Below, piece after piece: positions 1 through 64,000 of a DNA stretch of 64,000 nucleotides. The stretch is from contig NZ_QPJK01000013.1 of assembly GCF_003337555.1 (NCBI RefSeq), forward strand, positions 62,001 through 126,000, given 5' to 3'. This stretch comes from Pseudorhodoferax soli. Lineage in GTDB: Bacteria; Pseudomonadota; Gammaproteobacteria; Burkholderiales; Burkholderiaceae_C. The number at the start of each line of letters is the position of its first letter. The first letter of the stretch is position 1. The notes under the pieces were generated by a model. The model was given only the letters and a program-made list of their open reading frames with translations. It was not told the origin of the DNA and ran no database searches. Both the position numbers and the translations under genes were made by a program.

Positions 1-26
1 CAGCCTGGTGTGAACGCCTCGGCAGT

Positions 27-548
27 TCAAGAAGCTGCGGTCGGGCGAATCGGTGTTGGCCGATCGCCCATCGCTACAGTCGGCATCTGATCGTCCGACC
101 TGTCTGCCGCCTCTCTCGCCCGATCCCGGAATGACCGATCGGCCTGCGAGAAGGCATCGCTCTCCATGAGCCTTCGCACCCGGTGGTCGGTGGTGGCCTG
201 CGAGGTCTCCGGCAGGCAATCCACAGCCAGGTTGCGCGTGCGTCTGGCGACCTCAACCGCGGCCGCCGGCCATGCAACGAACAGCACGGCGAACAGGCGC
301 CGCAGTGCTGCTCCGATGCGCTGTTGGCGCATGTCCCTGTACTCCTGGATCCGGATGCTGCGTTGGCAGCACAGATACAGTCCCCGGTGGCGACGACGGA
401 AGTCCTCGTCGCGTTCCAGCTCCGTCAGGATCTCAGCGGCAAGTGCCGCATCCTTGCGTGCTTCAGGATAGAACCCGACCCACGTCTGCTGCTCAAGATG
501 CTCCACGCTGAAGAGCTTCTGACCGGCGTTCGACTTGTCCTGGGACAT
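27..548 (-). CDS. Hypothetical protein with one membrane segment
   Basis: A 173-residue protein I do not recognise. The start chosen is the ATG at 548, reading MSQDKSNAG, because GAAGG sits 7-8 bases upstream; the open frame runs further upstream to 773, but that stretch is Arg-rich and looks untranslated. One hydrophobic segment lies near residues 83-100 (LRRLFAVLFVAWPAAAVEV). The part before it is rich in charged residues (ELERDEDFRRRHR) and the tail is polar. It is probably a small inner-membrane protein with cytoplasmic flanks. Its role is unknown; lying next to a DUF1173 gene it may belong to the mobile-element backbone. Confidence 0.55.
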   Translation of the reverse strand: MSQDKSNAGQKLFSVEHLEQQTWVGFYPEARKDAALAAEILTELERDEDFRRRHRGLYLCCQRSIRIQEYRDMRQQRIGAALRRLFAVLFVAWPAAAVEVARRTRNLAVDCLPETSQATTDHRVRRLMESDAFSQADRSFRDRAREAADRSDDQMPTVAMGDRPTPIRPTAAS

Positions 549-1452
549 GTCTTCGCCTTCTTCAACGGCACTCGCTTTTCGGCCAGGCCGTGTCGCCAGC
601 TGCGTGTTTCGCGAGCGGCGAGATGCTCCAGGACCTGCACAGTGCAGGGATCTGGGTGCTTCTCGCCGGACGTACGGAACGCGGACTGGGCCTACCAAGC
701 AACACACCCTCATGCTGTTGCTTTCCCTCTCTTGCTGTTCGCATGTGTGTCTCTCCATTGGCAATGGGGACACGTCTCCCCGCCGGGGATGGGTCCCCGG
801 TTGGGATGCTTCGGCAGGCCGAAGCGCTCAGTGGCAGGCCATTGGCACGCCACGGGTCGAAGCCCGCGATCCGAGGATCGGGGCTTCACTCTCGATGTCC
901 GGCGCGACGGTCAGGCCGTCGCGACCGGGCAGTCAGGTTGGCGCCCGCCGCATGGACGACAGCGCCAGGTTCCGCGACCCAACTGGGCCGCATGGGCTCA
1001 AGGCCACTGGAATGGCCTGGCTCGGACGGATCCGAGCGCTCGAAGGGCGAGTAACGATCGCTACGCCGGCCGTGGCCGGACTTCAAGCAGCCCTGAGGCC
1101 ACGATGAAGGCTGGGTGAGCTCGACGCCCACGGGTAGCCATGCGACTATGCAGCGGGCACAGCGTCGGTTCAAGCCGCCACGCAGCCCGGCCACATCGAT
1201 CGACCCGTTGCTGGGCGAATCGCGCGCTGTTCCGTGTGGCGGTGTTGGTCGACGCCTCGATCGCCGACGCCGTCGGCGGATGTTTGCGCAGAGGCTGACG
1301 CGGCTCGCAGCACAGAACGGCAAGGCGGGTTGCTGCTGCTGGCCGCATCTGCTCGTCATCAAGCGCGATAGCCACCTGCCTTGTCCCCGGATTTGTGCTT
1401 GTGCTTCGACACGCCGGTAGCAAGCATGTGCGCTGCTCCTGCAGGGGTTTCC
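549..1452. other. Intergenic stretch with two GC hairpins
   Basis: About 900 bases without a convincing gene; the open frames present are Arg/Pro-rich and overlap each other on both strands. At 766-800 two adjacent dyads occur: GGGGA-N6-TCCCC (766-781) and the perfect 7-bp stem CCGGGGA-TGGG-TCCCCGG (783-800). No T-run follows either, so they are not clear terminators. They could be an operator or a structured leader. Confidence 0.35.
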
Positions 1453-2700
1453 ATGGACATCCAGCGGTTCACCGTCACCGGTATCGAGTACGGCGCGGAC
1501 GATCCGGCGCTTCAAGCCGCGCTGGCGAAGGCCCACGACGCCCAGGAAAGGCCTCGATGCCTGTGCGTCTCGGGAGGCGTTGAGATGTACATCGCACGCC
1601 ATCGTCAGTTCGTGCTCAAACGCATGCCAGGTTCGGGCATGCGCCACCACCCCGAATGTCCTTCCTACGAGCCCGACGCGCAGCAATCAGGGCTGGGCGA
1701 GCTCGTCGGAGAAGCTGTGCTCGAGCCGACGCCTGGCAGCTTCGAGCTGCGCGTCAACTTTCCGTGGATGCGTGTTGCCGGACGGGCCGTGCCCAAGGGC
1801 GAGCCGCAAGACCCTGCCGAAGTGGTTGTCGCGCGCAAACGGATGAGCTTGCGAGCGCTGATGCACTTCCTATTCGAGCGCGCGGGGCTGAACCGTTGGA
1901 CACCAGCCATGCAGGGCAAGCGCAACCAGGGCGTGCTCCACAAGTACCTTCTGGAGGCGGCCGAGAGCGTCACGGTGAGGGGTTTGAGCCTGTCCGAGCG
2001 GCTCTACGTCCCGGAGCCCTTTTCCGAAGAGGGGCGTGAAGGCGCGGCGAGCCGGCGTCGCGCGAAGCTGTCGGTCCTGCATCCCCGCAATGGGCAAAGT
2101 CCGCTCGCCATCGCGCTGGGTGAGTTCAAGGCTTGCGACACCACGGCGTTGGGCTGCCGTGTCTGGATCAAGCATGCGCCGGACGCGCCGCTGCTGGCCG
2201 ATGCCCGAACCTGGGGGCGCATCGAGCGAACCTTCGGCGCTTTGCTGGAGGCTCGGCATGCCGACACCAACCAGCGGGTGAGGGTCGTCATGGCGGCGCT
2301 GATCCGGGCCCGCCGCGAGCACACCTACGAGATCGACGCGGCCAGCATGATGCTCACCAGCGAGCACTGGATTCCTCTGGATGGCGTGCACGAGCTCGAT
2401 CTGCTGGGCGAACTCGTCGCCCAGCGTCGTCGGTTTCTGAAGCCTCTGCGCTATGACGCGCGTACGGCAGCCGCTTTTCCCAACGCGTTGCTGCTCGACG
2501 CCGGGACGAAGGCCGTGCCCCTGCATGTCGTGAGCGCTTTCATGTCGGCCAAGGAGCGTGCGATCAAGGAGAAGTCGGCCCAGGCCGCGGACGGCTGGAT
2601 CTGGCGCAATGACGAGCCCATGCCCCAGCTCCCCGTCACGCACCACCCAGGTGGCGGGCGGCGTGATGCTGCGGGGCGTGATGGGGCGGGCCGTACCTGA
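1453..2700 (+). CDS. DUF1173 family protein
   Basis: A 415-residue protein starting MDIQRFTVTG at the ATG at 1453, with AGGGG five bases upstream. The family hallmarks are visible: a CLC motif after RPR, MYIARHRQFVLKRMPGSG, HHPECPSYEP, and a GLGELVGEAV stretch. DUF1173 proteins have no known biochemical role; from family knowledge they occur mostly on plasmids and integrative elements near relaxase, helicase or partition genes, so a part in element upkeep is plausible. The paired Cys (CLC) and HHPEC suggest a metal site, which is inference. The C-terminus (GGGRRDAAGRDGAGRT) is low complexity and may come from 3' end drift. It converges on xenA across a 136-base gap. Confidence 0.85.
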   Translation: MDIQRFTVTGIEYGADDPALQAALAKAHDAQERPRCLCVSGGVEMYIARHRQFVLKRMPGSGMRHHPECPSYEPDAQQSGLGELVGEAVLEPTPGSFELRVNFPWMRVAGRAVPKGEPQDPAEVVVARKRMSLRALMHFLFERAGLNRWTPAMQGKRNQGVLHKYLLEAAESVTVRGLSLSERLYVPEPFSEEGREGAASRRRAKLSVLHPRNGQSPLAIALGEFKACDTTALGCRVWIKHAPDAPLLADARTWGRIERTFGALLEARHADTNQRVRVVMAALIRARREHTYEIDAASMMLTSEHWIPLDGVHELDLLGELVAQRRRFLKPLRYDARTAAAFPNALLLDAGTKAVPLHVVSAFMSAKERAIKEKSAQAADGWIWRNDEPMPQLPVTHHPGGGRRDAAGRDGAGRT

Positions 2701-2836
2701 TCCGCTTTCAGGCAAGGGCCTTCCTGGAGCGTCGAGACGAGTCTGCCTGTTCGTGCCGAGTCCCGACAGGCTGGAGCGACGAGCTGACCAGTCCGCTATG
2801 ACCAGTCCGCAAGCCAGCGTCGCGCCGATGGCCAGC

Positions 2837-3925
2837 TCAGTAACGTTCCAGCCAGTGCGCGTAGGGTGCCGGAAGGACCCAGGATGGCCGTTCCACGCCA
2901 AGCTCCTTGGCCGCCGCATAGGACCAGTGTGGATTGGCCAAGTGCGCCTTGCCCACCATGACCACGTCCAGCTGCGCGTCTCGCACCACTTGCTCGGCAA
3001 TGGAAGGTGTACCGAAACCCCAGGCCGAGGACACGGGAACGCCGGCTTCGCGGCGCACGCGTTGGGCGATCGGGCCGAGGAACGGCGAGCCCCATGGGAT
3101 CTTTGCGTCCGGGGTCGAGAAGCCGATGCTGACGCTGAGCATGTCCATTCCGGCGCTCTTGAACTGTCGGGTCAGCTCGATCGACTCGACCAGAGTCTGT
3201 TCGTCGCGCCCGTCGAACTCCAACACGCCAAAGCGCACCGTCAGCGGCAGATGCTCGGGCCACACTTCACGCACAGCCCTGAGCGTTTCCAGCAGGAACC
3301 GGCCGCGATTCTGCGCAGACCCGCCGTAGGCGTCGTCGCGGTGGTTAGACGCCGCGGCGAAGAAGCTCTGCGCGAGATAGCCGTGCGCAAAGTGCAGCTC
3401 CAACCACTCGAAACCGACGTCACGCGCGCGCACAGCAGCATCGACGAAGTCCTGGCGCACGCGGCGGATGTCCTCGACCGTCATGGCGCGTGGCTGTTTC
3501 TGCAGGCCGGGGCCGTAGGCGATCGCCGATGGCGCGATGGTCTGCCAGCCGCGCGGGTCACCTTCGGCAATGTGGTCGTCGCCTTCCCAGGGGCGATTCG
3601 CGCTGGCCTTGCGACCGGCGTGCGCAATCTGAATTCCTGGCACAGAACCGGCTGCCTTGATGGACTGCACCACAGGCACGAATGCTTGCGCGAGATCGTC
3701 ATTCCAGATGCCCGTGCACGCAGGGGTGATGCGTCCTTCCGGCGAGACGGCCGTCGCTTCGACGATCACCAGCCCGGCGCCACCGCGTGCCAACGAAGCG
3801 TAGTGGCTGAGGTGCCAGTCGTTGATCAGCCCGTCCGTGGCGGAGTACTGGCACATGGGGGGAACCGCGATGCGGTTGCGAAGGGTGATGGACTTGAGTG
3901 TGAAGGGGTTGAACAGTGCGGACAT
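2837..3925 (-). CDS. xenA: NADH:flavin oxidoreductase, Old Yellow Enzyme (XenA-like)
   Basis: A 362-residue FMN enzyme of the class III Old Yellow Enzyme group (XenA/YqjM), which reduces activated C=C bonds and nitro or nitrate-ester xenobiotics with NAD(P)H in the cytoplasm. Visible signatures: Cys25 and Tyr27 in VPPMCQYSATDG, which tune the flavin in this group; IQIAHAGRKAS; the paired histidines in LHFAHGYLAQSFF that bind substrate; and the C-terminal PAPYAHWLERY, which reaches into the partner subunit. The length matches Pseudomonas XenA and I recall near-identical stretches there. It is transcribed away from an ArsR-type gene 87 bases off, so it is very likely controlled by that regulator through the dyad between them. 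The ribosome site is weak (AGAAAG). Confidence 0.93.
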   Translation of the reverse strand: MSALFNPFTLKSITLRNRIAVPPMCQYSATDGLINDWHLSHYASLARGGAGLVIVEATAVSPEGRITPACTGIWNDDLAQAFVPVVQSIKAAGSVPGIQIAHAGRKASANRPWEGDDHIAEGDPRGWQTIAPSAIAYGPGLQKQPRAMTVEDIRRVRQDFVDAAVRARDVGFEWLELHFAHGYLAQSFFAAASNHRDDAYGGSAQNRGRFLLETLRAVREVWPEHLPLTVRFGVLEFDGRDEQTLVESIELTRQFKSAGMDMLSVSIGFSTPDAKIPWGSPFLGPIAQRVRREAGVPVSSAWGFGTPSIAEQVVRDAQLDVVMVGKAHLANPHWSYAAAKELGVERPSWVLPAPYAHWLERY

Positions 3926-3962
3926 TGGCTTTCTGGGAGAAATCTGGATCGGAACGAGAGCT

Positions 3963-3994
3963 TTCGAATGTTCGATAAATTACGAACATACGAA
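3963..3994. promoter_or_regulatory. 32-bp inverted repeat operator between xenA and arsR-type gene
   Basis: The arms TTCGAATGTTCG (3963-3974) and CGAACATACGAA (3983-3994) are inverted repeats matching at 11 of 12 positions around an 8-base AT-rich spacer. The inner 7 bp (ATGTTCG/CGAACAT) are perfect. The site sits between two divergent genes, 18 bases before the regulator start and 37 before xenA, as expected for an ArsR-family dimer acting on both promoters. Confidence 0.75.
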
Positions 3995-4012
3995 GCAGTC
4001 TAGCGAAAGTTT

Positions 4013-4357
4013 ATGATCGAGGCGATGCGCGCCCTCAAACACCCTGATGCCAACGAGTTCGTCTTGGAGAGGGTCTTCTACGCTTTGAGCGACCCGGTAC
4101 GCCTTGACATCGTGCGGCGTCTGGCGGAAGTTGACGCGGCCAGTTGCGGCGAACTGGATGGAGGTCGGCCCAAGTCGACGGTGTCGCACCACTTCCGCGT
4201 GCTACGGGAATCCGGCCTGGTCCACACGGATTGCGCCGGGACGACGCACATGAACACATTGCGTCGTGCGGATCTGGACAAGCGCTTTCCTGGGTTGATG
4301 GGCGCCATCCTCAACCAGCCTGTTCCGGATGTGAAGCGCTCGCGCGGCGCCAAGTAG
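4013..4357 (+). CDS. ArsR-family winged-helix regulator
   Basis: A 114-residue helix-turn-helix protein. The pattern FYALSDPVRLDIVRRLAE followed by PKSTVSHHFRVLRESGLVHT is the classic ArsR winged helix, with the recognition helix around STVSHHFRVL. No CxC metal-binding pair of the arsenic or cadmium sensors is present; single Cys residues lie at CGEL and DCAG. It may therefore sense an electrophile or another organic ligand rather than a metal, which is inference. ATG 4013 lacks a good ribosome site; ATG 4025 is a second option but its GAGG lies only two bases away. Divergent from xenA with a shared palindrome, so probably an autoregulated repressor of xenA. Confidence 0.88.
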   Translation: MIEAMRALKHPDANEFVLERVFYALSDPVRLDIVRRLAEVDAASCGELDGGRPKSTVSHHFRVLRESGLVHTDCAGTTHMNTLRRADLDKRFPGLMGAILNQPVPDVKRSRGAK

Positions 4358-4675
4358 GCGGTTGACCTCTCTGGACAACCGGGCACCCGGCGTAGGCCAT
4401 AGGGTGCGATCCGCAACAGGGAGCGCGGCCACCGGCCTGTGGTTTTCCGTGGTGATCCGCGCCAACGTGGCGCCCGCAGCCATGTCTTGCGGCTGGCGAC
4501 CCTGCGACGCTCCGCTCCAGCGGCGCCATGCCGCAGTTCGAGCACCGAAGTAGAAGACAGCGGCCGCAGACGTTCGCTATCGACGCTCGCCATGGTCTGG
4601 CTGTGCTTCAGACGTCCTGGCCAGCGGCCCAAACCTTGGGGTTGACGCTGCTGAGATCGGGGGGATGCTGGGTCC
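4358..4675. other. Intergenic gap, no gene seen
   Basis: About 318 bases between the ArsR-type gene and the DinG-type helicase. The short open frames here lack ribosome sites and look like shadows. I see no clear terminator or promoter. Confidence 0.4.
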
Positions 4676-6934
4676 ATGCTGACCCAGCCCGAGATGGAAC
4701 TGATGCGAAGCTGCCTCGATGCAGTTCGCGCGGGCTCGCCTGGGTTTCGCAAGCGTCGCGCGCAGCTGCAGATGATCGCGGCAGTTGCGCATGTGCTGGG
4801 GCGCGCCGGCTGCAACGAGGGACTGCGACAGGCCGGCGCTCACTTGGGCGTCATCGAAGCGGGAACAGGGACAGGCAAGACGGTGGGCTACTTGCTGCCG
4901 GCCTTGGTCATTGCGCATCTGCGCGGTCGCAAGTTGGTGGTTTCCTCCTCGACCGTCACGCTGCAGGAGCAACTCCTGCACAAGGACCTCCCGGCGCTGT
5001 TGGCGCTGCTTCCGTTCTCGGTCCAGTACGGCGTGGCGAAGGGCCGCAGGCGCTTTCTGTGCCCGGCGCGTCTTGCGCGGCGTCTCAACGGCGAGCAAGC
5101 CGAGGATGTACTGCTGGACCCAGAGGAAGCAGCCATCGATCCAGACGCCGGGAAGGCCGCCATCGACATGCAAGCCCTGCTTTGGCACCGCAAGCTCGCG
5201 GATCGGTTCGAGGCCGGCCGCTGGGACGGAGACCGCGACGCCTGGCCCGAGCTGATCCCTGACAAGGTATGGCGCGGCGTGAGCACCGACCGGCAAGGCT
5301 GCATGGGAGCCAGGTGTCCAAGCTTCGGGCAATGTCCCTTCTACCTTGGACGCCAGCGCGCCCAGGACGCGGATGTGGTGGTTGCGAACCATGACCTCGT
5401 GCTGTCTGCGGCGGCCATCGAGGGCGGTACGACCTTGCCGGACCTGCGTGAGGCCTTGCTCGTGTTCGACGAAGCCCACAGCCTACCCGCGAAGATGGTC
5501 TCCAGAGGGGCCACACGCCACTCGCTTTGCGGTGCGGGAAGTTGGCTGGGTTCGGCAGTGAACGCGGCGCAGGCCGCATGCCGTGCTCTGCGTGCGTCTC
5601 GCCGTGCACCGGTGGTCCCGGAACCAGCCCTCGCAGGAGCGCGGTTGGGAACGGCGTTGGATCGGTTGATGGAAGTGGTCGGCAGGCACTGCGAGTTCAC
5701 CGGCGAACAGAGCGTTCATCGCTTCCGTGCAGGCCTACTGCCGGGTGACGTGCAGGATTGCGGGGCAGGCGTGCTGCAGGCAGCCCAGGCAATGGGGAAG
5801 GAACTGGATGCGATCCGCTCGGCCTTGGTTCAATTCGCAGGCGAAGCGCCTGCACAGGCGCAGCCGCACTTGAGTGCGCTTGCGCCATGCCTGGCGCGCA
5901 CCGAGCAGTTGGTCTCGACCTGGACGGCGATGCTGCGCACCGGCAAGACCCCGGCTTGCGGTGGCGCACAAGAGGAGGCTCCGACCGCGCGCTGGATCGA
6001 AAGGTGCTCGCGTCCCGACGGCGAGGACGACTTCCAGGTGTGCGCGTCCCCGCTGAGCGGTGGACCACGGCTGCGTGAACTGCTCTGGGAACGCGTCGGT
6101 GCCGCAGTCCTCACCTCGGCGACGGTACGCGCATGCGGGCGCTTCGACCTGTTCCTGGAGGAGGCAGGGTTGCGCGGGCTGTCTGCGCTCAAGCTCCTTC
6201 ACGTGTCCTCGCCGTTCGACTACGCCAGCAAGGCCACGCTACACATTCCAGCCGTGCAAGCCGATCCGCGCGATCCGACCAGCCATGGTCAGGAGGTTTC
6301 CTCGCGGCTGCCTGCGCTGCTGGAGCAACAGCGCGGAACGCTCGTGTTGTTCGCCTCGGGCCGGCAGATGCGGGAGGTGCACGCTGCGCTGCCCAAGCAT
6401 CTGCGCGATCTCGTGCTCATGCAGGGTGTCGTGGCGCGGCGCGAACTGATCGCTCGCCACCGCGAGCGCATCGACGCGGGCCAATGCTCGGTGTTGTTCG
6501 GCCTTGCAAGCCTTGCCGAAGGTGTCGATCTGCCTCGCGACTACTGCACCCATGTGATCTGCGCCAAGCTGCCGTTCTCTGTGCCGGACGGTCCTGTCGA
6601 GCAAGCCCGCCGTGAGTGGATCGAGGCCCAGGGGCGCTCGGCGTTCCTGGAACGTAGCGTGCCCGAAGTCGGCATCCGACTGGCACAGGCCACCGGAAGG
6701 CTGCTGCGCACCGATGACGACTACGGCACCGTGACGGTGCTGGATCCGCGGCTGGGATCCACGCGTTGGGGACGCATGCTGCTGCGTGGCCTGCCGCCGT
6801 TCAGGATCGTCATCGGCGACCGGCCGTTGCACGCGCAAAGTCAGCGCGACTCGCAGGCGTTGGAGGTCTCCGTGCCGCCGGCGCCTTCCGCCAGGTCAAT
6901 CGATGGTGCTGAGCAGCGAGGGGTTCTGGCGTAG
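4676..6934 (+). CDS. DinG-family ATP-dependent Fe-S DNA helicase
   Basis: A 752-residue superfamily 2 XPD/DinG-type 5'-3' helicase that unwinds DNA, forks, D-loops or R-loops. In order: Walker A EAGTGTGKT near residues 61-70; four candidate Fe-S cysteines, one in RFLCPARL (about 128) and three in GCMGARCPSFGQCPF (about 208-222); Walker B DEAH near 265; and the C-terminal helicase half with LFGLASLAEGVDLPRD and QATGRLLRTDDDYGTV. The length fits the family. The last 39 bases overlap the MocR-type gene tail to tail. It may be an element-borne paralogue of chromosomal dinG, because neighbours such as DUF1173 are mobile-element genes. No ribosome site is obvious at ATG 4676. Confidence 0.9.
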   Translation: MLTQPEMELMRSCLDAVRAGSPGFRKRRAQLQMIAAVAHVLGRAGCNEGLRQAGAHLGVIEAGTGTGKTVGYLLPALVIAHLRGRKLVVSSSTVTLQEQLLHKDLPALLALLPFSVQYGVAKGRRRFLCPARLARRLNGEQAEDVLLDPEEAAIDPDAGKAAIDMQALLWHRKLADRFEAGRWDGDRDAWPELIPDKVWRGVSTDRQGCMGARCPSFGQCPFYLGRQRAQDADVVVANHDLVLSAAAIEGGTTLPDLREALLVFDEAHSLPAKMVSRGATRHSLCGAGSWLGSAVNAAQAACRALRASRRAPVVPEPALAGARLGTALDRLMEVVGRHCEFTGEQSVHRFRAGLLPGDVQDCGAGVLQAAQAMGKELDAIRSALVQFAGEAPAQAQPHLSALAPCLARTEQLVSTWTAMLRTGKTPACGGAQEEAPTARWIERCSRPDGEDDFQVCASPLSGGPRLRELLWERVGAAVLTSATVRACGRFDLFLEEAGLRGLSALKLLHVSSPFDYASKATLHIPAVQADPRDPTSHGQEVSSRLPALLEQQRGTLVLFASGRQMREVHAALPKHLRDLVLMQGVVARRELIARHRERIDAGQCSVLFGLASLAEGVDLPRDYCTHVICAKLPFSVPDGPVEQARREWIEAQGRSAFLERSVPEVGIRLAQATGRLLRTDDDYGTVTVLDPRLGSTRWGRMLLRGLPPFRIVIGDRPLHAQSQRDSQALEVSVPPAPSARSIDGAEQRGVLA

Positions 6935-8320
6935 CAGCACGTCGATGCGCTGCAGCGCGAGTGAGAGGACCTGCGTGGAAGCGACGGCGCCTGTGGCGAT
7001 GCGAATGGCATTCGGCGCAGTGGCCGGTGCCAGAGCGAAGCTCTTGCCGGCTGCCACCAGCACGCCTTCGCCGCGCAGGCGCATCGCGAATTCTGACGCG
7101 TCCCACCGCGCTGGCAGGGGCAACCAGCAGAACAAGCCTTCCGCCTGTCCCGTGGCGCCGTGTCGGTCGAGAACCCCGTGCGCGATCTGCTGGCGGGTGC
7201 TCGCCTCGGTGCGAACGCGCTCGATCAAAGGCACCAACATTTTTCTGTGAATGAGATGGGTCGCGAGTGCGCCCTCCAGCGGCGAGACCGATTGCATCGT
7301 GGCGCGCAGCACCTCGACCAGGCGTTCCGTGGCCGCCGCGTCCGGGGTCACCACATAGCACACGCGCAGACTGGGCGAGACCAGCTTGGCCAGGCCGAAC
7401 AGCGAGTAGGTGATGTCCGGGGCGAGTGCACCCAGCAGCGGCTGCGGCTCTTTTTGCAGGCCGCCGTAGGCATCGTCCTCGATCAGCGTGATACCGCGCC
7501 GGCGTGCAACCTCGATCACCGCCTGCCTGCGCTGCAGGCCCATGACCGCACCGGTGGGGTTCTGCAGCGAGGGCACACAGTACAGGGCGGTGGCACCCGA
7601 CTTCTGCGCGGCCTCGTCCAGTGCCTCGGGACTGAGCCCCTCAGCGTCCAGTGCGACCGGCACGAGCTCGATGCCCAGCACTGCGGCCAGCGTGCGAACC
7701 GTTGGCCAGCACATGGACTCGACCATCAGGCGGCCACCGGTGCCGACCAGCCGCGAAAACAAAGCGATGAGCGCGTTGCGGGTGCCAGAGGCCATGGCCA
7801 CCCGGCCATCCAGCGGGGCGTCAAAGCGGGGCTGAAGCCATGTCTGTCCGGCGCTGCGATCCGCTCCGGGAACGCCTCCCTTGCGGCGCGCCAGAAAGTC
7901 GAAGCTGCGCTCGTGCGTCAGCTGGCGTACCTCGTCGGCCAGCATGGCCGCGATGTCCAGGTTCGGCGGCCAACTGGTGCTGAGGTCGATTGGGTCGTCT
8001 GCGTTGCCGGCGGCCTCGTCCGGGGCGCCCGCAGCAGGCCGCTCGCCGGGACGCACGCCCGCGATGAATGTGCCCTGGCCCTGGCGGGTCTGCACCAGTC
8101 CCTGCTTCTCAGCCTCCTCGTAGGCCCGGCCCACCGTGGTGAAGTTGATCTTGAGCAGCGACGCCAGCGCGCGCTGCGACAGCAACGGCTCCCCGGGTTT
8201 GAGCCGGCCTTCGCGCACATCTTCCTTTATCAGCTCGACGATGGCCAGGTACTTCGGACCCTTGCGAGCCTTGAGGGCGGCAGGCCACGACGCAAATTTT
8301 TCAGCGCTGCTATCTTGCAT
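6896..8320 (-). CDS. MocR-type regulator (GntR winged helix fused to aminotransferase fold)
   Basis: A 474-residue protein of the MocR/PdxR group: an N-terminal GntR winged helix (residues about 18-85, with LLSQRALASLLKINFTTVGRAYEEAEKQGLV) joined to a fold-type I aminotransferase domain (about 110-470). The PLP lysine is expected at about Lys312 in FGLAKLVSPSLR. Such proteins use PLP or its amino-acid adduct as a signal and usually activate a divergent catabolic operon. Here it faces the dehydrogenase-dehydratase-aminotransferase run, with a perfect 11-bp inverted repeat between them, so it is the likely regulator of that run. The ribosome site before ATG 8320 is weak. The 3' end overlaps the helicase gene by 39 bases. 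Confidence 0.92.
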   Translation of the reverse strand: MQDSSAEKFASWPAALKARKGPKYLAIVELIKEDVREGRLKPGEPLLSQRALASLLKINFTTVGRAYEEAEKQGLVQTRQGQGTFIAGVRPGERPAAGAPDEAAGNADDPIDLSTSWPPNLDIAAMLADEVRQLTHERSFDFLARRKGGVPGADRSAGQTWLQPRFDAPLDGRVAMASGTRNALIALFSRLVGTGGRLMVESMCWPTVRTLAAVLGIELVPVALDAEGLSPEALDEAAQKSGATALYCVPSLQNPTGAVMGLQRRQAVIEVARRRGITLIEDDAYGGLQKEPQPLLGALAPDITYSLFGLAKLVSPSLRVCYVVTPDAAATERLVEVLRATMQSVSPLEGALATHLIHRKMLVPLIERVRTEASTRQQIAHGVLDRHGATGQAEGLFCWLPLPARWDASEFAMRLRGEGVLVAAGKSFALAPATAPNAIRIATGAVASTQVLSLALQRIDVLLRQNPSLLSTID

Positions 8321-8356
8321 TCTCGAGACTGCATTAATACACTGACTGCGTTTCTT

Positions 8357-8392
8357 GGCGAACTGTACTAATTCAAAGTCATACAGTTCGCC
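8357..8392. promoter_or_regulatory. Perfect 11-bp inverted repeat, probable MocR-type operator
   Basis: GGCGAACTGTA (8357-8367) and TACAGTTCGCC (8382-8392) are perfect inverted repeats separated by 14 AT-rich bases. They lie in the 104-base gap between the MocR-type gene and the dehydrogenase gene. The hexamer GACTGC also occurs twice, 16 bases apart, at 8327 and 8343. Placement and symmetry suit a dimeric regulator acting on both promoters. Confidence 0.72.
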
Positions 8393-8424
8393 GTGTGGGT
8401 AGTAAACAAAGCAAGGAGCCGAGT

Positions 8425-9390
8425 ATGGATTGCGGAAGAGCAGTTGTCGTGGGCAGCGGCATCATGGGCAGGGACATTGCTGCCATCTTCGTGAACGCCG
8501 GTTGGACCACGCAGGTCGTGGCGCCTGTCAGCGACGAGTGGGACAACGTCGCGCGGCATGTGGCCCAGTCCGTGAAGCAGATGGGCGGAGACGCCCGGTA
8601 TGGCCTGCTGCGCATGCGCCATGCATTGCGCGATGTGGACTGGAATGGCGTGGATGTCGTCATCGAGACCGTCACGGAGAAGCTGGAGGTCAAACGCGAG
8701 GTTTTCGGCTTGCTCGACGTCCTGGTGCCAGCTGGCGTGCCGATTGGCTCGAACAGCAGCGGGCTGCGCATCACCGACATCGCGGCAGGGTGCACCACGG
8801 CGGCGCGCATGGCCAATGCGCACTTCTTCCTACCGGCACACCTGGTTCCCCTGGTCGAGGTCGCGAAGGGGGCGTTCACGCGGGACGCGACGATGGACCG
8901 GCTGTTGGAGATCTTCGCGGCGGTAGGCCGCATTCCGGTGCGTGTGAACCGCGACGTGCCGGGCTTCCTGGCCAACCGAATTCAGCATGCACTGATGCGC
9001 GAGGCGTTCTCGGTCATCGACGAGGGGCTGGCATCGCCGGAGGACGTGGATGCAGCCGTGCGTTTCGGCTTCGGCTTTCGCTACGTCGCTGCCGGGCCGA
9101 TCCTGCAGAAGGAGTTCGCTGGACTGGACACGCAGTTCGCGGCTGCCTCGTCGATCTATCCAAGCCTGTGCAACGACATCTCGCCCAGCAAGGTGCTGCG
9201 CGAGAAGGTCTCCACGGGACGATACGGCACCAAGAGTGGCCATGGCTTCTGGAAGTGGACCGAAGAGGAGATCGCCAGTGAGCGTGCCCGGTACGAGGGC
9301 GTGCTGCAGCAGGCTCAGCGCTTGCTCATGCCCGCCGCCTTGCCGACGGCGTGCAGCTCGGGTGCTGTGATCTCGACGGAGGCACCGTGA
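8425..9390 (+). CDS. 3-hydroxyacyl-CoA dehydrogenase family protein
   Basis: A 321-residue NAD(H)-dependent dehydrogenase of the 3-hydroxyacyl-CoA or hydroxy-acid type. The Rossmann motif VVVGSGIMGRDIA is near residues 7-19; IETVTEKLEVKREVF, SNSSGLRITDIA and the catalytic-type HFFLPAHLVPLVEV follow; NRDVPGFLANRIQHALMREA opens the C-terminal helical domain. The start is ATG 8425, with AAGGAG seven bases upstream. The size fits stand-alone enzymes acting on small hydroxy acids (carnitine or gulonate dehydrogenase type) as well as on CoA esters, so the substrate is open. It is first in the run facing the MocR-type gene, and its stop overlaps the next start by four bases (GTGA). Confidence 0.88.
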   Translation: MDCGRAVVVGSGIMGRDIAAIFVNAGWTTQVVAPVSDEWDNVARHVAQSVKQMGGDARYGLLRMRHALRDVDWNGVDVVIETVTEKLEVKREVFGLLDVLVPAGVPIGSNSSGLRITDIAAGCTTAARMANAHFFLPAHLVPLVEVAKGAFTRDATMDRLLEIFAAVGRIPVRVNRDVPGFLANRIQHALMREAFSVIDEGLASPEDVDAAVRFGFGFRYVAAGPILQKEFAGLDTQFAAASSIYPSLCNDISPSKVLREKVSTGRYGTKSGHGFWKWTEEEIASERARYEGVLQQAQRLLMPAALPTACSSGAVISTEAP

Positions 9391-10529
9391 CGCTGCCCGG
9401 CTTCCTCGACGCGGCGGGCACGAACGCTGGCGCCCTGGCCGACATCGCTGGGGCGGCTGCCTCCGGCGACGGCGTGCGCGTGGTGGCTCATGCAAGCTTG
9501 GACGGCTCCGACAAAAGGCCATCGGCTGCAAACGCACCGGACCTCGACGCGATCCAGCGCGCGTCCGTCCGAATCCAGGGGCATGCAGTGCGCACACCGC
9601 TGCTGCGCTCGTCCGAGTTGGACGCCCGGGCAGGCGGGCGGGTGTTCCTGAAGGCCGAGAACCTGCAGCGTAGCGGATCCTTCAAGTTCCGCGGCGCCTG
9701 CAATCGCATCCTGTCCATGTCTGCGGCCGAGCGGCTGCGTGGCGTCGTGGCGTACTCATCGGGAAACCACGCGCTCGCGGTGTCGGAGGCCGGCCGCATG
9801 CTGGGCGTGCCCGTCGCCGTCGTGATGCCTGCCGATGCGCCGGCGATCAAGATCGACGGATGCCGTGCGCGCGGTGCGACCGTGCTCCTGTACGACCGCG
9901 AGCGCGACGACCGCGAGGCCATCGGCCAGCGCCTGGTGGAGGACCAGGGCATGACGCTGGTGCCGCCCTTCGATGACGCGATGGTGATGGCGGGGGCGGG
10001 GACCGGTGCGCTTGAGGCGGTGGAGCAGTTGGCGGGCAGGGCGCTCGACACGGCGTTGCTGTGTTGCAGTGGAGGAGGTTTGGCGGCAGGCTGGGCCGTC
10101 GCGCTGCGTGCGGCCTGGCCTCGGCTGCGCATCGTGGTGGTCGAGCCCGAAGGATTCGACGACACCGGGCGTTCGCTGCGTGCGGGAACCCATGAGCACA
10201 ACGCGCAGCGATCCGGCTCCATCCAGGACGCATTGCTGGCGCCCGCGCCAGGACGCCTCACGCTGCCCATCCTTCGGGAACACGGCGCATGTGGGGTCAC
10301 GGTCTCCGATGAAGAGGCCCTCGCCGCGATGGCCTTTGCGTTCTCTTCGTTCAAGCTGGTGCTGGAGCCGGGCGGGGCTGCGGCCCTCGCAGCGGTTCTG
10401 TCGCACAAGGTCGTGCTCTCCGGTCGCAACACGCTGGTGGTCTGCTCCGGCGGCAACGTGGATCCGGGGTTGTTCGTCCGGTGCCTGCAGCCAGCCCTGG
10501 CGCCGGCCGGCAAGGAGGGACGGGCATGA
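9387..10529 (+). CDS. Threonine/serine dehydratase-like PLP enzyme (fold type II)
   Basis: A 380-residue fold-type II PLP enzyme. The Schiff-base lysine is Lys100 in GSFKFRGA; YSSGNHALAV is the Asn loop; CCSGGGLAAG is the phosphate-binding Gly loop; and VCSGGNV lies near the end. Relatives deaminate threonine, serine or 3-hydroxyaspartate to 2-oxo acids and ammonia. I chose the GTG start at 9387, preceded by GGAGG and overlapping the upstream stop (GTGA), which implies coupled translation. About 55 residues precede the usual enzyme start, a low-complexity Ala/Gly/Asp stretch that is unusual. With a RidA-family gene directly behind, it likely forms a reactive enamine intermediate. Confidence 0.87.
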   Translation: MTLPGFLDAAGTNAGALADIAGAAASGDGVRVVAHASLDGSDKRPSAANAPDLDAIQRASVRIQGHAVRTPLLRSSELDARAGGRVFLKAENLQRSGSFKFRGACNRILSMSAAERLRGVVAYSSGNHALAVSEAGRMLGVPVAVVMPADAPAIKIDGCRARGATVLLYDRERDDREAIGQRLVEDQGMTLVPPFDDAMVMAGAGTGALEAVEQLAGRALDTALLCCSGGGLAAGWAVALRAAWPRLRIVVVEPEGFDDTGRSLRAGTHEHNAQRSGSIQDALLAPAPGRLTLPILREHGACGVTVSDEEALAAMAFAFSSFKLVLEPGGAAALAAVLSHKVVLSGRNTLVVCSGGNVDPGLFVRCLQPALAPAGKEGRA

Positions 10530-11101
10530 GCACGACCCTTCAAGCGCCAGTTGCTCGCGGCGACGCGAAGCGCACTCGGACTTCGGCGGCATGCGACGCA
10601 CCGACGCCTGAACGGCAGGTCCGGTTGCTCGGTCTTGACATTCCCGAAGACGTCGCGCCTGCGGCCCACTATGGGCTGGTGACGGCGCACGGAGGGTTGC
10701 TATACCTGAGCGGACAACTGCCGCGGGTGGGAGGGCGGGTCGCCGTCACGGGACGCGTGGGTGAGGACGTTCGCATGGAGCAGGCCCGGCATGCTGCACG
10801 GTTGTGCACGCTGCGTGCTCTTGGCGCGCTGCGCCAGACCCTTGGCTCGCTCGACCACGTCGAGCGGGTGCTCAAGCTGCAGGTGTTCGTCCAGTGCACG
10901 CAGGACTTCACGCGGCACAGCGAAGTGGCGGACGCCGCGTCTGAACTACTGGCGCAGGTGTTCGGAAGCGTCGGCCTGGCCGCGCGCACCGCGGTAGGTG
11001 TCTACCAACTGCCTCAAGACGCAAGCGTGGAGCTCGACCTGGTTGTCGCTGGCTCGACGCCATCCCAACCCAAGAAGGAACAACATGCACAACACCTCTG
11101 A
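10526..11101 (+). CDS. RidA family (YjgF/YER057c/UK114) protein
   Basis: A 191-residue protein whose core (LLYLSGQLP ... GVYQLPQDASVELDLVVAG) is a Rid fold. It starts at ATG 10526 inside an ATGA overlap with the dehydratase stop, behind AAGGAGG. The archetypal RidA hydrolyses the 2-aminoacrylate or enamine released by PLP dehydratases, and the coupling to a dehydratase fits that. However, where RidA has its catalytic arginine (ARLPKD), this protein reads YQLPQD, so it probably belongs to a Rid subgroup without that activity. An N-terminal extension of about 45 residues also makes it longer than the usual 130-150. Confidence 0.85.
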   Translation: MSTTLQAPVARGDAKRTRTSAACDAPTPERQVRLLGLDIPEDVAPAAHYGLVTAHGGLLYLSGQLPRVGGRVAVTGRVGEDVRMEQARHAARLCTLRALGALRQTLGSLDHVERVLKLQVFVQCTQDFTRHSEVADAASELLAQVFGSVGLAARTAVGVYQLPQDASVELDLVVAGSTPSQPKKEQHAQHL

Positions 11102-12380
11102 AAGATCCAGTGCTCGCGCCGCATCGGCGCCGGCCGCCGCTGCAGGGGAACGCCTTCAGTGGGAGGCACGCTACCGGGCCTTCCAGTCACGGGACGTGAG
11201 CATCGACATGACGCGCGGCAAGCCGTGCGCGCAGCAACTGAGCCTGTCCGACGCCTTGCTTGGCCTGCCGGGCCGCGGCGGCTACGTCGGTGAGGACGGT
11301 GGCGATGCGCGCAATTACTACGGCGGGCCACTGGGTTTGCCGGAAGCACGGCGGCTGTTCGCGACCATGCTGGGTGCGCCTGCGGAGCAGGTGGCCGTGG
11401 CGAACAACTCCAGCCTCGCGCTGATGCACGACATGTTGGCCTTCGCGCTGCTGCATGGCGTGCCTGGAGGAACCCAGCCTTGGACGGATGAGACGGACCG
11501 GTTCCTGTGCCCCGTGCCGGGCTACGACCGCCACTTTGCGCTCTGCGAAGCCTACGACCTCGAGATGCTGCTGGTGCCGATGACCGGTAGCGGTCCGGAC
11601 ATGGCGGTTGTGGAGGAGCTGGTGCGCGATCCGCGCGTCAAGGGCATGTGGTGCGTGCCGGTCTACAGCAACCCGACGGGCGAGACCTACTCGGAGGAGG
11701 TGGTCCAACGGCTGGCACGCATGCGCACGGCGGCGCCGGACTTCCGGCTGTTCTGGGACAACGCCTACGCCGTGCACCACCTGACGGACCGCGAGGAGGG
11801 TGTGCCGAGCATCCTGGCGCTGAGCGAGCAGGCGGGCCATGGGGATCGTCCCCTGGTCTTCGGTTCGACCTCGAAGATCACCTTCGCGGGGGCAGGCCTC
11901 GGCATGGTGGCGGCGTCCAGGACCAACCTGGAGTGGTACGCCCGGCATGCCGGCGTTCGCTCCATCGGACCGGACAAGCTCAACCAGCTGCGCCATGTGC
12001 ACCTGCTGCGCAACCACTCGGGTCTCCTGGAGCACATGAACGGACACCGGGCGATTCTGGCGCCCAAGTTTGCGCTGGTGGAAGAGAGCCTGCGCCGCCA
12101 CCTGGGCGGGCGCGGCGTCGCGACCTGGACCACGCCGCGCGGCGGTTACTTCGTGAGCCTGCAGGTTCGCGAGGGTTGCGCGCGCAGGGTCGTCGAGCTG
12201 GCCCGCCAGCTCGGCATCGTGCTCGTTCCTGCGGGCAAGACCTATCCGCTCGGCCACGATCCACGCGACAGCAACCTGCGTCTGGCGCCGAGCTTTCCCG
12301 ACATCGCCGACCTCGCCGTGGCGATGGAAGGCATCTGCCTCAGCATCCTGCTGGCCTGCACCGAGGAGCCACTGCCATGA
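11085..12380 (+). CDS. PLP-dependent aminotransferase, aspartate aminotransferase Ic type (PF12897-like)
   Basis: A 431-residue fold-type I aminotransferase. The motifs DMTRGKP, DARNYYGGPLGLPEARRLFA, VPVYSNPTGETYS and the PLP lysine (about Lys264) in GSTSKITFAGAG match the group of actinobacterial-type aspartate aminotransferases once called MocR-like. The reaction is transfer of an amino group between an amino acid and a 2-oxo acid; the substrate is unknown. It starts at ATG 11085 behind AAGGAA, 17 bases inside the RidA-family gene, so the genes are translated together. The next gene overlaps by ATGA. In context it may remove or recycle the nitrogen of the substrate handled by the dehydratase. 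Confidence 0.88.
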   Translation: MHNTSERSSARAASAPAAAAGERLQWEARYRAFQSRDVSIDMTRGKPCAQQLSLSDALLGLPGRGGYVGEDGGDARNYYGGPLGLPEARRLFATMLGAPAEQVAVANNSSLALMHDMLAFALLHGVPGGTQPWTDETDRFLCPVPGYDRHFALCEAYDLEMLLVPMTGSGPDMAVVEELVRDPRVKGMWCVPVYSNPTGETYSEEVVQRLARMRTAAPDFRLFWDNAYAVHHLTDREEGVPSILALSEQAGHGDRPLVFGSTSKITFAGAGLGMVAASRTNLEWYARHAGVRSIGPDKLNQLRHVHLLRNHSGLLEHMNGHRAILAPKFALVEESLRRHLGGRGVATWTTPRGGYFVSLQVREGCARRVVELARQLGIVLVPAGKTYPLGHDPRDSNLRLAPSFPDIADLAVAMEGICLSILLACTEEPLP

Positions 12381-12883
12381 ACGGCCATTTCCTTGCGTTC
12401 GCGCGATACCTCGCGCGCAGCGCCCAGCCCGCCGGTCGGCCCGCGATCTGGCGCAAGCCCGATGTGGACGCCGCACTGTCCGCACAGCCTACGAGCCCGC
12501 AGCGGCTGACGCGCGCCCTGGCGTTGACGCCGACCGGCGAGCCCGACGCACTCGGACTGAACGGCAGCATCTCGCTGATCGTGCAGGCGCTGGGTCCCGG
12601 TGAGCAGGGGCGCATGCACAGCCACTCGTTCTGGCACCTGTACTTCGTGCTCAAGGGACGGGGCGCTTCACAGCTCGGCGGCGAGCTGATCACCTGGGCG
12701 GCCGGGGACAGCTTCTACGTGCCGGCCTGGATGGACCACGACCTGCAGAACCTGAGCAACACGGAGGACGCCATCGTGTACTCCGCGCAGAACCTGCCCG
12801 AGCAGGCGTTCACCGGCTCCTTGATGCGCAAGGAGCCTGACGGCGGCTACCGGCACATCGTGGCGCAGGCCACGGACACCTGA
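12377..12883 (+). CDS. Cupin domain protein
   Basis: A 168-residue single-cupin protein starting at ATG 12377 in an ATGA overlap with the aminotransferase. The first cupin motif reads GRMHSHSFWHLYFVLKGRG (near residues 79-97), giving three candidate metal-binding histidines. A second part, GDSFYVPAWMDHDLQNLS, supplies another His. Relatives include ring-cleaving dioxygenases such as gentisate dioxygenase, isomerases and non-catalytic ligand binders, so the activity cannot be named. Its place as last coupled gene of the block suggests a small-molecule step in the same pathway. Confidence 0.8.
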   Translation: MNGHFLAFARYLARSAQPAGRPAIWRKPDVDAALSAQPTSPQRLTRALALTPTGEPDALGLNGSISLIVQALGPGEQGRMHSHSFWHLYFVLKGRGASQLGGELITWAAGDSFYVPAWMDHDLQNLSNTEDAIVYSAQNLPEQAFTGSLMRKEPDGGYRHIVAQATDT

Positions 12884-12935
12884 GCGCGGCCGCTTCCGCG
12901 CGCTTTTCCCCAACAAGGTCGTCCCACGTTTGAAA

Positions 12936-12951
12936 CGCCGCTTCTGCGGCG
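12936..12951. other. Short hairpin between cupin gene and Bug receptor gene
   Basis: CGCCGC-TTCT-GCGGCG forms a perfect 6-bp stem with a 4-base loop in the 109-base gap. No T-run follows directly. It may be an mRNA stability element that lets the receptor be made at a different level from the enzymes. Confidence 0.4.
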
Positions 12952-12992
12952 ATGGCATCGCTTTGCCCATTTTTGTCCTGAAGGAGGTTTCC

Positions 12993-13979
12993 ATGTTCTC
13001 TTCCAAGTTGCTGCAAGCGGTCTTCGCGACCTGCAGCCTGTTCGCGTGCACCGTCGCGCCGGCCCAGACGCCAGCACCACAGAGCGACAGGGTGGTGCGC
13101 CTCGTCGTGCCGTTCGCCCCTGGGGGCGCGACCGACATCGTGGCCCGTGCGTTCTCCGACGCACTGGCACGCGAACTGGCGCAGACGGTCATCGTCGAGA
13201 ACCGCCCAGGTGCGGGCGGCGCCGTGGGTGCGAACTTCGTGTCCAAGGCGGCGCCCGACGGCCTCGTCCTGGGTCTCGCGACGGTCTCCACCATGGCGAC
13301 CAATCCCGCCATCAATCCCAAGAACCCGTACGACCCGGTCACCGGATTCACGCCCATCATCACGCTGGCCACAGTGCCCGTGGTACTGGCGGTGAACGCT
13401 TCAAAGCTGCCGGTGAGCAACCTCGAGCAGCTGGTCGCGCAGCTGGCACGCTGCCCGATCCCGTGCACCTTTGCCTCGGCCGGCACGGGCGGCGTGGGGC
13501 ACCTGGATGGCGAGCTGTTCAAGGCGGTGACGGGCACACCGCTGGTCCACGTGCCCTACAAAGGCGCGGGGCCCGCGATCGCGGATCTCCTGGGCGGCCA
13601 GGTCGACATGATGTTCGACAACCTGCCATCCATGCTGCCGCACATCCAGTCGGGCGCACTGCGCGCCATCGCTGTCATGAGCCCGCAGCGCAGCGCCGCG
13701 CTGCCGCAGGTTCCGACCTTCACGGAGGCAGGCCAGCCAGCGCTGGACAACACCGCCTGGATGGGGCTTGTCGCGCCGGCAAAGCTGCCGCCCGCGCTGC
13801 AGCAGCGTCTACACGCCGCCGCCGATCGCGCGCTGGCCGATCCGTCGGTGCGCCAGCGCTTCGAGAAGGCAGGCATCCAGGCCGTGGGCGGCAGTGTGGC
13901 AGCGTTCACCGCGCTCATCGACAAGGAGCTGGGCATCCGGCGCGCCATCGTCGCGGACCGCGGCCTCAAGCTGGAGTGA
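12993..13979 (+). CDS. Bug-family periplasmic receptor (tripartite tricarboxylate transporter type)
   Basis: A 328-residue solute-binding protein starting MFSSKLLQAV behind AAGGAGG. It has a cleavable signal peptide (hydrophobic core AVFATCSLFACTVAPAQ, cut near residue 25). The family signatures VVPFAPGGATDIVAR and VIVENRPGAGGAVGANFV follow. Bug receptors bind carboxylates, amino acids or aromatics in the periplasm; many in Burkholderiales are orphans without TctA/TctB membrane partners, and none is seen here. It lies between the cupin and lactonase genes, so it likely captures a substrate or product of the pathway. Confidence 0.92.
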   Translation: MFSSKLLQAVFATCSLFACTVAPAQTPAPQSDRVVRLVVPFAPGGATDIVARAFSDALARELAQTVIVENRPGAGGAVGANFVSKAAPDGLVLGLATVSTMATNPAINPKNPYDPVTGFTPIITLATVPVVLAVNASKLPVSNLEQLVAQLARCPIPCTFASAGTGGVGHLDGELFKAVTGTPLVHVPYKGAGPAIADLLGGQVDMMFDNLPSMLPHIQSGALRAIAVMSPQRSAALPQVPTFTEAGQPALDNTAWMGLVAPAKLPPALQQRLHAAADRALADPSVRQRFEKAGIQAVGGSVAAFTALIDKELGIRRAIVADRGLKLE

Positions 13980-13983
13980 GCAG

Positions 13984-15012
13984 GTGCGTGTGCAGACGAA
14001 TGGCCAGGCGCGGTATCCATTGCCGCGGGACTATCACGTGCCGGTGTCCGAGCTGCGGCCCGTCTTCGACGGACTGCGGAGCCCCGAGTGCATCTTGTCG
14101 AACGCCTCGGGCGAATTCCTGATGTCGGACCGGCGCGGAGGCTTCACGCACATCACACCGGACGGACGCGCGCACCTGGTGCGTGGGAGCACGCTCCAGG
14201 GCGGCCCCCTGCATGCCAACGGGATCGCGCTTGCGTCCGATGGGCGCGTGCTGGTCGCCCACCTTGGGGATGCCGAGGGCGGCGTCTACGCGCTGGGCGA
14301 CGCCGGTTGCGCGCTGCCGATCGTGACTGCCCTGGAGGGCAAGCCGCTGCCTCCGACCAACTATGTGGTGGAAGATGCCGATGGCCGAATCTGGTTCACG
14401 GTCAGCACACGGCACATCCCGCGCATGCAGGCCTGGTACCCGGACATCGCGGACGGCTACATCGCTGTGCACGATGCCCGCGGGACGCGGATCCTCGCCG
14501 ATGGGCTGGGCTACACCAACGAGCTGGCGTTCTCGCCGGACGGACAGTTCGTCTATGTCAACGAGACCCACGCCAGGCGCCTCACGCGCTTTCGTCTGCG
14601 CCCAGGTCCCGAGCTGACGGACCGCGAGACCGTTTGCAGCTTCCCGGCTGGCGATCAGCTGGATGGGGTGTGCTTCGACGCCTTCGGCGGAGTCTGGGTC
14701 ACCTGCATCGTCAGCAACAAGGTCTACGTCGTGCGGCCCGACGGCGAGCTGCAATTGGTGATCGCGGACACCGACGCGGCGCACGTGGCGCAGTACGTAT
14801 CGGACCTCGATGCGCGGCGCCTGCGCCGGGACAGCATCTGGACCTGCGGAGCCAGCACCCTGGGCAACGTGTCGAGTCTGTGCTTCGCAGGCCCTCAACG
14901 TCGCACGGTGTTCCTGGGGTCGTTGCTAGGCGAGAGAGTGCTGGCGTTCGACTGTCCGGTACCAGGGCATGAACCTGCGCACTGGCATCGACGCTTCGCC
15001 GGCATGGCGTAA
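13984..15012 (+). CDS. SMP-30/gluconolactonase family protein
   Basis: A 342-residue beta-propeller protein. Repeated strands read GEFLMSDRRGGFTHITPDG, PTNYVVEDADGRIWFTVS, GLGYTNELAFSPDGQFVYVNE and DQLDGVCFDAFGGVWV. The acidic and Asn residues in TNYVVEDADG, YTNELAFSPD and LDGVCFD fit the metal site of SMP-30 lactonases, which open sugar or other lactones. I start it at the GTG at 13984, five bases after the receptor stop, because GGAG spans that stop; GTG 13990 is an alternative. It has no signal peptide, so it is cytoplasmic. It probably hydrolyses a lactone formed by a dehydrogenase step. Confidence 0.86.
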   Translation: MRVQTNGQARYPLPRDYHVPVSELRPVFDGLRSPECILSNASGEFLMSDRRGGFTHITPDGRAHLVRGSTLQGGPLHANGIALASDGRVLVAHLGDAEGGVYALGDAGCALPIVTALEGKPLPPTNYVVEDADGRIWFTVSTRHIPRMQAWYPDIADGYIAVHDARGTRILADGLGYTNELAFSPDGQFVYVNETHARRLTRFRLRPGPELTDRETVCSFPAGDQLDGVCFDAFGGVWVTCIVSNKVYVVRPDGELQLVIADTDAAHVAQYVSDLDARRLRRDSIWTCGASTLGNVSSLCFAGPQRRTVFLGSLLGERVLAFDCPVPGHEPAHWHRRFAGMA

Positions 15013-15169
15013 GGCTCCTGAGCTGCTAGACCGGCGGGGCGGCCGGTGCGAGATCGCCGACCGGCGAACCCGCATGCCGCTCCGCCGCCGCGCTCGTTCG
15101 CGTTGCGCAGCCTTCCAGGTCGCGATGCGGCGGGACCGAGTTCACTCACATTCATCGCAGGAGTTCAGC

Positions 15170-16156
15170 ATGACACGCTGCGCCCAACTGTTCATTGTGT
15201 TCCTTGCGGCGCTGGGCGCCGCGCTCCCCAACGTCGGGCACGCCGAGGCGGCCTGGCCCCGTGAGACCTTGCGGGTGGTCGTGCCTTTCGCGCCAGGTGG
15301 TCTGACCGACGTGATCGGACGCACGCTGGCCCAGGAGCTGGCCAAGTCCCTGAAGGTGCCAGCCATCGTCGAGAACCGTTCCGGGGCCTTCGGTCTGGTC
15401 GGCACGGAGTACGTGGCGCAGGCCAAGCCGGATGGGCATACCTTGCTCGTCGGCGGCGGCATCGTCGCGCTGGCGGACGCCCTGTATCCCAAGCTGCGCT
15501 TCGATCCACGCAAGGACCTGGTTCCGGTGGCGATGATCGAGCGCAACGGCTTGCTGCTGGTGGCGACCAAGGCCAACGAGCGTTTCGCCGGCGCCTCATT
15601 GCCGCAGATCCTCGGCTGGGCGCGCGAACAGCCGGGCAGCATCGCAGTGGCCAGCTTCGGCTCGGGCAGCATCAGCCACATGGCCCTGGAGACGCTCAAG
15701 ACAGCAGGTCGGGTCGATCTGCTGCATGTGCCATACCGTGGCACCGCGCCCGCGATGCCCGATGTGATCGGTGGGCAGGTTCCCATGATGATCGACAACA
15801 CGGTGACGGCGTTGCCGCAGGTCCGCGCCGGAAAGATCCACGCCATCGCGTACACCGGCAAGGAGCGGTTGGCCCAGTTGCCGGATGTGCCGACCTTCAC
15901 CGAGCTGGGCCTGCCGCAACTGCAGATCTACAACTTCTTCGGCTTGTACGTGCCGGCGGGGACACCCGCGACCGTCGCCGAGCGGCTCAATGCCGAGGTG
16001 AACCGGATCTTCCGGCAACCGGAAGTGGTCGCGAAGTTCGCCGAGATGGGTGCCGAGCTGCATCCTGGCAGCGCTTCCGCGTTCTCGGCCTTCCTTGAGG
16101 GCGAGCGCAGCCGCTGGGGGCAACTGATCCGGTCGCAGGGCATCCGTCCCGAGTAG
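15170..16156 (+). CDS. Second Bug-family periplasmic receptor
   Basis: A 328-residue receptor starting MTRCAQLFIVFLAALG at ATG 15170 behind CAGGAG. The signal peptide ends near residue 24 (GHAEA). The motifs VVPFAPGGLTDVIGRTLAQ and AIVENRSGAFGLVG are the Bug signatures. It is clearly diverged from the first receptor in this run, so the two may bind different ligands, for example substrate and intermediate. A 157-base gap separates it from the lactonase gene and might hold its own promoter. No membrane transporter subunits are nearby. Confidence 0.92.
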   Translation: MTRCAQLFIVFLAALGAALPNVGHAEAAWPRETLRVVVPFAPGGLTDVIGRTLAQELAKSLKVPAIVENRSGAFGLVGTEYVAQAKPDGHTLLVGGGIVALADALYPKLRFDPRKDLVPVAMIERNGLLLVATKANERFAGASLPQILGWAREQPGSIAVASFGSGSISHMALETLKTAGRVDLLHVPYRGTAPAMPDVIGGQVPMMIDNTVTALPQVRAGKIHAIAYTGKERLAQLPDVPTFTELGLPQLQIYNFFGLYVPAGTPATVAERLNAEVNRIFRQPEVVAKFAEMGAELHPGSASAFSAFLEGERSRWGQLIRSQGIRPE

Positions 16157-16168
16157 GCTTTGCGGTTG

Positions 16169-16885
16169 ATGACCCATGTGACCGAATTCAAGTTGGCTTT
16201 CGACGGCTTCGGGCTCCATGTCGAGTCCTGCTGGGCAAGCGCGAAGGGGCAGGGCGACGAGCGCTATGTGCTCTTCCTGCATGGGGGTGGGGCGGCGACT
16301 TCATCCGAAGGCACGCGGTACCTGCGCGAAGATCTTGCCGTGCGTGGCGTGGCGAGCGTGGCGATGGATTTCTCCGGCCATGGCCGTAGCGGGGGGAGCA
16401 TGGAGGAGGCCAGCCTCGCCCGGCGGCGCAAGGAAGCACTTCGTGTAGTGGGCAGCTTGCAGCCACCGCAGCCACGCGCCATCGTGGCGACCAGCATGGC
16501 GGGCCACATTGCTTGCCGTCTCACCGAGACGCTCAGGCCGGACGCGCTGGTGCTGTTCTGCCCTGCGGCGTACGAGCTGCGGGCGGAGGATGCGCTCTTC
16601 GGCGATGCGTTTCGGTCTGTGATCCGGGGTACGCGGAGCTTCGAAGATTCACCGGCATTCGAGGCGCTGCGGCGGTTCGAAGGGCGGCTTCTGTGCTTCT
16701 ATGGATCCGAGGATGCTGTTGTTCCGCAGGCTGTGCAGCATGGCTATGCGCGCGCCAGCGCCCAATCTCGGCGGGCAGACTTCCGCTGGCTGGACGGCGC
16801 GGGGCATCGGCTGCATGACTGGATCTCCACGCGTCCATTGCTTCGGCGACAGGCGGTCGAACAAATCGTCGCGGCTATCGGCTGA
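16169..16885 (+). CDS. Alpha/beta hydrolase
   Basis: A 238-residue alpha/beta hydrolase. YVLFLHGGGA near the N-terminus is the oxyanion region; MDFSGHGRSGG follows; the nucleophile is probably the serine in ATSMAGH (near residue 109), a variant elbow without the first Gly; the acid is in YGSEDAVVP and the histidine in GAGHRLHDW. It has no signal peptide. The start may be ATG 16169 or the in-frame TTG at 16160; TAGG upstream is a poor ribosome site. It closes the catabolic run and may cleave an ester or thioester of the same pathway. The substrate is unknown. Confidence 0.82.
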   Translation: MTHVTEFKLAFDGFGLHVESCWASAKGQGDERYVLFLHGGGAATSSEGTRYLREDLAVRGVASVAMDFSGHGRSGGSMEEASLARRRKEALRVVGSLQPPQPRAIVATSMAGHIACRLTETLRPDALVLFCPAAYELRAEDALFGDAFRSVIRGTRSFEDSPAFEALRRFEGRLLCFYGSEDAVVPQAVQHGYARASAQSRRADFRWLDGAGHRLHDWISTRPLLRRQAVEQIVAAIG

Positions 16886-16955
16886 GGGCCCGGTCCGAAG
16901 ATGGCTCCTTATGCCAGTCCATGATGACGGCCGAAATTTGAATTATTCTAACTAA

Positions 16956-17036
16956 TCGTAGTTTCACTACGAATGGAAAACATTTTTCAAATTGCGCCAG
17001 CTTCGAATTTCTGCTTCAATCGTAGTGTGGCTACGA
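16956..17036. promoter_or_regulatory. Two TCGTAG-N5-CTACGA inverted repeats at the AbiE promoter
   Basis: A 17-base inverted repeat TCGTAG-N5-CTACGA occurs at 16956-16972 and again at 17020-17036, 64 bases apart. The first ends directly at the candidate ATG 16973, behind an AT-rich stretch (TATTCTAACTAAT). The second lies inside the first codons if that ATG is used. AbiEi antitoxins are known to repress their own operon by binding paired inverted repeats, so this is most likely the operator. Confidence 0.72.
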
Positions 17037-17764
17037 CTGGAACCAGCAAATTAAACGCGCTCTTCGCCCGTTGGCCGCTTGGAAGCCCATTGGCGTCAGA
17101 GGACCTGGCGGCGATGGGCATCTCAGCGGACCTGGCCGTGCACTACGTGCGCGCCGGCTGGCTGGTGCGTCTGACACGCGGCGTGTTCGCCAGGCAGAAC
17201 GACGTGCTGGCGCTACATCCTTGCCTCGTGTTTCTGCAGCACAGGCTTGCAGGCTTGCATGTCGGCGGCAAGTCGGCACTGGATTGGTACGGGATACGCC
17301 AGTATGTCGCGCACAAGCCAACGCTGCAGCTCTACGGTTGGGATGCAGGGCAACTGCCGCAGTGGTTCACGGAACGTTTTGCAGCCGAGTACCACCGCAA
17401 GCGGCTCTTTGACGAGCCGGCGGAGAGCCTGCTCCACGCCGGTCCGTTCGAGAAGCGCGACGGCGCTCCGCAGGTGTCTTCGCCCGAGCGGGCATTGCTG
17501 GAGATGCTGAGCGAAGTTGGGCTGCGACAACCGCTGCAAGAGGCCCGCGAACTCCTCGAGAACGCCTACAGCCTGCGCGCCGATGTGCTGCGCGAGTTGC
17601 TGCAGCGCTGCTTGAGCATCAAGACCGTGCGGCTGTGCCTGCAGCTGGGCCGCGAAGGTGCGCTTCCCTGGGCCGCCAAGCTCGACCCGGCGACCCTGCC
17701 GACCGGCAGCGACCGGCCTTGGGTATCGCGCTCGCCTGACGGACTGCTGGTTCTCAAGCCATGA
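16973..17764 (+). CDS. abiEi: Type IV antitoxin, AbiEi family
   Basis: A 263-residue antitoxin of the AbiEi type: an N-terminal winged helix (KLNALFARWPLGSPLASEDLAAMGISADLAVHYVRAGWLVRLTRGVF, residues about 25-72) and a C-terminal antitoxin domain. In this abortive-infection system the protein represses the operon and counters the toxin, probably by keeping it dephosphorylated. The start is uncertain: ATG 16973 has no ribosome site and is followed, within the coding frame, by a second copy of the operator. The GTG at 17027 is another option, and the conserved domain only begins near residue 25. It ends in an ATGA overlap with the toxin gene. Its upstream DNA is much more AT-rich than its neighbours, suggesting separate acquisition. 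Confidence 0.88.
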   Translation: MENIFQIAPASNFCFNRSVATTGTSKLNALFARWPLGSPLASEDLAAMGISADLAVHYVRAGWLVRLTRGVFARQNDVLALHPCLVFLQHRLAGLHVGGKSALDWYGIRQYVAHKPTLQLYGWDAGQLPQWFTERFAAEYHRKRLFDEPAESLLHAGPFEKRDGAPQVSSPERALLEMLSEVGLRQPLQEARELLENAYSLRADVLRELLQRCLSIKTVRLCLQLGREGALPWAAKLDPATLPTGSDRPWVSRSPDGLLVLKP

Positions 17765-18675
17765 ACGAGATCTACCTGGAAACTGCGCGGCTGCTGACAC
17801 GCGTCGCTCCGCTGGTGTTCGTCGATGACATGTTCGCGCTCAAGGGCGGAACGGCGATCAACCTCTTCATCCGGGACATGCCCCGGTTGTCGGTGGATCT
17901 CGACCTGGTCTTCGTGGACCACACCCTCCCGCGTGACGAGGCACTTGCGCGCATCAATGGAGCCATCCGTGAGGCCTCGGTGCGCCTGGGCAAGCGGGGC
18001 CTTCAAGCCCACGTACCGGCGGCGGCGGCCGGAGAGACCAAACTGCTGGTGCGCGGTGGGGCCATCCAGGTCAAGATCGAGGTGAACTATGTGATGCGGG
18101 GCACGGTCACCGCGGTGCAGCGGGCCTCGCTCACGCCGACGGCACGCGACGTCCTGATGGCAGACCTGGAGATCCCCATGGTGTCGCTGGAGGACGCGTA
18201 CGGGGGCAAACTCGTGGCTGCGCTTGACCGCCAGCATCCACGGGACCTGTTCGACGTGATGCAGCTGTTCGCACATGAGGGCCTCACGCCGGCCATCCGC
18301 CGCGCATTCGTGGTCTACCTGGCCAGCAGCAACCGGCCCATCCACGAGGTGCTGTTCCCGCCGATGCGCGACATCCGGCACGACTATGCGCACAACTTTC
18401 AAGGGATGACTGCAGATCCAGTGCCACTGGACGATCTGCTCGCGGCGCGCGAGCGGCTGGTGCATGAAGTGGCGCACGACCTGGACGAGGACGAACGGAC
18501 CTTCCTGCGATCGCTGGCGGCTGGCGCGCCGGACTGGGAGGTGCTGGAGATCGCTCATCTTGAGCAGATGCCCGGCGTGCGTTGGAAGCTGCTCAACCTG
18601 TCCCAGCTGCGCAAGACCAATCCGAAGAAGTTCGCGGAACAAGCGAAGTTGCTGGCCGATCGCCTCAGCGCCTGA
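17761..18675 (+). CDS. abiEii: Type IV toxin, AbiEii/AbiGii nucleotidyltransferase
   Basis: A 304-residue nucleotidyltransferase toxin. The family motifs are clear: FALKGGTAINLF (residues about 25-36) and SVDLDLVFVDH (about 44-54), whose two aspartates hold metal. EVNYVMRGTV and DLEIPMVSLEDAYGGKLVAALDRQHPRDLFDV follow, the second with the conserved Lys and Asp. Such toxins inactivate tRNA or other targets by nucleotide transfer and stop growth during phage infection. Translation is coupled to the antitoxin by the ATGA overlap. The length is normal and nothing looks broken. Confidence 0.92.
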   Translation: MNEIYLETARLLTRVAPLVFVDDMFALKGGTAINLFIRDMPRLSVDLDLVFVDHTLPRDEALARINGAIREASVRLGKRGLQAHVPAAAAGETKLLVRGGAIQVKIEVNYVMRGTVTAVQRASLTPTARDVLMADLEIPMVSLEDAYGGKLVAALDRQHPRDLFDVMQLFAHEGLTPAIRRAFVVYLASSNRPIHEVLFPPMRDIRHDYAHNFQGMTADPVPLDDLLAARERLVHEVAHDLDEDERTFLRSLAAGAPDWEVLEIAHLEQMPGVRWKLLNLSQLRKTNPKKFAEQAKLLADRLSA

Positions 18676-18773
18676 CCGCGCGCGCTCGCATCCGGGTGTG
18701 TGCGCCAGCGCGGACGGGGTTCAGACGCGGCAACGCTCTGGCATCAGGCGGCCGCCGCATCTTCCAGATCAGC

Positions 18774-20600
18774 TCAAGAGCGCCGCGCAACTTGGGCAAA
18801 CATCTCCAGCACGCACTGCTGCGCGTCCAGTGTTTGTCGCGAAAGCACGCCCGGGCGTGGAAGCGCATGGGTGTAGAAATGCGCTCCCTCGGCCGGATAG
18901 CCCAACACCCAGATGTTGCTGCACGGGACACCGTCGAAGCCTACGGGGTGCATCGCCCTGTCGATCTCTACACCGCAGGGGTGGTAGTTGCCGTTGCAGA
19001 ACGAGCGGATCAAGCCGCGCTCAAGGAGACGCGTCGTGAGTGGTGCCGAGTCCGTGAGCGGGGAGTAGGCGTCCAGTCGCGCCACGACGAGCACATCGGC
19101 CTCGGTGTGGTGTTCCCCGGTCGGGTACGGCGCGGAGATTCGGAAGCGGGCGCTGTGCGGATCACCAACGACGGTGGCACCCGGGCCTCCGGTGATGTCG
19201 ATCAAGCCGGCCTCGCGCAGCGCAAGGTACTCCGCGTTGCGTTGGCGCGGTGGCCCGAAGGACACCCTGTTCGTCGCCGCGTTGAAGTTCTCCACGAAGA
19301 AGCGGTGCGAGAGCGGCGTCAGGCCGCCGTGCTCGACCGCCGCGCGCAACGCCTCGCGGGTGTCGCGCAGCGCATCGGTCGCAGCCTTCACCGGACTGGT
19401 CAGGTTCCCCTTGGCCGCCTCCGCCAGGTCCTCCTCGATCAGTCCGTGCACGAAGTCGTTGAACGCGCCGAATGAGTCGAAGGGCCGCTTCTTGAGCGGC
19501 CACAGGATGCCTTCGATCGCGCGTAGCTCCTGGTCAGTGGCTTCAAAGCCCTCGGCGATGCAGCGCTCCTTTTGCACCGCGCACCGGTAGGCGTATGCCA
19601 TCTCCTGCAGCACGAGCGGCAGCACATCAGCCTCGAAGTCAATCCGCGGATCACCAGTAGCGGCGAGCGCCGCCTGACGCCGGCGGATTACCGCCTCGAC
19701 CGTGAAGATCGCGGCCTGGTGCTTGCCGGCAAGGCCCTTCTGGTTGACGCCGCGCGCCGCAAACGGCAGGCTGTTGCGCGAGAACAGGAGCATGCGCGGT
19801 TCCCGCCCGGAGGGCAGGTACCTGAGTCTGCCCTGATCGTGTACGTAGCGCCCGCCGCGACCCAAGGTGAGGGCGGAGACCACATCGTGCGAGGTCAGTC
19901 CAAGTCCCTGGACAGCGACCGTGGCGGTCGGGTCGATGCTGTCGAGCCGCTCGATGGGATAGGGCGTCGCCACGTACGCGAGGAGTGCATTGCGCTGTCG
20001 GTGGGAGTTAACGAAGCGGTCGAACGCCCGGTCCTGGCCGTTCGGACTGCGGTGTCCGTGGCCGGTGGTGAGGAACACGAAGTCGGCACGGTGTGCAGCG
20101 CCGCCGCTCACGACCACCTCGAATCCCTCGTCCATCGGACGCAGATCGACGACCTGCTTGCGATGGTGGGTCACCCTCACATGGGTGGGCATCATGCCCA
20201 CGATCCGTTGGCAGGCCCAAGCCAGGTACTCGCCGAGCAGGGCGCGCGGCAGGTGGTCCGCCTGGGTGATGGGCTTTGCGGAACCGGTCTCACTTCTGAC
20301 GAAGCTGTCGCCGTGGCGCCGGTAGCCAAAGGCATGCGCCCATTCGACCAGGGAAATGCCGCCGTGGCCGCCGGCGAGGCTGGAGGGCGGGAAGATGCTC
20401 ACCTGGGACGCCACCGTGTTGATCAGCAGGTGGTCTGGCTGGCTGGCGCGGTGACAACCCTCGCCGGCGTTTCCCTCGTCGTAGACATCGATCTGCAGGC
20501 TCGCCCCCACAGGCAAACGGTGCGCATGCTCGAGCACGCGTTCGAGCACCGTGACGCCGCGCGGGCCCAGACCGATGATGGCCACTCTCGTCGGATCCAT
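18774..20600 (-). CDS. FAD/NAD(P)-binding protein (PF13454-like)
   Basis: A 608-residue flavoprotein starting MDPTRVAIIGLGPRGVTVLERV at ATG 20600 behind GGGAGCC. IGLGPRG is the dinucleotide-binding Gly motif; VFLTTGHGH is the second, ATG-like motif; TVAVQGLGLTSHDVVSAL resembles a second nucleotide-binding loop. NAD_binding_9 proteins of this size often sit in amino-acid or secondary-metabolite clusters, and few have known reactions. It lies 73 bases downstream of the KamA-like gene on the same strand, so the two probably form an operon. A plausible but unproven role is oxidation or hydroxylation of the beta-amino acid made by that enzyme. Confidence 0.78.
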   Translation of the reverse strand: MDPTRVAIIGLGPRGVTVLERVLEHAHRLPVGASLQIDVYDEGNAGEGCHRASQPDHLLINTVASQVSIFPPSSLAGGHGGISLVEWAHAFGYRRHGDSFVRSETGSAKPITQADHLPRALLGEYLAWACQRIVGMMPTHVRVTHHRKQVVDLRPMDEGFEVVVSGGAAHRADFVFLTTGHGHRSPNGQDRAFDRFVNSHRQRNALLAYVATPYPIERLDSIDPTATVAVQGLGLTSHDVVSALTLGRGGRYVHDQGRLRYLPSGREPRMLLFSRNSLPFAARGVNQKGLAGKHQAAIFTVEAVIRRRQAALAATGDPRIDFEADVLPLVLQEMAYAYRCAVQKERCIAEGFEATDQELRAIEGILWPLKKRPFDSFGAFNDFVHGLIEEDLAEAAKGNLTSPVKAATDALRDTREALRAAVEHGGLTPLSHRFFVENFNAATNRVSFGPPRQRNAEYLALREAGLIDITGGPGATVVGDPHSARFRISAPYPTGEHHTEADVLVVARLDAYSPLTDSAPLTTRLLERGLIRSFCNGNYHPCGVEIDRAMHPVGFDGVPCSNIWVLGYPAEGAHFYTHALPRPGVLSRQTLDAQQCVLEMFAQVARRS

Positions 20601-20673
20601 GCTTGGCTCCCTTCGGATTGGGGTTGTTTTAGTGGTCGCTCGCGCCGCGGGCGCCATGAAGGTCAACAAGACG

Positions 20674-22065
20674 TCAGCACGGGGGCCGCTCGGTGGCTGG
20701 CCCGGGCGAAGTCCTGGAAGGGTGGATCGCGATGGGCTGGAGCAGGCTGCTCGGCGCTGCTGGCTGATCCGCTTCGAAGAAAAAGCGCTCGCCGAATGCT
20801 GGCCGCAGCTCGTCCAGCCAGCTCGCTTGCGCGTCGTACTTGGCGTAGAAGGGACGACGCACCCACAGCGGATTGCGGGCCTGCAGGAACTGCAGCGCGA
20901 GCAACTTCTCTCCGCCCAGCTCCACGATGCCGTCAACCATGACCTTGCCAGGAAAGGCACTCATCGACGGGCCGCGCACGGTGCGCGCGAGGCCCGACAC
21001 CGAGCGGTAGGCCTGCTGAAACACCTGGTATGCCTTCACCAGCGGCAACTTGAAGTAGCTGCTCGGGCCCGTGTCCCGCTCGACGAACATGTAGTACGGG
21101 GTAGCGCCCAGCTTCACGCCAGTGGTCCAGAGCTCCGACCAGCAGGCTGCGTCCTCATTGACGTGTCGAATCAGAGGAGCCTGGATGCGCACGGTCGCAC
21201 CGGTTGCGATGATCCGACGCACCGCCTGCTGCGCGACCGGCTGCTCAAGCTCGCGTGGGTGGCTGTAGTGGGCCATCAATGCCAGGTTGCGGCCGGCGCC
21301 CACGACCCGCTCGAACAGGCGCAGCAGATCGTCCGCGTCCTTGTCGGTCACGTAGCGCTGGGGCCAGTACGCCACCGACTTCGTGCCGATGCGGATGCTC
21401 TGCACATGGGCCAGCTCGGGCGCCAGCAACGGATCGAGGTATTCGGCCAGGGATCGGGCGTTCATCACCATCGGATCGCCACCGGTCACCAGCACGTCGG
21501 TAACTTCGGGGTGGCGGCGCAGGTAGGCACATAGCTCCTGCGACTCCTTGGCGTCAAACTTCAGCTCCTCCATGCCGACGAACTGCGGCCAGCGGAAGCA
21601 GAAGGTGCAGTAGGCATGGCAGGTCTGTCCAGCACCGGGAAAGAACAGGACCGTCTCGCGGTACTTGTGCTGCAGGCCGCGCAGCGCCACACCGTCCAGC
21701 GTCGGAACGTTGTGGGTCATCTGGCCGGCCGGGTGCGGATTCATCCGCATGCGGATCGACCGCACGAACTCGTCAATCTGCGCCTCGGGCGCACCACCGG
21801 AGATCATGCGATGCATATCGAGATACTCGTTGTCCGGGAGCATGTCCCGGTGCGGAAACGTCAGGCGGTAGATCGGATCGTCGGGGACCCGGTCCCAGTC
21901 GATCAGGTGGTCCAGCACGTATGCGTTCACCCGGAACGGAAGGATGCGCGACACGACGTCGACGGCCTCTCTTTGATCTCGGTGCAAACGCTCCCACTGC
22001 GGCGCCTGCTTGATGCTCTGGCGCGTGTAGGGCTTGAACTTGGCGTGCGCTGCGGCGTCCTGCAT
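20674..22065 (-). CDS. KamA-family radical SAM protein (lysine 2,3-aminomutase-like)
   Basis: A 463-residue radical SAM enzyme. The [4Fe-4S] motif CHAYCTFCFRW (CX3CX2C, near residue 148) is followed by VTDVLVTGGDPMVMNA, the SAM-binding GGDP element typical of KamA. FPGKVMVDGIVELGGEK in the C-terminal part may hold the PLP lysine. Classical members turn L-lysine into beta-lysine; this one has CTFCFR where the classical enzyme has CRxCTRK, so it belongs to a different subgroup and the substrate may not be lysine. ATG 22065 has AGGAGA upstream. It is divergent from a LysR-type gene and is followed by an FAD-binding protein. Confidence 0.85.
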   Translation of the reverse strand: MQDAAAHAKFKPYTRQSIKQAPQWERLHRDQREAVDVVSRILPFRVNAYVLDHLIDWDRVPDDPIYRLTFPHRDMLPDNEYLDMHRMISGGAPEAQIDEFVRSIRMRMNPHPAGQMTHNVPTLDGVALRGLQHKYRETVLFFPGAGQTCHAYCTFCFRWPQFVGMEELKFDAKESQELCAYLRRHPEVTDVLVTGGDPMVMNARSLAEYLDPLLAPELAHVQSIRIGTKSVAYWPQRYVTDKDADDLLRLFERVVGAGRNLALMAHYSHPRELEQPVAQQAVRRIIATGATVRIQAPLIRHVNEDAACWSELWTTGVKLGATPYYMFVERDTGPSSYFKLPLVKAYQVFQQAYRSVSGLARTVRGPSMSAFPGKVMVDGIVELGGEKLLALQFLQARNPLWVRRPFYAKYDAQASWLDELRPAFGERFFFEADQPAAPSSLLQPIAIHPSRTSPGPATERPPC

Positions 22066-22223
22066 GTGTCTTCTCCTGTGCGTGTCCAGTGGGTTGGTGC
22101 TGGCGACGAGGTCACGGATCGGTTGGTCTCCGCCCGTGTTCGCCTCAGGAAAAATTTAAAGAAGAGGCCCTTGGAGATGAAGCCCCAAAGGGCTGTTTCA
22201 GAGATTGCGAGCGCTTGTTGAAG

Positions 22224-23069
22224 ATGCGCCAACACCTCGATCTCGCCGCGGTGGAAGCTTTCGTCCTGGTGGCCGAGTTGCACAGCTTCACGCGCGCCGC
22301 GGACGTGCTAGGTGTCACTCAGGCTGGAATCAGCCAGCAGCTCCACCGCCTTGAGAAGCATCTGGGCCGCCGCTTGCTGGATCGCACGCCACGACACGTT
22401 CGGCTCTCGGCGCAGGGCGAGGCGTTCCTGCCGCATGCGCGAGAGTTGCTGCTCGCCCAGCAGACGGCGCTGTCCACGGTCGCGCGTCCTGGGCGCGTCC
22501 TGAGCATCGGCGTCAGCGAGCAGGTCGCAGGGCCAGAGCTTCCTCGGGTCATTGCCCGCATCAGAGCCAGCGATCCCGAGCTGCTGCTCAAGCTTCGCGT
22601 GGACGATGCGGGATCGTTGCGCAGGGACTTCGAACGCGGCGATCTCGACGTGGCAATCCTGCGGCAGGGGACGCGCCGCGACGGCGACCTCTTGTTCGTG
22701 GACCCATACGCCTGGTTCGCAAGCACTGCGGCGGGTCTGGCCGGTCGTCCGATTCCGCTGATCACGGCGATGGATGTTTGCGGCGTGGGCGCGCTGGCCA
22801 GGCGTTTGCTGATGCGGGCCAAGGTACCGTGGGTCGATGCTCTCTGGACGAGTGGCGTCGCCGCGGCGATCTCGGCAGCGCAGTCCGGTGTAGGTGTCAT
22901 GCCGGTTGCGCGACGGCTGGCGGCCGACGGCCTCATCGATGTCGGCCCCGAGCTCGGATTGCCGGCATTCCCGCCCTCCAAGGTGGTGATGCTTTCGCGT
23001 CACGTCGATGCCAATGGAAAGGCGATCCAGCGCATGCTGCGCGCGTCACTGCGCGATGCCTCGCCATAG
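22224..23069 (+). CDS. LysR-type transcriptional regulator
   Basis: A 281-residue LysR regulator. The N-terminal winged helix reads LAAVEAFVLVAELHSFTRAADVLGVTQAGISQQLHRLEKHLGRRLLDR (about residues 6-55), followed by a substrate-binding half with GVSEQVAGPELP and QSGVGVMPVARRLA. The start MRQHLDLA at 22224 lacks a good ribosome site, and the open frame extends upstream to 22089. It is divergent from the KamA-like gene across 158 bases, so by LysR custom it likely controls that operon and itself. The co-inducer is unknown. Confidence 0.88.
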   Translation: MRQHLDLAAVEAFVLVAELHSFTRAADVLGVTQAGISQQLHRLEKHLGRRLLDRTPRHVRLSAQGEAFLPHARELLLAQQTALSTVARPGRVLSIGVSEQVAGPELPRVIARIRASDPELLLKLRVDDAGSLRRDFERGDLDVAILRQGTRRDGDLLFVDPYAWFASTAAGLAGRPIPLITAMDVCGVGALARRLLMRAKVPWVDALWTSGVAAAISAAQSGVGVMPVARRLAADGLIDVGPELGLPAFPPSKVVMLSRHVDANGKAIQRMLRASLRDASP

Positions 23070-23818
23070 ATCGGCATTCAACTTGCCAACGTCCGGGCGC
23101 AGCGGAGCCATTTCACCTGAATGCACGCTCGGCTGGACTGGGCGACAGCGCGGCTGTATCAAACGTGCCGGCCAATCGCTGTCGAGCCAGATGTTCTGCG
23201 GTGCAGCGCCCCCCGCTGGCGACGTTGAAGCGCTGAAACGCGATCGTCCCTGGCACCGAACTTGTCCCGGCCATCTGTGGATATCTCTGGGGACACCGGC
23301 TGGAGGGATTGCGGCGACCCAGTATCCATGCGCGTTCCCACAGGATTGCCTCCTTCTTGAGCAGCCATCGCAATGTGGATGAGTGACGCCGGCGCCGACG
23401 AACGTCCACCGGCGTTCACGTCGAGTGCTCCTGGACCTCTTCAGAAAGGGGCCAGCTCGATGTCAATGCTCCTCACGCCGATGCTGGACCCTGGCCGGTC
23501 GCAACGTTGATCCAGTCTTCCGCTTGGAGGGCGGGCAGCCGTGATCCCTACGATGAACAAGGTCCCAGAAGCTGACGGCCGCATTGCAATGTGCAACGTC
23601 CGGCGCCGGGTGGGGACTTCCTGCAGGTGGTGCCATAGCGCTTTGCTATTCTTGGCCTCGCCGGGCGCAAGCCCCCTGTTCACTAGGCAGTGTGGACTGA
23701 AGGAAAGCAGGCCTTTCCCGCTCGCCCGGAGCGAAACCCGGGCGCCAATTTCTGTGCCGTGGCTGGCAGCTGCGGCGCTTACAAGGCGCAGTTCCAACTT
23801 CAAGGAACACGCTCCGCC
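23070..23818. other. Intergenic stretch, no convincing gene
   Basis: About 750 bases without a supported gene. Several short frames overlap on both strands, none with a good ribosome site or recognisable domain. A single TGTGGATAT near 23275 resembles a DnaA box with one mismatch, which alone means little. It may be a remnant of a lost gene at the border between the metabolic and maintenance parts of the island. Confidence 0.35.
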
Positions 23819-24079
23819 ATGACCGCTCTCAAACAGGCACGTCGTCTCATCGAAGAACAGCCGCTGTCGGACACTGCAGCCGTTGTGGCCGATCTGGTCA
23901 TCGCCTTGGAACTGGAGGCATCGTTCAGACTGGAGCGGCTGTACGCGCTAAGCCTGGCCGACTTTGAAATGGCGACCGACCTCATCAGCGAGTGGCGCCT
24001 TGCGCGCCACTACGCGAAGAAGGGCAAGCTGCTCGACTTGGCGATGCAGATGCGCGAGCTCGGAGACAACATGCGCTGA
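23819..24079 (+). CDS. Small hypothetical protein, helical
   Basis: An 86-residue protein beginning MTALKQARRLIEE. AAGGAA lies about 11 bases before ATG 23819, a rather wide spacing. The sequence is almost all helix-forming, with alternating charged and aliphatic residues (LVIALELEASFRLERLYALSLADFEMA) and no membrane segment. I do not recognise it. It is the first of a line of small unknown genes on the plus strand. Confidence 0.5.
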   Translation: MTALKQARRLIEEQPLSDTAAVVADLVIALELEASFRLERLYALSLADFEMATDLISEWRLARHYAKKGKLLDLAMQMRELGDNMR

Positions 24080-24174
24080 GGTACGCCCGGGCGGCGTGGC
24101 CGGTGGGCGGCCCGCAGTCCGCTGTCTTTCTGCCGCGGGAGCTTTCCGAGGCCCTGTGGCAGCTAAAGTGGCGC

Positions 24175-24699
24175 ATGTCTTCGAAGACCCAGTTCAGCCG
24201 CATCGAGCGTCAACTCCAGTTGGAGGCTTCGTTCGGCCAACTGGGTGCGAAGCTGACGCTGGTAGCAGGGTATGCCCAGGCGAACTTAGCGGCTCAACAC
24301 GACTACCCTCGTGGTCCCGCAAAGCAGTGCTACCGAAACGCTGCGCAACTGGCGATGGATTTTCCGGAACTGACCTATGTCGAAGGCATTGCGCAGGGTG
24401 GCTCGATCCTGATCCCGCATGCCTGGTGCATCGACGAGGACGGTCGAGTAGTCGAGGCGACCTGGCCTGAAACAGGGAATGCCTACTGGGGTGCTGCCTA
24501 CGATACCGAGTTCCTGATCTTCTGGATCCTGAAACAGAAGGTCTGGGGCGTGCTTCACGAAGTGGTCGCTGCGGAGCTGTTTACCTATTTGCCGGAGCGC
24601 ATGTTCGTAAGGCTTGAGGGGGACAAGCTGAAGCAAGTGCAGAGCTTGTTCGCTGAGGCGCGCCAGGCATTGGACCTGACGGAGTGGGCCGACTTCTAG
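24175..24699 (+). CDS. Hypothetical protein with Cys/His residues as in papain-like folds
   Basis: A 174-residue protein starting MSSKTQFSRIERQ at 24175. I do not recognise the family, but GPAKQCYRNAAQLA followed later by PHAWCIDEDGRVVEATW looks like the Cys and His elements of transglutaminase- or papain-like proteins, where the Cys opens a helix and the His sits in an HxW strand. That is inference from pattern only. There are no signal or membrane segments; the end reads ALDLTEWADF. The ribosome site is weak. It sits among other small unknown genes. Confidence 0.5.
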   Translation: MSSKTQFSRIERQLQLEASFGQLGAKLTLVAGYAQANLAAQHDYPRGPAKQCYRNAAQLAMDFPELTYVEGIAQGGSILIPHAWCIDEDGRVVEATWPETGNAYWGAAYDTEFLIFWILKQKVWGVLHEVVAAELFTYLPERMFVRLEGDKLKQVQSLFAEARQALDLTEWADF

Positions 24700-24896
24700 G
24701 GTTGCCTCGGTGGATTGTCGCTCGACAGTTCGTACATGCCAGGCCATGGTGCCGAAGTTGTGCCGGTCGCTTTTGGATCTACAGACCTACTACTTTCGAC
24801 AAGCGCTCGGCGAAACCCGGTGACGCCGCCCGGACTTGCGGCACGCGTCCGGTGCATGATCGTTGCGCATGCAGGGTTCTCCGCCACAATCCAGGC

Positions 24897-25175
24897 ATGT
24901 GCGATGTTCACCTCGTCGAAACCTCTCGCCGGCTAGACCGAGTACCGTCGCAGATGATTTGCTGCTACTGCGACGGCGCCATCGCAGGCGAAGCCTTGTG
25001 GGTGGAGGGCTATCTGGATGATGGGTCTGCGGGACTGCATCGCTTTGTTTACCACCAGGACTGCGCATGGGACATGGAGCATGACCTTGATGCGATCAAG
25101 GCGCACGACGGCTGTTTCAGCTACGGAACCGCCGTCGAGGTCGTCGCAGCTTCAACGGAAACGTCTCTTTCATGA
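24897..25175 (+). CDS. Small CxxC protein, hypothetical
   Basis: A 92-residue protein, or 73 if the second ATG at 24954 (MICCYCDGAI) is used. CCYCDGAI and later FVYHQDC give a Cys/His set that could bind one zinc ion, as in small zinc ribbons. GEALWVEGYLDDG resembles the body of small treble-clef proteins. Its stop overlaps the next ATG by four bases (ATGA), so it is co-translated with the DUF6283-like gene, another Cys-rich protein. Confidence 0.5.
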   Translation: MCDVHLVETSRRLDRVPSQMICCYCDGAIAGEALWVEGYLDDGSAGLHRFVYHQDCAWDMEHDLDAIKAHDGCFSYGTAVEVVAASTETSLS

Positions 25176-25531
25176 CCTTCTGGAAACTCAAACGCACCGT
25201 CCAATGCGAGAAGTGCCCTTGGCGGGTCGGCGTCGATCCTCATGACATTCCAGATGGCTACTGCGAGACCAAGCACCAGGCACTGGCAGACACGATCGCG
25301 GAACCCGGGCAATTGCCTGTGCCTGGAGCGCCGCTGCGCGCCATGGCTTGCCACGAAACAGATGACGCGCACTGCGTCGGCTGGGTCAATCATCAACTTG
25401 GGCCAGGCAACAACATCCCGCTGCGGCTAAGCGTACTGTCATGCTCGAACATCGGAAAGCTACGGCTACGAGGGGAGCAGCATCCATCGTTTGAGGCAAC
25501 GCTGCCCGGCAAGCCCGTCGAGCCAGCGTAG
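25172..25531 (+). CDS. DUF6283-like Cys-rich protein
   Basis: A 119-residue protein with the order CEKCPWRVGVDP, then MACHETDDAHCVGWV, then NNIPLRLSV, as I remember for DUF6283 proteins. The cysteines (CxxC plus CH...C) suggest a metal site. The function is unknown; relatives occur on plasmids, phages and islands. It is coupled to the preceding small Cys protein by ATGA. The last 20 residues look less conserved. Confidence 0.55.
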   Translation: MTFWKLKRTVQCEKCPWRVGVDPHDIPDGYCETKHQALADTIAEPGQLPVPGAPLRAMACHETDDAHCVGWVNHQLGPGNNIPLRLSVLSCSNIGKLRLRGEQHPSFEATLPGKPVEPA

Positions 25532-25597
25532 TGAGCCTGCCAGGCGGCGAACCGACGCCGAGCGGCGCCGTCAACAATCTCGAAAAGCAAGACCGGT

Positions 25598-25870
25598 CTA
25601 GGTCCAGGTCAGCAGGTCCGGCTGAACCTGTACGCCGTGGTGTTGCTGCATCGCCTCGATGAAGAGCAGCCAGGTCGCGTGATCGGCCGGTCCGTGCGTG
25701 CATACGAGGCACTCGCCTTCACCTGCCAACTGCGCGGTACCCGTTCGGTGGACATCGATGCCAAACCGCTTGCTGAAGCGGCCGATGGATGAACCATCGT
25801 ACCCATTGACCCAGACGGTCCCGCGCGCTGGGTCCGCGTTGATTTCGTGGTCTGGGTCCATGGGCATCAT
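25598..25870 (-). CDS. Small hypothetical protein
   Basis: A 90-residue protein reading MMPMDPDHEINADPARG from 25870. The centre is orderly (VWVNGYDGSSIGRFSKRFGIDVH, then GEGECLVCTHGPADHATW), with a CxxC-H arrangement that could bind metal. I do not recognise the family. It is on the opposite strand to its small neighbours, and no clear ribosome site is seen. ATG 25861 is a second start option. Confidence 0.45.
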   Translation of the reverse strand: MMPMDPDHEINADPARGTVWVNGYDGSSIGRFSKRFGIDVHRTGTAQLAGEGECLVCTHGPADHATWLLFIEAMQQHHGVQVQPDLLTWT

Positions 25871-26109
25871 CAAACTATTGTGGCAGGGGCTTGCTCCTCT
25901 CTGCGGTACGTCAGGCTTGGAAACGTTCGAGCAGGGCTGGCACGATTGAATCCTCGGCCGCCGCCGCAATGGGGTCGCGCGAGCAGCAGCGAAGCGCAAC
26001 ATCCGCCTTGCGCCTCATGCCCTACGAGCCTCGGGTGGCCTCATTCAAGAGATCTTGGTTGTCAGCGCTTCCCGCCGCCGTGGTATACGCTTTCGCAGAT
26101 ACTTCAGGG

Positions 26110-26286
26110 ATGACCACCACCAAAACCACCACCAAGATCGTGAAGATTGCGGTCGCGGACGACGAAGTGCTCGTTGCGCTCAAACGACCTGAAGGCTACG
26201 AAGATACCCATCCCGAGCTGGTCGCTGAGGACGCGATCAAGGACACCTGGCCGGAGTACCGCACAGTGTGGCCGCAGGAAACCTAG
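26110..26286 (+). CDS. Very small hypothetical protein
   Basis: A 58-residue frame starting MTTTKTTTKIVKIAVADDEVL. It has a Thr/Lys-rich start and an acidic second half (EGYEDTHPELVAEDAIKDTWPEY). CAGGG lies directly before the ATG, too close for a good ribosome site. No family is recognised. Confidence 0.35.
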   Translation: MTTTKTTTKIVKIAVADDEVLVALKRPEGYEDTHPELVAEDAIKDTWPEYRTVWPQET

Positions 26287-26308
26287 ACTTGGTTCCTTAC
26301 GCCTCAAC

Positions 26309-26566
26309 ATGACGTACCCGTTGACGAGGCAGGATCTCGACAGCATTTCGGATGCTGAGCCTGTCTTTGGCACGGATCGGCTGCTGCCTCCCTGGGAAGC
26401 GATCCCAAATGAGTTCAAGGTGGAGAACTTCTACACGCGGCTAGTGGATGCCTGCACGCCAATCGTGTTCTGGGCACTAACCGACCGCACCATCGATACC
26501 TTTGAGTCGGCTGAGTTTTTGCGGTGCGTGCCTGAAGTGCACTCGGCGAGTGTCTTGGGGTTGTAG
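26309..26566 (+). CDS. Small hypothetical protein
   Basis: An 85-residue protein starting MTYPLTRQDLDSISDAEPVFGTDRL. The composition is that of a soluble folded protein (PPWEAIPNEFKVENFYTRLVDACTPIVFWAL) with no membrane segment or signal. It ends three bases before the YkgJ-type gene, so they are likely co-transcribed. The family is unknown. Confidence 0.45.
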   Translation: MTYPLTRQDLDSISDAEPVFGTDRLLPPWEAIPNEFKVENFYTRLVDACTPIVFWALTDRTIDTFESAEFLRCVPEVHSASVLGL

Positions 26567-26569
26567 TCC

Positions 26570-27205
26570 ATGGGCGCGACCGAGCCAGATCTATCTGCAC
26601 TGCCGGAGTACGTGAAAGAGCGCTGGCCTGCTGCGCTTGAACGTGCGACACGGAAGACCGCGTCGGCCGTACCGAACCAGGATGCAAACAAACTACTGCG
26701 GGTGTCGCAAAAGGCGTCAACCGCAGCGCAGCGAATTGTCTGGCTGCAGCGCGCGGCGTCCGCATGGGCAAAGCCTCTCGAAAGCGTCGCGGCCTGCCGG
26801 CGCGGTTGCTCACATTGCTGCCACATCTCGGTGACGATCTCCAGCGTCGAAGCTGCGCTCATTGGACGCCACGTCGGCAGGGCCCCAGCTGAGCCAGCGC
26901 ACTCTGTTCGTGTTGGTTCGTTTGCCGATGCGGCCGACGGTGTGGCGGCGGTCCAGGCTATCGGTGCCAGGGACGTTGGTGCTCCTTGTCCCTTCCTGGT
27001 TGACGACGCTTGCAGCATCTATGAGGTGCGTCCCATGGCTTGCAGGCTGCTGCTCAACCTCGATGACGATGATCTACTGTGCCGGCTGGTTCCAGGTCAG
27101 GACATACCGGTCCCATACGCCAACAGTGGGCAACTCAAGACCTTGTACCTGATGGCGCAGGCATCGACGCCGCTGGCAGATATCCGAGACTTTTTCCCGA
27201 GATAG
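26570..27205 (+). CDS. YkgJ-type cysteine cluster protein
   Basis: A 211-residue protein with the CxxCxxCC cluster in CRRGCSHCCHISVTISSVEA (residues about 78-97) and the partner motif CPFLVDDACSIYEVRPMACR near 140-160. These eight or so cysteines mark the YkgJ/UPF0153 group, thought to bind zinc or an Fe-S cluster. The reaction is not known. It starts at ATG 26570, three bases after the preceding stop. It continues the theme of Cys-rich proteins in this stretch. Confidence 0.8.
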   Translation: MGATEPDLSALPEYVKERWPAALERATRKTASAVPNQDANKLLRVSQKASTAAQRIVWLQRAASAWAKPLESVAACRRGCSHCCHISVTISSVEAALIGRHVGRAPAEPAHSVRVGSFADAADGVAAVQAIGARDVGAPCPFLVDDACSIYEVRPMACRLLLNLDDDDLLCRLVPGQDIPVPYANSGQLKTLYLMAQASTPLADIRDFFPR

Positions 27206-27298
27206 CAAGCGAATGGAGCGCGAGAAGGGCATGTGCTTGCCGGATGCTTGTGCTGCTCGCAACCCGTTCCCATCGCCAGGAGTGACACGGCTAGTTCG

Positions 27299-27370
27299 CT
27301 CGGACTCGGACTCGGACTCGGACTCGGACTCGGACTCGGGCTCGGACTCGGGCTCGGGCTCGGGCTCGGG
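27299..27370. repeat. Hexanucleotide repeat, 12 units of CTCGGA/CTCGGG
   Basis: Twelve uninterrupted 6-base units: six CTCGGA, one CTCGGG, one CTCGGA, then four CTCGGG. Read on the plus strand it would encode (Leu-Gly)n, on the minus strand (Ser-Pro)n. The gap between the YkgJ-type gene and parB (27206-27663) holds no supported gene, so the tract is probably non-coding. Such tracts change length by slippage. Confidence 0.9.
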
Positions 27371-27663
27371 CTAGCCGGTGCTTTCACGCCTGCACCTTGC
27401 AGGTCGCGCCAAGCCGGTGCGTAGGCCGTTGGCCTGGAAGCCGAAACGGTAGGCACCGCTCTCAGCCGTTCTTCGCGGATCGTTGATCTAGCCCTCTGAC
27501 CTGGCACCCGCGCCGATCTTGAGCGGCTGCGTTCACTAGTTGGCAGGCAGGACACCATCTACGGCGGCCGGGCTGGAGCCGCCCTTGCAAGCCGCCGTCC
27601 CGATGAGATCCTGAATCAAGGGCCGGCGCTGGTGCCGGTCCCGTTTCCTGTACAGGAGTGACC

Positions 27664-29781
27664 ATGAAACTGTCCAAGGCCGAGTTCGAAGCTGTCATCC
27701 AGGCTTCGCAGCGCACCTTCCTTCCCTTCTCCCAACTGGTTCTGTCGGTGGACTACCAGGCCCGCACGCCCGGCACCTCGCCCAAGCTCAGCATCCCCGA
27801 GCTGGCCGCATCCATCAAGGAATGCGGCGTACTGCAGAACCTCATCGTCGTGCCGGGCCAGAGCAACACCTACGAGGTATGCGCTGGGGGGCGCAGGCTC
27901 GAAGCGCTGACCACGCTGGTCGCAGCAGGTGATCTGCCAGAAAACTTCCCCGTGCCGGTGCTGATCGTCCCGGCCGACCGGGGGCTCATCGCCAGCCTCG
28001 CGGAGAACGCCTTTCACCTTCCGATGCACGCCGCCGACGAGTACGAGGCATTCGCCAAGCTCGTCGCGCGTGGGAAGCCCGTCGAGGACGTTGCTGCGGC
28101 CTTCGGCGTCACGCCCATGGTGGTCAAGCGCCGCATGAAGCTGGCCGCCGTGTCCCCGCGCCTGATGACGCAGTTCCGCGAGGGCAGCATCAACCTGGAA
28201 TGCCTGATGGTGCTGGCCTCCGTCGAAGACCACGAGCGCCAGGAGCAAGCGTGGATGGGCCTGGACTCCTGGAATCGCCATCCCGAGCACCTGCGCCGCA
28301 TCCTCACCCAAGGCGAGGTGGAGTCCGACCGCAGCCCGGTCGCCAAGTACGTCACCGTCAAGGCGTACGAGAAAGCCGGTGGCCCGACCCGCCGCGACCT
28401 GTTCAGCGACAACGACAAGAAGGTCTACCTGCTGGACGCCGCCTTGCTCGACCAACTGGCCGTCGCCAAGCTCCAGCGCAAGGCCAAGAAGATCGCGGCC
28501 GAGGGGTGGAAGTGGGTGGATGTGCGCCCGCGCTACGTCCACGACGAGTACGTGCGCCACGGCGAACTGCGCAAGGCGTCCCGCGAACCCAGCAAGGAAG
28601 AAGCCACCGTGCTGCAGACGCTGAACGAGCAACTGGAGCAGCACAGCCAGCGCATGAATGAGATCTACGACCTGGACGAACCGGACGAGGATTCCGAAGC
28701 GGAGTGCACGCGCCTGGAAGCGCAGTGCGAGGAACTGTCTGCCCAGGTGACCGCGTTGGAGGAAGCGCTGGCAGTCTGGCCGTCCGAGTTGATGGCCGAG
28801 GCCGGCTGTCTGGTGTACGTGGGCAACGACGCCGAGCCGGCCGTTCGCTACGGCCTGATCCGTCCGGATGACCGGGCAAGTGTGCTGCAGGCAAGCCGTG
28901 GAGGGGCAGGGGCTGGACGAGAAAGCCCGGCCCTGGCGTCCATACCCGCACCGAAGACCCGCCCGGTGCACTCGGAAAAACTCGTTCGCAACCTGACCGC
29001 ACACCGTGTGGCCGCGATCCAGGCGGAGCTGCTCGACCGTTCCGATGTGGCCCTGGCGGTGCTGACCGCCCAAATGGCCAAGTCCCTGCTGCTGGAGGAC
29101 TATCGTCAAGCCTACGGCTGCGAAGACCCGTTGAAGCTGAGCGTCACCGACACGCACTACGGCTTGCGCACCGACGCGCAGGACATCGAGTCCGGCAAGG
29201 CTTGGCAGACCCTGGACGCCAAGCGGAGCCACTGGCAGTCCATTCTCCCGACCCAGGCCGCAGACGTGCTGCCGTGGGTCCTGAGCCAGGAGCCGGACAC
29301 CGTCCGGCAACTCTTCACCTTCCTGGTGGCAATCACCGTCACGGGTGTCTACGCAACCGAACCGGCACAGCAGCGCACCGATGGGCTCGCCCAGGCGCTG
29401 GGGCTGGACATGGCGAAATGGTGGGAAGCGACCGGCCCGTCGTACTTTCAGCACGTCTCCAAGGCACGTGCGACCGAGGTGATCGGCGAAGCGACAGGCG
29501 CAGCGGCCGGCGCTGCAATGCAGGCCCTCAAGAAGGAGGGTGCCGTGGCCCATGCCGCTCAGGCCGTCGCTGGAACCGGCTGGTTGCCCACCGTACTGCG
29601 TCTGCGTCCTCCGACAGAAGTGCCGGGCACCGATATCGCCGCGAACGCTGACGAAGACCCGCCATTCGACGTGGGCGGCGAAGACGAACAGGCTCGAGCC
29701 GACGCAGCCACAAGCGGCACCGCGCCGGCTGGGGCCGCCAGCGAACCCAAGGATTCAGAACTGCCGGCCGAGGCGTCCTGA
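27664..29781 (+). CDS. parB: ParB-family partition protein, large island/plasmid type
   Basis: A 705-residue ParB-like protein starting MKLSKAEFEAVIQ at 27664 behind AGGAG. The ParB N-terminal CTPase-like domain is visible (SIPELAASIKECGVLQNLIVVPG ... AGGRRLEALTTL and SLAENAFHLPMHAADEYEAF), followed by a helix-turn-helix (KPVEDVAAAFGVTPMVVKRRMKLA, about residues 130-155). A long extension of over 400 residues is rich in charged helices and ends in an Ala/Glu-rich tail. Chromosomal ParB is about 300 residues, so this is the enlarged form met on plasmids and integrative elements. No parA is adjacent. It probably helps maintain the element when excised or acts as a regulator. Confidence 0.87.
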   Translation: MKLSKAEFEAVIQASQRTFLPFSQLVLSVDYQARTPGTSPKLSIPELAASIKECGVLQNLIVVPGQSNTYEVCAGGRRLEALTTLVAAGDLPENFPVPVLIVPADRGLIASLAENAFHLPMHAADEYEAFAKLVARGKPVEDVAAAFGVTPMVVKRRMKLAAVSPRLMTQFREGSINLECLMVLASVEDHERQEQAWMGLDSWNRHPEHLRRILTQGEVESDRSPVAKYVTVKAYEKAGGPTRRDLFSDNDKKVYLLDAALLDQLAVAKLQRKAKKIAAEGWKWVDVRPRYVHDEYVRHGELRKASREPSKEEATVLQTLNEQLEQHSQRMNEIYDLDEPDEDSEAECTRLEAQCEELSAQVTALEEALAVWPSELMAEAGCLVYVGNDAEPAVRYGLIRPDDRASVLQASRGGAGAGRESPALASIPAPKTRPVHSEKLVRNLTAHRVAAIQAELLDRSDVALAVLTAQMAKSLLLEDYRQAYGCEDPLKLSVTDTHYGLRTDAQDIESGKAWQTLDAKRSHWQSILPTQAADVLPWVLSQEPDTVRQLFTFLVAITVTGVYATEPAQQRTDGLAQALGLDMAKWWEATGPSYFQHVSKARATEVIGEATGAAAGAAMQALKKEGAVAHAAQAVAGTGWLPTVLRLRPPTEVPGTDIAANADEDPPFDVGGEDEQARADAATSGTAPAGAASEPKDSELPAEAS

Positions 29782-30013
29782 GACGGCCCTGAGACAGTGC
29801 TCCCCCTGCGTGCGACCGCATGCCGGGGGGCTCTTCAGGACGAGAGTCTCGCTGCGCCGACGCCGCCGCTCAGCGGCGGTGCGGCCTACAGGCAGCTGAC
29901 CACATCGACGTCGGATCGAATCCGTTTGGTGTGGCTCGCAGCCTCAGCCACTGCAGCAGTTCGTGCAGTGCGCAGCAACGGCTTCATGCTGGTCACGTAC
30001 CGGCTGAAATCCC
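29782..30013. other. Gap after parB with a GC-rich hairpin
   Basis: A dyad at 29802-29829 pairs CCCCCTGCGTGCG with CGCATGCCGGGGG (11 of 13, plus one G-U). No T-run follows, so it is at best a weak terminator for parB. The rest of the gap shows nothing convincing. Confidence 0.4.
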
Positions 30014-30339
30014 ATAGCGCCCAAGCCGCACATCGCACTTACCCCCGTTTCGGAATCAGACTTCGATGCCCTCGTGGCCCTTGGGATGAAGGCCATGCGC
30101 GAGAACCTGGAACGGCTGGGGCGCTTCGATCGGGCCCGTGCGCGGGAGTGCTTGTGGCCTGGCTTCGCGCCAGAGCAAACTCGGCACATCGTGGTGGATG
30201 GCGAGCGCGTCGGCTTCTCGGTGACCGAGCCATGCACTGACCACCTGCTGCTGGAGCTTCTCTACATTCGGCCGGATCGCCAGCGCCTAGGCATCGGTTC
30301 CCAGATTCTTTACTTGGTGTTCGAGCGCGTCTGCAACGG
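30014..30339 (+). pseudogene. GNAT acetyltransferase remnant, both ends broken
   Basis: Reading from 30014 the frame gives PHIALTPVSESDFDALVAL, MKAMRENLERLGRFDRA and LLLELLYIRPDRQRLGIGSQIL. The last holds the acetyl-CoA motif RxxGIG of GNAT N-acetyltransferases. The place where a start is expected holds ATA (30014), and the only in-frame start is a GTG at 30074 that cuts the fold. After about 30330 the similarity stops and the sequence becomes the 3' end of a recombinase gene on the other strand. It therefore looks like a gene cut by insertion of that DNA, with decay at the 5' end as well. Confidence 0.6.
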
Positions 30340-31492
30340 CGTGATCACCGCCCATGGCGTCGGCCTGTCGAGCCGCCCGGGCCGAGCCGATGTACGCGCC
30401 GGCAGCGCGCTTGCGAGCGTGACCTGCCGTCTCAGCGATCTCCTGGCGAGCGGCGTTGGCCAGCTCTGCTGGCGGTTGCCGCCCATGGCGCACGGGAGGC
30501 TCCGTACCCGTTTGGCTGCGCCACACCTCGACGAGCACCTCGTGCCGCAGACCGTGTCCCGTCGCCCCACGCTCGGCAAGGGACAAGCCAAAGAAGCGCA
30601 TGACATAGCTGAAGTGGTTCAGGTTCTGCTTGAGTTCGCGGTTGGGGTCACTCACGTGCGCATCCGCACTGCCAGCGACCTGCCTCGCGTAGGCCAACGC
30701 GTCATGCTGGATCTGCGTGCAGATTGCCACGAAGCGCGGCCTGCCTCCTTTGCTTCCCTGGCGCACCCAAAGGTAGCTGTCGGCCTTCTTGCGATCCATT
30801 GGCATTCCCGTGGCTTCGAACGGCACCACACAGGCGTGGGGGCGCATCATGACCGCTTCCTTGCGGCGTAGCCCGAACGCTCGGATCAGCCGCAGCGCCG
30901 CGCCCACGTGGCGGTCGCGTGCGCAGACTTCTTCAATCAGCGGGTCGATGTCGATGCCGGCGCCGGTCCAGCTTCGGTCGCGCTGCGCCACCTCATGTCG
31001 CTGGTACTGCGAAGGCGACAGGCCATACGCGGCCGGCTGCAGGACCAGACCCGGCTTGCCGATCCACAGTGCCAGTCCACGCAGGAAGCTCAGGTAGGTC
31101 TGAATGGTGGCCGCAGCCATCTGATCCTTGCGCCACAGGTCGACGGTCGCCTGAATGTGCCGTCCTCCCAGGTTTCGCGGGTCGGGCAGGGTGGCAAAGC
31201 CGGCCTTCGTGCGCAACTCACGCAGGAAGCGGCGAAGGAACACCGCCCGGTCGTGCCGGGTCTTGTGAGAAACGCTCTTGTGCTTGGCCGTGTGCTGCTC
31301 GTTGAACAAGGTGATGAGCATCTCCAGCGCCTTCTCAGGCGGCAGCGAGCCAGGCGGATGGCGCCTCATGATGTCCACCGCGCTCAGGCCGGCCCAGTCG
31401 GTGCGGCGCTTCATTGGGCCGCTTGCCGTCGATGAGCGGTAGGCCGGCTGACGGGCGGTCTGTCCATGTTGAAGGGATGCGAGATTCGGCAT
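30287..31492 (-). CDS. Tyrosine recombinase, island-type integrase
   Basis: A 401-residue tyrosine recombinase starting MPNLASLQHG at 31492 behind GGAG. A SAM-like core-binding domain (KTRHDRAVFLRRFLRELR ... TIQTYLSFLRGLALWIG) is followed by the catalytic part: Arg in RAFGLRRKEAVMM, HGLRHEVLVEVW, and the tyrosine in HARKRAAGAYIGS near residue 375. The last 20 or so residues (ADALEHQVKNLGTDA) are read antisense to the broken GNAT gene, so the C-terminus is probably a run-through into the target gene. It is not near the attachment site, so it may move a smaller unit inside the island or be a relic. Confidence 0.82.
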   Translation of the reverse strand: MPNLASLQHGQTARQPAYRSSTASGPMKRRTDWAGLSAVDIMRRHPPGSLPPEKALEMLITLFNEQHTAKHKSVSHKTRHDRAVFLRRFLRELRTKAGFATLPDPRNLGGRHIQATVDLWRKDQMAAATIQTYLSFLRGLALWIGKPGLVLQPAAYGLSPSQYQRHEVAQRDRSWTGAGIDIDPLIEEVCARDRHVGAALRLIRAFGLRRKEAVMMRPHACVVPFEATGMPMDRKKADSYLWVRQGSKGGRPRFVAICTQIQHDALAYARQVAGSADAHVSDPNRELKQNLNHFSYVMRFFGLSLAERGATGHGLRHEVLVEVWRSQTGTEPPVRHGRQPPAELANAARQEIAETAGHARKRAAGAYIGSARAARQADAMGGDHAVADALEHQVKNLGTDA

Positions 31493-31543
31493 GTGTTTCT
31501 CCGTGTCTGTTGGCCGGTGTCCCGCGCACCTGCCCTTGCTGCG

Positions 31544-31798
31544 TCAGAAGTCCCAGTTCTCTCGGTGCAGGCGGACTCCAGGTACCGGCACCGGCTGTGG
31601 CCAATCCAACCGCGCTTGGTGCGTGACCACGCCGCACCGCGCATCCCCATGGTTCAACCCTTGCGCTGCGTGGAGCAGGGCAGTGGCTCGGTCGTTCTTA
31701 AAAATGAAAACGTTTTGATCCGTCCTGTTGGCGCGTTTCCGCGCCGGACAGGGTTGGTGCGCCTCGACCTTGTGGTCTGTGCGCTGCGCCTCGGTCAT
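31544..31798 (-). CDS. Small hypothetical protein upstream of the recombinase
   Basis: An 84-residue frame reading MTEAQRTDHKVEAHQ, with a centre NVFIFKNDRATALLHAAQGLN that looks protein-like and a GC-rich third codon position as in the neighbours. It ends 51 bases before the recombinase start on the same strand. There is no clear ribosome site, and the open frame extends upstream to 31846. The function is unknown. Confidence 0.35.
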   Translation of the reverse strand: MTEAQRTDHKVEAHQPCPARKRANRTDQNVFIFKNDRATALLHAAQGLNHGDARCGVVTHQARLDWPQPVPVPGVRLHRENWDF

Positions 31799-32428
31799 GC
31801 CGGGGCACATCTGCGGGATCAGTGCTGCTGTCGTAGCGCCACCCATCTGCGGGGTAGCTTCCCTGACCGTGGCCAGGAAGCGTCAGATGTCCGAGCGGTG
31901 ACACGCGTGGAGCCCATATGGACAAACACGACCGCGTGCCGCGCAAAGCGCTTGCTCGAAAGGTGGCGGGAACTCTGGCATCGGCATCTGGTGCCGTGCG
32001 CGTGGCTCTTCACGCTCTGCGACGTGAGCTCAAGGCTCACCCCAACCACAAGGGCCGGCATGTCGCGGGCATTCACTACGAACTGACCTCCAGAGGGCTG
32101 CTCAAGGGCAGCGCTCATCCGGGCTCAAGGCCGGGACTCGAAGGGCGGGTATCGACCGCGACGCCTGATTGGGCTCCACCGATGGGAGCCAAGGCCAGGA
32201 GGCCTTCGGGAGCATCCAGTGGACTACGGCCAAAAGCGGGCGTCAAGTAGGTTGCCGGAATTCGGAGTGGCGGTGATGCCTGGGTTTGTGGTGTCTCCAT
32301 GTCTCAGGTGGGCTTCCTGGGGTACGCTGTGAGAGAGGGTTGACACCGAGGGGAATGGCCTCTGGTTGCAGGTCAGATCTGGATCGGTTGCATGCGGGGC
32401 GGCGTGAGACCGGTTGGTGATCCTGAGG
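31799..32428. other. Stretch without a firm gene
   Basis: About 630 bases. The best candidate is a plus-strand frame from ATG 31918 to 32250 (110 codons, basic, MDKHDRVPRKALARK), but its codon use is mixed and it lacks a ribosome site. I leave it uncalled. Confidence 0.3.
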
Positions 32429-32514
32429 AACTTGAAGTGTTCTTCAAGTTGGGATCGGCCGTTCCGGAGACTTCGTGTTCCGACTTGAAGTGTCCTTCAA
32501 CGCACGTTGAAGTT
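32429..32514. promoter_or_regulatory. Cluster of TTGAAG palindromes upstream of the ParM-like gene
   Basis: The perfect 9-bp dyad AACTTGAAG-TGTT-CTTCAAGTT spans 32429-32450. The same word returns as ACTTGAAGTGTCCTTCAA at 32483-32500, 54 bases downstream. It runs into a second perfect dyad, TTCAACG-CA-CGTTGAA (32496-32511). Five TTGAAG-type half-sites result, spaced 10 or 11 bases within each group, so on one face of the helix. This fits either an operator for the partition operon or a centromere-like site for the partner protein. Confidence 0.7.
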
Positions 32515-32663
32515 GCGGGACCGTGCCTGTCTACCGCGCCGAGATGGCGTGCATGGCCCTGTGAACGCGAAACGGTCGTCGTTGAATGCCGTTTCTCGTT
32601 GGTGAGAAGCGCCACCCTCGTTCACGCTCGCTCCATCGTTGTCCGCACGGGGAGAGCAAGCCA

Positions 32664-33683
32664 ATGAGCAAGATCGTCAGAGCCATCGATGTCGGGTTCG
32701 GCAACACCAAGTTCGTCGTCGGCCACACACCACAGGAGGTCAAGTGCGGGTCCTTCCCTTCGTTGGCTTACGTCAGCGCGAAAGACTCGGCGCAGCGCAC
32801 CGACGGACAGCGTCGAAGGACCGTCAGTATTCCCATCGACAAACTCTTCTACGAGGTGGGTCCGGACGTGCACCTGGCTGCCGACACCTTCCGCGGGACG
32901 CAACTGCACGACCGGTACATCGAGACGCCGGAGTACCTCGCGCTGGCGCGCGGTGCCCTGAGCTACATGAGGCTGAGCACGATCGACCTGCTCGTTGTCG
33001 GACTGCCGGTGGCATCGTTTCAGGCGCGCAAGGCGCAGTTGGAGCGCCTCATGACCGGCGTGCACGACGTGGGCGCAGGAAAAACAGTGGAAGTCAGGAA
33101 GGCCGTGGCGGTGGCGCAGCCCCAGGGCGCTCTGGTGCACTTCACGGCGGCCTACGGCAAGCAGAAGACCATCGCGCAGGAGCAAAGCCTGATCATCGAT
33201 CCGGGCTCGCGCACCTTCGACTGGCTCCTGTCGCGCGGCATGCGGTTGGTCTCCAAGGTCAGCAGCTCGGTCAACCGTGGGATGTCCGACGTGCTCAAGA
33301 CCATCGCGCAGGAGATCAGCAGCGACATCGGTCGCCCCTACAGCGACCTGCCGGCAATCGACACGGCGCTGCGCACCGGCAAGCCTTTGCTGATCTACCA
33401 GAAGCCCTACGACCTGACGCCGATCCTTCCGACGGCCCATGCAGTGGCCCGTGGGGCCGTCTCCTCGATGATGGAATGGATCGCGGAGGACTACAGCATC
33501 CAGAACGTGATCCTTGTCGGGGGAGGGGCCTTCATGTTCAAGGACGCGGTCAAGGCGGCGTTCCCGAAGCACAAGATCCACGTCATCAAGGATCCGATGT
33601 TCGCCAACGTCAAGGGGTTTCAGATCGCTGGCGCGAACCTTCTGAGTGCGGAGCAGGCCGATGCCTCGAGCGAAGAGTCCTGA
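32664..33683 (+). CDS. ParM/StbA-like actin-type ATPase (PRTRC system protein D-like)
   Basis: A 339-residue actin-fold protein starting MSKIVRAIDVGFGNTKFVVG; AIDVGFGNTK is the first phosphate motif. LIIDPGSRTFDWLL is the second and NVILVGGGAFMFKDAV the adenosine motif. Relatives polymerise to push plasmid copies apart; the sequence is close to what I recall as protein D of the PRTRC gene set on plasmids and integrative elements. GGAG precedes ATG 32664. The next gene overlaps by 23 bases and could encode the DNA-binding adaptor. The palindrome cluster 150 bases upstream is the likely operator or centromere. Confidence 0.85.
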   Translation: MSKIVRAIDVGFGNTKFVVGHTPQEVKCGSFPSLAYVSAKDSAQRTDGQRRRTVSIPIDKLFYEVGPDVHLAADTFRGTQLHDRYIETPEYLALARGALSYMRLSTIDLLVVGLPVASFQARKAQLERLMTGVHDVGAGKTVEVRKAVAVAQPQGALVHFTAAYGKQKTIAQEQSLIIDPGSRTFDWLLSRGMRLVSKVSSSVNRGMSDVLKTIAQEISSDIGRPYSDLPAIDTALRTGKPLLIYQKPYDLTPILPTAHAVARGAVSSMMEWIAEDYSIQNVILVGGGAFMFKDAVKAAFPKHKIHVIKDPMFANVKGFQIAGANLLSAEQADASSEES

Positions 33684-33996
33684 GGTTGATGCCGTCCAGG
33701 TCGACGCCAACCCACGACTGCGGGTCACGCTGGATTTCAGGCGCAGCGACGATCCGCTCTTGTTCGATGCACTGGCGTCGTTGTCCAAGGGGCGCAGGAG
33801 GCTGGCACGCCTACGCACTCTCGCGCATGACGGCCTGGCCATGGACCGAGGCACCCGGGCGCCCGAACCCGCCCCGAGCGCAAGTGCCGTTGACGCCCCA
33901 GGGATGCGCGTGTCGCCGAGCGACGACCCGGAGCAACTGGGTGAGCTGCATCCGACGCTGACAAGCGGTCTCTTCGATCCGCCGCTCGACAACTGA
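33661..33996 (+). CDS. Small partner of the ParM-like gene, possible adaptor
   Basis: A 111-residue protein starting MPRAKSPEVDAVQVD at 33661 behind GGAGCAGG, overlapping the ParM-like gene by 23 bases. Residues about 20-60 (RLRVTLDFRRSDDPLLFDALASLSKGRRRLARLRTLAHDGLA) look like a strand followed by two helices, as in ribbon-helix-helix proteins. The tail is Pro/Asp-rich. By analogy with ParR or StbB it may bind the upstream palindromes and link them to the filament. That role is inferred from position and shape, not from a recognised family. Confidence 0.6.
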   Translation: MPRAKSPEVDAVQVDANPRLRVTLDFRRSDDPLLFDALASLSKGRRRLARLRTLAHDGLAMDRGTRAPEPAPSASAVDAPGMRVSPSDDPEQLGELHPTLTSGLFDPPLDN

Positions 33997-34063
33997 CGAT
34001 GCCCGACCCTTATCGTGACGAGCTTCTGCGGGCAGGTTCGCTGCGGACACCGATGTGCGCACG

Positions 34064-34112
34064 GAAAAGAAAAAGCCACTTGCAGCGCTTGGGGCGCCGC
34101 TGGTGGCTTTTC
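34064..34112. terminator. Bidirectional intrinsic terminator between ParM operon and HU gene
   Basis: AAAAGCCAC at 34071-34079 pairs with GTGGCTTTT at 34103-34111, extended inward by GCAGCG against CGCTGG. On the minus strand the stem is followed by TTTTTCTTTTCC, a strong terminator for the HU gene. On the plus strand TTTT also follows, so it can end the ParM operon as well. Confidence 0.8.
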
Positions 34113-34151
34113 ATCATGCTGCGCGGACGGAGATCCCGTCCCGCGCGACGC

Positions 34152-34550
34152 TTACAGCGCAGCGTCCTTCAGCTTCTTGAGGGAGCGGACCTTGATCTTC
34201 ACCGTTGCGGGCTTGGCCGCGAACTCACGTTCCTGCTTCGTGAAGGGATCGATGCCCTTGCGCTTGGGCTTGGCCGGAACCTTCAGAAGGCCGATCTTGA
34301 GCAGGCCGGGCAGCGTGAACTCGCCGATGCCCTTCTTGTGCACCGAGCCCAGAACGGCCGACTCGAGCGCTGCCAGAACGGCCTTCACCGCCTTGGGCTC
34401 AACGCCGGACTGCTCAGCCAACAACGCGGTCAGCGTCGTCTTGTTGAGTGCTTCCTTGATGGGCTTGATGGTGGGGGCCGCGGCCTTCGCCGCGGGGGAT
34501 GCCGGCTTCGCAGCCGGGGCGGCTTTGGGGGCCTTTTTCGCAGTTGCCAT
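34152..34550 (-). CDS. HU-family DNA-binding protein with Lys/Ala/Pro tail
   Basis: A 132-residue protein. The first 30 or so residues are MATAKKAPKAAPAAKPASP-like, a basic disordered tail. The rest is an HU/IHF fold: IKEALNKTTLTALLAEQSGVEPKAVKAVLAALESAVLGSVHKKGIGEFTLPGLLKIGLLKV, then the DNA-binding arm around KGIDPFTKQEREFAAKPATVKIKVR. The usual arm Arg-Asn-Pro is Ile-Asp-Pro here. Such tailed HU proteins are common in Burkholderiales and compact DNA. An excellent terminator follows. It may act with the partition genes that converge on it. Confidence 0.88.
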   Translation of the reverse strand: MATAKKAPKAAPAAKPASPAAKAAAPTIKPIKEALNKTTLTALLAEQSGVEPKAVKAVLAALESAVLGSVHKKGIGEFTLPGLLKIGLLKVPAKPKRKGIDPFTKQEREFAAKPATVKIKVRSLKKLKDAAL

Positions 34551-35113
34551 TTGAGTGTCGATCCGAGTAGTTGGAGGAGCATGCGCACAGCGGCTGCGGC
34601 ACGCCGTCGTTATTCTAGGCTTGCCTCCGTGAACGAACGAGAGGCTCTGGCCGAGGCCAGCCTGCTGAAGGTGGAGCTCGCGCCACCGGAGTCCTGAGCG
34701 GCCTGCATCGCAGTGCTGCATGCCGATCTGGCGTGGCTTGCTCCTTCCTGCCCGGTCAAAGAGGCTGCTTGCTGCTATGGGGGCAAGCAGCCTTGCTTGA
34801 GCGCCGCGGAGAGACCTTCAGACTGGCCAAACGACGGCGTAAAGCGATTGGTGGACCTGTGCTCCATGGATCGGCTCTATTTGATGGGCGAATGCCGCCA
34901 AGCCGTACTGAAGACCGACCGCGAGCTCGTCTCTTGAAACTAGACGAAAAAGTGCGAGTCGGTCATTCGCCAAGCACTTATCGCGACGTTCAAACTGGAC
35001 TACTAGCCAAGCTTTGGCGAGTTGAGAGTCGAGGATCGGAGGGGCGTGAGCCATGTCGTGCCGAAGTTGCGATAATTGGTGTGGTGTTTAGACGGTGATC
35101 GGGTTTCGTCGCT
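34551..35113. other. Gap, no gene seen
   Basis: About 560 bases between the HU start and the 3' end of the winged-helix gene. Short overlapping frames on both strands have no recognisable content. The HU promoter must lie near 34560-34620 but I cannot pick clear boxes. Confidence 0.35.
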
Positions 35114-36691
35114 CTATTCTCTACCGCCGGTCAAAGGTGCGAGGGAGGTGGCATAGTGGTCCAGAAATGCAAACTCGGCTGCTGCCGCCTCCTCGAATCT
35201 GAACTTGCGTTCGTCAGGTGTCGTCCCGCTGCCGCGGTCCGCCGTGTAGAGGGATGCAGCAATAGCAGCTTGAGAAAAGGCGGCCATTCTCTGGAGTTTG
35301 ATGCTGGACTGCGTAAGGAAACCCAGAGGTACGTTGTACCGGTTCGCGCTGGGAACGGTCCATTGGTATGTCGCAGCACCGAAAACCCCTGGGATTAGGA
35401 GCACCTCAAAGCACTCGTGCTTTGGCAGGCAGGGGCTCAGGATGACGCGGCTGAATCCGGCCTCGAGCAGGTGACGTGCGCGTTTGACGAGGCGGTCACG
35501 GTTCTCGTCCTGTCGGCATGGCGCAACGACGATGATCTCAGGCGGCTCGGCGCGTGCATCTTGGAGGGCCACGCGCACGCCATGGAGCAGATCACGCACC
35601 AAACTCGTGCGGCCCCACAGGTCGGAGTCGGGAATCACCCAGAAGACCGCTGGGGGCAGGGCCGCCTTCGTACTCTTCTTGAGCTGTGGGAGAGCTTTGC
35701 GCAGTCCGTCCAGCAGCCGTGACTGGCACTTGGGCATGTAGAGGGCGCCAAGAAGAGCCTGGCTTCCGCCGCCGTCGTACACCTCGCCGTTGGCTTGGCC
35801 ATGCACCTCGTGCACGTACCGCCCGAAATCCAGGACAGGCGTCTTGCGCAGCCCGATCCGTCCGTCTGGCCGTATGACCGCGCTGCGTGCCTCGCCTGGG
35901 CCGGGCGTGGGCAGATAGCGGGCGAGCAGCTCATCGTCGAACCGATCCACAAACGCGCTCAGGTTGTCGGGGCGCGTGCTGAGGGCCGCGATGCGGTCTG
36001 CCGTCAGGGTGCGCACTTGCGAGCGCAGAGATTCCGGAAGAAGGTCGAGCTGGGCGTCGATCTCGAACTCGACGTTGCCATCAAGGTCGACTTCAAAGTG
36101 CACAGGCAACGGTACGCTGAACGGTCGCCCTGCACGGATCTCGTCGACCTTGTAGCAGGCATATGCGCGTCGCCGCACATCCTCCAGTTCGAAGCGCTCG
36201 ATGTCGATGAAGTGCTTGTGGAATGCCGCTTCTGCGCGCTCGAGCGTTCTACCCGCCTGCGGATCGTCTGCCCCCCACTTCAACTCCAGGGCGTTGTCCC
36301 AATAGTTGTTTGACAGGGCCTTGGGGAGTGGCGTGTAGCTCAGTAGCTCGAAGATAGGCCGGCTCTGCCGCTCCGCGATTCTTGTGAAGCGGGGCAGCCC
36401 GTCGGATGACGTGGCGAAGCGGGACTCGGCATAAGACGTCAAGGAAACGCGTCCGTTCGCCTCGCCCACAAGACCTTCTTCGCGCAGCACTTCCAACAGG
36501 TCGCGGAGCTCGCTGGCCGACAAGCCGAAGTACTCCCTCAGTGCGCTGACATCCAAGGGGCCGCTCAGGTGCAGCAACCGGACGGCGAAATCCGTCATGG
36601 CCGGAACCTGGCGGTCGATAGAGACATGGCAGCGGACGTTGAACAGCTGCGCTGGGATCGCGACGGCGACGGTGTTGAAACGCTCACGCAT
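35114..36691 (-). CDS. Winged-helix protein of unknown function, partner of the NERD-kinase-helicase protein
   Basis: A 525-residue protein I do not recognise. Residues about 32-85 read as a winged helix (FAVRLLHLSGPLDVSALREYFGLSASELRDLLEVLREEGLV). A middle region contains VHFEVDLDGNVEFEIDAQLDLLP and DRFDDELLARYLPTP. The C-terminal part alternates hydrophobic strands and helices (AVFWVIPDSDLWG, PEIIVVAPCRQDENRDRLVKRARHLLEAGFSRVILSP), like a Rossmann or flavodoxin-type alpha/beta domain. Its ATG lies 8 bases before the stop of the large upstream gene, so the pair is translationally coupled and presumably works together. It may be a sensor, regulator or effector subunit; nothing in it allows a firm choice. 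There are no membrane segments. Confidence 0.8.
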   Translation of the reverse strand: MRERFNTVAVAIPAQLFNVRCHVSIDRQVPAMTDFAVRLLHLSGPLDVSALREYFGLSASELRDLLEVLREEGLVGEANGRVSLTSYAESRFATSSDGLPRFTRIAERQSRPIFELLSYTPLPKALSNNYWDNALELKWGADDPQAGRTLERAEAAFHKHFIDIERFELEDVRRRAYACYKVDEIRAGRPFSVPLPVHFEVDLDGNVEFEIDAQLDLLPESLRSQVRTLTADRIAALSTRPDNLSAFVDRFDDELLARYLPTPGPGEARSAVIRPDGRIGLRKTPVLDFGRYVHEVHGQANGEVYDGGGSQALLGALYMPKCQSRLLDGLRKALPQLKKSTKAALPPAVFWVIPDSDLWGRTSLVRDLLHGVRVALQDARAEPPEIIVVAPCRQDENRDRLVKRARHLLEAGFSRVILSPCLPKHECFEVLLIPGVFGAATYQWTVPSANRYNVPLGFLTQSSIKLQRMAAFSQAAIAASLYTADRGSGTTPDERKFRFEEAAAAEFAFLDHYATSLAPLTGGRE

Positions 36692-39600
36692 GGACGATGC
36701 TCCGCTTCAGGTCCTTGGAGGGCACGAACTGTGCGTTGCCCTGGTCCGCGAGACGCTCGACCTCGTCGAGCACGCGCTTCATCGGCGTCGAGGTCCTTGT
36801 TCTCCACATGGACGATGAGCTGACGATCACGAGGCGGTCTTTTGCGCGGGACATCGCCACGTTGATCCGCTCGGGATCGGCCAGGAAGCCGATGTTCTCG
36901 TTCGTGTCATTGCGTACGACAGACAGGACGATGATCCGGTTCTCCTTGCCTTGGTAGCTGTCCACTGTGCCGACCGTGAATTGGTCGCGCAGTTTGGAGG
37001 CCCAATCGGCTTGCTCGAGCTTGCGGCGGATGAGGTCCCGCTGCGCGGCATACATGGCGATGATGCCGATGATCGGCTCGTCGTCGCGCCGCTCCTCCAT
37101 GACTTCCTGAATGAAGTCCGTCGAAGTAAGGATGGCGCGGACGACATCGACCACCGCAGCTGCCTCGGCCTCGTTGACCAACGCGCCTTCATGGGTGCCC
37201 GCTGCACGGTGGAAGCCGAGCCGAGCTTGGTCCTGGGTGTCGATCCAGACCACCTGCGAAGCGAGGAAGTCGGGCAGCATCGCGTACTCGTCACCTGGAG
37301 GCTTGCGACCGACTTCGAGCGCGTCGGCGTAGAAGCAATGCGAGACCAGCCGGTTGATGTGTTCTGCCATCCGGTACTGGACCCGCAGAGTCCGGCCGAC
37401 GGACTTGCCGTACTTTGAAGAGAAGGCTCTTTGAAAGTTGTTGATGCGGCGGAAGTCCTTGCGCGAGACGCCCAGCAACGCCGAGGCCTGCTCCTCGACA
37501 GCCCGAGGGTAGGAGGGTGGCAGTTGCAGGTGGTCACCGACCAACAGGACGCGCTTCCCCGCCTGCATTGCGACCACGAGCTCCATTGGGGAGGCGCGCG
37601 CCGCTTCGTCCACGATGACCCAATCGTAAGGTACTTCCGTGATGCCGAGCGCTTGCTTGCCGACGCCGACGCAGGTGCCCGCCACGATCTTGGAGGAGCG
37701 AGCGAGAAAGGAGGTGTAGTTGGAACGAGGGTTGCGCAGCACTTGGGCGAATTCGGTTGACAAGCGCGCAATCTGTTCGAGGCGGGCGCGCTTCGAAGGA
37801 CTCGGCGAACCGTTCTGCGTGGCCAACTCGTCCAACTTGGCCTCCAGCAAAGCCTTGAGGTGGCCAACATCGTTGGCGCTTGGCGGCGCTTCAATGCCGA
37901 ACTGACGCGCGGCCACCTCGGCGAACACCTCCCCGAGGCGCTTAAGATGCTCGGCCGCCGACGTATCCCCACCTTCGCCTTCTTCCACGGCAAGGGTCAG
38001 GCGCTCGATGCCTTGCATCAGGGGCCCCAACGTGATGTGAAGATCTGTAGCGGTTCGAACATACTCGGGAGGGAGACCCATGGCGACGCCGACGGCGCGT
38101 ACCCTTTCTTTGACCTCCGCATCGAAGCTCTCCCGGTAGCGTTGGCGCAGTGCGTCCTCCTGGATGCTGCGAAGTCCCGGAGACACCATCGACGGCAACC
38201 CGACGCGGACCATGGGTACCTCCATGCGCGAGGCCCGCAACGAATTGGACACCTTGAGCATCGCGTTGTTCACCGCTTCGTGCGATTGGCTGACGAGCAG
38301 GATGTTGCCGGCCAGACCGCGCGAGAGCAGCAGATGGACGAAAGACGCGATGAACTTGGTTTTGCCCGTGCCTGGAGGGCCCTGGAGGAGTGAGATGGGC
38401 CCAAACGACAAGGCTGTCCGCAGGGCCTCCTCCTGAGACGCGTTGAGCTCGTACTCTCCAAGGTCCTCCAGCACGATCGAAGCGTCTGGTTGCGGTGCTC
38501 GCTCCACCTCGGGGTCGAAGAAGTCGACCAGGGATGGAATGAGACCTCCGCCAGCCAGAACGCGCTTCATGGCCGCGACGCGTCGCTCCGAACCGACCTT
38601 CTCGAACGTGCCACGTACATGGAGGGTGTCGCCCGGCTTCGGGGCGAACAGCATGCTTTTGGAGCGCACCTTCATCAGGTCTCGTCCCAGGTCTGGCGAT
38701 ACCCTGCCGATGGTGAACCAGCGTTCGTTGCCGTCGCTCACGTCGAGGCGCCGTTCCAACAACTCGATGGTCTCACCCTCCGTGAAGTCGAGAACACCAC
38801 CTTCACAGTCGTAGGGGATGAGCCACTCGCCACTTCCTGGGGGCACTTGCTTGACGCCGGTCCGCACGGTAATCGTGGTGACGTTCATCTCATCGGTGTC
38901 GGCCAATGCTGTCCAGAAGGCTCGGGCTGTCATCGCGTGCAGCAGTGCCGCGTCGGCTTGCCGTGCGTAGGGGTCTCTGGCACGCCCGTCGGTTGATCCG
39001 CCCGCCTCCAAATCGTCAGGGACACGCGCGCGGTACAACTGGAACAGCAGGCCTGCCAGGGTGTCGGCGTTGTGCTCCTCGCCGAACGCAACCTGGATCT
39101 CAGCGTTCAACGTGAAGTTCTTGCGGCGAAATGCACTGACGAAATCGATGTGATCGATCTCCTTGACGGCGGCGTCGAGCACAGCCTCTTGAGCTGGGTC
39201 GTACATGATGTACAGCTCCTGCTTTGTGCCGACGACGTAGAAGCGCACATGACCAGTCTCTGCATGCAGTGTCGCGCGCACGGAGAACTCGCCGTGGTTG
39301 GAGATCAGATCCAGCGATGGGGGGCCACCTCGGCCGCGCCGCTTGAGCGTGGCCTTGAAGGACGCAGGCGCGCGGGACTTGGGGTGAAGCTCGTCCTGCA
39401 GCGTTTCCGCCAACAGGTCCAAGGGAGGTGGAGTGTCCACCAAGTCGAGTGCGCGTGCGATGTCGCTGCGGGTGCTGGAAAACTCCTCAGGGATGAGGTC
39501 AAGGACCAAGGCGCACACGGCGAACGCATCGCGGTGCAAGGGCGACGCCCCTTCCAGTGCTGGTGGCACCGCGCCGATGGTGATGCCTTCGTCGCCGTCG

Positions 39601-41555
39601 GCGCTCAGATCGGGAATGTCCACCAGTACGACGCCAGGCGCCTCGCCATCGGCCGTTTGCGGGACGACGATGTTGTCTGCTTTGACATCGCCATGGGAAA
39701 GTCCGAGGACATGGAGCCGCCGAACCGCGTTCAGAAGCGCCAGCGCCAGCATCGCCCGCAACCGTCCGTCGCTGTTGGCTTCCAACCACTCGGCAAGCGT
39801 GGAGCCTTCGATCCATCGCGTGACCAGCATCAGACCGAATGGACTCAGGCCAAAGTCCAGGACCTCAGGTGATGCGTCGAAGCCGGATTGGCGCAGTGAT
39901 CGCGCCTGTTGAAGGAACGCCAGGAGGCGCAGGTTGCGTGCCGGGTACTTCTGGTCGTACTTGAGCTGGGGCCAGCACTTGACCAGGACACGCACTCCAT
40001 CCCGTTCCGACTCGTAGACCGTCTTCGTTGACGCCGGCGAGATCATGCGTTTGCACTGGAGGGTCATGGGGCTGGCTGTGGTGTCGTACCCGTCGAAATC
40101 TGCCTCGCAGATGTCGGGGCCGAACTCCACAGCCAGGCAGGCGTTGAGTGCGTCCAGCGCGTCGGATGCGCTGCGGTAGCGTGCAGCTGGGTCAAGGCTC
40201 ATGGCTTGTGCGTACCATGGCGCGAGAGCGGGGACGTTGAGCGTTGCGGTACCGTCGTAGACAGGCACTTGGTTGCGTCGCTCAAGTTCGCGGCCTTCCA
40301 TCAACTCGTAGACCAACACCCCAAGTAGGAATGCATCGCGTGCGAAGGCGTCGGTGGTGCGCGCCTCCTGGCGACCGCCTCCATCTTCGGGTAGGTCGAT
40401 GGAACCCGTTTCAAGCTCGATCCGGTGAACCCCCACGGTGTGGGCTTGGGGCACGCGGGCTGCTGCAAACGTTGACAGGATGACGCGGGAGGGCTCCAGC
40501 ACCCAGAGCGTGCGCCTGGTGATGTCCCGGTGGGCGATCCCGAGTGCGTGCAGCTTGGAAAAGCGCGCCAGGATGCTTTTGGCAAGGGCGCGCCTGTCCA
40601 GCTCGTCCATGTCGGCGTTGCGTGCCAGATGCTCGCCGAGTCGCTCAATGCCAGCGGGTAGGCGGTATGCTTCGACGAAGTTCGTGGTGATGTCGTCCGC
40701 GGTCGCAGAGCCGATGGGTTCGAGCAGGTCTTCGTGCAGATCCGATGCCTGAACACGGAGCTGCTCGTTCAGCCGCAGCTCTCGCAGCCCGATTGTTTGG
40801 CGCTCGACCGTGGAGGTGCCGCCCGCAGCAAGCACCTCGAAGTTCCACTTGCGTAGCAGCGCTTTGGAGCTTCTGCTCTCCTGGTGCTCGGCGAGAAACT
40901 CCGACCAGATCTTGCGCGGGTGGACGTAGTCCGCGTGGTCGTCGATCTGCTCGAAACCGTACAGCACGGTGCGGCGCCGGAGCACTGCAGGGTTGTTGGA
41001 CGAGAAGATGGCGTTGTACTGCTGCCTGTTTTGCAGGGGGTCCGCCGACCGATAGAGGAAGTTGGGCGGCGTGTCGGGGAAACGCTTCTTGTAGCGGCCG
41101 ACGTCGGTCGCGACATGCACGAACTCGTTGAGCGTGGAGACAAAGCGGCGTTGCTCGTCAGGAAATCTGACCAGGCGGCATTTGGGATGGCACAGGACAA
41201 CAAGCGTTTCGATGAAGGGAATCTTCATCGTGGGGTACTTCTCGCGGATGAAGCTCTTCAGCGCCCGAACCTTGTTGTCCGTCACCTCGACCGGTGAGGG
41301 CGTCGCGTAGCCGCGGTGGAACCACTGGCCAGAGGAGTACTCGATGTCGCCAGACCAGTTCTTCAACTCGACCACCAGGATCCGGTTTGTGGTCAGAAGC
41401 AACAGGTCGATATCCAGCGGCAGTTTGGAGCCGCGGGTGAGCAGCCGAAAAGCTGCGTAGGCGCCCCAGGTATCCGGCAGCTTGGTCTCGAGTTCGCGCA
41501 GCGTGGCGTGCTCCACCTCCAAGACTCCCCGGGCGCTGAGGTAGTTGATTCGCAC
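36684..41555 (-). CDS. NERD domain - two kinase-like domains - SF1 helicase fusion, candidate defence protein
   Basis: A 1623-residue protein; I take the GTG at 41555 as start because GGGAGG lies 8 bases upstream. In order: a NERD nuclease-related domain (residues about 5-130, with LDIDLLLLTTNRILVVELKNW supplying the D...ExK pattern); a first kinase-like domain (about 210-470) with AHRDITRRT near 342 but no DFG; a second (about 530-760) with SHGDVKADN near 621 and VDIPDL; a linking region; and an SF1 DNA2/Upf1-type helicase from about 1040, with GPPGTGKT near 1057, DEAA near 1315, QYRM near 1391, DSYQGKEN near 1533 and NVAMSRAKDRL. NERD-kinase pairs are known in PglW of BREX/Pgl defence, and such helicases occur in several defence systems. 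Coupled to a winged-helix gene. A DNA-targeting, phospho-regulated antiphage complex is the best guess. Confidence 0.88.
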   Translation of the reverse strand: MRINYLSARGVLEVEHATLRELETKLPDTWGAYAAFRLLTRGSKLPLDIDLLLLTTNRILVVELKNWSGDIEYSSGQWFHRGYATPSPVEVTDNKVRALKSFIREKYPTMKIPFIETLVVLCHPKCRLVRFPDEQRRFVSTLNEFVHVATDVGRYKKRFPDTPPNFLYRSADPLQNRQQYNAIFSSNNPAVLRRRTVLYGFEQIDDHADYVHPRKIWSEFLAEHQESRSSKALLRKWNFEVLAAGGTSTVERQTIGLRELRLNEQLRVQASDLHEDLLEPIGSATADDITTNFVEAYRLPAGIERLGEHLARNADMDELDRRALAKSILARFSKLHALGIAHRDITRRTLWVLEPSRVILSTFAAARVPQAHTVGVHRIELETGSIDLPEDGGGRQEARTTDAFARDAFLLGVLVYELMEGRELERRNQVPVYDGTATLNVPALAPWYAQAMSLDPAARYRSASDALDALNACLAVEFGPDICEADFDGYDTTASPMTLQCKRMISPASTKTVYESERDGVRVLVKCWPQLKYDQKYPARNLRLLAFLQQARSLRQSGFDASPEVLDFGLSPFGLMLVTRWIEGSTLAEWLEANSDGRLRAMLALALLNAVRRLHVLGLSHGDVKADNIVVPQTADGEAPGVVLVDIPDLSADGDEGITIGAVPPALEGASPLHRDAFAVCALVLDLIPEEFSSTRSDIARALDLVDTPPPLDLLAETLQDELHPKSRAPASFKATLKRRGRGGPPSLDLISNHGEFSVRATLHAETGHVRFYVVGTKQELYIMYDPAQEAVLDAAVKEIDHIDFVSAFRRKNFTLNAEIQVAFGEEHNADTLAGLLFQLYRARVPDDLEAGGSTDGRARDPYARQADAALLHAMTARAFWTALADTDEMNVTTITVRTGVKQVPPGSGEWLIPYDCEGGVLDFTEGETIELLERRLDVSDGNERWFTIGRVSPDLGRDLMKVRSKSMLFAPKPGDTLHVRGTFEKVGSERRVAAMKRVLAGGGLIPSLVDFFDPEVERAPQPDASIVLEDLGEYELNASQEEALRTALSFGPISLLQGPPGTGKTKFIASFVHLLLSRGLAGNILLVSQSHEAVNNAMLKVSNSLRASRMEVPMVRVGLPSMVSPGLRSIQEDALRQRYRESFDAEVKERVRAVGVAMGLPPEYVRTATDLHITLGPLMQGIERLTLAVEEGEGGDTSAAEHLKRLGEVFAEVAARQFGIEAPPSANDVGHLKALLEAKLDELATQNGSPSPSKRARLEQIARLSTEFAQVLRNPRSNYTSFLARSSKIVAGTCVGVGKQALGITEVPYDWVIVDEAARASPMELVVAMQAGKRVLLVGDHLQLPPSYPRAVEEQASALLGVSRKDFRRINNFQRAFSSKYGKSVGRTLRVQYRMAEHINRLVSHCFYADALEVGRKPPGDEYAMLPDFLASQVVWIDTQDQARLGFHRAAGTHEGALVNEAEAAAVVDVVRAILTSTDFIQEVMEERRDDEPIIGIIAMYAAQRDLIRRKLEQADWASKLRDQFTVGTVDSYQGKENRIIVLSVVRNDTNENIGFLADPERINVAMSRAKDRLVIVSSSSMWRTRTSTPMKRVLDEVERLADQGNAQFVPSKDLKRSIVHA

Positions 41556-41786
41556 AGTTGAAACCTCCCGATGTCTTCTTGTTGACGTTCCAAATCGCTC
41601 GGAACGGCGGGCGAGGGCCCATGAGCCAACCGAAAAGCATACGGGATCTGCAATGCGCCGCCACCGTCCTGCGGTGGCGCTTCGCAGCCTGGGCCTGGAG
41701 CTGCTCCCTGAGACTGTTTCCCGGGCGCGATGCGCTGACCGGTCGTCCGCGCCAATCGCAGCCAGGAAGTCCTTCGTACTAGCTCC

Positions 41787-42053
41787 GCGCCAGACCTGGG
41801 ACATCTCCACCCAACTGCTGGAGGTACAAGGCCGGTTGCGCGCCGTTCCAGCCAGCGTATTGCACTCCAGTTCGCCACAGGAACGCTTGATGTTCGTTGT
41901 GCGCCACGGGATCTACAGCCCTTCGACGCAAGAGATGTGCGCGCTTCTTCAGGAGCGCATTGACGGGCGTAGTGCGATCAAGATCGGTGCTGGGCATGGG
42001 GTACCCTCGCCGACTACTGTGCCTACGCGACCGTAGGTTCTTCGCCTGGTACC
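41787..42053 (+). pseudogene. Possible remnant of a methyltransferase-like gene
   Basis: One frame reads RQTWDISTQLLEVQGRLRAVP, then LMFVVRHGIYSPSTQEMCALL and IDGRSAIKIGAGHGV. The last, IKIGAGHG, resembles the SAM-binding motif I of methyltransferases. After GTA (42001-42003) the sensible reading moves frame at two extra C bases and continues LADYCAYATVGSSPGTHLIYDW. No start codon or ribosome site is clear, and the product would be far shorter than an enzyme. The rest of the gap 41556-42063 shows no other gene. Confidence 0.35.
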
Positions 42054-42063
42054 CACCTGATCT

Positions 42064-42732
42064 ATGACTGGTATCCCCACAGAGACAAGCAAAGGCGTTG
42101 TCAACTTGGTGATCGAGCGCACAACCCGTGACGCCCGATTCGAGTTCAACCAAACACGGGCACAGAAATGGGTTTTCTGGATGACTACGGTATGCGTGGT
42201 ATCCGGTTGCCTGTTCGCGGTCCTTGCGGTGTTGGAGTGGGGAGTGCTGGCACACGTCGCCACCAGGCTCTTTTACGCTGCGTCTCTGCTGGTGGTTCTC
42301 TATCAGATCACCGTGCTCGCACACGAGCTCGTCAAGATGAGAAACCCAGAAAAGGAGGTCTCGCTACCTCTAGCGGATGAGTTGGATGCCAGCCTGCGCT
42401 TGATCCGCGAGTTGGCAGCGGTTGGGGTTGAGCAAGAGCTCGTTTACGCCCGGGCGATGTTTGAACGAAGCGCGTGTCAGTTGCGCGAGCGCATCGCTCT
42501 GATCGTCGGAGCGCTGGACAAGGTCGGATTGATTCCTCTCGGCGTCAGCGCCTTCCTGTCTTTCCTTAAATTCTCAGAGGGCGGTTCGGGTTTCGGGGCC
42601 TATGAATGGATCGGCATGGCCTTTGTCGGTCTGTACCTGTTCGCGGTTCGCATGCTGGGCGCCGCCCAATGGATGGAGGCCGTCGGTGAGATCTTCGGGC
42701 ATGCCATTGCCCTGAAGAAGAGCGAAGTTTGA
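42064..42732 (+). CDS. Hypothetical membrane protein, four predicted helices
   Basis: A 222-residue protein with two N-terminal membrane segments (WVFWMTTVCVVSGCLFAVLAV, near 37-57, and HVATRLFYAASLLVVLYQI, near 64-84), a polar middle with a long amphipathic helix (LDASLRLIRELAAVGVEQELVYARAMFERS), and two more segments (LIPLGVSAFLSFLKF and WIGMAFVGLYLFAVRML). No family is recognised and there is no ribosome site at ATG 42064. It lies between two large defence-type genes, so a membrane effector or sensor role can be considered but is not shown. The strand is opposite to both neighbours. Confidence 0.65.
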   Translation: MTGIPTETSKGVVNLVIERTTRDARFEFNQTRAQKWVFWMTTVCVVSGCLFAVLAVLEWGVLAHVATRLFYAASLLVVLYQITVLAHELVKMRNPEKEVSLPLADELDASLRLIRELAAVGVEQELVYARAMFERSACQLRERIALIVGALDKVGLIPLGVSAFLSFLKFSEGGSGFGAYEWIGMAFVGLYLFAVRMLGAAQWMEAVGEIFGHAIALKKSEV

Positions 42733-42922
42733 TGCCACTCCCGACTGTTCGTAGATCTGGTGCGCCGGGGAATTGATGTCGCCCAGTCTCGCTGCGCCGG
42801 GATCAATTGGTGCTGCGTGCGTGATCGTTGGATGCGCCCTTTTTCCTAGCGCTCTCAATGGACTGTTCGACGGTCGTCCGTCTCCATTAGACTGAAAGCC
42901 CATTTGTTACCGCATAACTTCT

Positions 42923-43357
42923 ATGAAGAACCGCCGTACCGCTGCAAAGTCGTTGATGGTTGAGCCCACTCAGACGCTGAAAGAGATTGATGTTGAGATC
43001 GCCAAGCTGAAAGAACGCGCGGCGACGATCGTGGCCCACGAGAAAGCAGGCGTCATTGATCGCATCAAGGAAGCAATTTCTTACTACAGCATCACGGCGG
43101 GCGAGTTGGGGTTCGGTGGTGCGCGGCCATCGCCCCGTCGTGTGAAGTCCGCCGGTGTCGCACCTTCAGGACAGGCGCCGGCAGAAGGTGCAGAGGTTTC
43201 TTCCTCGAAGGCGCCTGCCAAGAAGCCGCGGGCTGGCGCTGGCGGCATCAAGTTCAAGGACGACGCAGGCAATGCCTGGTCTGGCTTTGGTCCAAAGCCG
43301 AGGTGGTTCACAGAAGCACTGGCCAGTGGAAAGACGCCAGAGGAGCTCAAGGTCTGA
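42923..43357 (+). CDS. H-NS family nucleoid protein (Burkholderia type)
   Basis: A 144-residue H-NS-like protein. The N-terminal coiled coil (LKEIDVEIAKLKERAATIVAHEKAGVIDRIKEAI, residues about 19-52) serves oligomerisation. A Pro/Ala/Lys linker follows, and the C-terminal DNA-binding module reads IKFKDDAGNAWSGFGPKPRWFTEAL, with GFGPKP in place of the enteric GRGRTP. Such proteins bind AT-rich foreign DNA and silence it. ATG 42923 lacks a clear ribosome site; ATG 42956 is an alternative. Island-borne copies often moderate expression of the island's own cargo, here possibly the flanking defence genes. Confidence 0.88.
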   Translation: MKNRRTAAKSLMVEPTQTLKEIDVEIAKLKERAATIVAHEKAGVIDRIKEAISYYSITAGELGFGGARPSPRRVKSAGVAPSGQAPAEGAEVSSSKAPAKKPRAGAGGIKFKDDAGNAWSGFGPKPRWFTEALASGKTPEELKV

Positions 43358-43361
43358 CGCG

Positions 43362-43378
43362 TAGGCCCCATTGGCCTA
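43362..43378. terminator. Weak hairpin after the H-NS gene
   Basis: TAGGCC-CCATT-GGCCTA forms a perfect 6-bp stem with a 5-base loop just after the stop. Only TTCGTCTT follows, so termination would be weak. Confidence 0.4.
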
Positions 43379-43401
43379 TTCGTCTTGGGGCGCGGAAGGC
43401 G

Positions 43402-43656
43402 TCAGGCTCCTAGGGCCAGGATGTCGCTGAAGTTGGAGTTGACCCGCATGCCCGCTCCGGCGGATGCGGATGCGGATGCGGATGCGGATGCGGATGCGGA
43501 TGCGATTGTGGCCCGCGCTGTCTGGAAGGATGGACAGACAACCAGGTGGAGCGAAGTGTCATACCGTCCGAACGTGTTGGGCACTTGGTCATGCCATCCA
43601 GGCTCCGCGTCGAGTTTGCGCAACGCGCCGCCGCTGGTTTCCGTTTCGAAGATCAC
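43402..43656 (-). CDS. Small hypothetical protein with an Ala-Ser repeat encoded by a hexanucleotide tract
   Basis: An 84-residue frame from GTG 43656, with GGGGAG five bases upstream. The first 50 residues look like a real protein (FETETSGGALRKLDAEPGWHD, NTFGRYDTSLHLVVCPSF). The tail then runs into an Ala-Ser repeat made by the 6-base tract and ends RVNSNFSDILALGA. No family is recognised. The plus-strand frame across the same DNA would give Ala-Asp repeats and is less convincing. Confidence 0.4.
   Translation of the reverse strand: MIFETETSGGALRKLDAEPGWHDQVPNTFGRYDTSLHLVVCPSFQTARATIASASASASASASASAGAGMRVNSNFSDILALGA
43460..43501. repeat. Hexanucleotide repeat, 7 units of GCGGAT
   Basis: Seven perfect GCGGAT units followed by one decayed unit (GCGATT). 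It is the second 6-base tract in this island, the other being CTCGGA/G at 27299. If translated on the minus strand it encodes an Ala-Ser run; copy number changes would keep the frame. Confidence 0.9.
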
Positions 43657-43805
43657 GCAGACTCCCCGTGTCTCTCAGGTGGCTTCATGCGGATGTTAGC
43701 GGAGTGCTGGATCAGTTCTGCGTGGACATCAAAAGCCAGAAAGTGCGGCAGATCGACTGACTATCGCCAAGACCGCCGACCAGGATTGGTCGCGCCGCTA
43801 TCCGT

Positions 43806-46800
43806 TTAATTCGGGGAGTCGTCGGCGATCCGATCGCTCAGCCATCGCTGGACCCAGGGTTGGCGCTTGATGTCACCAAGGTCATCCAGTACCGATAGGG
43901 GCAGGCGATGAACTCGGGCGGCAAGAAGCTGACGTGCTGGGTGCTGCTCCTGGAGCAGATTCAGGATCGCCTGGGCAGCCTCGGCGTCACGGTGGTGGAG
44001 GCGGCAAGCTCCGAGAACGCCGAGCGATCGATCCGCGCTGGAGTGGACCATACGCTCGCAAAACGCGACAGCCGTGTGCAGCGGAGCACGGTCGCAAACC
44101 AACACGGTCGCTGAAGTCGCGAGCGCAGCCCCACGGCTCAGGATCCAGTCCGGCGTGAACGGCTCCAGCAGTTCAGGTTCGATGGAGTTCGCCGCGACCA
44201 GCGCATCAAGGGCGTCAAGCCTCATCCCGGGCGGCTCACGATCAGGACTGCAAACGATTGTGAGCGTCTTCTGACGCGCCGTGGGTGAGCCGTGTCGGGC
44301 CGCCATTTGCAAGCAATCCTGGCGGAGTCGCCGATCTAAGGTGGTCCTGGCGAGATTGAGTAGAAAGTCGCCGACCTCGTCGTTCAACGGCGCGTACGCC
44401 GCCAGCGCCAGCGCTGCCTCTCGTGCGATCGGAAAGGAATCGGGATCGTTATGGTACGGGTCGGCGTCGGACCACGTGTCGCTCATCCGATGCAGCAGCG
44501 CAGCGAGGTGCAATGGGTGAGGCTTCTTCGCGAGGGCGCGCACCAAAACCAGTCGAACCCTGTGTCCGGGGTCGCTGCACAGCGCTAAAAGTTCGGCAGA
44601 CAACGGAGCGTCTGCCCGGTTCGCGAGGAAGTCGAGGGCGACGGCGCGGGCATTGGCACGGCAATGCCGCAGGGCCAACTCCATCGCCTCCTCATCTCTG
44701 ATTGCAACCGCCGCGCGCGCGGCCTCCTCGGCGACATCAGCGTCCGTGGTTTCTTTCAGCCAGCGCCGAAGATGCTCGCTGCGCACCCCAGAGTTCTTGA
44801 GGAGGAGAGGGACCACAACGGAAAGAGCGCGAGGCGGCAGGGTCTCTGCTGCCTCCTGGAGAACCACGACGGCTTCGGGGCTCAGTCTAGCCGGTCGCGA
44901 GCCATTGCGAAGCAGCGCTTTGCCGATCTCCAGGTATGGGGCACGCAGCGCCTGGACAAGGCACGGCAAGCCTGCCATGTGGCTCAGCATATGGCGCTTA
45001 CGCGTGCCCACAAGCTCGCCGAGGAGAGCGACGCGCGACGCAGCTGTTGGACAGGCGTTGAATACCTCGCAAAGCAGGGTTCGATCGACAGCCATGGCGC
45101 AATCCATTGCGGCGTGGCTGTCGAACTGATCTGGAATGCCTACGCCAATGGCTTGCTTGAGCGACTCGCGAAAATCCTGGTGCCAGTGATTGCGCAAAGC
45201 GCGCCACGCTTCGCATTCATTCCCGCTCGTCCGTGTCGCTGCGACCATCGCAGTGAGCTCCTCGAGGCAGGGCGCCGACGTGCCCTCGGCGCTCCCGATT
45301 GCCCGTGCCCAATGGAAAGAGAACGCAGGTTCAGTCCTTCGATGGTGCTGTGCCAATGTCCTCCACTGGCCAGCAGTGCGGAGCGCCTTGACGTAGTGTT
45401 CGATGATGGTCCCAGATGCGAAGCCCTCGTCATCATCGCCAGAGTTGTAGTACTCCTCCACCGCGTAGTCGCATTCGCCATCATCGATGGATCGCCGCGT
45501 TTCCCACCTGCGCGCACGACTTGCCTCGTCGCCAGCAAGATCATCGAGTGCCTCATCGAAAACACACTTGAATGCGGTGAGATCGCGCGTTGCTCCGACT
45601 AGGACTGGCTCGAAGTTCGATCCGTGCCCCATCCCCACGAGCCGGTGAGCGGCATCGAGATATGCATCGTCGAGTCCCTTGGCAATTCGGTCGAGCGCGG
45701 CCGGGAAGTCCGAGTCGTACGATCCACGTTCGCTAGCAAGCTGTTCGCGGACGAAGCGGTCGGCGATGGCAAATGACCGCGGATCATTGGAGATCTGCTC
45801 ATACCATTCATCGGAAAAGGTGGGAGCCGTCCATTCATCCATGAAGTACGCCACACCGCGCCGGACACTCGTCAGAAGCCAACGGGCGAGTTCGGACGGA
45901 TTGGATGCAGCGCTGCCAACATCACTGGCAAGTTCGAGTAGCTTGGAGAAATCCGCGCCTGGATCGACAAGCGCTGCATCGAGCCATTGATCGACTAGGC
46001 GCTGGGCATGCGCGGGAACCTCCGGGGTCATGTCGTCGCCGCTGAGCTTTGAGACGAGGCGCCGACCTTCGCCGATCGCCCTCGCAGCCGTTTCCATCCC
46101 CCATTCGAGGATCGGGTCCGGGAGTGTGGTCAATGCGCTGAGCAGAGCCGTGAACGCGGGCTCTTTGTCCAGCCACTTCCCTTTCAGATGTGTCTCGAAT
46201 GCGGCGCGGACGCTCGGGTGTGCGAAGGCCACCGTGGTGGCCGGCTGGCGCAGATGGCGCGCGGCGATCAAGGTGTCAACCAGTCTGTCCAGGCCCTTAG
46301 CGAGCGACGGTTCAATGCTCCGCAGTCGCCGCACTAGTGCGAAGAGCTGCGTGCGCTCGAATGAACCTCGCGCCGCCAGCAGTCCCCAAATGACGGCGGA
46401 CTGACTGCTCTCATCTGCATGGGCCAGAAAGCGGCAAACCACTGCCTCAACCGCATCTCGATGCGCCATGTCGATAAGCCGATGAAGCCACTGTCCATCG
46501 TTCTCACCCGCATTCCGGTCGGAAATAAGCCCGGCGAAGAACCGGTCGATCTCCAACGGCTTCTCAAGTTTGCTCAGGGCGTGGTTTTTGAAGCCAAGCG
46601 CTACGGACTGCAGCTCCGGAGGAAGAAGGTCCATTCGCCTGTCGTATATCTCCGCAAGCCGCCCGTCGTGGTAGCGATCTGCCTCGAGTTGCACGATCCA
46701 TGGATCGAACTCTTGGCCGGCCTGAGCGCTGCTCAGCATGTCGCTTCGGGACGTAACGACAAAGCGGTTCCCCGCATTGGCACCACGCAACATGTGCGGC

Positions 46801-47819
46801 AGTTGGTCGGTCCATGTCGCCGAGCCAACGCGCAGGCTGTTCTGACCCCATGGGTCCTCCAGGTAGAACAGCTTTGGTCCGGTCTGTACGAGTTGGCGGA
46901 TGCTGGATGGGTCGCTGTTCGGATCCACCACGACGATATCAAGCGCGCCATTCTTCCTGCGGGCCCGATCGCAAAGCGCTTGTGCTGCCAGCGTCTTGCC
47001 GGTACCCGACGATCCCGCAATCACGACTGCGTGCTTTCTGTCGAGCTGGCGAACCATGTCGGGATAGTTCGACGGTGGGACGAAGGCGTCAAGCTCCGCA
47101 ACGCTCGCCAGGAATCCTCCATGAGCACGAATCGTGGCAAGAAGATCGTTGAAGGCCCAGGCCCCAGGCGAGATGCCTGCCATCCGGCTCTTTGCTTCGG
47201 TGCGGAGCGCGGCGAGGCACTGGTCTTGACGGTTCTTCGGAACTCGCAGGATGGTGGTCAGTACATCCTCCAGTTCGAAGGCAAGAAGCCTCCGGGTCAA
47301 GCCTGAGTAGATGGCAACTCGCCCATCCGGCGCCTCTGGCAGGATCGTGCGTAGAGAGTGGGGGAAAGCTCGGCGCCCTGGGTGCTCCTCGAAATCTTCG
47401 ACAAGGAGATCGCGTGCTACGCCCGAGACATCAGCATTGGTGACCAAAAGATAGCGTACGTGCGGGTCGCGCAAATGGTCTTTGGCTGGCGTGCGGCGCT
47501 TTCCATGCTTGAGCAGTTGGATGAATGCGTCGATCGACCAGGGCTCTCCGTTGCGAAGCTTCACCTGCATGACCAGTCTGTGGCCGGCACCAAGAGGCGT
47601 CATCGCCTGGACGTGGCCGGGGTCGTCGGCGGCGAGTTCTACTTCGATGTCTTCTGTGCCCGCCGGCTCCAGCGTGATGCGTGAAGCCGACTTGCTGACA
47701 AAGAGGATGCGCAACGCTGCCAGGATGGAAACGTCGACTTGATAGGCATAACCCGCTAGGGCGGGCCGAGCGCCAGTCCTGTCTTCTTGGGCTCGTTCGG
47801 AGTCGGCAGGCTCGATCAT
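43806..47819 (-). CDS. STAND-type NTPase (nSTAND3-like) with nuclease-like N-terminus, Avs-like defence candidate
   Basis: A 1337-residue protein from ATG 47819 (GTG 47828 is an alternative; neither has a strong ribosome site). The N-terminal 200 residues hold GYAYQVDVSILAALRIL, then EPAGTEDIEVEL and VMQVKLRNGEPWS, a pattern of PD-(D/E)xK nucleases of the Cap4/DUF4297 or Mrr sort. The NTPase domain follows: HAVVIAGSSGTGKTLAA (Walker A, about residues 265-280) and KLFYLEDPWGQN (Walker B, about 318), the latter typical of nSTAND3. From about residue 450 on the protein is helical and repeat-like (VLQEAAETLPPRALSVVVPLLLK; RVRLVLVRALAKKPHPLHLAALL), suited to sensing a phage protein. The three-part order matches Avs antiphage proteins. 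No partner gene is coupled. Confidence 0.82.
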   Translation of the reverse strand: MIEPADSERAQEDRTGARPALAGYAYQVDVSILAALRILFVSKSASRITLEPAGTEDIEVELAADDPGHVQAMTPLGAGHRLVMQVKLRNGEPWSIDAFIQLLKHGKRRTPAKDHLRDPHVRYLLVTNADVSGVARDLLVEDFEEHPGRRAFPHSLRTILPEAPDGRVAIYSGLTRRLLAFELEDVLTTILRVPKNRQDQCLAALRTEAKSRMAGISPGAWAFNDLLATIRAHGGFLASVAELDAFVPPSNYPDMVRQLDRKHAVVIAGSSGTGKTLAAQALCDRARRKNGALDIVVVDPNSDPSSIRQLVQTGPKLFYLEDPWGQNSLRVGSATWTDQLPHMLRGANAGNRFVVTSRSDMLSSAQAGQEFDPWIVQLEADRYHDGRLAEIYDRRMDLLPPELQSVALGFKNHALSKLEKPLEIDRFFAGLISDRNAGENDGQWLHRLIDMAHRDAVEAVVCRFLAHADESSQSAVIWGLLAARGSFERTQLFALVRRLRSIEPSLAKGLDRLVDTLIAARHLRQPATTVAFAHPSVRAAFETHLKGKWLDKEPAFTALLSALTTLPDPILEWGMETAARAIGEGRRLVSKLSGDDMTPEVPAHAQRLVDQWLDAALVDPGADFSKLLELASDVGSAASNPSELARWLLTSVRRGVAYFMDEWTAPTFSDEWYEQISNDPRSFAIADRFVREQLASERGSYDSDFPAALDRIAKGLDDAYLDAAHRLVGMGHGSNFEPVLVGATRDLTAFKCVFDEALDDLAGDEASRARRWETRRSIDDGECDYAVEEYYNSGDDDEGFASGTIIEHYVKALRTAGQWRTLAQHHRRTEPAFSFHWARAIGSAEGTSAPCLEELTAMVAATRTSGNECEAWRALRNHWHQDFRESLKQAIGVGIPDQFDSHAAMDCAMAVDRTLLCEVFNACPTAASRVALLGELVGTRKRHMLSHMAGLPCLVQALRAPYLEIGKALLRNGSRPARLSPEAVVVLQEAAETLPPRALSVVVPLLLKNSGVRSEHLRRWLKETTDADVAEEAARAAVAIRDEEAMELALRHCRANARAVALDFLANRADAPLSAELLALCSDPGHRVRLVLVRALAKKPHPLHLAALLHRMSDTWSDADPYHNDPDSFPIAREAALALAAYAPLNDEVGDFLLNLARTTLDRRLRQDCLQMAARHGSPTARQKTLTIVCSPDREPPGMRLDALDALVAANSIEPELLEPFTPDWILSRGAALATSATVLVCDRAPLHTAVAFCERMVHSSADRSLGVLGACRLHHRDAEAAQAILNLLQEQHPARQLLAARVHRLPLSVLDDLGDIKRQPWVQRWLSDRIADDSPN

Positions 47820-47930
47820 AGGGCGCACATTAGACTCGATCGGCCGCTCCTGGGCAGGGCAATGGCGGCCAAGGGCGACGGCTGCGATTTCAAGTGAAGG
47901 CGTACTCTGGAATAGATCGAAACATGTGGG

Positions 47931-48605
47931 GTGGATGGCAACTACGCCCCGGAAGTAGGGAACAGCAAACCCACATGGCTGGACGTCTCACCGCCGCTGC
48001 GGTTCTTACGGCTGGCCCGAGCCGTACGGCGCGTCGGAATGGTGCCGGTCGACATACTCTGTGATCTGACGCCGGCCAAGACGCGTTCCTACTGCGCCGA
48101 TCTGTTGGACGCGGCAGGACTACCGCAGTCCGCGCCTCGTCGCCTGCCACGCCTGCCGAGGCACGCCCGGGAACTTTCGCCGATGGGCTCACTGCGCCTC
48201 CTCATTCACGACGCGCACGTTGCTTCGACGCACTTGCACCGGCTCATGCCTGCGGCGCTCCTAGCTCCTCTCGAGACCGCGATCCATCGCGCCGACGAAT
48301 TGCATGAGGGCCCGCTTAAGGAATACAGCCTAGCCAGGCTGCCTCCACTGATGAGCGTGGGCGGTCGGTCCGTCCCCAGTGGGGTCGATCCCACGCGCTT
48401 CGCGGAGTGCGCGGTCGCGGGGGCATACCAGCGGCTGCTCTGGCAATTGGTCGGAGATACCGAGCCACTGAACTTCGCCGGACTTCCTTCCGATGGCGCA
48501 GGACTGGCAGTTGCGAGGCGAGCTTTGGCATTGCTTCGGGAGCGCACACAGCGCCCTGTGGTGATGCGGCTCGGTGATGACGAAGCAGGTGCCCTTGCCG
48601 GCTAG
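47931..48605 (+). CDS. Hypothetical protein
   Basis: A 224-residue protein from the GTG at 47931, reading VDGNYAPEVGNSKPTWLDVSPPLRFLRLARAVRRVG. The first half is basic and helical (ILCDLTPAKTRSYCADLLDAAGLPQ), which could bind DNA. The second half is neutral with SLARLPPLMSVGGRSVPSGVDPTRFAECAVAGAYQRLLWQL. No family is recognised, and the start is uncertain because GTGGG is the only upstream signal. It is divergent from the STAND gene (111 bases) and convergent with the integrase, so it may be a regulator belonging to the island's end. Confidence 0.55.
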   Translation: MDGNYAPEVGNSKPTWLDVSPPLRFLRLARAVRRVGMVPVDILCDLTPAKTRSYCADLLDAAGLPQSAPRRLPRLPRHARELSPMGSLRLLIHDAHVASTHLHRLMPAALLAPLETAIHRADELHEGPLKEYSLARLPPLMSVGGRSVPSGVDPTRFAECAVAGAYQRLLWQLVGDTEPLNFAGLPSDGAGLAVARRALALLRERTQRPVVMRLGDDEAGALAG

Positions 48606-48750
48606 TGTTTTTCGCCCCAGATCTGAGATTCGTTTGGTCGCTAGTTGACGCAGAAGCGCGCGGCTCGGCTGTCCTGTTCGGACCTGCCGTTGATCTTTAA
48701 CCTGATCTGCCGGCGTCTCGCCTCGCCTCCAGCGGCCGATCTTCAGCCGC

Positions 48751-50058
48751 TCAAGCGGTCGTGACAAGAGCGGATGCATCCGTTCTCGCCGCAAGCTCGG
48801 CTTGCGCCGCCGCTTCGATGTAGTCCGAGACAACCTGCCAACCCGCGCGTAGCTGTGCCTCGCCCTTGCCCACGTAGTGGCCGAGAGTGACGTCGTTGCT
48901 CACGGTGTGGTTCAGCACACGCTTGAGAACGCCTCCGGACACGATTTCCTCCGCGATGCTCGCGAAGGTCGAGCGCAGCCCATGTCCTTGAACCTCAGTG
49001 CCTGCCGCCGCGTTGATGCGTGCCAGTGTCTTGCGGGCATCAACAACCTCGAACAGGGGCTCGTCTGGCTTGCGACCATTGGCGCAGCGCTTGGCAATCT
49101 CAAGCGCCTGTCGAGACAGCAGGAGCTTGTGGTCGGTCCGGTTCTTCGTGTCAACCAGGGTGATGCTCGCGGCCCCTACGTTCAGGTCGCCGACCTTGAT
49201 GGGCTGGTACTCATATCGCTTGTCACCGTGAATTTCGACTCCACGGCAACCAGTGAGAAGCTGGAACCGATAGTAGTCGGCAGCAACTCGGTCGAAGGCG
49301 CACGCCGCCAGCCACCATGCCCCGAGCTTCTCGGCGGGGAGGGGGGCTGGCTTGCCCCGCGGGGGCGCCAGGATGATCCGATCACGACCTGCAGTCTCGA
49401 TGCTCAGCGGGCTATTCGGGATCAGTACGCCGTGCCATCGCAGCACCGCTCTCAGGACCTGCATGGCATACGTCGCTTCGCGCTCCGAACGCTTCAACTG
49501 CAGCTGGTAGACACCGCGGATGTCCTCGGGTGTGAGACTGGAAAGCAGTTTGTGGGCAACCGGAAAAAGAAGGCCGTCGTTGAACTTCCGGCCTTTGCTG
49601 GACTTGCCGCCTGGCTCGACCATGGCCAAGTAGTCAGCTTTCGTCCGGGCCTTCAACGCAAGGCCGTCCTTGGCGCGTCGCTTCTTGTCGACGTACTCGC
49701 GCACAGCGTCCTTTACGGTAAGGCCGACCTCCCGCTCGGCTTTTGCGCGCAGGGCGGCCTCTGCCTTCAGCCGCGCCTCTTCCTGCGCTGGCCAATCGAC
49801 TCCATCGCGAGCCAGGGATCGAATTCTCAGAGCTTCGGCGCACGCCGCAGCGAGACGGATCTGGCCAGGGCCGTCGCCATAAGGTTGGGGCAACCGATAT
49901 TGGCGCTCATCGGTTGAACCCTTCACTGTGTATCGGACCAGCAAGGTCCGTACGCCGTCGATCGCTACACGCAAATGTAGGCCTCGATCCAACAGCACCT
50001 TGAATGGCTTGGCTTGAGGCTTCAGTGCCTCGATTGCACGAACGGTTAGCAGCGGCAT
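48751..50058 (-). CDS. P4-type tyrosine integrase of the left element
   Basis: A 435-residue integrase starting MPLLTVRAIEALKPQAKPFKV at 50058 behind GGAG. The N-terminal DUF4102 arm-binding domain (to about residue 90) is followed by the SAM-like core-binding domain and the catalytic domain: Arg in LLTGCRGVEI, HGLRSTFAS, and the tyrosine in TLGHYVGKGE. P4-type integrases insert elements at tRNA 3' ends. The gene starts about 160 bases from the tRNA-Lys fragment and is transcribed away from it, the usual arrangement, so it is the likely integrase of the island to the left. It looks intact. Confidence 0.92.
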   Translation of the reverse strand: MPLLTVRAIEALKPQAKPFKVLLDRGLHLRVAIDGVRTLLVRYTVKGSTDERQYRLPQPYGDGPGQIRLAAACAEALRIRSLARDGVDWPAQEEARLKAEAALRAKAEREVGLTVKDAVREYVDKKRRAKDGLALKARTKADYLAMVEPGGKSSKGRKFNDGLLFPVAHKLLSSLTPEDIRGVYQLQLKRSEREATYAMQVLRAVLRWHGVLIPNSPLSIETAGRDRIILAPPRGKPAPLPAEKLGAWWLAACAFDRVAADYYRFQLLTGCRGVEIHGDKRYEYQPIKVGDLNVGAASITLVDTKNRTDHKLLLSRQALEIAKRCANGRKPDEPLFEVVDARKTLARINAAAGTEVQGHGLRSTFASIAEEIVSGGVLKRVLNHTVSNDVTLGHYVGKGEAQLRAGWQVVSDYIEAAAQAELAARTDASALVTTA

Positions 50059-50220
50059 GTTGGTTCTCCGTGTCCGACTGGTGTCCGAAAAATCGGCGGA
50101 TTGCACGACTTTCGGTGAGACGAGGTGGACTGACGGAGAGACTATAAGCCGTTGATTTAAATAAGGAAAGTTTGATTTCAGGAGGTCTCACGCCGTCCCA
50201 TGAAAACCCATGAATTCCAG

Positions 50221-50266
50221 ACTCTTAATCCGTAGGTCGAGTGTTCGAGTCACTCAGGGCCCACCA
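50221..50266 (+). other. 3' fragment of tRNA-Lys(CTT), attachment site
   Basis: The sequence runs from the anticodon loop (CTCTTAA, anticodon CTT) through a T arm (GAGTG, loop TTCGAGT, CACTC) to the 3' acceptor strand AGGGCCC, A and CCA. The 5' half is absent: bases before 50221 do not pair with the TCCGT of the anticodon stem. So this is a duplicated 3' end left by site-specific integration, and serves as attachment site. It lies between two integrase genes, 160 bases from one and 92 from the other. Confidence 0.82.
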
Positions 50267-50284
50267 AAATTAAGCAATGAAATC

Positions 50285-50325
50285 AAGCGCTTAGGTCGAA
50301 AGACCTAGGCGCTTTTTCTTTTTCC
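50285..50325 (+). terminator. Intrinsic terminator behind the tRNA-Lys fragment
   Basis: AAGCGCTTAGGTC (50285-50297) pairs with GACCTAGGCGCTT (50302-50314) around a GAAA loop, with a single G-U pair, followed by TTTTTCTTTTTCC. It is a textbook terminator for plus-strand transcripts, probably that of the original tRNA-Lys gene carried along with the attachment site. Confidence 0.88.
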
Positions 50326-50358
50326 GTCTTCGCTTTGTGTAGTTCACGTGTAATCGCG

Positions 50359-51558
50359 TCAAGCCTTGTGCGTCAGTCTGGCCTGCAGCTTATCCATTGC
50401 TGCCTGGATGTGTTCACCATCCTGATGGGCGTAGCGTTCCACCATCTGCAGTGTCTTGTGACCGCTGATTCGCTTCACGGTCGGCAGGTCCACGCCGGAC
50501 TGCACGAGATGGCTTACCGCGGTGTGCCTCAGTGTGTGCCGCACAACCTGGGCCGGATCTAAGCCGGCAGCTGTTGCTGCCGTACGGAATGGCTTCTCTA
50601 GCGCAACGGTGTGGCCCGACTTGGAAAGGTCGGACGGGAAGAGCCATGGCGATTTGGCCGGCACAGAGTCGCGCATGTACTGCTCCAAGAAGCCGGCCAG
50701 TCGGTCAGTGATGGGCTGCTCACGCGCCCCGGCCTTCGCTTTGGGCAGGTAGATCATCCTGCGGTCAAGGCGGATGTTTTCCTTGCGCACCGACAGCACC
50801 TCGGACTTGCGCATAGACGTCTCCAGCGCGATCAGGGCGAACGGGTACAGCTGGCCGTTGTCCGATGCCATGCAGGCAGCCAGAAAGCGCTGTACCTGCT
50901 CGGCGGTCAGATAGACGATGCGGCCGGTGCCTTCCGCCATCCTGCGCATCCGTGGCCTGGCAACGATCCACTCCCACTCGACAGCTTGGTTGAACAAGTG
51001 CGACAGGGTGGCAATCTCTCGATTGACCGTGCCAGGCGAAGTTGTGCGGCCTGTTTCCCTCGCCACACGCTTGCCGCTGCGCCAGTCTCCCCCAGCCTGC
51101 ACCACCTGGGCCAGGCGGTGCTTCTTGTACCGCTCGATGTCGAATGCGACGATTTTGCCCAAGGGCTTGCCGCTGAAGAAGGGGACCAGGTGCTGCTGTA
51201 GGTGCTGCTCTTTGGTATCGATGTTCTTGCCGCCTGACTCCTTCAGGCGGGCGATGTACTTGACCGCTGCATCGTTGAAGGACAGCACTACCTTGCGACC
51301 CTTGGGCAGCGCCAGACGGTCATGGCGGGCGTCCGTCCTAGCCTTCTCAATGAACTCCTCTGCTTGGCTGCGGGTGACACCTTCGGACTCCCGACCGACC
51401 ACCCGGTGAATGCGCTGGCCGTCCACCATGACATTGACGGTGTAGACGCCGTCGCCGTTTTCGAGCCGCTGAAAGCTGATGCCGTGCTCCATGACCTTCT
51501 GGCCCGGCTTGAGCTTCCGCAGCTCGCGACGATCCAACTTCACGAACGACTTCGCCAC
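50359..51558 (-). CDS. Phage-type tyrosine integrase of the right element
   Basis: A 399-residue integrase starting MAKSFVKLDRRELRKLKPGQ. The N-terminal arm-binding part is followed by a core-binding domain (FNDAAVKYIARLKESGGKN ... TVNREIATLSHLFNQAVEWEWI) and the catalytic domain: Arg in ETSMRKSEVLSVR, HTLRHTAVSHLV, and the tyrosine in GHKTLQMVERYAHQD. It ends 92 bases from the tRNA-Lys fragment and points toward it. It is unrelated to the P4-type integrase on the other side. Its start lies two bases after the stop of the RHH-type gene, so both are in one transcript. Confidence 0.92.
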   Translation of the reverse strand: MAKSFVKLDRRELRKLKPGQKVMEHGISFQRLENGDGVYTVNVMVDGQRIHRVVGRESEGVTRSQAEEFIEKARTDARHDRLALPKGRKVVLSFNDAAVKYIARLKESGGKNIDTKEQHLQQHLVPFFSGKPLGKIVAFDIERYKKHRLAQVVQAGGDWRSGKRVARETGRTTSPGTVNREIATLSHLFNQAVEWEWIVARPRMRRMAEGTGRIVYLTAEQVQRFLAACMASDNGQLYPFALIALETSMRKSEVLSVRKENIRLDRRMIYLPKAKAGAREQPITDRLAGFLEQYMRDSVPAKSPWLFPSDLSKSGHTVALEKPFRTAATAAGLDPAQVVRHTLRHTAVSHLVQSGVDLPTVKRISGHKTLQMVERYAHQDGEHIQAAMDKLQARLTHKA

Positions 51559-51559
51559 G

Positions 51560-52186
51560 TTAGGCCCCAGCGCCGGCTTGAACTTCCTGCTTCTTCGCCT
51601 CCAGCCACGCCATGTCCTTCTTGTGCTTGGCGTCTAGCTCGGCCATTCGCTTTTCGATGCGTTCTAGAGTGACAGCCCCCCCAGTTTCGAACTCCTTCTT
51701 CATAGCCGCTACGGTGGAGAGAATCTCTGCCATTGGCGTGTCATCCTCAGATGCCAGCTTGAGATAGTCCCAGTACGGACGAAGTGCCTCTGCTTCCTCT
51801 TCGGCGTGGTCCTCTTCGCTAGCTCCAGGCCGGCGCAAGGCTGCTCCGATCAGGATCGACGCCTCCTTCGCGGCGCGCACTAGACGCTGCTGCGCGACGT
51901 CAAGCAAATGCGGGTAGAGCTTATTGAGGCGCGCCAGTCGCGCCGGCTCGTTGATAAACCACAACAGTTTGGCAGACGACGCCACCGTCACGTCGTGTTC
52001 ATGGTCCAAGTAGACGGAACTCAAGCTCGCTTCGACTGCCGACTCGATGTAGCTGGATAGCGTGCGCCGCTGGACTGCCGCAGCGACTTCGGCAAGGTAA
52101 CGAAGCCGTGGATCAAGGCGGACGGTGACGGTTTCGGACCGAGACGTCTTTGCCCCGCCGCCTTTGCGCGCTTCTGCTTTCGTCAT
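51560..52186 (-). CDS. Ribbon-helix-helix-like protein with coiled-coil tail
   Basis: A 208-residue protein starting MTKAEARKGGGAKTS at 52186 (the frame opens earlier, at 52210). SETVTVRLDPRLRYLAEVAAAVQRRTLSSYIESAVEASL is a ribbon-helix-helix pattern near residues 16-55. The C-terminal half is a charged helix (MKKEFETGGAVTLERIEKRMAELDAKHKKDMAWLEAKKQEV). It likely binds DNA as a regulator of integration or of the divergent lysogeny region. It is directly upstream of the integrase gene on the same strand. Confidence 0.68.
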   Translation of the reverse strand: MTKAEARKGGGAKTSRSETVTVRLDPRLRYLAEVAAAVQRRTLSSYIESAVEASLSSVYLDHEHDVTVASSAKLLWFINEPARLARLNKLYPHLLDVAQQRLVRAAKEASILIGAALRRPGASEEDHAEEEAEALRPYWDYLKLASEDDTPMAEILSTVAAMKKEFETGGAVTLERIEKRMAELDAKHKKDMAWLEAKKQEVQAGAGA

Positions 52187-52253
52187 GTTCTGGGTTACTC
52201 CGTAGGTCAATGGTTCTCGAATGTGCTCGACCGCATCTTACCGCGCTCATGAG

Positions 52254-52320
52254 TTGACTTTCAACACATGTTTTCCGCTATAGTTGCCGAAAGGCCGCAA
52301 TTGTGCTGACTTTGAACACA
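52254..52320. promoter_or_regulatory. Promoter and 14-bp direct repeats between the divergent early genes
   Basis: TTGACT (52254-52259) and TATAGT (52279-52284) form a -35/-10 pair with a rather long 19-base spacer, pointing toward the AlpA-like gene. The words TGACTTTCAACACA (52255-52268) and TGACTTTGAACACA (52307-52320) are direct repeats with one mismatch, 52 bases apart, one on the promoter and one near the start. They probably bind a regulator, perhaps the RHH- or AlpA-like protein. Confidence 0.6.
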
Positions 52321-52333
52321 CGAAAGGACTGTT

Positions 52334-52570
52334 ATGGCAACGACACCAGAGGTCTTGGTGCTTCCAGATGGCCGGATGGATCGGAAGAACGCAAGCAAGT
52401 ACCTGGGCAACGCACCCAAGACGCTGGCGCAGTGGGCGGTCAAGGGGGTTGGGCCCAGATTCATTAAGCGTGGTCGCGTCTGGTACTTCAAGGAAGACCT
52501 CGACCACTGGCTGAAAGCCGGAGCGGCAACAAGCACCGCTGCGGCTCGCGCGATGGAGGCGGTGCAGTGA
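52334..52570 (+). CDS. AlpA/excisionase-like small DNA-binding protein
   Basis: A 78-residue protein with an AlpA/MerR-like helix-turn-helix: DRKNASKYLGNAPKTLAQWAVKGVGPRFIKRGRVWYFKEDLDHWL. AAAGGA lies six bases before ATG 52334. Such proteins regulate or act as excisionases for satellites and prophages, often switching on integrase. It is divergent from the RHH-type gene and first in the rightward replication operon, which continues by a TGATG overlap. Confidence 0.8.
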   Translation: MATTPEVLVLPDGRMDRKNASKYLGNAPKTLAQWAVKGVGPRFIKRGRVWYFKEDLDHWLKAGAATSTAAARAMEAVQ

Positions 52571-52845
52571 TGGCCGCACAAAAGCAAACGCCGGGGTGGA
52601 GCCCGGCGAATGCACCTACGAGAGAGCAGGAGAAGGCGATTATGGGCGGCGCCGGCACCGGCGACAAGTCCTTTGCCAACCTGCAGGCCCAGTTCGCAAG
52701 GGCCGGCCACCAACTGCACCGCACCAATGCCGAGGACGGCCAGGTGCGCTATTTCTCCACCAGATGGGGATTGGTCCGCGAGCTGGGCAACCTTGATGAG
52801 GCGCGCGCCTTCCTCGCGCAGATCCAGATCGGCGGTGCGCAATGA
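52570..52845 (+). CDS. Small phage protein of unknown function
   Basis: A 91-residue protein starting MAAQKQTPGWSPANAPTREQ. The middle reads NLQAQFARAGHQLHRTNAEDGQVRYFSTRWGLVRELGNLDEARAFLAQI, a compact alpha/beta module that I have seen near phage primases but cannot name. It is coupled on both sides: TGATG with the AlpA-like gene and ATGA with the primase-like gene. Confidence 0.65.
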   Translation: MAAQKQTPGWSPANAPTREQEKAIMGGAGTGDKSFANLQAQFARAGHQLHRTNAEDGQVRYFSTRWGLVRELGNLDEARAFLAQIQIGGAQ

Positions 52846-53300
52846 GCTTCGACCGCGAACGCCTGCCCGACCCGATCAGCTACTTCGAGTCCGAGGGCTT
52901 GAAGCTGACCGGCCGCGGCGCCTGGCGCACCACCGCATGCCGCTTCCACGACGGCAGCGACTCCATGCGCATCAACACCAAGACCGGCGGCTGGTGCTGC
53001 ATGGCCTGCAACGCCAAGGGCGGCGACGTGCTGGCGTACCACATCGAGGCCCACGGCCTGGAGTTCATCGACGCCGCCAAAGCCTTGGGCGCATGGATCG
53101 ATGACGGCAAGCCGGCCCAGCAGCACAAGCCGTCGCCGCTGAGTCCGCGCGCTGCGCTGCAGGTGCTGGCCGCCGAAGGCAACCTCGTCGCCATCGCGGC
53201 CGGCAACGTCGCCCGCGGCGTCGCGCTGGCTGATACCGACCTGGCCAGGCTGATGACGGCATCGAACCGCATCACGCGTCTGGTGGAGGCCTTCGCATGA
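52842..53300 (+). CDS. CHC2 zinc-finger primase-like protein
   Basis: A 152-residue protein carrying only the zinc finger of a DnaG-type primase: TTACRFHDGSDSMRINTKTGGWCCMACNAKGGDVLAYHIE, where Cys-x2-His and Cys-x2-Cys bind zinc. The catalytic TOPRIM part is missing; the remainder is a helical tail (RAALQVLAAEGNLVAIAAGNVARG). It probably works with the RepA-like ATPase encoded just behind (ATGA overlap) to start replication of the element. Split primases like this are common in small phages. Confidence 0.82.
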   Translation: MSFDRERLPDPISYFESEGLKLTGRGAWRTTACRFHDGSDSMRINTKTGGWCCMACNAKGGDVLAYHIEAHGLEFIDAAKALGAWIDDGKPAQQHKPSPLSPRAALQVLAAEGNLVAIAAGNVARGVALADTDLARLMTASNRITRLVEAFA

Positions 53301-54622
53301 CGCCGGCCGAAATTAACGCACTGGCTGGACCCTTGGATGCAGACATCGCGGCCCGTCCGGTCGAGCGCAAACCGGTGATGCCCCCGCTGGATGACGACTA
53401 CGAGGCCAACCCGCGTGGGCTCGACCGGGGCATGGCCCACATGCTCGGCGACGCCGTGATCCTCGCGCGCGGCACCGACCTCAACCCGGTCCCGGTGGCC
53501 TGGCTGTGGAAATTCTGGCTTGCCCTGAAGAAGCTTCACATCCTGGCCGGCGCGCCAGGTCAAGGCAAAACCACCTTGGCCATTGCGATGGCCGCGACCG
53601 TGACCATTGGCGGCAGATGGCCAGACGGCACGCGCTGCGACGCGGCCAACATCCTGTTCTGGTCGGGCGAGGATGACCCGGCCGACACGCTGCTGCCGCG
53701 CCTGCTGGCGGCCGGCGCAGACCGGGACCGCTGCTACTTCGTGCAGGGCTCGCGCGTTGATGGCGAGGTTGTACCCTTCGACCCCGCCCGCGACTTGGCG
53801 CGCTTGCGGCAGGCAATCGAGCAGATCGGCGGTGTCTCCCTGCTGGTCGTGGACCCGGTGGTGTCGGCCGTGACAGGCGACAGCCACAAGAACGGAGAAG
53901 TACGCCGCGCACTGCAGCCGCTGGTGGACCTGGCAGACGCCTGCAACTGCGCGGTGCTGGGCATCACGCACTTTTCCAAAGGCGGCCAAGGCGGTGACCC
54001 GTCACAGCGCGTTGTCGGCTCCGTAGCCTTCACCGCCGTGGCCCGCGTGGTGATGGTCGCAGCCAAGGTCAAGGCCGAGGAGGAAGGCCAAGACGTGCGC
54101 ATCCTGGCCCGTGCCAAGTCGAACATTGGCCCGGACGATGGCGGCTTCGAGTACCAGCTTGAGCAGTGCGAGCCGCTGCCCGGAATTCCTGCATCGCGCA
54201 TCGCCTGGGGTCGGTCGGTCGATGGCACAGCGCGCGAACTGCTGACCGATCCCGACGAGGACGAGGGCGAGACGCCGGCCGAAAAGAGCGAGCTGGCAAT
54301 GCTCATGTGGGCTGAGCTGAAGGACGGTCCGGTGTCCAGCAAGGCCGTGGAGTCGTCGCTGGTCGGCCAGGGCTACACCAAGAAGCAGATCCGCACCGCC
54401 CGCGAGAAGATGTTCGTCAAGCCGCAGAAAAGCGGGATGGGCGCGGGCTGGTACTGGTCGCTGCCGGACGGGTTCAAGCCGAAGCCGGAATGGCTCGAAG
54501 CCATAGGCCAGACCGAAGATGCCCTCGAAGATGCCCAAGGTGCCCAACTTTCAAACGTGGGCATCTTGGGCACCTTCGGGGCATCTTCGGAGCCGGCATC
54601 GGTTGAGGGAGCACGGCTATGA
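53297..54622 (+). CDS. RepA-like AAA ATPase, replication helicase of the element
   Basis: A 441-residue RecA-fold ATPase of the phage RepA/RSF1010 RepA type. GAPGQGKTTLAIAMA (near residue 85) is Walker A, FWSGEDDP follows, LLVVDPVVSAVTGDSHKN is Walker B, and ITHFSKGG and VGSVAFTAVARVVM complete the core. The C-terminal 150 residues carry a winged-helix-like part (KAVESSLVGQGYTKKQIRTAREKM). The last 35 residues are encoded by a repeat-rich hairpin region and look variable. It is coupled to the primase-like gene in front and to the TubC-like gene behind by ATGA overlaps. Confidence 0.86.
   Translation: MTPAEINALAGPLDADIAARPVERKPVMPPLDDDYEANPRGLDRGMAHMLGDAVILARGTDLNPVPVAWLWKFWLALKKLHILAGAPGQGKTTLAIAMAATVTIGGRWPDGTRCDAANILFWSGEDDPADTLLPRLLAAGADRDRCYFVQGSRVDGEVVPFDPARDLARLRQAIEQIGGVSLLVVDPVVSAVTGDSHKNGEVRRALQPLVDLADACNCAVLGITHFSKGGQGGDPSQRVVGSVAFTAVARVVMVAAKVKAEEEGQDVRILARAKSNIGPDDGGFEYQLEQCEPLPGIPASRIAWGRSVDGTARELLTDPDEDEGETPAEKSELAMLMWAELKDGPVSSKAVESSLVGQGYTKKQIRTAREKMFVKPQKSGMGAGWYWSLPDGFKPKPEWLEAIGQTEDALEDAQGAQLSNVGILGTFGASSEPASVEGARL
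54514..54589. repeat. Direct and inverted GATGCCC repeats at the 3' end of the RepA-like gene
   Basis: CGAAGATGCCC occurs at 54514-54524 and again at 54526-54536. Its inverse GGGCATCTT occurs at 54559-54567 and 54579-54587. The arm CGAAGATGCCC plus AAGGTGCCCA (54526-54546) pairs with the stretch ending at 54589, with a 2-base bulge. AAGATGCCCA can instead pair with the nearer TGGGCATCTT (54558-54567), so two alternative hairpins are possible. Confidence 0.75.
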
Positions 54623-54951
54623 CCCCCGCCGACATCTGCCGCCAGGTGTTCGACGCCGGCATGACGATCCACGCGGACGGCCACGATCTCGTGCTGACGC
54701 CGGCCGAGCGGCTCAAACCCGCAATGCGCGCCCTCCTGGTCGAGAATAAGCCGGCGCTACTGGCTTACCTGCGCGAGGTCGAGGACATGACCGCGGGGCT
54801 CCTGGCCGCCGCCATGCGCAGCAGCGACCACCACGGCGATAGTCACGCAGCCCGCGACGACTGGAAGCGCGACATCGCCGACACGCCGCCGCACCTTCGT
54901 TCGGACCTGCTGGCCCATCTGCGCCAAGCCCATCCCGGACGCGGGGCATGA
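54619..54951 (+). CDS. TubC N-terminal docking domain-like protein
   Basis: A 110-residue protein. Residues 1-50 (MTPADICRQVFDAGMTIHADGHDLVLTPAERLKPAMRALLVENKPALLAYLRE) match the TubC_N docking fold, a small helix-hairpin module common in phage and plasmid replication regions, where its role is unknown. The rest is hydrophilic with His/Asp. It overlaps the RepA-like gene by ATGA. Confidence 0.7.
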   Translation: MTPADICRQVFDAGMTIHADGHDLVLTPAERLKPAMRALLVENKPALLAYLREVEDMTAGLLAAAMRSSDHHGDSHAARDDWKRDIADTPPHLRSDLLAHLRQAHPGRGA

Positions 54952-54954
54952 GCC

Positions 54955-55413
54955 ATGAACAGGCATCCCTACTCGGGACTACGCCCAGGCTTCAATGCCT
55001 TTGGCGATGTGCTGGCCGACCCGGGCCAGCTATCGCGAGCCGAGCGCATCGACCTCCTGCGACGGCAGGCCGGCCGACTGCTAGCTGACGGCAATCGAGA
55101 AGCTCGATGGGTCGGCGAGCGCCTGCAGACCTGGCTCGCGTCTGGCGGCGAACTCGATGCGGTGCTCGGAGTGCGTGCGCCGCGCGGTTCACGGGCCACA
55201 CCGCAGGAACGTGTGCGGCGCGACGAGGTAGACAACCTGTTGCTGCGGCTGTCGGTGCAGGTTGGTGGCGACGCCAAGGCGCTGGAGATGCTGCGCGGTC
55301 AATGTCCCGCACCGGACCACGTAGCCGACATCGTGGGCCGCCTCAAGGCCTTGAATGCGCCGACGTCGCAGGACGCGCTGAGTCGCGCCAGGAAGAGGTC
55401 TTGCACGTCATAG
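54955..55413 (+). CDS. Hypothetical phage protein
   Basis: A 152-residue protein starting MNRHPYSGLRPGFNAFGDVLADPG. It is helical and basic (RAERIDLLRRQAGRLLADGNREARWVGERLQTWLASGG; TPQERVRRDEVDNLLLRLSVQVGG). It begins three bases after the TubC-like stop. I do not recognise it; the position suggests the end of the replication operon or start of the head genes. Confidence 0.6.
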   Translation: MNRHPYSGLRPGFNAFGDVLADPGQLSRAERIDLLRRQAGRLLADGNREARWVGERLQTWLASGGELDAVLGVRAPRGSRATPQERVRRDEVDNLLLRLSVQVGGDAKALEMLRGQCPAPDHVADIVGRLKALNAPTSQDALSRARKRSCTS

Positions 55414-55463
55414 GCAAAGAGATGCGGCTTCCTATCGTGGTATTGCACGCACGAAGGAAGCAC

Positions 55464-56471
55464 ATGTCTCTAGTCCCACCCGGCCGACTTGCAGGCCGAT
55501 ACCTCAAGTCCCTCGCCGCCACCCGCGACCGGCTCAGCGCGGCAGCGTTTGTCGACAGCTTGCCGTGGGAGGAGCGCGAAGTCCTCAAGGCTGCGGTCGG
55601 CGGCGTCACCACCGCCACTGCGCCCGAGCTTGTTTCCAGTATTGGCCAGGACTACATGGCCTTGGTCCGGCCGCGCACGCTGATTGGGCGCTTGCAACAC
55701 ATCCGTAGGGTGCCATTCCGCACGCGGTCGATAGTCCAGATCGCCGGCGCCACTGGCTTTTGGGTCGCCGAGACAAGAAACGTCCCGGTGCAAATGTCCA
55801 CCTTCAGCCAATTGCAGTCGTTGCCGATGCGGAAGGTCGCAGCAGTTTCGGTTGTAAGCGAAGAGCTGGCGCGCAGCTCTGACGGCGAAGCCATTGTTCT
55901 GCGCGATCTGGCTGCTGCTTCGGTCGCGATGATGGACTCGAGCTTCGTTGACCCGACGAGCGCAGCAGTCTCCGACGAGCGACCGGCGGCAATCACGAAT
56001 GGCCAGCCGACCGTCGCAGCATCCGGCACTGACGCTGCCGCCGTCCGCGCCGACATCAAGGCGCTGATTGCGATCTACACCGGCGACCTCGGGACCGGCG
56101 TGTTCATGATGACCCCCCGTGTGGCGCTGCGCATAGCCCTGCTGCTGCCGAACGATGTAAACGTCCGGATTGACATTGAGGCTGGTACTGGACTGTTGTT
56201 CGGGATGCCGGTTTTGCTGTCGTCCGCAGTACCCGGCACCGTGATTGCACTGGTCGATGGGGCCGCTGTCCAGCTCGCAGGCGCCGACTCAGCAGAGCTG
56301 CGCGTCTCCCGAGAAGCCACGATCTTGATGAGCAACACACCGGACACCGGCGCACCGGCACGGGTGTCCGTGTTTCAGACCGACTCGGTCGCGCTGATGG
56401 GCTTGGTGAGCGTCAATTGGCAACTACTGCGCGCGGGCGCGGCTGCCTCGCTGACCGGGGTGGCGTACTGA
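55464..56471 (+). CDS. HK97-type phage major capsid protein
   Basis: A 335-residue protein starting MSLVPPGRLAGRYLKSLA at 55464 behind AAGGAAG. The core shows HK97-fold features: RRVPFRTRSIVQIAGATGFWVAET, VAAVSVVSEELARSSDGEAIVLRDLAAASVAMMDSSFVDPT, MTPRVALRIALL, and FGMPVLLSSAVPGTVIALVDGAAVQLA. It lacks the long N-terminal delta domain and no protease or scaffold gene precedes it, so it corresponds to the mature part only. It forms the icosahedral shell if particles are made. No portal or terminase gene is next to it, which is unusual. Confidence 0.82.
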   Translation: MSLVPPGRLAGRYLKSLAATRDRLSAAAFVDSLPWEEREVLKAAVGGVTTATAPELVSSIGQDYMALVRPRTLIGRLQHIRRVPFRTRSIVQIAGATGFWVAETRNVPVQMSTFSQLQSLPMRKVAAVSVVSEELARSSDGEAIVLRDLAAASVAMMDSSFVDPTSAAVSDERPAAITNGQPTVAASGTDAAAVRADIKALIAIYTGDLGTGVFMMTPRVALRIALLLPNDVNVRIDIEAGTGLLFGMPVLLSSAVPGTVIALVDGAAVQLAGADSAELRVSREATILMSNTPDTGAPARVSVFQTDSVALMGLVSVNWQLLRAGAAASLTGVAY

Positions 56472-56743
56472 TGCCCGCCGCGCAGTTCGACCCCGTGGCC
56501 TTCGGCACTGCCGTGGGCGAGCAGATCCGCGACGCCGTTGCCCCCTTGCTCAAGCGCATCGAGTTGCTGGAGCAGGTGCCGTTCAAGTACGACGGCCCGC
56601 ACGAGACCGACAAGGTCTATGAACGAGGCATGTTCGTCACGTCCGACGGCAGTCTCTGGCATGCGAACTACAAGACCGCCAGCCGCCCGGGTGACGGCCC
56701 AGCCTGGACGCTGGCAGTCAAGCGCGGAAAGGACGGGCGATGA
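56471..56743 (+). CDS. Small phage structural-type protein
   Basis: A 90-residue protein starting MPAAQFDPVAFGTAVGEQIRD in a TGATG overlap with the capsid gene. A helical start leads to FKYDGPHETDKVYERGMFVTSDGSLWHANYKTASRPGDGPAWTLAVKRGKDGR, a short beta-rich module with aromatic residues as in phage fibre or carbohydrate-binding domains. It may decorate the capsid or tail. The function is inferred from composition and position only. Confidence 0.65.
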   Translation: MPAAQFDPVAFGTAVGEQIRDAVAPLLKRIELLEQVPFKYDGPHETDKVYERGMFVTSDGSLWHANYKTASRPGDGPAWTLAVKRGKDGR

Positions 56744-57003
56744 ATCTGCAGCAGTGCATCGAGCGCGTCGTCGCCAGCCTGCCCCTCAGCGCGGTTCTGA
56801 TCGAAGCGGACGGCTACCGTGATCCAGACCTAGGCTGCGATGTCGGCGTCGCAATGGAATTTAGCACCGGCCACCTTGAACATCTGAGCGTGCCAGCCCT
56901 GGAGCACACGCAGGCTGGCGATGTGGCAGATGCCGTCAGTGCTGGCGTCATCGCGCTGCTTGAGGTCCGCCGTGCGATTCAAGGATGCCACAGCGATGGC
57001 TGA
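56740..57003 (+). CDS. Small hypothetical phage protein
   Basis: An 87-residue protein starting MNLQQCIERVVASLPLSAVLIEADGYRDPDLGCDVGVAMEFS; ATGA overlap with the preceding gene. It is acidic and has no recognisable motif. The gap 57004-57193 behind it holds no gene. Confidence 0.55.
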   Translation: MNLQQCIERVVASLPLSAVLIEADGYRDPDLGCDVGVAMEFSTGHLEHLSVPALEHTQAGDVADAVSAGVIALLEVRRAIQGCHSDG

Positions 57004-57193
57004 CGTTCGGGGGGTGGGCTCGGAGCCGCCAGGCATGCAAACCTTGACCGCCCAGTTCCTGTTCTGCGCACGTCTCCAATTGGAAAGACGACCTCTGCGG
57101 CTTGGGGGGGAGTGCCCAAGCCCAGGGTGTCCATTCCTAGACCGCAAGGTCCGTCGTCCTTTCCAAAACGTCCAGAAAAAACCTGAAAGCACC

Positions 57194-57454
57194 ATGACCA
57201 AGCCCACCGCAGGCCAATGGGCCAAGCGCATCGCCGAGGCCCAGGAACACACGCACGAGACCATCGCAGGCAAGCGCTATGCGCGTGTGCCCTACGGCGA
57301 CGAGTTCAACGGGTCCGGCCGCAAGTGCAGGGACTGCGGTGTTGAGCGCGGCCAGCTGCACGTCGTCACCTGCTGCATTGAGCGGTGCGCATGCTGCGGC
57401 GAGCAGGCCATTGGCTGCGGCTGCGGTGAAGTCGGCGAGTACCAGGCGCAATGA
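57194..57454 (+). CDS. Small Cys-rich zinc-binding type phage protein
   Basis: An 86-residue protein starting MTKPTAGQWAKRIAEAQEH. The second half carries CRDCGVERGQLHVVTCCIERCACCGEQAIGCGC, up to nine cysteines in CxxC pairs that suit two zinc ions. It overlaps the HNH nuclease gene by ATGA, so it may bind the same DNA or assist that nuclease. The family is unknown. Confidence 0.65.
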   Translation: MTKPTAGQWAKRIAEAQEHTHETIAGKRYARVPYGDEFNGSGRKCRDCGVERGQLHVVTCCIERCACCGEQAIGCGCGEVGEYQAQ

Positions 57455-57882
57455 AGCTCAAGACCCTGAAGCCAACGCTGCGCACCGTCGGCCCTGCCGT
57501 GCGCACCATGGGACAGACCTGGCGCACGTCGGGCATGACGACCACGGAGCGCGGTTATGGGTATCGCTGGCAGAAGGCCCGCGCCCGCTTCCTTCGGAAC
57601 AACCCGCTGTGCGTGTACTGCGAACGAGCGGGCCGCGTGGAACTCGCAACGGTGGTCGATCACATCGTGCCGCACCGCGGGAACCCTGAGATCTTCTGGG
57701 ACGAAAGCCGGTGGCAGTCCTTGTGCAAGCCATGCCATGACGTCACCAAGGCACGCGAGGAGCGAGGCAGCCCCACCCATCAGGGCATCGGCACGGACGG
57801 CTGGCCGGTCGATCCAGGGGCCAGCACGGACTACCCACCCCAGGGGGGGCCGTCTCGACTTCGGCAGGGGCGAGGTTCCTAG
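57451..57882 (+). CDS. HNH endonuclease, phage type
   Basis: A 143-residue HNH nuclease. CVYCERAGRVELATVVDHIVPHRGNPEIFWDESRWQSLCKPCHDVTKARE holds the structural CxxC pairs and the catalytic DH and Asn/His residues. In HK97-like phages such a protein is encoded just before the terminase and helps DNA cutting during packaging. Here the next gene is a tape measure gene, so the terminase expected behind it is missing. It is coupled to the preceding Cys-rich gene. Confidence 0.88.
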   Translation: MKLKTLKPTLRTVGPAVRTMGQTWRTSGMTTTERGYGYRWQKARARFLRNNPLCVYCERAGRVELATVVDHIVPHRGNPEIFWDESRWQSLCKPCHDVTKAREERGSPTHQGIGTDGWPVDPGASTDYPPQGGPSRLRQGRGS

Positions 57883-58016
57883 ACCGCCCTGTACCGCACG
57901 CGCAAAAAAAATCCCCCTTTGAATTTAATCAACGAATCAAAACCGCCTGCAAACCCGCATGAACGCTGGCTCTCCGGCCTTTGATTTGCTGCTGATTCCC
58001 ACCTGAAAGGAACGAC

Positions 58017-60932
58017 ATGGCAGGCGATCTCAAAGCCCAACTCGAAATCAGCGCCGACGCCTCTGGCGTTGAAGCCGGCGTCAACAAGGCCAAGAAGTCC
58101 CTGGCCACGCTCGGCGCCGCTGCGGCCAGCGAGGGCAAGCGGGCGGCTGACGGCCTGGACGGCGTGGGCAAAGGTGGCGACCGCGCTGCTGCCCGTGTGG
58201 ACTCGGCGACCAAGAACCTGATCGGCTCGATCCAGCGCACCACCGCGGCGATGGAAGCCGGCGGCCGCTCGGGCTCCAAGTACTTCGAGACGCTGGCAGC
58301 ACAGCGCGGTGTCAATGTCGATGTGCTGAAGCCGTACCTCGCACAACTGGACGCGGTGACGGCAAAGCAGAAAGTCGCAGAAGCTGCGCTCGCAGCCACG
58401 GCGCCGGCATTGAACAACGTGGGCATGTCCGCTCGGGCCACCGCCGCGGCCATGCGCCAGGTGCCGGCCCAGTTCACCGACATCATCACGAGCCTGCAAG
58501 GCGGCCAGGCGCCCTTGACGGTTCTGCTGCAGCAGGGCGGCCAGCTCAAGGACACCTTCGGCGGCATCGGTCCCGCGGCCAAAGCGCTGGGCGGCTACGT
58601 CCTTGGCCTGGTCAACCCCTTCACCTTGGCAGCGGGTGCGGCCGGTGCGCTGGCCTACGCCTACAGCCTGGGCAGCAAGGAGGCAGACGGGTACTACAAG
58701 GCCCTCGTTCTGACCGGCAACGCCAGCGGCACCACGGCTGGCCAGCTGCAGCAGATGGCCAAGAACATCGACGCTGTCATTGGCACGCAGGCGAGCGCTG
58801 CCGATGCGTTGACAGCCTTCGCAGCAGCGGGCGACGTGCAGGCAAAGAACCTGGAGCGCTTCGCCACACTGGCCCTGAAGCTGGAGAAGGCCACCGGCCA
58901 GTCTGTGGCGGAGACGGTCAAGCAGTTCTCCGAGCTGGGCAAAGACCCGGTCGCGGCCAGCGAGAAGCTGAACTCGTCGATGAACTACCTGACCGGGACA
59001 GTTCTCCAGCAGATCAAGGCGCTGGAAGGCCAGGGCCAGGCCATGAAGGCGGCCAACCTCGCACAGACCGTCTTCGCCGACACCATCGAGGACCGCACCG
59101 GCAAGATCACCGCTAACCTGGGCAGCATCGAGACCGCATGGAACGGGATCAAGGACGCCATCGGCGACACCATCGACGCCCTCAAGAACATCGGCCGCGC
59201 CAAGCTGCCCGAAGTTGAGCTGTCGGCCACCCGGAAGAACATCGCTTACCTCGAAGGCCAGGTCGCAAGCCGCCTTTCGCGCAACTCGGCAACGGGCGAT
59301 TTGACTGGCCAGCTTGCTGCCGCCAAGGCGCTGGAGGCGACCCTGTCGGCCACCGTCACGTCGTCGGCTGCGCTTGCCAAGGCGGACGGTGAACGCACCG
59401 CCCAAACCAAGGCGCGCCGCGAGTTCGACAAGGACTCTGCCAAGTACCTTTCCGACCAGGTCAAGATGACCAAGGAGATCGAGCGCGCACGGACGACAGG
59501 CCTGGCCGCCAATGCCAGCCCGAAGGAGATCGCGGACCGTGTTGCCGCCATCCGTGCCGAGTACGCCAAGAAGGGCCCGCAACCCCGCGACACCACCCGG
59601 GCTGATGCGTCAGCCCGAGCGAATCTCGACATCGCCGACCTCAAGGCCCGCGCCGCCGAGCTGACCAGCACCTACTCCAACACCGAGCGCGTGCTTGAAG
59701 CGCAGCGCTCGGCCGGTCTGGTCAGTGAGTCGGCCTACTACGACCAGAAGAAGAAGCTGCTGGCCGAGACGACCGCGGCCCAGGTCGATGCGCTCAATGC
59801 AGAGAACGAGCGCCTGGCGCAGCAGAAGCTCAACACCGCCGACGGCTTGAACCGCGACCGCCAGGTATTGGAGAACGGCCAGCGCATCGCCCGACTGATG
59901 GCCGACGCTGCTACCGGGCAGAAGGTGCTCGACACGGAAGCCACCAAGGCCCTCAACCAGTACGCGGCGTCCATCCTTTCGGCCAAGCAGGCAGCCCAGG
60001 ACTACTACGATACGACAGAGCGCCAGCAACAGCGCGAGCTCGCAGGCTACGGCCAAGGCCAGGCACGGCGCAACTTCGATTCGGGTGTGTCGCAGATCGA
60101 GGACCGCTACTCCAGCCAAAAGCGCGACCTGCAGAACAGCCGCGCCATCCTGGAGATGGAGGGTCGCTTCACCGCCGAGGCCAGGAAGCAGTACGAGGAA
60201 CGCTTCGGGATCATCGAGACATTCCAGGCCATGTCCATCGAGAGCTTCCGCAAGCACTATGCGCAGCGCCAGGGCCTGGAGGCCACCACCGGCAAGGGCC
60301 AGTCCGAAGCCATCGCCGACTACATGGAGATGAGCCGCAACGCCGCATCGCAGACCGCCAGCATGTGGAGCAACGGCCTGTCAGCCGCAGAGGATGCGTG
60401 GGTGCGCTTCGCCACGACCGGCAAGCTGTCGATGAAGGACCTGGTGAACTCGGTTCTGGCTGGCTTCGCCCGGATGCAGGCCCGCAAGGGAATATCCGGC
60501 CTGCTGTCGGCGCTGATTCCGGGCGCGGGCGCTTCGGCTTCCTCGTCCTCGTCTGGGTGGAGCGCCGGCAGCTACGACTCCTTGTTCTCGTTCGCCAAGG
60601 GCGGTGTCATGAGTTCCGCTGGAGCGCTGCCGCTCAGCAAGTACGCCAGTGGCGGCGTCGCCAGTTCACCGCAGCTTGCCCTGTTCGGAGAAGGTCGGCA
60701 GGCCGAGGCCTTCGTACCGCTTCCTGACGGCCGACGCATCCCTGTAGCGATGGAGGGTGGTGGCGGGACAAACGTGTATCTGACGCAGCACATCGACGCA
60801 CGCGGCGCTGATGCTGGTGTCGAGCAGCGCATTCGAGCGATGAAGCCGGAGATCGTTCGAGAAGCACTTGCGGCGGTACAGGGCCAGGCTAACCGAGGCG
60901 GTTCGTTCGCCCGTTCGGTGGGGCGTCGCTAA
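58017..60932 (+). CDS. Phage tail tape measure protein, lambda type
   Basis: A 971-residue protein starting MAGDLKAQLEISADASGVEAGVNKAKKSL behind AAAGGAA. The TMP_2-like N-terminal part (RATAAAMRQVPAQFTDIITSLQGGQAPLTVLLQQGGQLKDTFGG) and the lambda-type C-terminal part (MEMSRNAASQTASMWSNGLSAAEDAWVRFATTGKLSMKDLVNSVLAGFARMQARKG) are both clear, with long helical stretches between. Hydrophobic segments lie near residues 192-220. It sets tail length in siphophages. The tail tube, chaperone and terminator genes that normally precede it are absent, so the gene appears stranded by deletion. Confidence 0.92.
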   Translation: MAGDLKAQLEISADASGVEAGVNKAKKSLATLGAAAASEGKRAADGLDGVGKGGDRAAARVDSATKNLIGSIQRTTAAMEAGGRSGSKYFETLAAQRGVNVDVLKPYLAQLDAVTAKQKVAEAALAATAPALNNVGMSARATAAAMRQVPAQFTDIITSLQGGQAPLTVLLQQGGQLKDTFGGIGPAAKALGGYVLGLVNPFTLAAGAAGALAYAYSLGSKEADGYYKALVLTGNASGTTAGQLQQMAKNIDAVIGTQASAADALTAFAAAGDVQAKNLERFATLALKLEKATGQSVAETVKQFSELGKDPVAASEKLNSSMNYLTGTVLQQIKALEGQGQAMKAANLAQTVFADTIEDRTGKITANLGSIETAWNGIKDAIGDTIDALKNIGRAKLPEVELSATRKNIAYLEGQVASRLSRNSATGDLTGQLAAAKALEATLSATVTSSAALAKADGERTAQTKARREFDKDSAKYLSDQVKMTKEIERARTTGLAANASPKEIADRVAAIRAEYAKKGPQPRDTTRADASARANLDIADLKARAAELTSTYSNTERVLEAQRSAGLVSESAYYDQKKKLLAETTAAQVDALNAENERLAQQKLNTADGLNRDRQVLENGQRIARLMADAATGQKVLDTEATKALNQYAASILSAKQAAQDYYDTTERQQQRELAGYGQGQARRNFDSGVSQIEDRYSSQKRDLQNSRAILEMEGRFTAEARKQYEERFGIIETFQAMSIESFRKHYAQRQGLEATTGKGQSEAIADYMEMSRNAASQTASMWSNGLSAAEDAWVRFATTGKLSMKDLVNSVLAGFARMQARKGISGLLSALIPGAGASASSSSSGWSAGSYDSLFSFAKGGVMSSAGALPLSKYASGGVASSPQLALFGEGRQAEAFVPLPDGRRIPVAMEGGGGTNVYLTQHIDARGADAGVEQRIRAMKPEIVREALAAVQGQANRGGSFARSVGRR

Positions 60933-61126
60933 TGCAGCCGGACCAGTCCATGACCGTCGCGCAGGAACTGTCCGAAGAGATGCACTTGGCCATGCTGATG
61001 GTGGCGCCTGGAGATCCCGGTTTGCCGCCCATGCCGGCCGAGATGGTTGGTGCTGGGCTGGGAGTGCTGATGCGGCACCTGCTGGCGCTGCAGGAGAGGG
61101 TCGAGCAGCTGGAAACCTTGCGCTAG
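60932..61126 (+). CDS. Small hypothetical protein behind the tape measure gene
   Basis: A 64-residue protein starting MQPDQSMTVAQELSEEMHLAML in a TAATG overlap. A Gly/Leu-rich stretch (MVGAGLGVLMRHLLALQERVEQLE) suggests a short helix, perhaps a coiled coil. The function is unknown. It converges on the membrane protein gene, overlapping it by four bases. Confidence 0.55.
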   Translation: MQPDQSMTVAQELSEEMHLAMLMVAPGDPGLPPMPAEMVGAGLGVLMRHLLALQERVEQLETLR

Positions 61127-61791
61127 GTCACATCGTTGCGGTCGAGGTGGACCCTCGCGTACGTGGATCGAATCTCGTGCAGCGCAGCGCTTGCTGCCTT
61201 TGCTCGAGTCTGTACCCCTGCCACCTTGTGTAGCAGGTCATCGTTGCGCCATATCGCCTGCTTCCGGGGCTCAGAGCCGTTCGCGAACGAATGTACTGTT
61301 TCAAGTGGGTGTTTCATGTCCCCTAAGCAGCGAACAATCTCCAACGTGTGGATGAGCGCTCTGCCGTCAGGTACATGCTCCGGTCCGAACCTCTTGAGCG
61401 AATCGGCTGTCTCTTCGAACGCCCAATGTCTGTACTGCTTGAAATAGTCCAGCATTTCCTGCTTGCCGATCTGCTCATTCGCAGGGTCAGGAACGAGCTC
61501 CAGTAAGGCGACGGCGTAGTCAGCAAGCTCGATGAGCACGGTCATCCGCTGCCATTCCTGAGCCTTGTCGCGCGCATCTTCGCGCTGGACAAGCTGGCGC
61601 CACTGCCTACGCGCGAATAGTCCCGCAAAGTAGATTGCGGCAACCGAACCTATTGCCTGCACCCAGCTTGCCCACTCGCTCTTGGTGAGACACGTAGCCC
61701 ACCAGTTGATCCACAGCAGGCAGTACTCATCAGCCTGCGGTTGTAGTGCCTTCGCAACTTGCGCAAGGGTCTGCCCTGTTGCTTCGTCCAT
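61123..61791 (-). CDS. Hypothetical protein with one membrane segment
   Basis: A 222-residue protein starting MDEATGQTLAQVAKALQPQ at 61791 behind AGAGGAAA. One membrane segment (WASWVQAIGSVAAIYFAGLFA, near residues 40-60) is followed by a cytoplasmic helical region (RRQWRQLVQREDARDKAQEW; LIELADYAVALLELVPD) with no recognised domain. Proteins of this build are common near prophage ends and are sometimes exclusion or defence factors, but that is only a possibility here. Confidence 0.6.
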   Translation of the reverse strand: MDEATGQTLAQVAKALQPQADEYCLLWINWWATCLTKSEWASWVQAIGSVAAIYFAGLFARRQWRQLVQREDARDKAQEWQRMTVLIELADYAVALLELVPDPANEQIGKQEMLDYFKQYRHWAFEETADSLKRFGPEHVPDGRALIHTLEIVRCLGDMKHPLETVHSFANGSEPRKQAIWRNDDLLHKVAGVQTRAKAASAALHEIRSTYARVHLDRNDVT

Positions 61792-61844
61792 GTTTCCTCT
61801 GGCGCGCACTGTAGCGGTCTCAGCCGCCGAGCCCGCGAGGCCAG

Positions 61845-62654
61845 CTAGGCCTGTCCGAAAAACTCCCGCTGCAGGTCGCTGCTCAGCCAGCGCAGGTGCT
61901 TCAACCGCCAAAAGAACAGTCGAGGCTGCTGGATCGCTTGCAGGTTGAAGATCCAGCCGGACAGCACGGATGGCAGCTTGCTGTGCGACCCGCGCTGGCC
62001 GACTCGATAGATGGCTCCATCGAACGGCAACGGGGCCAGCGGTGTGCCGGCCTTCTCAAGCGTCTCGTGCGTCCTGTAGTGGCTGCCGAACATCGATTTG
62101 ATGTGCTCGGCGTCTGCAACCGCAAGCGAGGCGGGCAATTTGTAGAGGTCCGTTCTGATGACGAGACTCGACCCGCAAGTCCTGTTGAAGTGCGGCATGT
62201 GCATCAACATACGTGAGCCTTCGCCCCACATGAACCCGTTGTACACCAACCACCCGTTTCCACCCTCGTTCTCCTTCACGTGCGCTACTAAGCGCCGGCT
62301 GATCAGGTCGTCGTCGTCCACCACCATCAGGTAGCGGCTGTCACGCGCGCGCAGCATGCCGGCCATCACCCGGCGACCTTTGTCCAGCCGCACGGCGTCG
62401 AAGAACTCCTCTTGCGACACGCCTTCGCGTTTCTCGTGGACTGGGTTTGGCGCGAAGTCCACCCACTCGACCGTGAAGCCACCCGGCAGTGACGGCAGGT
62501 TGGCACCTCGGTTGGCGACGATCACGCAGCTCCAATCCGCGCACGTTTGGGCACTGATGGACGCGATGGTGGCCATCAACCGCCGCGTCAATGCGCCCCA
62601 GTCCAAGGCATTGGCCGGGTGACGGATCGGAATCACGAAGGTCAGGAGTGCCAT
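61845..62654 (-). CDS. Glycosyltransferase family 2-like protein
   Basis: A 269-residue protein starting MALLTFVIPIRHPANALDWG. SRYLMVVDDDDLISRRLVAHV holds the DxD-type metal site of GT-A glycosyltransferases, and the opening strand FVIPIRHP is typical of family 2. HFNRTCGSSLVIRTDLYKLP and SHYRTHETLEKAGTPLAPLP resemble the acceptor part. It has no membrane segment. In a prophage such a gene may alter surface sugars after lysogeny or modify a phage component. There is no good ribosome site before ATG 62654. Confidence 0.78.
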   Translation of the reverse strand: MALLTFVIPIRHPANALDWGALTRRLMATIASISAQTCADWSCVIVANRGANLPSLPGGFTVEWVDFAPNPVHEKREGVSQEEFFDAVRLDKGRRVMAGMLRARDSRYLMVVDDDDLISRRLVAHVKENEGGNGWLVYNGFMWGEGSRMLMHMPHFNRTCGSSLVIRTDLYKLPASLAVADAEHIKSMFGSHYRTHETLEKAGTPLAPLPFDGAIYRVGQRGSHSKLPSVLSGWIFNLQAIQQPRLFFWRLKHLRWLSSDLQREFFGQA

Positions 62655-62898
62655 GTTGCAAACGTAATATTTCGTTGCACGAGCATAAGCCGCACGGACG
62701 GGGAGCGCGTCCGCAAAATTAATGAGTCGCGGGGCCGCGCTGTTCGTTGCTGGCTGAGCAGTTGCCGCAGCGACTCCAGCCTGTGTTGCCAGAAAAACTT
62801 ACGCAACTTGGTGGAAGGATGCGGTGGCCGCGCCTTACATCAACAACACACTTTGCGGGCCACCCCGGCAGGCTGTGATGCCGGTAGCAGGAGACGAG

Positions 62899-63483
62899 AT
62901 GAATAAATCAGTAGTGGCGTTTGTGCTCGCAGGCGCAGCGCTCGGTGCGAACGCGGCCACAGTCGGCTGGACTTTCAAGGGGACGACGTACGACTCCGAC
63001 GACCGCTTGGTGCCGTTTTGGGCGTACATCGAAGTCGACACTGGGACGCTCAACAACGGCCCCTACTTCGAAGGCCCGGGCACTGGCATCGGCAAGACGG
63101 GGGCGGAGTGGTGGGTAGACGGAAAGTACGGCTGCTATGGCGGCGGTGAATACGGCTATTCGCGCTACAGCACGTCCAGCGCCGGCTTCGCTATAAGTTC
63201 TCTTGACGCTGGGAATGACTGCGGCGTCGTCGCGTGGGTCACGGGCTCGGGCACAAGCAGGTTCGAAGTCGCTGGCGACCAGCTCACTCAGTGGTTTGAT
63301 TTGTCGGGGCTCGGCACTGACTTTCAGATTTACATGTCTAGTTCCGCCCGCGCTTTTCAGGCGGTCACGGTGGACTTCACCTACCAGATGATTCCGGAGC
63401 CATCCCCCGTCGCGCTGATCGGCGCCGGCTTGGCCGGGCTGATCTGGGTGCGCCGGCGCAAGGACGCGCGCGAGCAGGCATAG
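62899..63483 (+). CDS. PEP-CTERM sorting domain protein
   Basis: A 194-residue exported protein starting MNKSVVAFVLAGAALGANAA behind AGGAG, a clear signal peptide cut near residue 19. The middle is a beta-rich, Gly/Tyr-rich domain. The C-terminus reads PEPSPVALIGAGLAGLIWVRRRK: the PEP motif, a membrane helix and an Arg cluster, the exosortase sorting signal. The protein is expected at the surface or in exopolysaccharide once sorted. No exosortase is in the window, so the host must supply it. It is flanked by prophage genes, a rare setting for this class. Confidence 0.9.
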   Translation: MNKSVVAFVLAGAALGANAATVGWTFKGTTYDSDDRLVPFWAYIEVDTGTLNNGPYFEGPGTGIGKTGAEWWVDGKYGCYGGGEYGYSRYSTSSAGFAISSLDAGNDCGVVAWVTGSGTSRFEVAGDQLTQWFDLSGLGTDFQIYMSSSARAFQAVTVDFTYQMIPEPSPVALIGAGLAGLIWVRRRKDAREQA

Positions 63484-63545
63484 CCGGGCGAAATCACGGG
63501 GTTTGTTATGTACTCGCATCTCCCGTGGGGTGTCGAAAAAATCGT

Positions 63546-63872
63546 CTAGCCGCTGTTCGATGCCCAAGCCTCATATCCCCGCATGTCGATCAGGATGCGA
63601 CCGTCACGCCTCACCCAAAGACGGCCCTCTAGCCAGTCGCCGCGATAGATCTTCGACTCAATGGCTTTTCGGGTGAAGCCGGTGAGAGTAGACGCCAGTT
63701 CGATAGTCACAAACCTGGCGCTTACGACAGGGGCACTCGAAGTGGCTCCGGCGAAGGCCGGGCCACAGCTTCGCAGCTCGTCCGCGGCTGATTCGAGCAA
63801 CCGAGCGGCGTGCTCAATGCTCATGAGCGCTCGGGACAGCCGTTCTGTTGGGTGATGCGGTTTTCTAGCCAT
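63546..63872 (-). CDS. Excisionase-like DNA-binding protein
   Basis: A 108-residue protein starting MARKPHHPTERLSRALMSIE. The C-terminal half, FVTIELASTLTGFTRKAIESKIYRGDWLEGRLWVRRDGRILIDMRGYEAWA, matches phage excisionases of the winged-helix kind (TGxTxxAIxxKI ... DGRIxIDxxGYxxW). The first half is helical with no known domain. No integrase gene follows directly; the next gene on this side is the PEP-CTERM gene on the other strand. It may serve the right element or mark a neighbouring one. Confidence 0.78.
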   Translation of the reverse strand: MARKPHHPTERLSRALMSIEHAARLLESAADELRSCGPAFAGATSSAPVVSARFVTIELASTLTGFTRKAIESKIYRGDWLEGRLWVRRDGRILIDMRGYEAWASNSG

Positions 63873-63895
63873 GGCTTAGCCTGCCCGCATTGGGT

Positions 63896-64000
63896 CTACT
63901 TGACCAGGTCCAGGCGGATGCCAACGGCAAGATCTTGCCCCAGCGTGCCGATGCCCTCCACAATCGTCGGGGTTGGCCTGGGCATCCTGGTGCGGCACAT
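63896..64000 (-). CDS. 3' end of a gene running off the window
   Basis: On the minus strand an open frame enters at 64000 and ends at 63896 with TAG, giving 34 residues that finish TPTIVEGIGTLGQDLAVGIR and LDLVK. Composition and codon use look like protein. The start and function lie outside the window. It ends 23 bases before the excisionase-like gene on the same strand, so the two are likely in one operon. Confidence 0.5.
   Translation of the reverse strand: MCRTRMPRPTPTIVEGIGTLGQDLAVGIRLDLVK

Follow-up and report, generated by a model that had tools for sequence, protein, structure and literature searches.

The window, a 64,000-nucleotide stretch of DNA from Pseudorhodoferax soli, carries on its minus strand a complete gene at 43806..47819, which we call the Cap4-nSTAND3-HEAT gene. 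It begins with ATG and, stop codon included, specifies a protein of about 1,337 residues. An alternative GTG start at 47828 lies three codons before the ATG and opens a frame of 1340 aa (43806-47828, minus strand). In an alignment of 11 proteins, the in-frame ATG at codon 4 of the GTG frame falls where most rows have their start methionine, and for this reason the ATG frame 43806-47819 is the likelier gene. The first-pass annotation had ended the gene at 47819, which is this ATG; the open frame it described is real, and the motifs it quoted (TEDIEVEL, VMQVKL, SSGTGKT, and FYLEDPWGQN) were all found in the translation.

Order-1 Markov simulation of the region, repeated 300 times, gave a longest stop-free run of 524 codons (mean 264). 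The GC content of the frame depends on codon position (0.70/0.48/0.69), and differences from the close relative L017 fall mostly at third positions (0.22/0.19/0.50). On these three grounds, the open frame is not a chance occurrence, and the sequences indicate that the gene is under purifying selection. Comparison of the whole protein with PDB sequences gave no match at E <= 1.

Three regions of the encoded protein

The N-terminal region, located at 47115..47765 on the minus strand (about residues 22-238, GTG numbering), is predicted to fold as a Cap4-type nuclease domain. The two halves of the protein were modelled apart, and the model of residues 18-690 (m34a1128c808a) aligned with Cap4-type nucleases, namely LmuA and a chain from a Hachiman entry. 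With VIA-align, the nuclease domain model gave Z 13.5 against 8zue_A (180 residues, 3.0 A) and Z 13.2 against the LmuA-complex chain 9ux7_C (178 residues, 3.2 A). Conservation marks E54, D60, and Q88-x-K90 (47559..47669, minus strand) as a putative active site; D60 falls in a stretch of low model confidence (residues 56-82). Residues Y29, Q30, E54, D60, Q88, K90, and W97 are invariant (rounded frequency 1.00) across 73 full-length proteins including the window protein, and E54, D60, Q88, and K90 are likewise invariant in the 57 rows of a second alignment (A2).

Sequence profiles gave thin support for Cap4. Pfam Cap4_nuclease matched 3 of 57 N-domains (best E 0.012), Tox-GHH and TOP6A-Spo11 matched four each, and Mrr_cat matched one (E 0.03). 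Since Cap4 was recovered by Pfam in so few N-domains, the Cap4 label rests on the fold and the residues. The PADLOC LmuA model, whose matched region could be any part of the chain, matched 43 of the 57 relatives and not the window protein, and the N-domain profile gave two matches among PDB sequences, neither of which is a nuclease. Where a Cap4/Mrr-type start had been proposed, structure prediction did produce a nuclease fold, and it is Cap4-like; the Mrr half of the proposal was not borne out. When 10,829 six-frame ORFs from the family loci and the window were searched with the N-domain profile, 101 matched at E <= 0.05; apart from L078 and L080, all of these (99) reached 1e-20 or better, and none of the ORFs stood out as a separate nuclease gene.

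The nuclease domain is followed by a STAND NTPase of the nSTAND3 type (PF20720; 46479..47084, minus strand, about residues 249-450), for which the Pfam match covers residues 249-373 with E 2.8e-17. Its Walker A motif is GSSGTGK (46995..47015, minus strand, residues 272-278), and the Walker residues are unchanged in the 73 proteins. A presumed Walker B-type strand with a DPWG signature lies at 46845..46871 on the same strand (residues 320-328); D325, P326, and G328 are conserved at 1.00 and W327 at 0.99. The NTPase and the helical part after it aligned with Apaf-1 (3shf, Z 15.7), the NB-ARC of NRC1 (Z 14.2), and NLRP3 (Z 13.1-13.3), while Foldseek returned SAMD9, the AVAST5 filament, and NOD2 at E 4e-6 to 8e-6. 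NACHT (PF05729), the NTPase of bNACHT proteins, was absent from the Pfam matches of the window protein; among the relatives it was weak and confined to 8 of 57 (best E 0.0026), whereas nSTAND3 was found in all 57 members of A2. No SIR2 model was among the 18 Pfam matches of the window protein at E <= 1.

The remainder of the protein forms an all-helical arm, the proposed sensor (43809..46196, minus strand, residues 545-1340). Its model (mf46b78997b5c) has a mean pLDDT of 92.6 and 47 listed helices, and on this model the arm is confidently predicted to be a solenoid, HEAT/ARM-like by the best matches listed. The part best covered by solved structures (43908..44798, minus strand, about residues 1011-1307) aligned with alphaRep 4zv6_A (Z 15.2, 269 residues) and the PP2A entry 9mf5_A (Z 11.6, 287 residues), and a profile match to alphaRep was also obtained (E 4.1e-4). 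The arm matches listed are generic solenoids, which makes them a weak test for a non-defence regulator. Across the 73 proteins, the arm is the most variable part, with the least conserved stretch at 841-1040. An arm profile found only the genome of origin among 369 genomes of the class, and among 398 genomes of the phylum that genome plus one other, with an open frame of 1393 codons recognised by its arm match; no arm joined to a different effector was seen in this small sample.

Genomic neighbourhood and spread of the family

The absence of a neighbouring partner, as first described, holds as far as it was checked. Neighbouring genes were predicted by a home-made codon-usage caller, which placed an H-NS-like gene on the opposite strand next downstream and called no gene upstream (47828-48751). 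Two mechanical ORFs overlap in that interval, one at 47890-48192 on the strand of the window gene (100 aa) and one at 47931-48605 on the opposite strand (224 aa), the latter with no Pfam match. No SMC-like match was found in the genes scanned on both sides. The description of the gene as a third defence-type locus is fair, given Mokosh MkoA/MkoB at 35114-41810 and an AbiEii-type gene at 17761-18675.

We then compared the flanks of relatives with control stretches. The flank scan took in 119 of 125 candidate nearest neighbours of up to 1100 aa from 68 genome contig loci, plasmid loci and several near-duplicate loci being left out; the control scan used five genomes of the same order, where 19 of 20 stretches supplied 112 of the 130 proteins called. 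At E <= 1e-15, PADLOC gave 111 families among the 119 flanking proteins against 2 among the 112 control proteins, counts that are tallied per member and inflated by several models per protein. The commonest were LmuB (4), PDC-S73 (4), and GajB (3), and the four proteins matching PDC-S73 (Mrr-nSTAND3) are themselves the partner in a paired sublineage. One scanned flank protein (L064:10220-11950) probably comes from the family gene itself, as the second part of a copy that has been split. Annotated neighbours on plasmids include Piwi and PD-(D/E)XK proteins, a CBASS phospholipase, an N-6 DNA methylase, and a nucleotidyltransferase with a SLATT protein. A fixed partner required by the family was rejected, the commonest neighbour clusters occurring in 6 of 82 loci; most relatives have no close co-directional neighbour. 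Two genes next to the paralogue gave no PDB match.

Relatives match at full length, the paralogue at 28% and others at up to 65%. The 73-protein alignment, built from 93 loci minus two duplicates and 18 proteins shorter than 1290 aa, shows homology that is co-linear over the full length, with the nuclease and NTPase residues unchanged. One-ended matches at seven loci had raised domain swaps as a candidate, which we rejected: L068 and L074 proved to be normal members of full length, and L078, L080, L091, L012, and L013 are short frames. A quick tree was made without bootstrap. The family is rare, mobile, and usually stand-alone, with a patchy, plasmid- and island-borne, horizontal spread. No match was found in 50,697 phage records, no relative among 600 pattern stretches of viral contigs, and no match in E. 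coli genomes by a DNA-level search, an insensitive test at such divergence. PMC7159879 yielded nothing on the family.

In one sublineage, the family gene overlaps the gene of a second, Mrr-type nSTAND3 protein, a partner that the window copy does not have. Dependence of the Mrr-nSTAND3 gene on the Cap4 gene was considered and rejected. Plasmids of Roseibium and Mesorhizobium carry a close Mrr-nSTAND3 gene with no Cap4-type gene within the stretch read, and Methylocella keeps an 82-residue stretch; with these cases, an obligatory pair becomes a less likely reading.

Known systems and rival explanations

The protein probably serves in anti-phage defence and belongs to a rare, so far unnamed Cap4-nSTAND3-HEAT family that is Avs-like in design and not assigned to Avs1-5. 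The initial likening to Avs proteins stands for the order of nuclease, NTPase, and helical arm and for an alignment with Avs3; it is corrected as to the NTPase, which is of the nSTAND3 type reported for Avs5, and as to the arm, which is HEAT/ARM-like by fold. Avs3 (AVAST type 3, PDB 8dgc) likewise joins a nuclease, a STAND NTPase, and a long arm in a single chain, although its solved chain has 2028 residues and the arm of the window protein is HEAT/ARM-like. Avs1-4 have TPR-like C-terminal arms; the best rows listed for the arm of the window protein are HEAT/ARM-type. Chain 8dgc_A aligned with model residues 1-442 over 372 residues at 13% identity and rmsd 21 A, with a Z of 13.6, a score that many plain AAA+ ATPases reach as well. 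The matches listed for the window protein (PADLOC E <= 0.01, NCBIfam E <= 1) and its relatives (25 of 47 families listed, n=57) include no Avs-named model. Both libraries hold Avs models. The nuclease of Avs3 is reported to be a Cap4 domain (PMC11291478). Avs5 (SIR2-STAND) shares the nSTAND3 type of NTPase (PMC12931631), and its AVAST5 filament was a Foldseek match at E 7e-6, but its effector is SIR2 in place of the predicted nuclease fold, and the arm of PaAvs5 is described as TPR, Sel1, or PPR repeats (PMC12931631) where the window protein matches HEAT/ARM-like structures.

Other systems share single parts. A Cap4-type nuclease domain is common to the window protein, Lamassu LmuA (PDB 9ux7), and HerA-DUF4297, for which a Cap4-like domain is reported (PMC12198126); in those systems the nuclease and its partner ATPase are separate subunits, whereas the window protein fuses the nuclease to a STAND switch and arm. 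LmuA also adjoins the SMC-like LmuB, a kind of neighbour not seen here. Apaf-1, plant NB-ARC proteins, and NLRP3 share with the window protein the fold of the NTPase and of the helical part behind it (Z 13-16) and carry other effector and sensor domains, unlike the predicted nuclease and HEAT-like arm of the window protein. PDC-S73, a PADLOC Mrr-nSTAND3 candidate defence protein, matched the NTPase by profile (E 6.8e-8); it is shorter in the relatives seen (about 770 residues), with a shorter arm and an N-terminus resembling Mrr (Mrr_cat E 9.7e-4, slightly below the cut-off).

It is unlikely that the protein is a true Avs branch that forms a tetramer and whose arm reads the large terminase or portal. 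These are the reported ligands of Avs1-4 (PMC12931631, PMC12724215), and order and effector type are as in Avs3. Against this reading stand the lack of an Avs-named model among the matches listed, the HEAT/ARM proteins that best match the arm, and the nSTAND3 NTPase, a type reported for Avs5, on which terminase and portal have at most modest effects and which another phage protein activates (PMC12931631). Rather improbable, too, is a sensor not of a phage protein but of the state of the DNA (its ends, any damage, plasmid or replication intermediates), as in Hachiman, which is reported to sense DNA damage (PMC12278908), and perhaps in Lamassu. It would suit the alignment of the nuclease domain with LmuA and the Hachiman-entry chain and the LmuB-like genes near relatives, but no SMC-like or helicase gene directly adjoins the window gene, though MkoA, with a helicase, is 2 kb away, and close co-directional neighbours are absent in most relatives.

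A MalT-like STAND transcription regulator or other housekeeping switch is hardly credible: the MalT-system entry 8bob_C does align (Z 15.6), but the nuclease fold with unchanged catalytic-type residues and the rare, patchy, plasmid- or island-borne spread next to defence genes argue otherwise. It is also very unlikely that the window copy is an in-frame but non-functional passenger of the island. Several relatives (L012, L013, L064, L078, and L080) have short or split genes, whereas the window copy retains the conserved residues and differs from close relatives at third positions.

Proposed mechanism and implications

We consider it likely that the protein is a self-contained NLR-like defence receptor, in which the arm binds an invader ligand, the NTPase switches, and the Cap4-type nuclease is activated. 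At rest, the STAND NTPase would hold the protein closed. Binding of a phage or plasmid ligand by the arm would then trigger nucleotide exchange and oligomerisation, so that N-terminal nuclease domains could meet as active dimers. By cutting double-stranded DNA, these would stop the infection, whether or not the cell survives. From analogy we infer the activity, oligomerisation as the switch, the arm as sensor, the DNA substrate, and the cell outcome: Avs tetramers are reported to form on recognition of phage proteins and to activate the N-terminal nuclease (PMC12198126; also PMC12931631), and DUF4297 nuclease activity to require dimerisation (PMC11291478). There is a slim chance that the arm reads a ligand class unread by known Avs proteins and that the Mrr-type and Cap4-type nSTAND3 pair divides sensing from executing, like paired plant NLRs.

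The family adds a sequence-distinct, rare, and mobile member to the bacterial NLR-like receptors. It sets a different arm, HEAT/ARM-like, on a Cap4-type nuclease and nSTAND3 switch, and is still a variation on a known design. If the protein is active, there is a new ligand to find by terminase/portal-style assays, from one gene that lends itself to laboratory testing, and the overlapping gene pair makes paired NLR-like receptors in bacteria a directly testable question.

Reading frame and domains of the putative receptor

The open frame reported in the first-pass annotation, at 43806-47819, was borne out by the ORF list and translation and lies on the minus strand. Its product has about 1,337 residues counted from the ATG at 47819; an alternative in-frame GTG lies three codons before this ATG, and residue numbering starts there. 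The longest stop-free run in 300 order-1 Markov simulations of the region was 524 codons. The length of the ORF against these simulations, its codon-position composition, and its third-position-biased divergence from relatives indicate that it is a real gene.

The N-terminal part (residues 18-690) was modelled from 57 aligned proteins (mean pLDDT 81.8, pTM 0.71), giving a mixed helix-strand domain at about residues 22-238. VIA-align matched this domain with an E. coli Hachiman entry (8zue_A; Z 13.5, 180 residues, 3.0 Å, 16% identity) and an LmuAB-DNA complex (9ux7_C; Z 13.2, 178 residues, 3.2 Å, 15% identity). Across 73 full-length proteins, the window protein included, the frequency of Y29, Q30, E54, D60, Q88, K90, and W97 rounds to 1.00, and the E-D-QxK set would be compatible with a PD-(D/E)xK active site; residues 56-82, D60 among them, were poorly modelled. 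Sequence models agreed weakly: PADLOC LmuA was matched somewhere along the sequence in 43/57 relatives, the window protein not being one of the 43; in the window protein, DUF4297 models were matched with E-values of 0.01 and 0.022. Pfam Cap4 was found in 3/57 N-domains (best E 0.012), and Tox-GHH and TOP6A-Spo11 in 4/57 each. Of the Cap4/Mrr-type nuclease start proposed earlier, the Cap4 part is thus supported as a prediction by fold and residues. An Mrr-type N-terminus is disfavoured, with an Mrr match in 1/57 N-domains (E 0.03).

The NTPase is nSTAND3 (PF20720; Pfam E 2.8e-17 in the window protein), common to 57/57 aligned relatives, with the Walker A motif GSSGTGK and a DPWG motif nearly invariant among the 73 proteins. 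Together with the helical part after it, this domain was aligned with Apaf-1 (Z 15.7), a MalT-system entry (15.6), the NRC1 NB-ARC (14.2), and NLRP3 (13.1-13.3), and Foldseek rows for the N-terminal model include SAMD9, an AVAST5 filament, and NOD2 (E 4e-6 to 8e-6). One paper reports nSTAND3 for PaAvs5 (PMC12931631); no further relevant report of nSTAND3 or PF20720 was found in the open-access literature searched.

The helical arm, the proposed sensor, was confidently modelled as all-helical over residues 545-1340 (pLDDT 92.6, pTM 0.86). Its top listed structural match was alphaRep 4zv6_A (Z 15.2, 269 residues), the other best listed rows being more alphaRep, PP2A, and designed armadillo entries, and a profile search also found alphaRep (E 4.1e-4). 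The rows listed by Foldseek (best E 9e-5) include a U2 snRNP chain, karyopherins, CAND1, and PP2A, which are HEAT/ARM proteins, and 3/18 plasmid records annotate the relative as HEAT repeat domain-containing. Such solenoid matches of a predicted structure point to a similar arrangement rather than to common descent. Conservation is lowest in the arm (mean column entropy 2.6-3.0 bits at 841-1040 versus 1.6-2.2 at 1-560; 73 proteins), with a conserved patch inside it at residues 1081-1120.

Distribution and genomic surroundings

Relatives are rare, being present in 2/399 genomes of the order, own genome counted; arm profile searches found 1/369 genomes of the class, namely the own genome, and 2/398 of the phylum, again including it. 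The own genome holds one full-length paralogue (28% identity), and among 150 scored of 284 candidates no third nSTAND3 exceeded the curated cut-off. Relatives occur in 18 plasmid records (cover ≥80% in 5). In a species-genome scan 89 of 100 pattern matches were relatives, and the 80 of these that were kept gave at least 79 loci. Among them the highest identities (63-65%) belong to Sphingomonas, Methylobacterium, and Mesorhizobium. Bacterial families are intermixed in the tree of 73 proteins, as would be expected under horizontal transfer; its members outside Pseudomonadota are one Myxococcota and one Acidobacteriota. Partial matches were also found in Edaphobacter and a Planctomycetota MAG. 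Copies at five loci (L012, L013, L064, L078, L080) in Rhizobium, Sphingomonas, Acinetobacter, and Bradyrhizobium are short or split.

The window gene is flanked by Mokosh on one side and two tyrosine integrases on the other. Mokosh (35114-41810, minus strand) was recognised by PADLOC as MkoA (E 0, 1472 bits) and MkoB (E 3e-116). Their reading frames share 8 nt, and MkoA has NERD, AAA_11/AAA_12 helicase-type, and weak kinase-type matches. By domain matches, the two integrases are followed by CHC2 zinc-finger, AAA_25, Phage_capsid, and tape-measure genes (48751-60932), of primase, capsid, and tape-measure type, and this adjoining element appears prophage- or satellite-like. Genes for a ParB_N protein, an Integrase_1-type recombinase, an actin/ParM-like protein, and an HU-type DNA-binding protein (27658-34721; domain matches) form a set that seems to resemble plasmid-derived or integrative elements. 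An AbiEii-type nucleotidyltransferase gene lies at 17761-18675 (E 1.1e-41), and a short hexamer-type repeat, read as MRMRMR and DADADA in six-frame translation, lies 3' of the receptor gene at about 43460-43515. An H-NS-like gene (42923-43357) stands next to the receptor; a related stretch (39% identity) lies just upstream of the paralogue, at 844-1212 of its locus L002, the only match among the loci searched. These H-NS-like genes are perhaps silencers retained near receptor genes.

Solitary and paired putative receptor genes

Among relatives the gene mostly stands alone. At the 82 loci examined, the nearest called gene was co-directional and no more than 60 nt away in 6/73 cases downstream and 17/75 upstream. 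With PADLOC (E ≤ 1e-15), 119 flanking proteins gave 111 families and 112 control proteins gave 2 (ThsB and mad3), a tally that differs from a gene count because several models can match one protein; LmuB, PDC-S73, GajB, Aga, LmuA, HerA, and TerY are among the 25 flanking families listed. Annotated plasmid records have defence genes nearby in several cases, and another has little besides toxin-antitoxin genes.

At eight loci (L020, L021, L022, L025, L030, L066, L073, L084), in Rhizobium, Methylocystis, Oceanicella, Phenylobacterium, and Pseudomonas, an nSTAND3 gene lies directly upstream. This partner has about 770 codons, a weak Mrr match, and a match to PDC-S73, the PADLOC candidate defence protein Mrr-nSTAND3. 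The two genes overlap: in 6/8 pairs a right-frame ATG falls within the upstream gene, 14 nt before it ends; the L066 and L073 junctions have the same ATG, with a single base differing further on. In the tree of 73, a branch with SH-aLRT 100 separates the seven full-length paired members from the rest. Close relatives of the Mrr-type gene stand without the partner in Roseibium and Mesorhizobium, and Methylocella retains an 82-residue stretch of the partner; pairing is therefore optional for the Mrr-type gene. The window gene is not among the paired loci, and a search of its own genome for the Mrr-type protein, run without a positive control, found nothing. Upstream, L020, L021, L025, and L030 carry an LmuB-like gene; downstream, L022, L073, and L084 carry an SMC-like gene that is distantly related.

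Likeness to Avs and proposed action

The first-pass annotation had called the protein Avs-like. Avs3 (8dgc_A) aligned with model residues 1-442 over 372 residues (Z 13.6), but ordinary AAA+ ATPases reach the same Z-score, and with an rmsd of 21 Å the domains are placed differently. The design looks made to act like Avs, whereas a place within Avs1-5 is unsupported. In the open-access literature on STAND NTPases in connection with HEAT repeats, nucleases, or Avs, the matches listed held no description of the family. Published work offers Avs systems as an analogue (PMC12198126, PMC12931631) and describes a DUF4297 nuclease that depends on dimerisation (PMC11291478). Beyond the domain assignment, we infer as most likely that ligand binding on the arm would come first, followed by nucleotide-driven assembly; assembly would dimerise the nuclease, which would then cut DNA and end the infection. 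We file the window protein as a member of an unnamed family of NLR-like proteins, for which Cap4-nSTAND3-HEAT is proposed, and as a variant of a known design.
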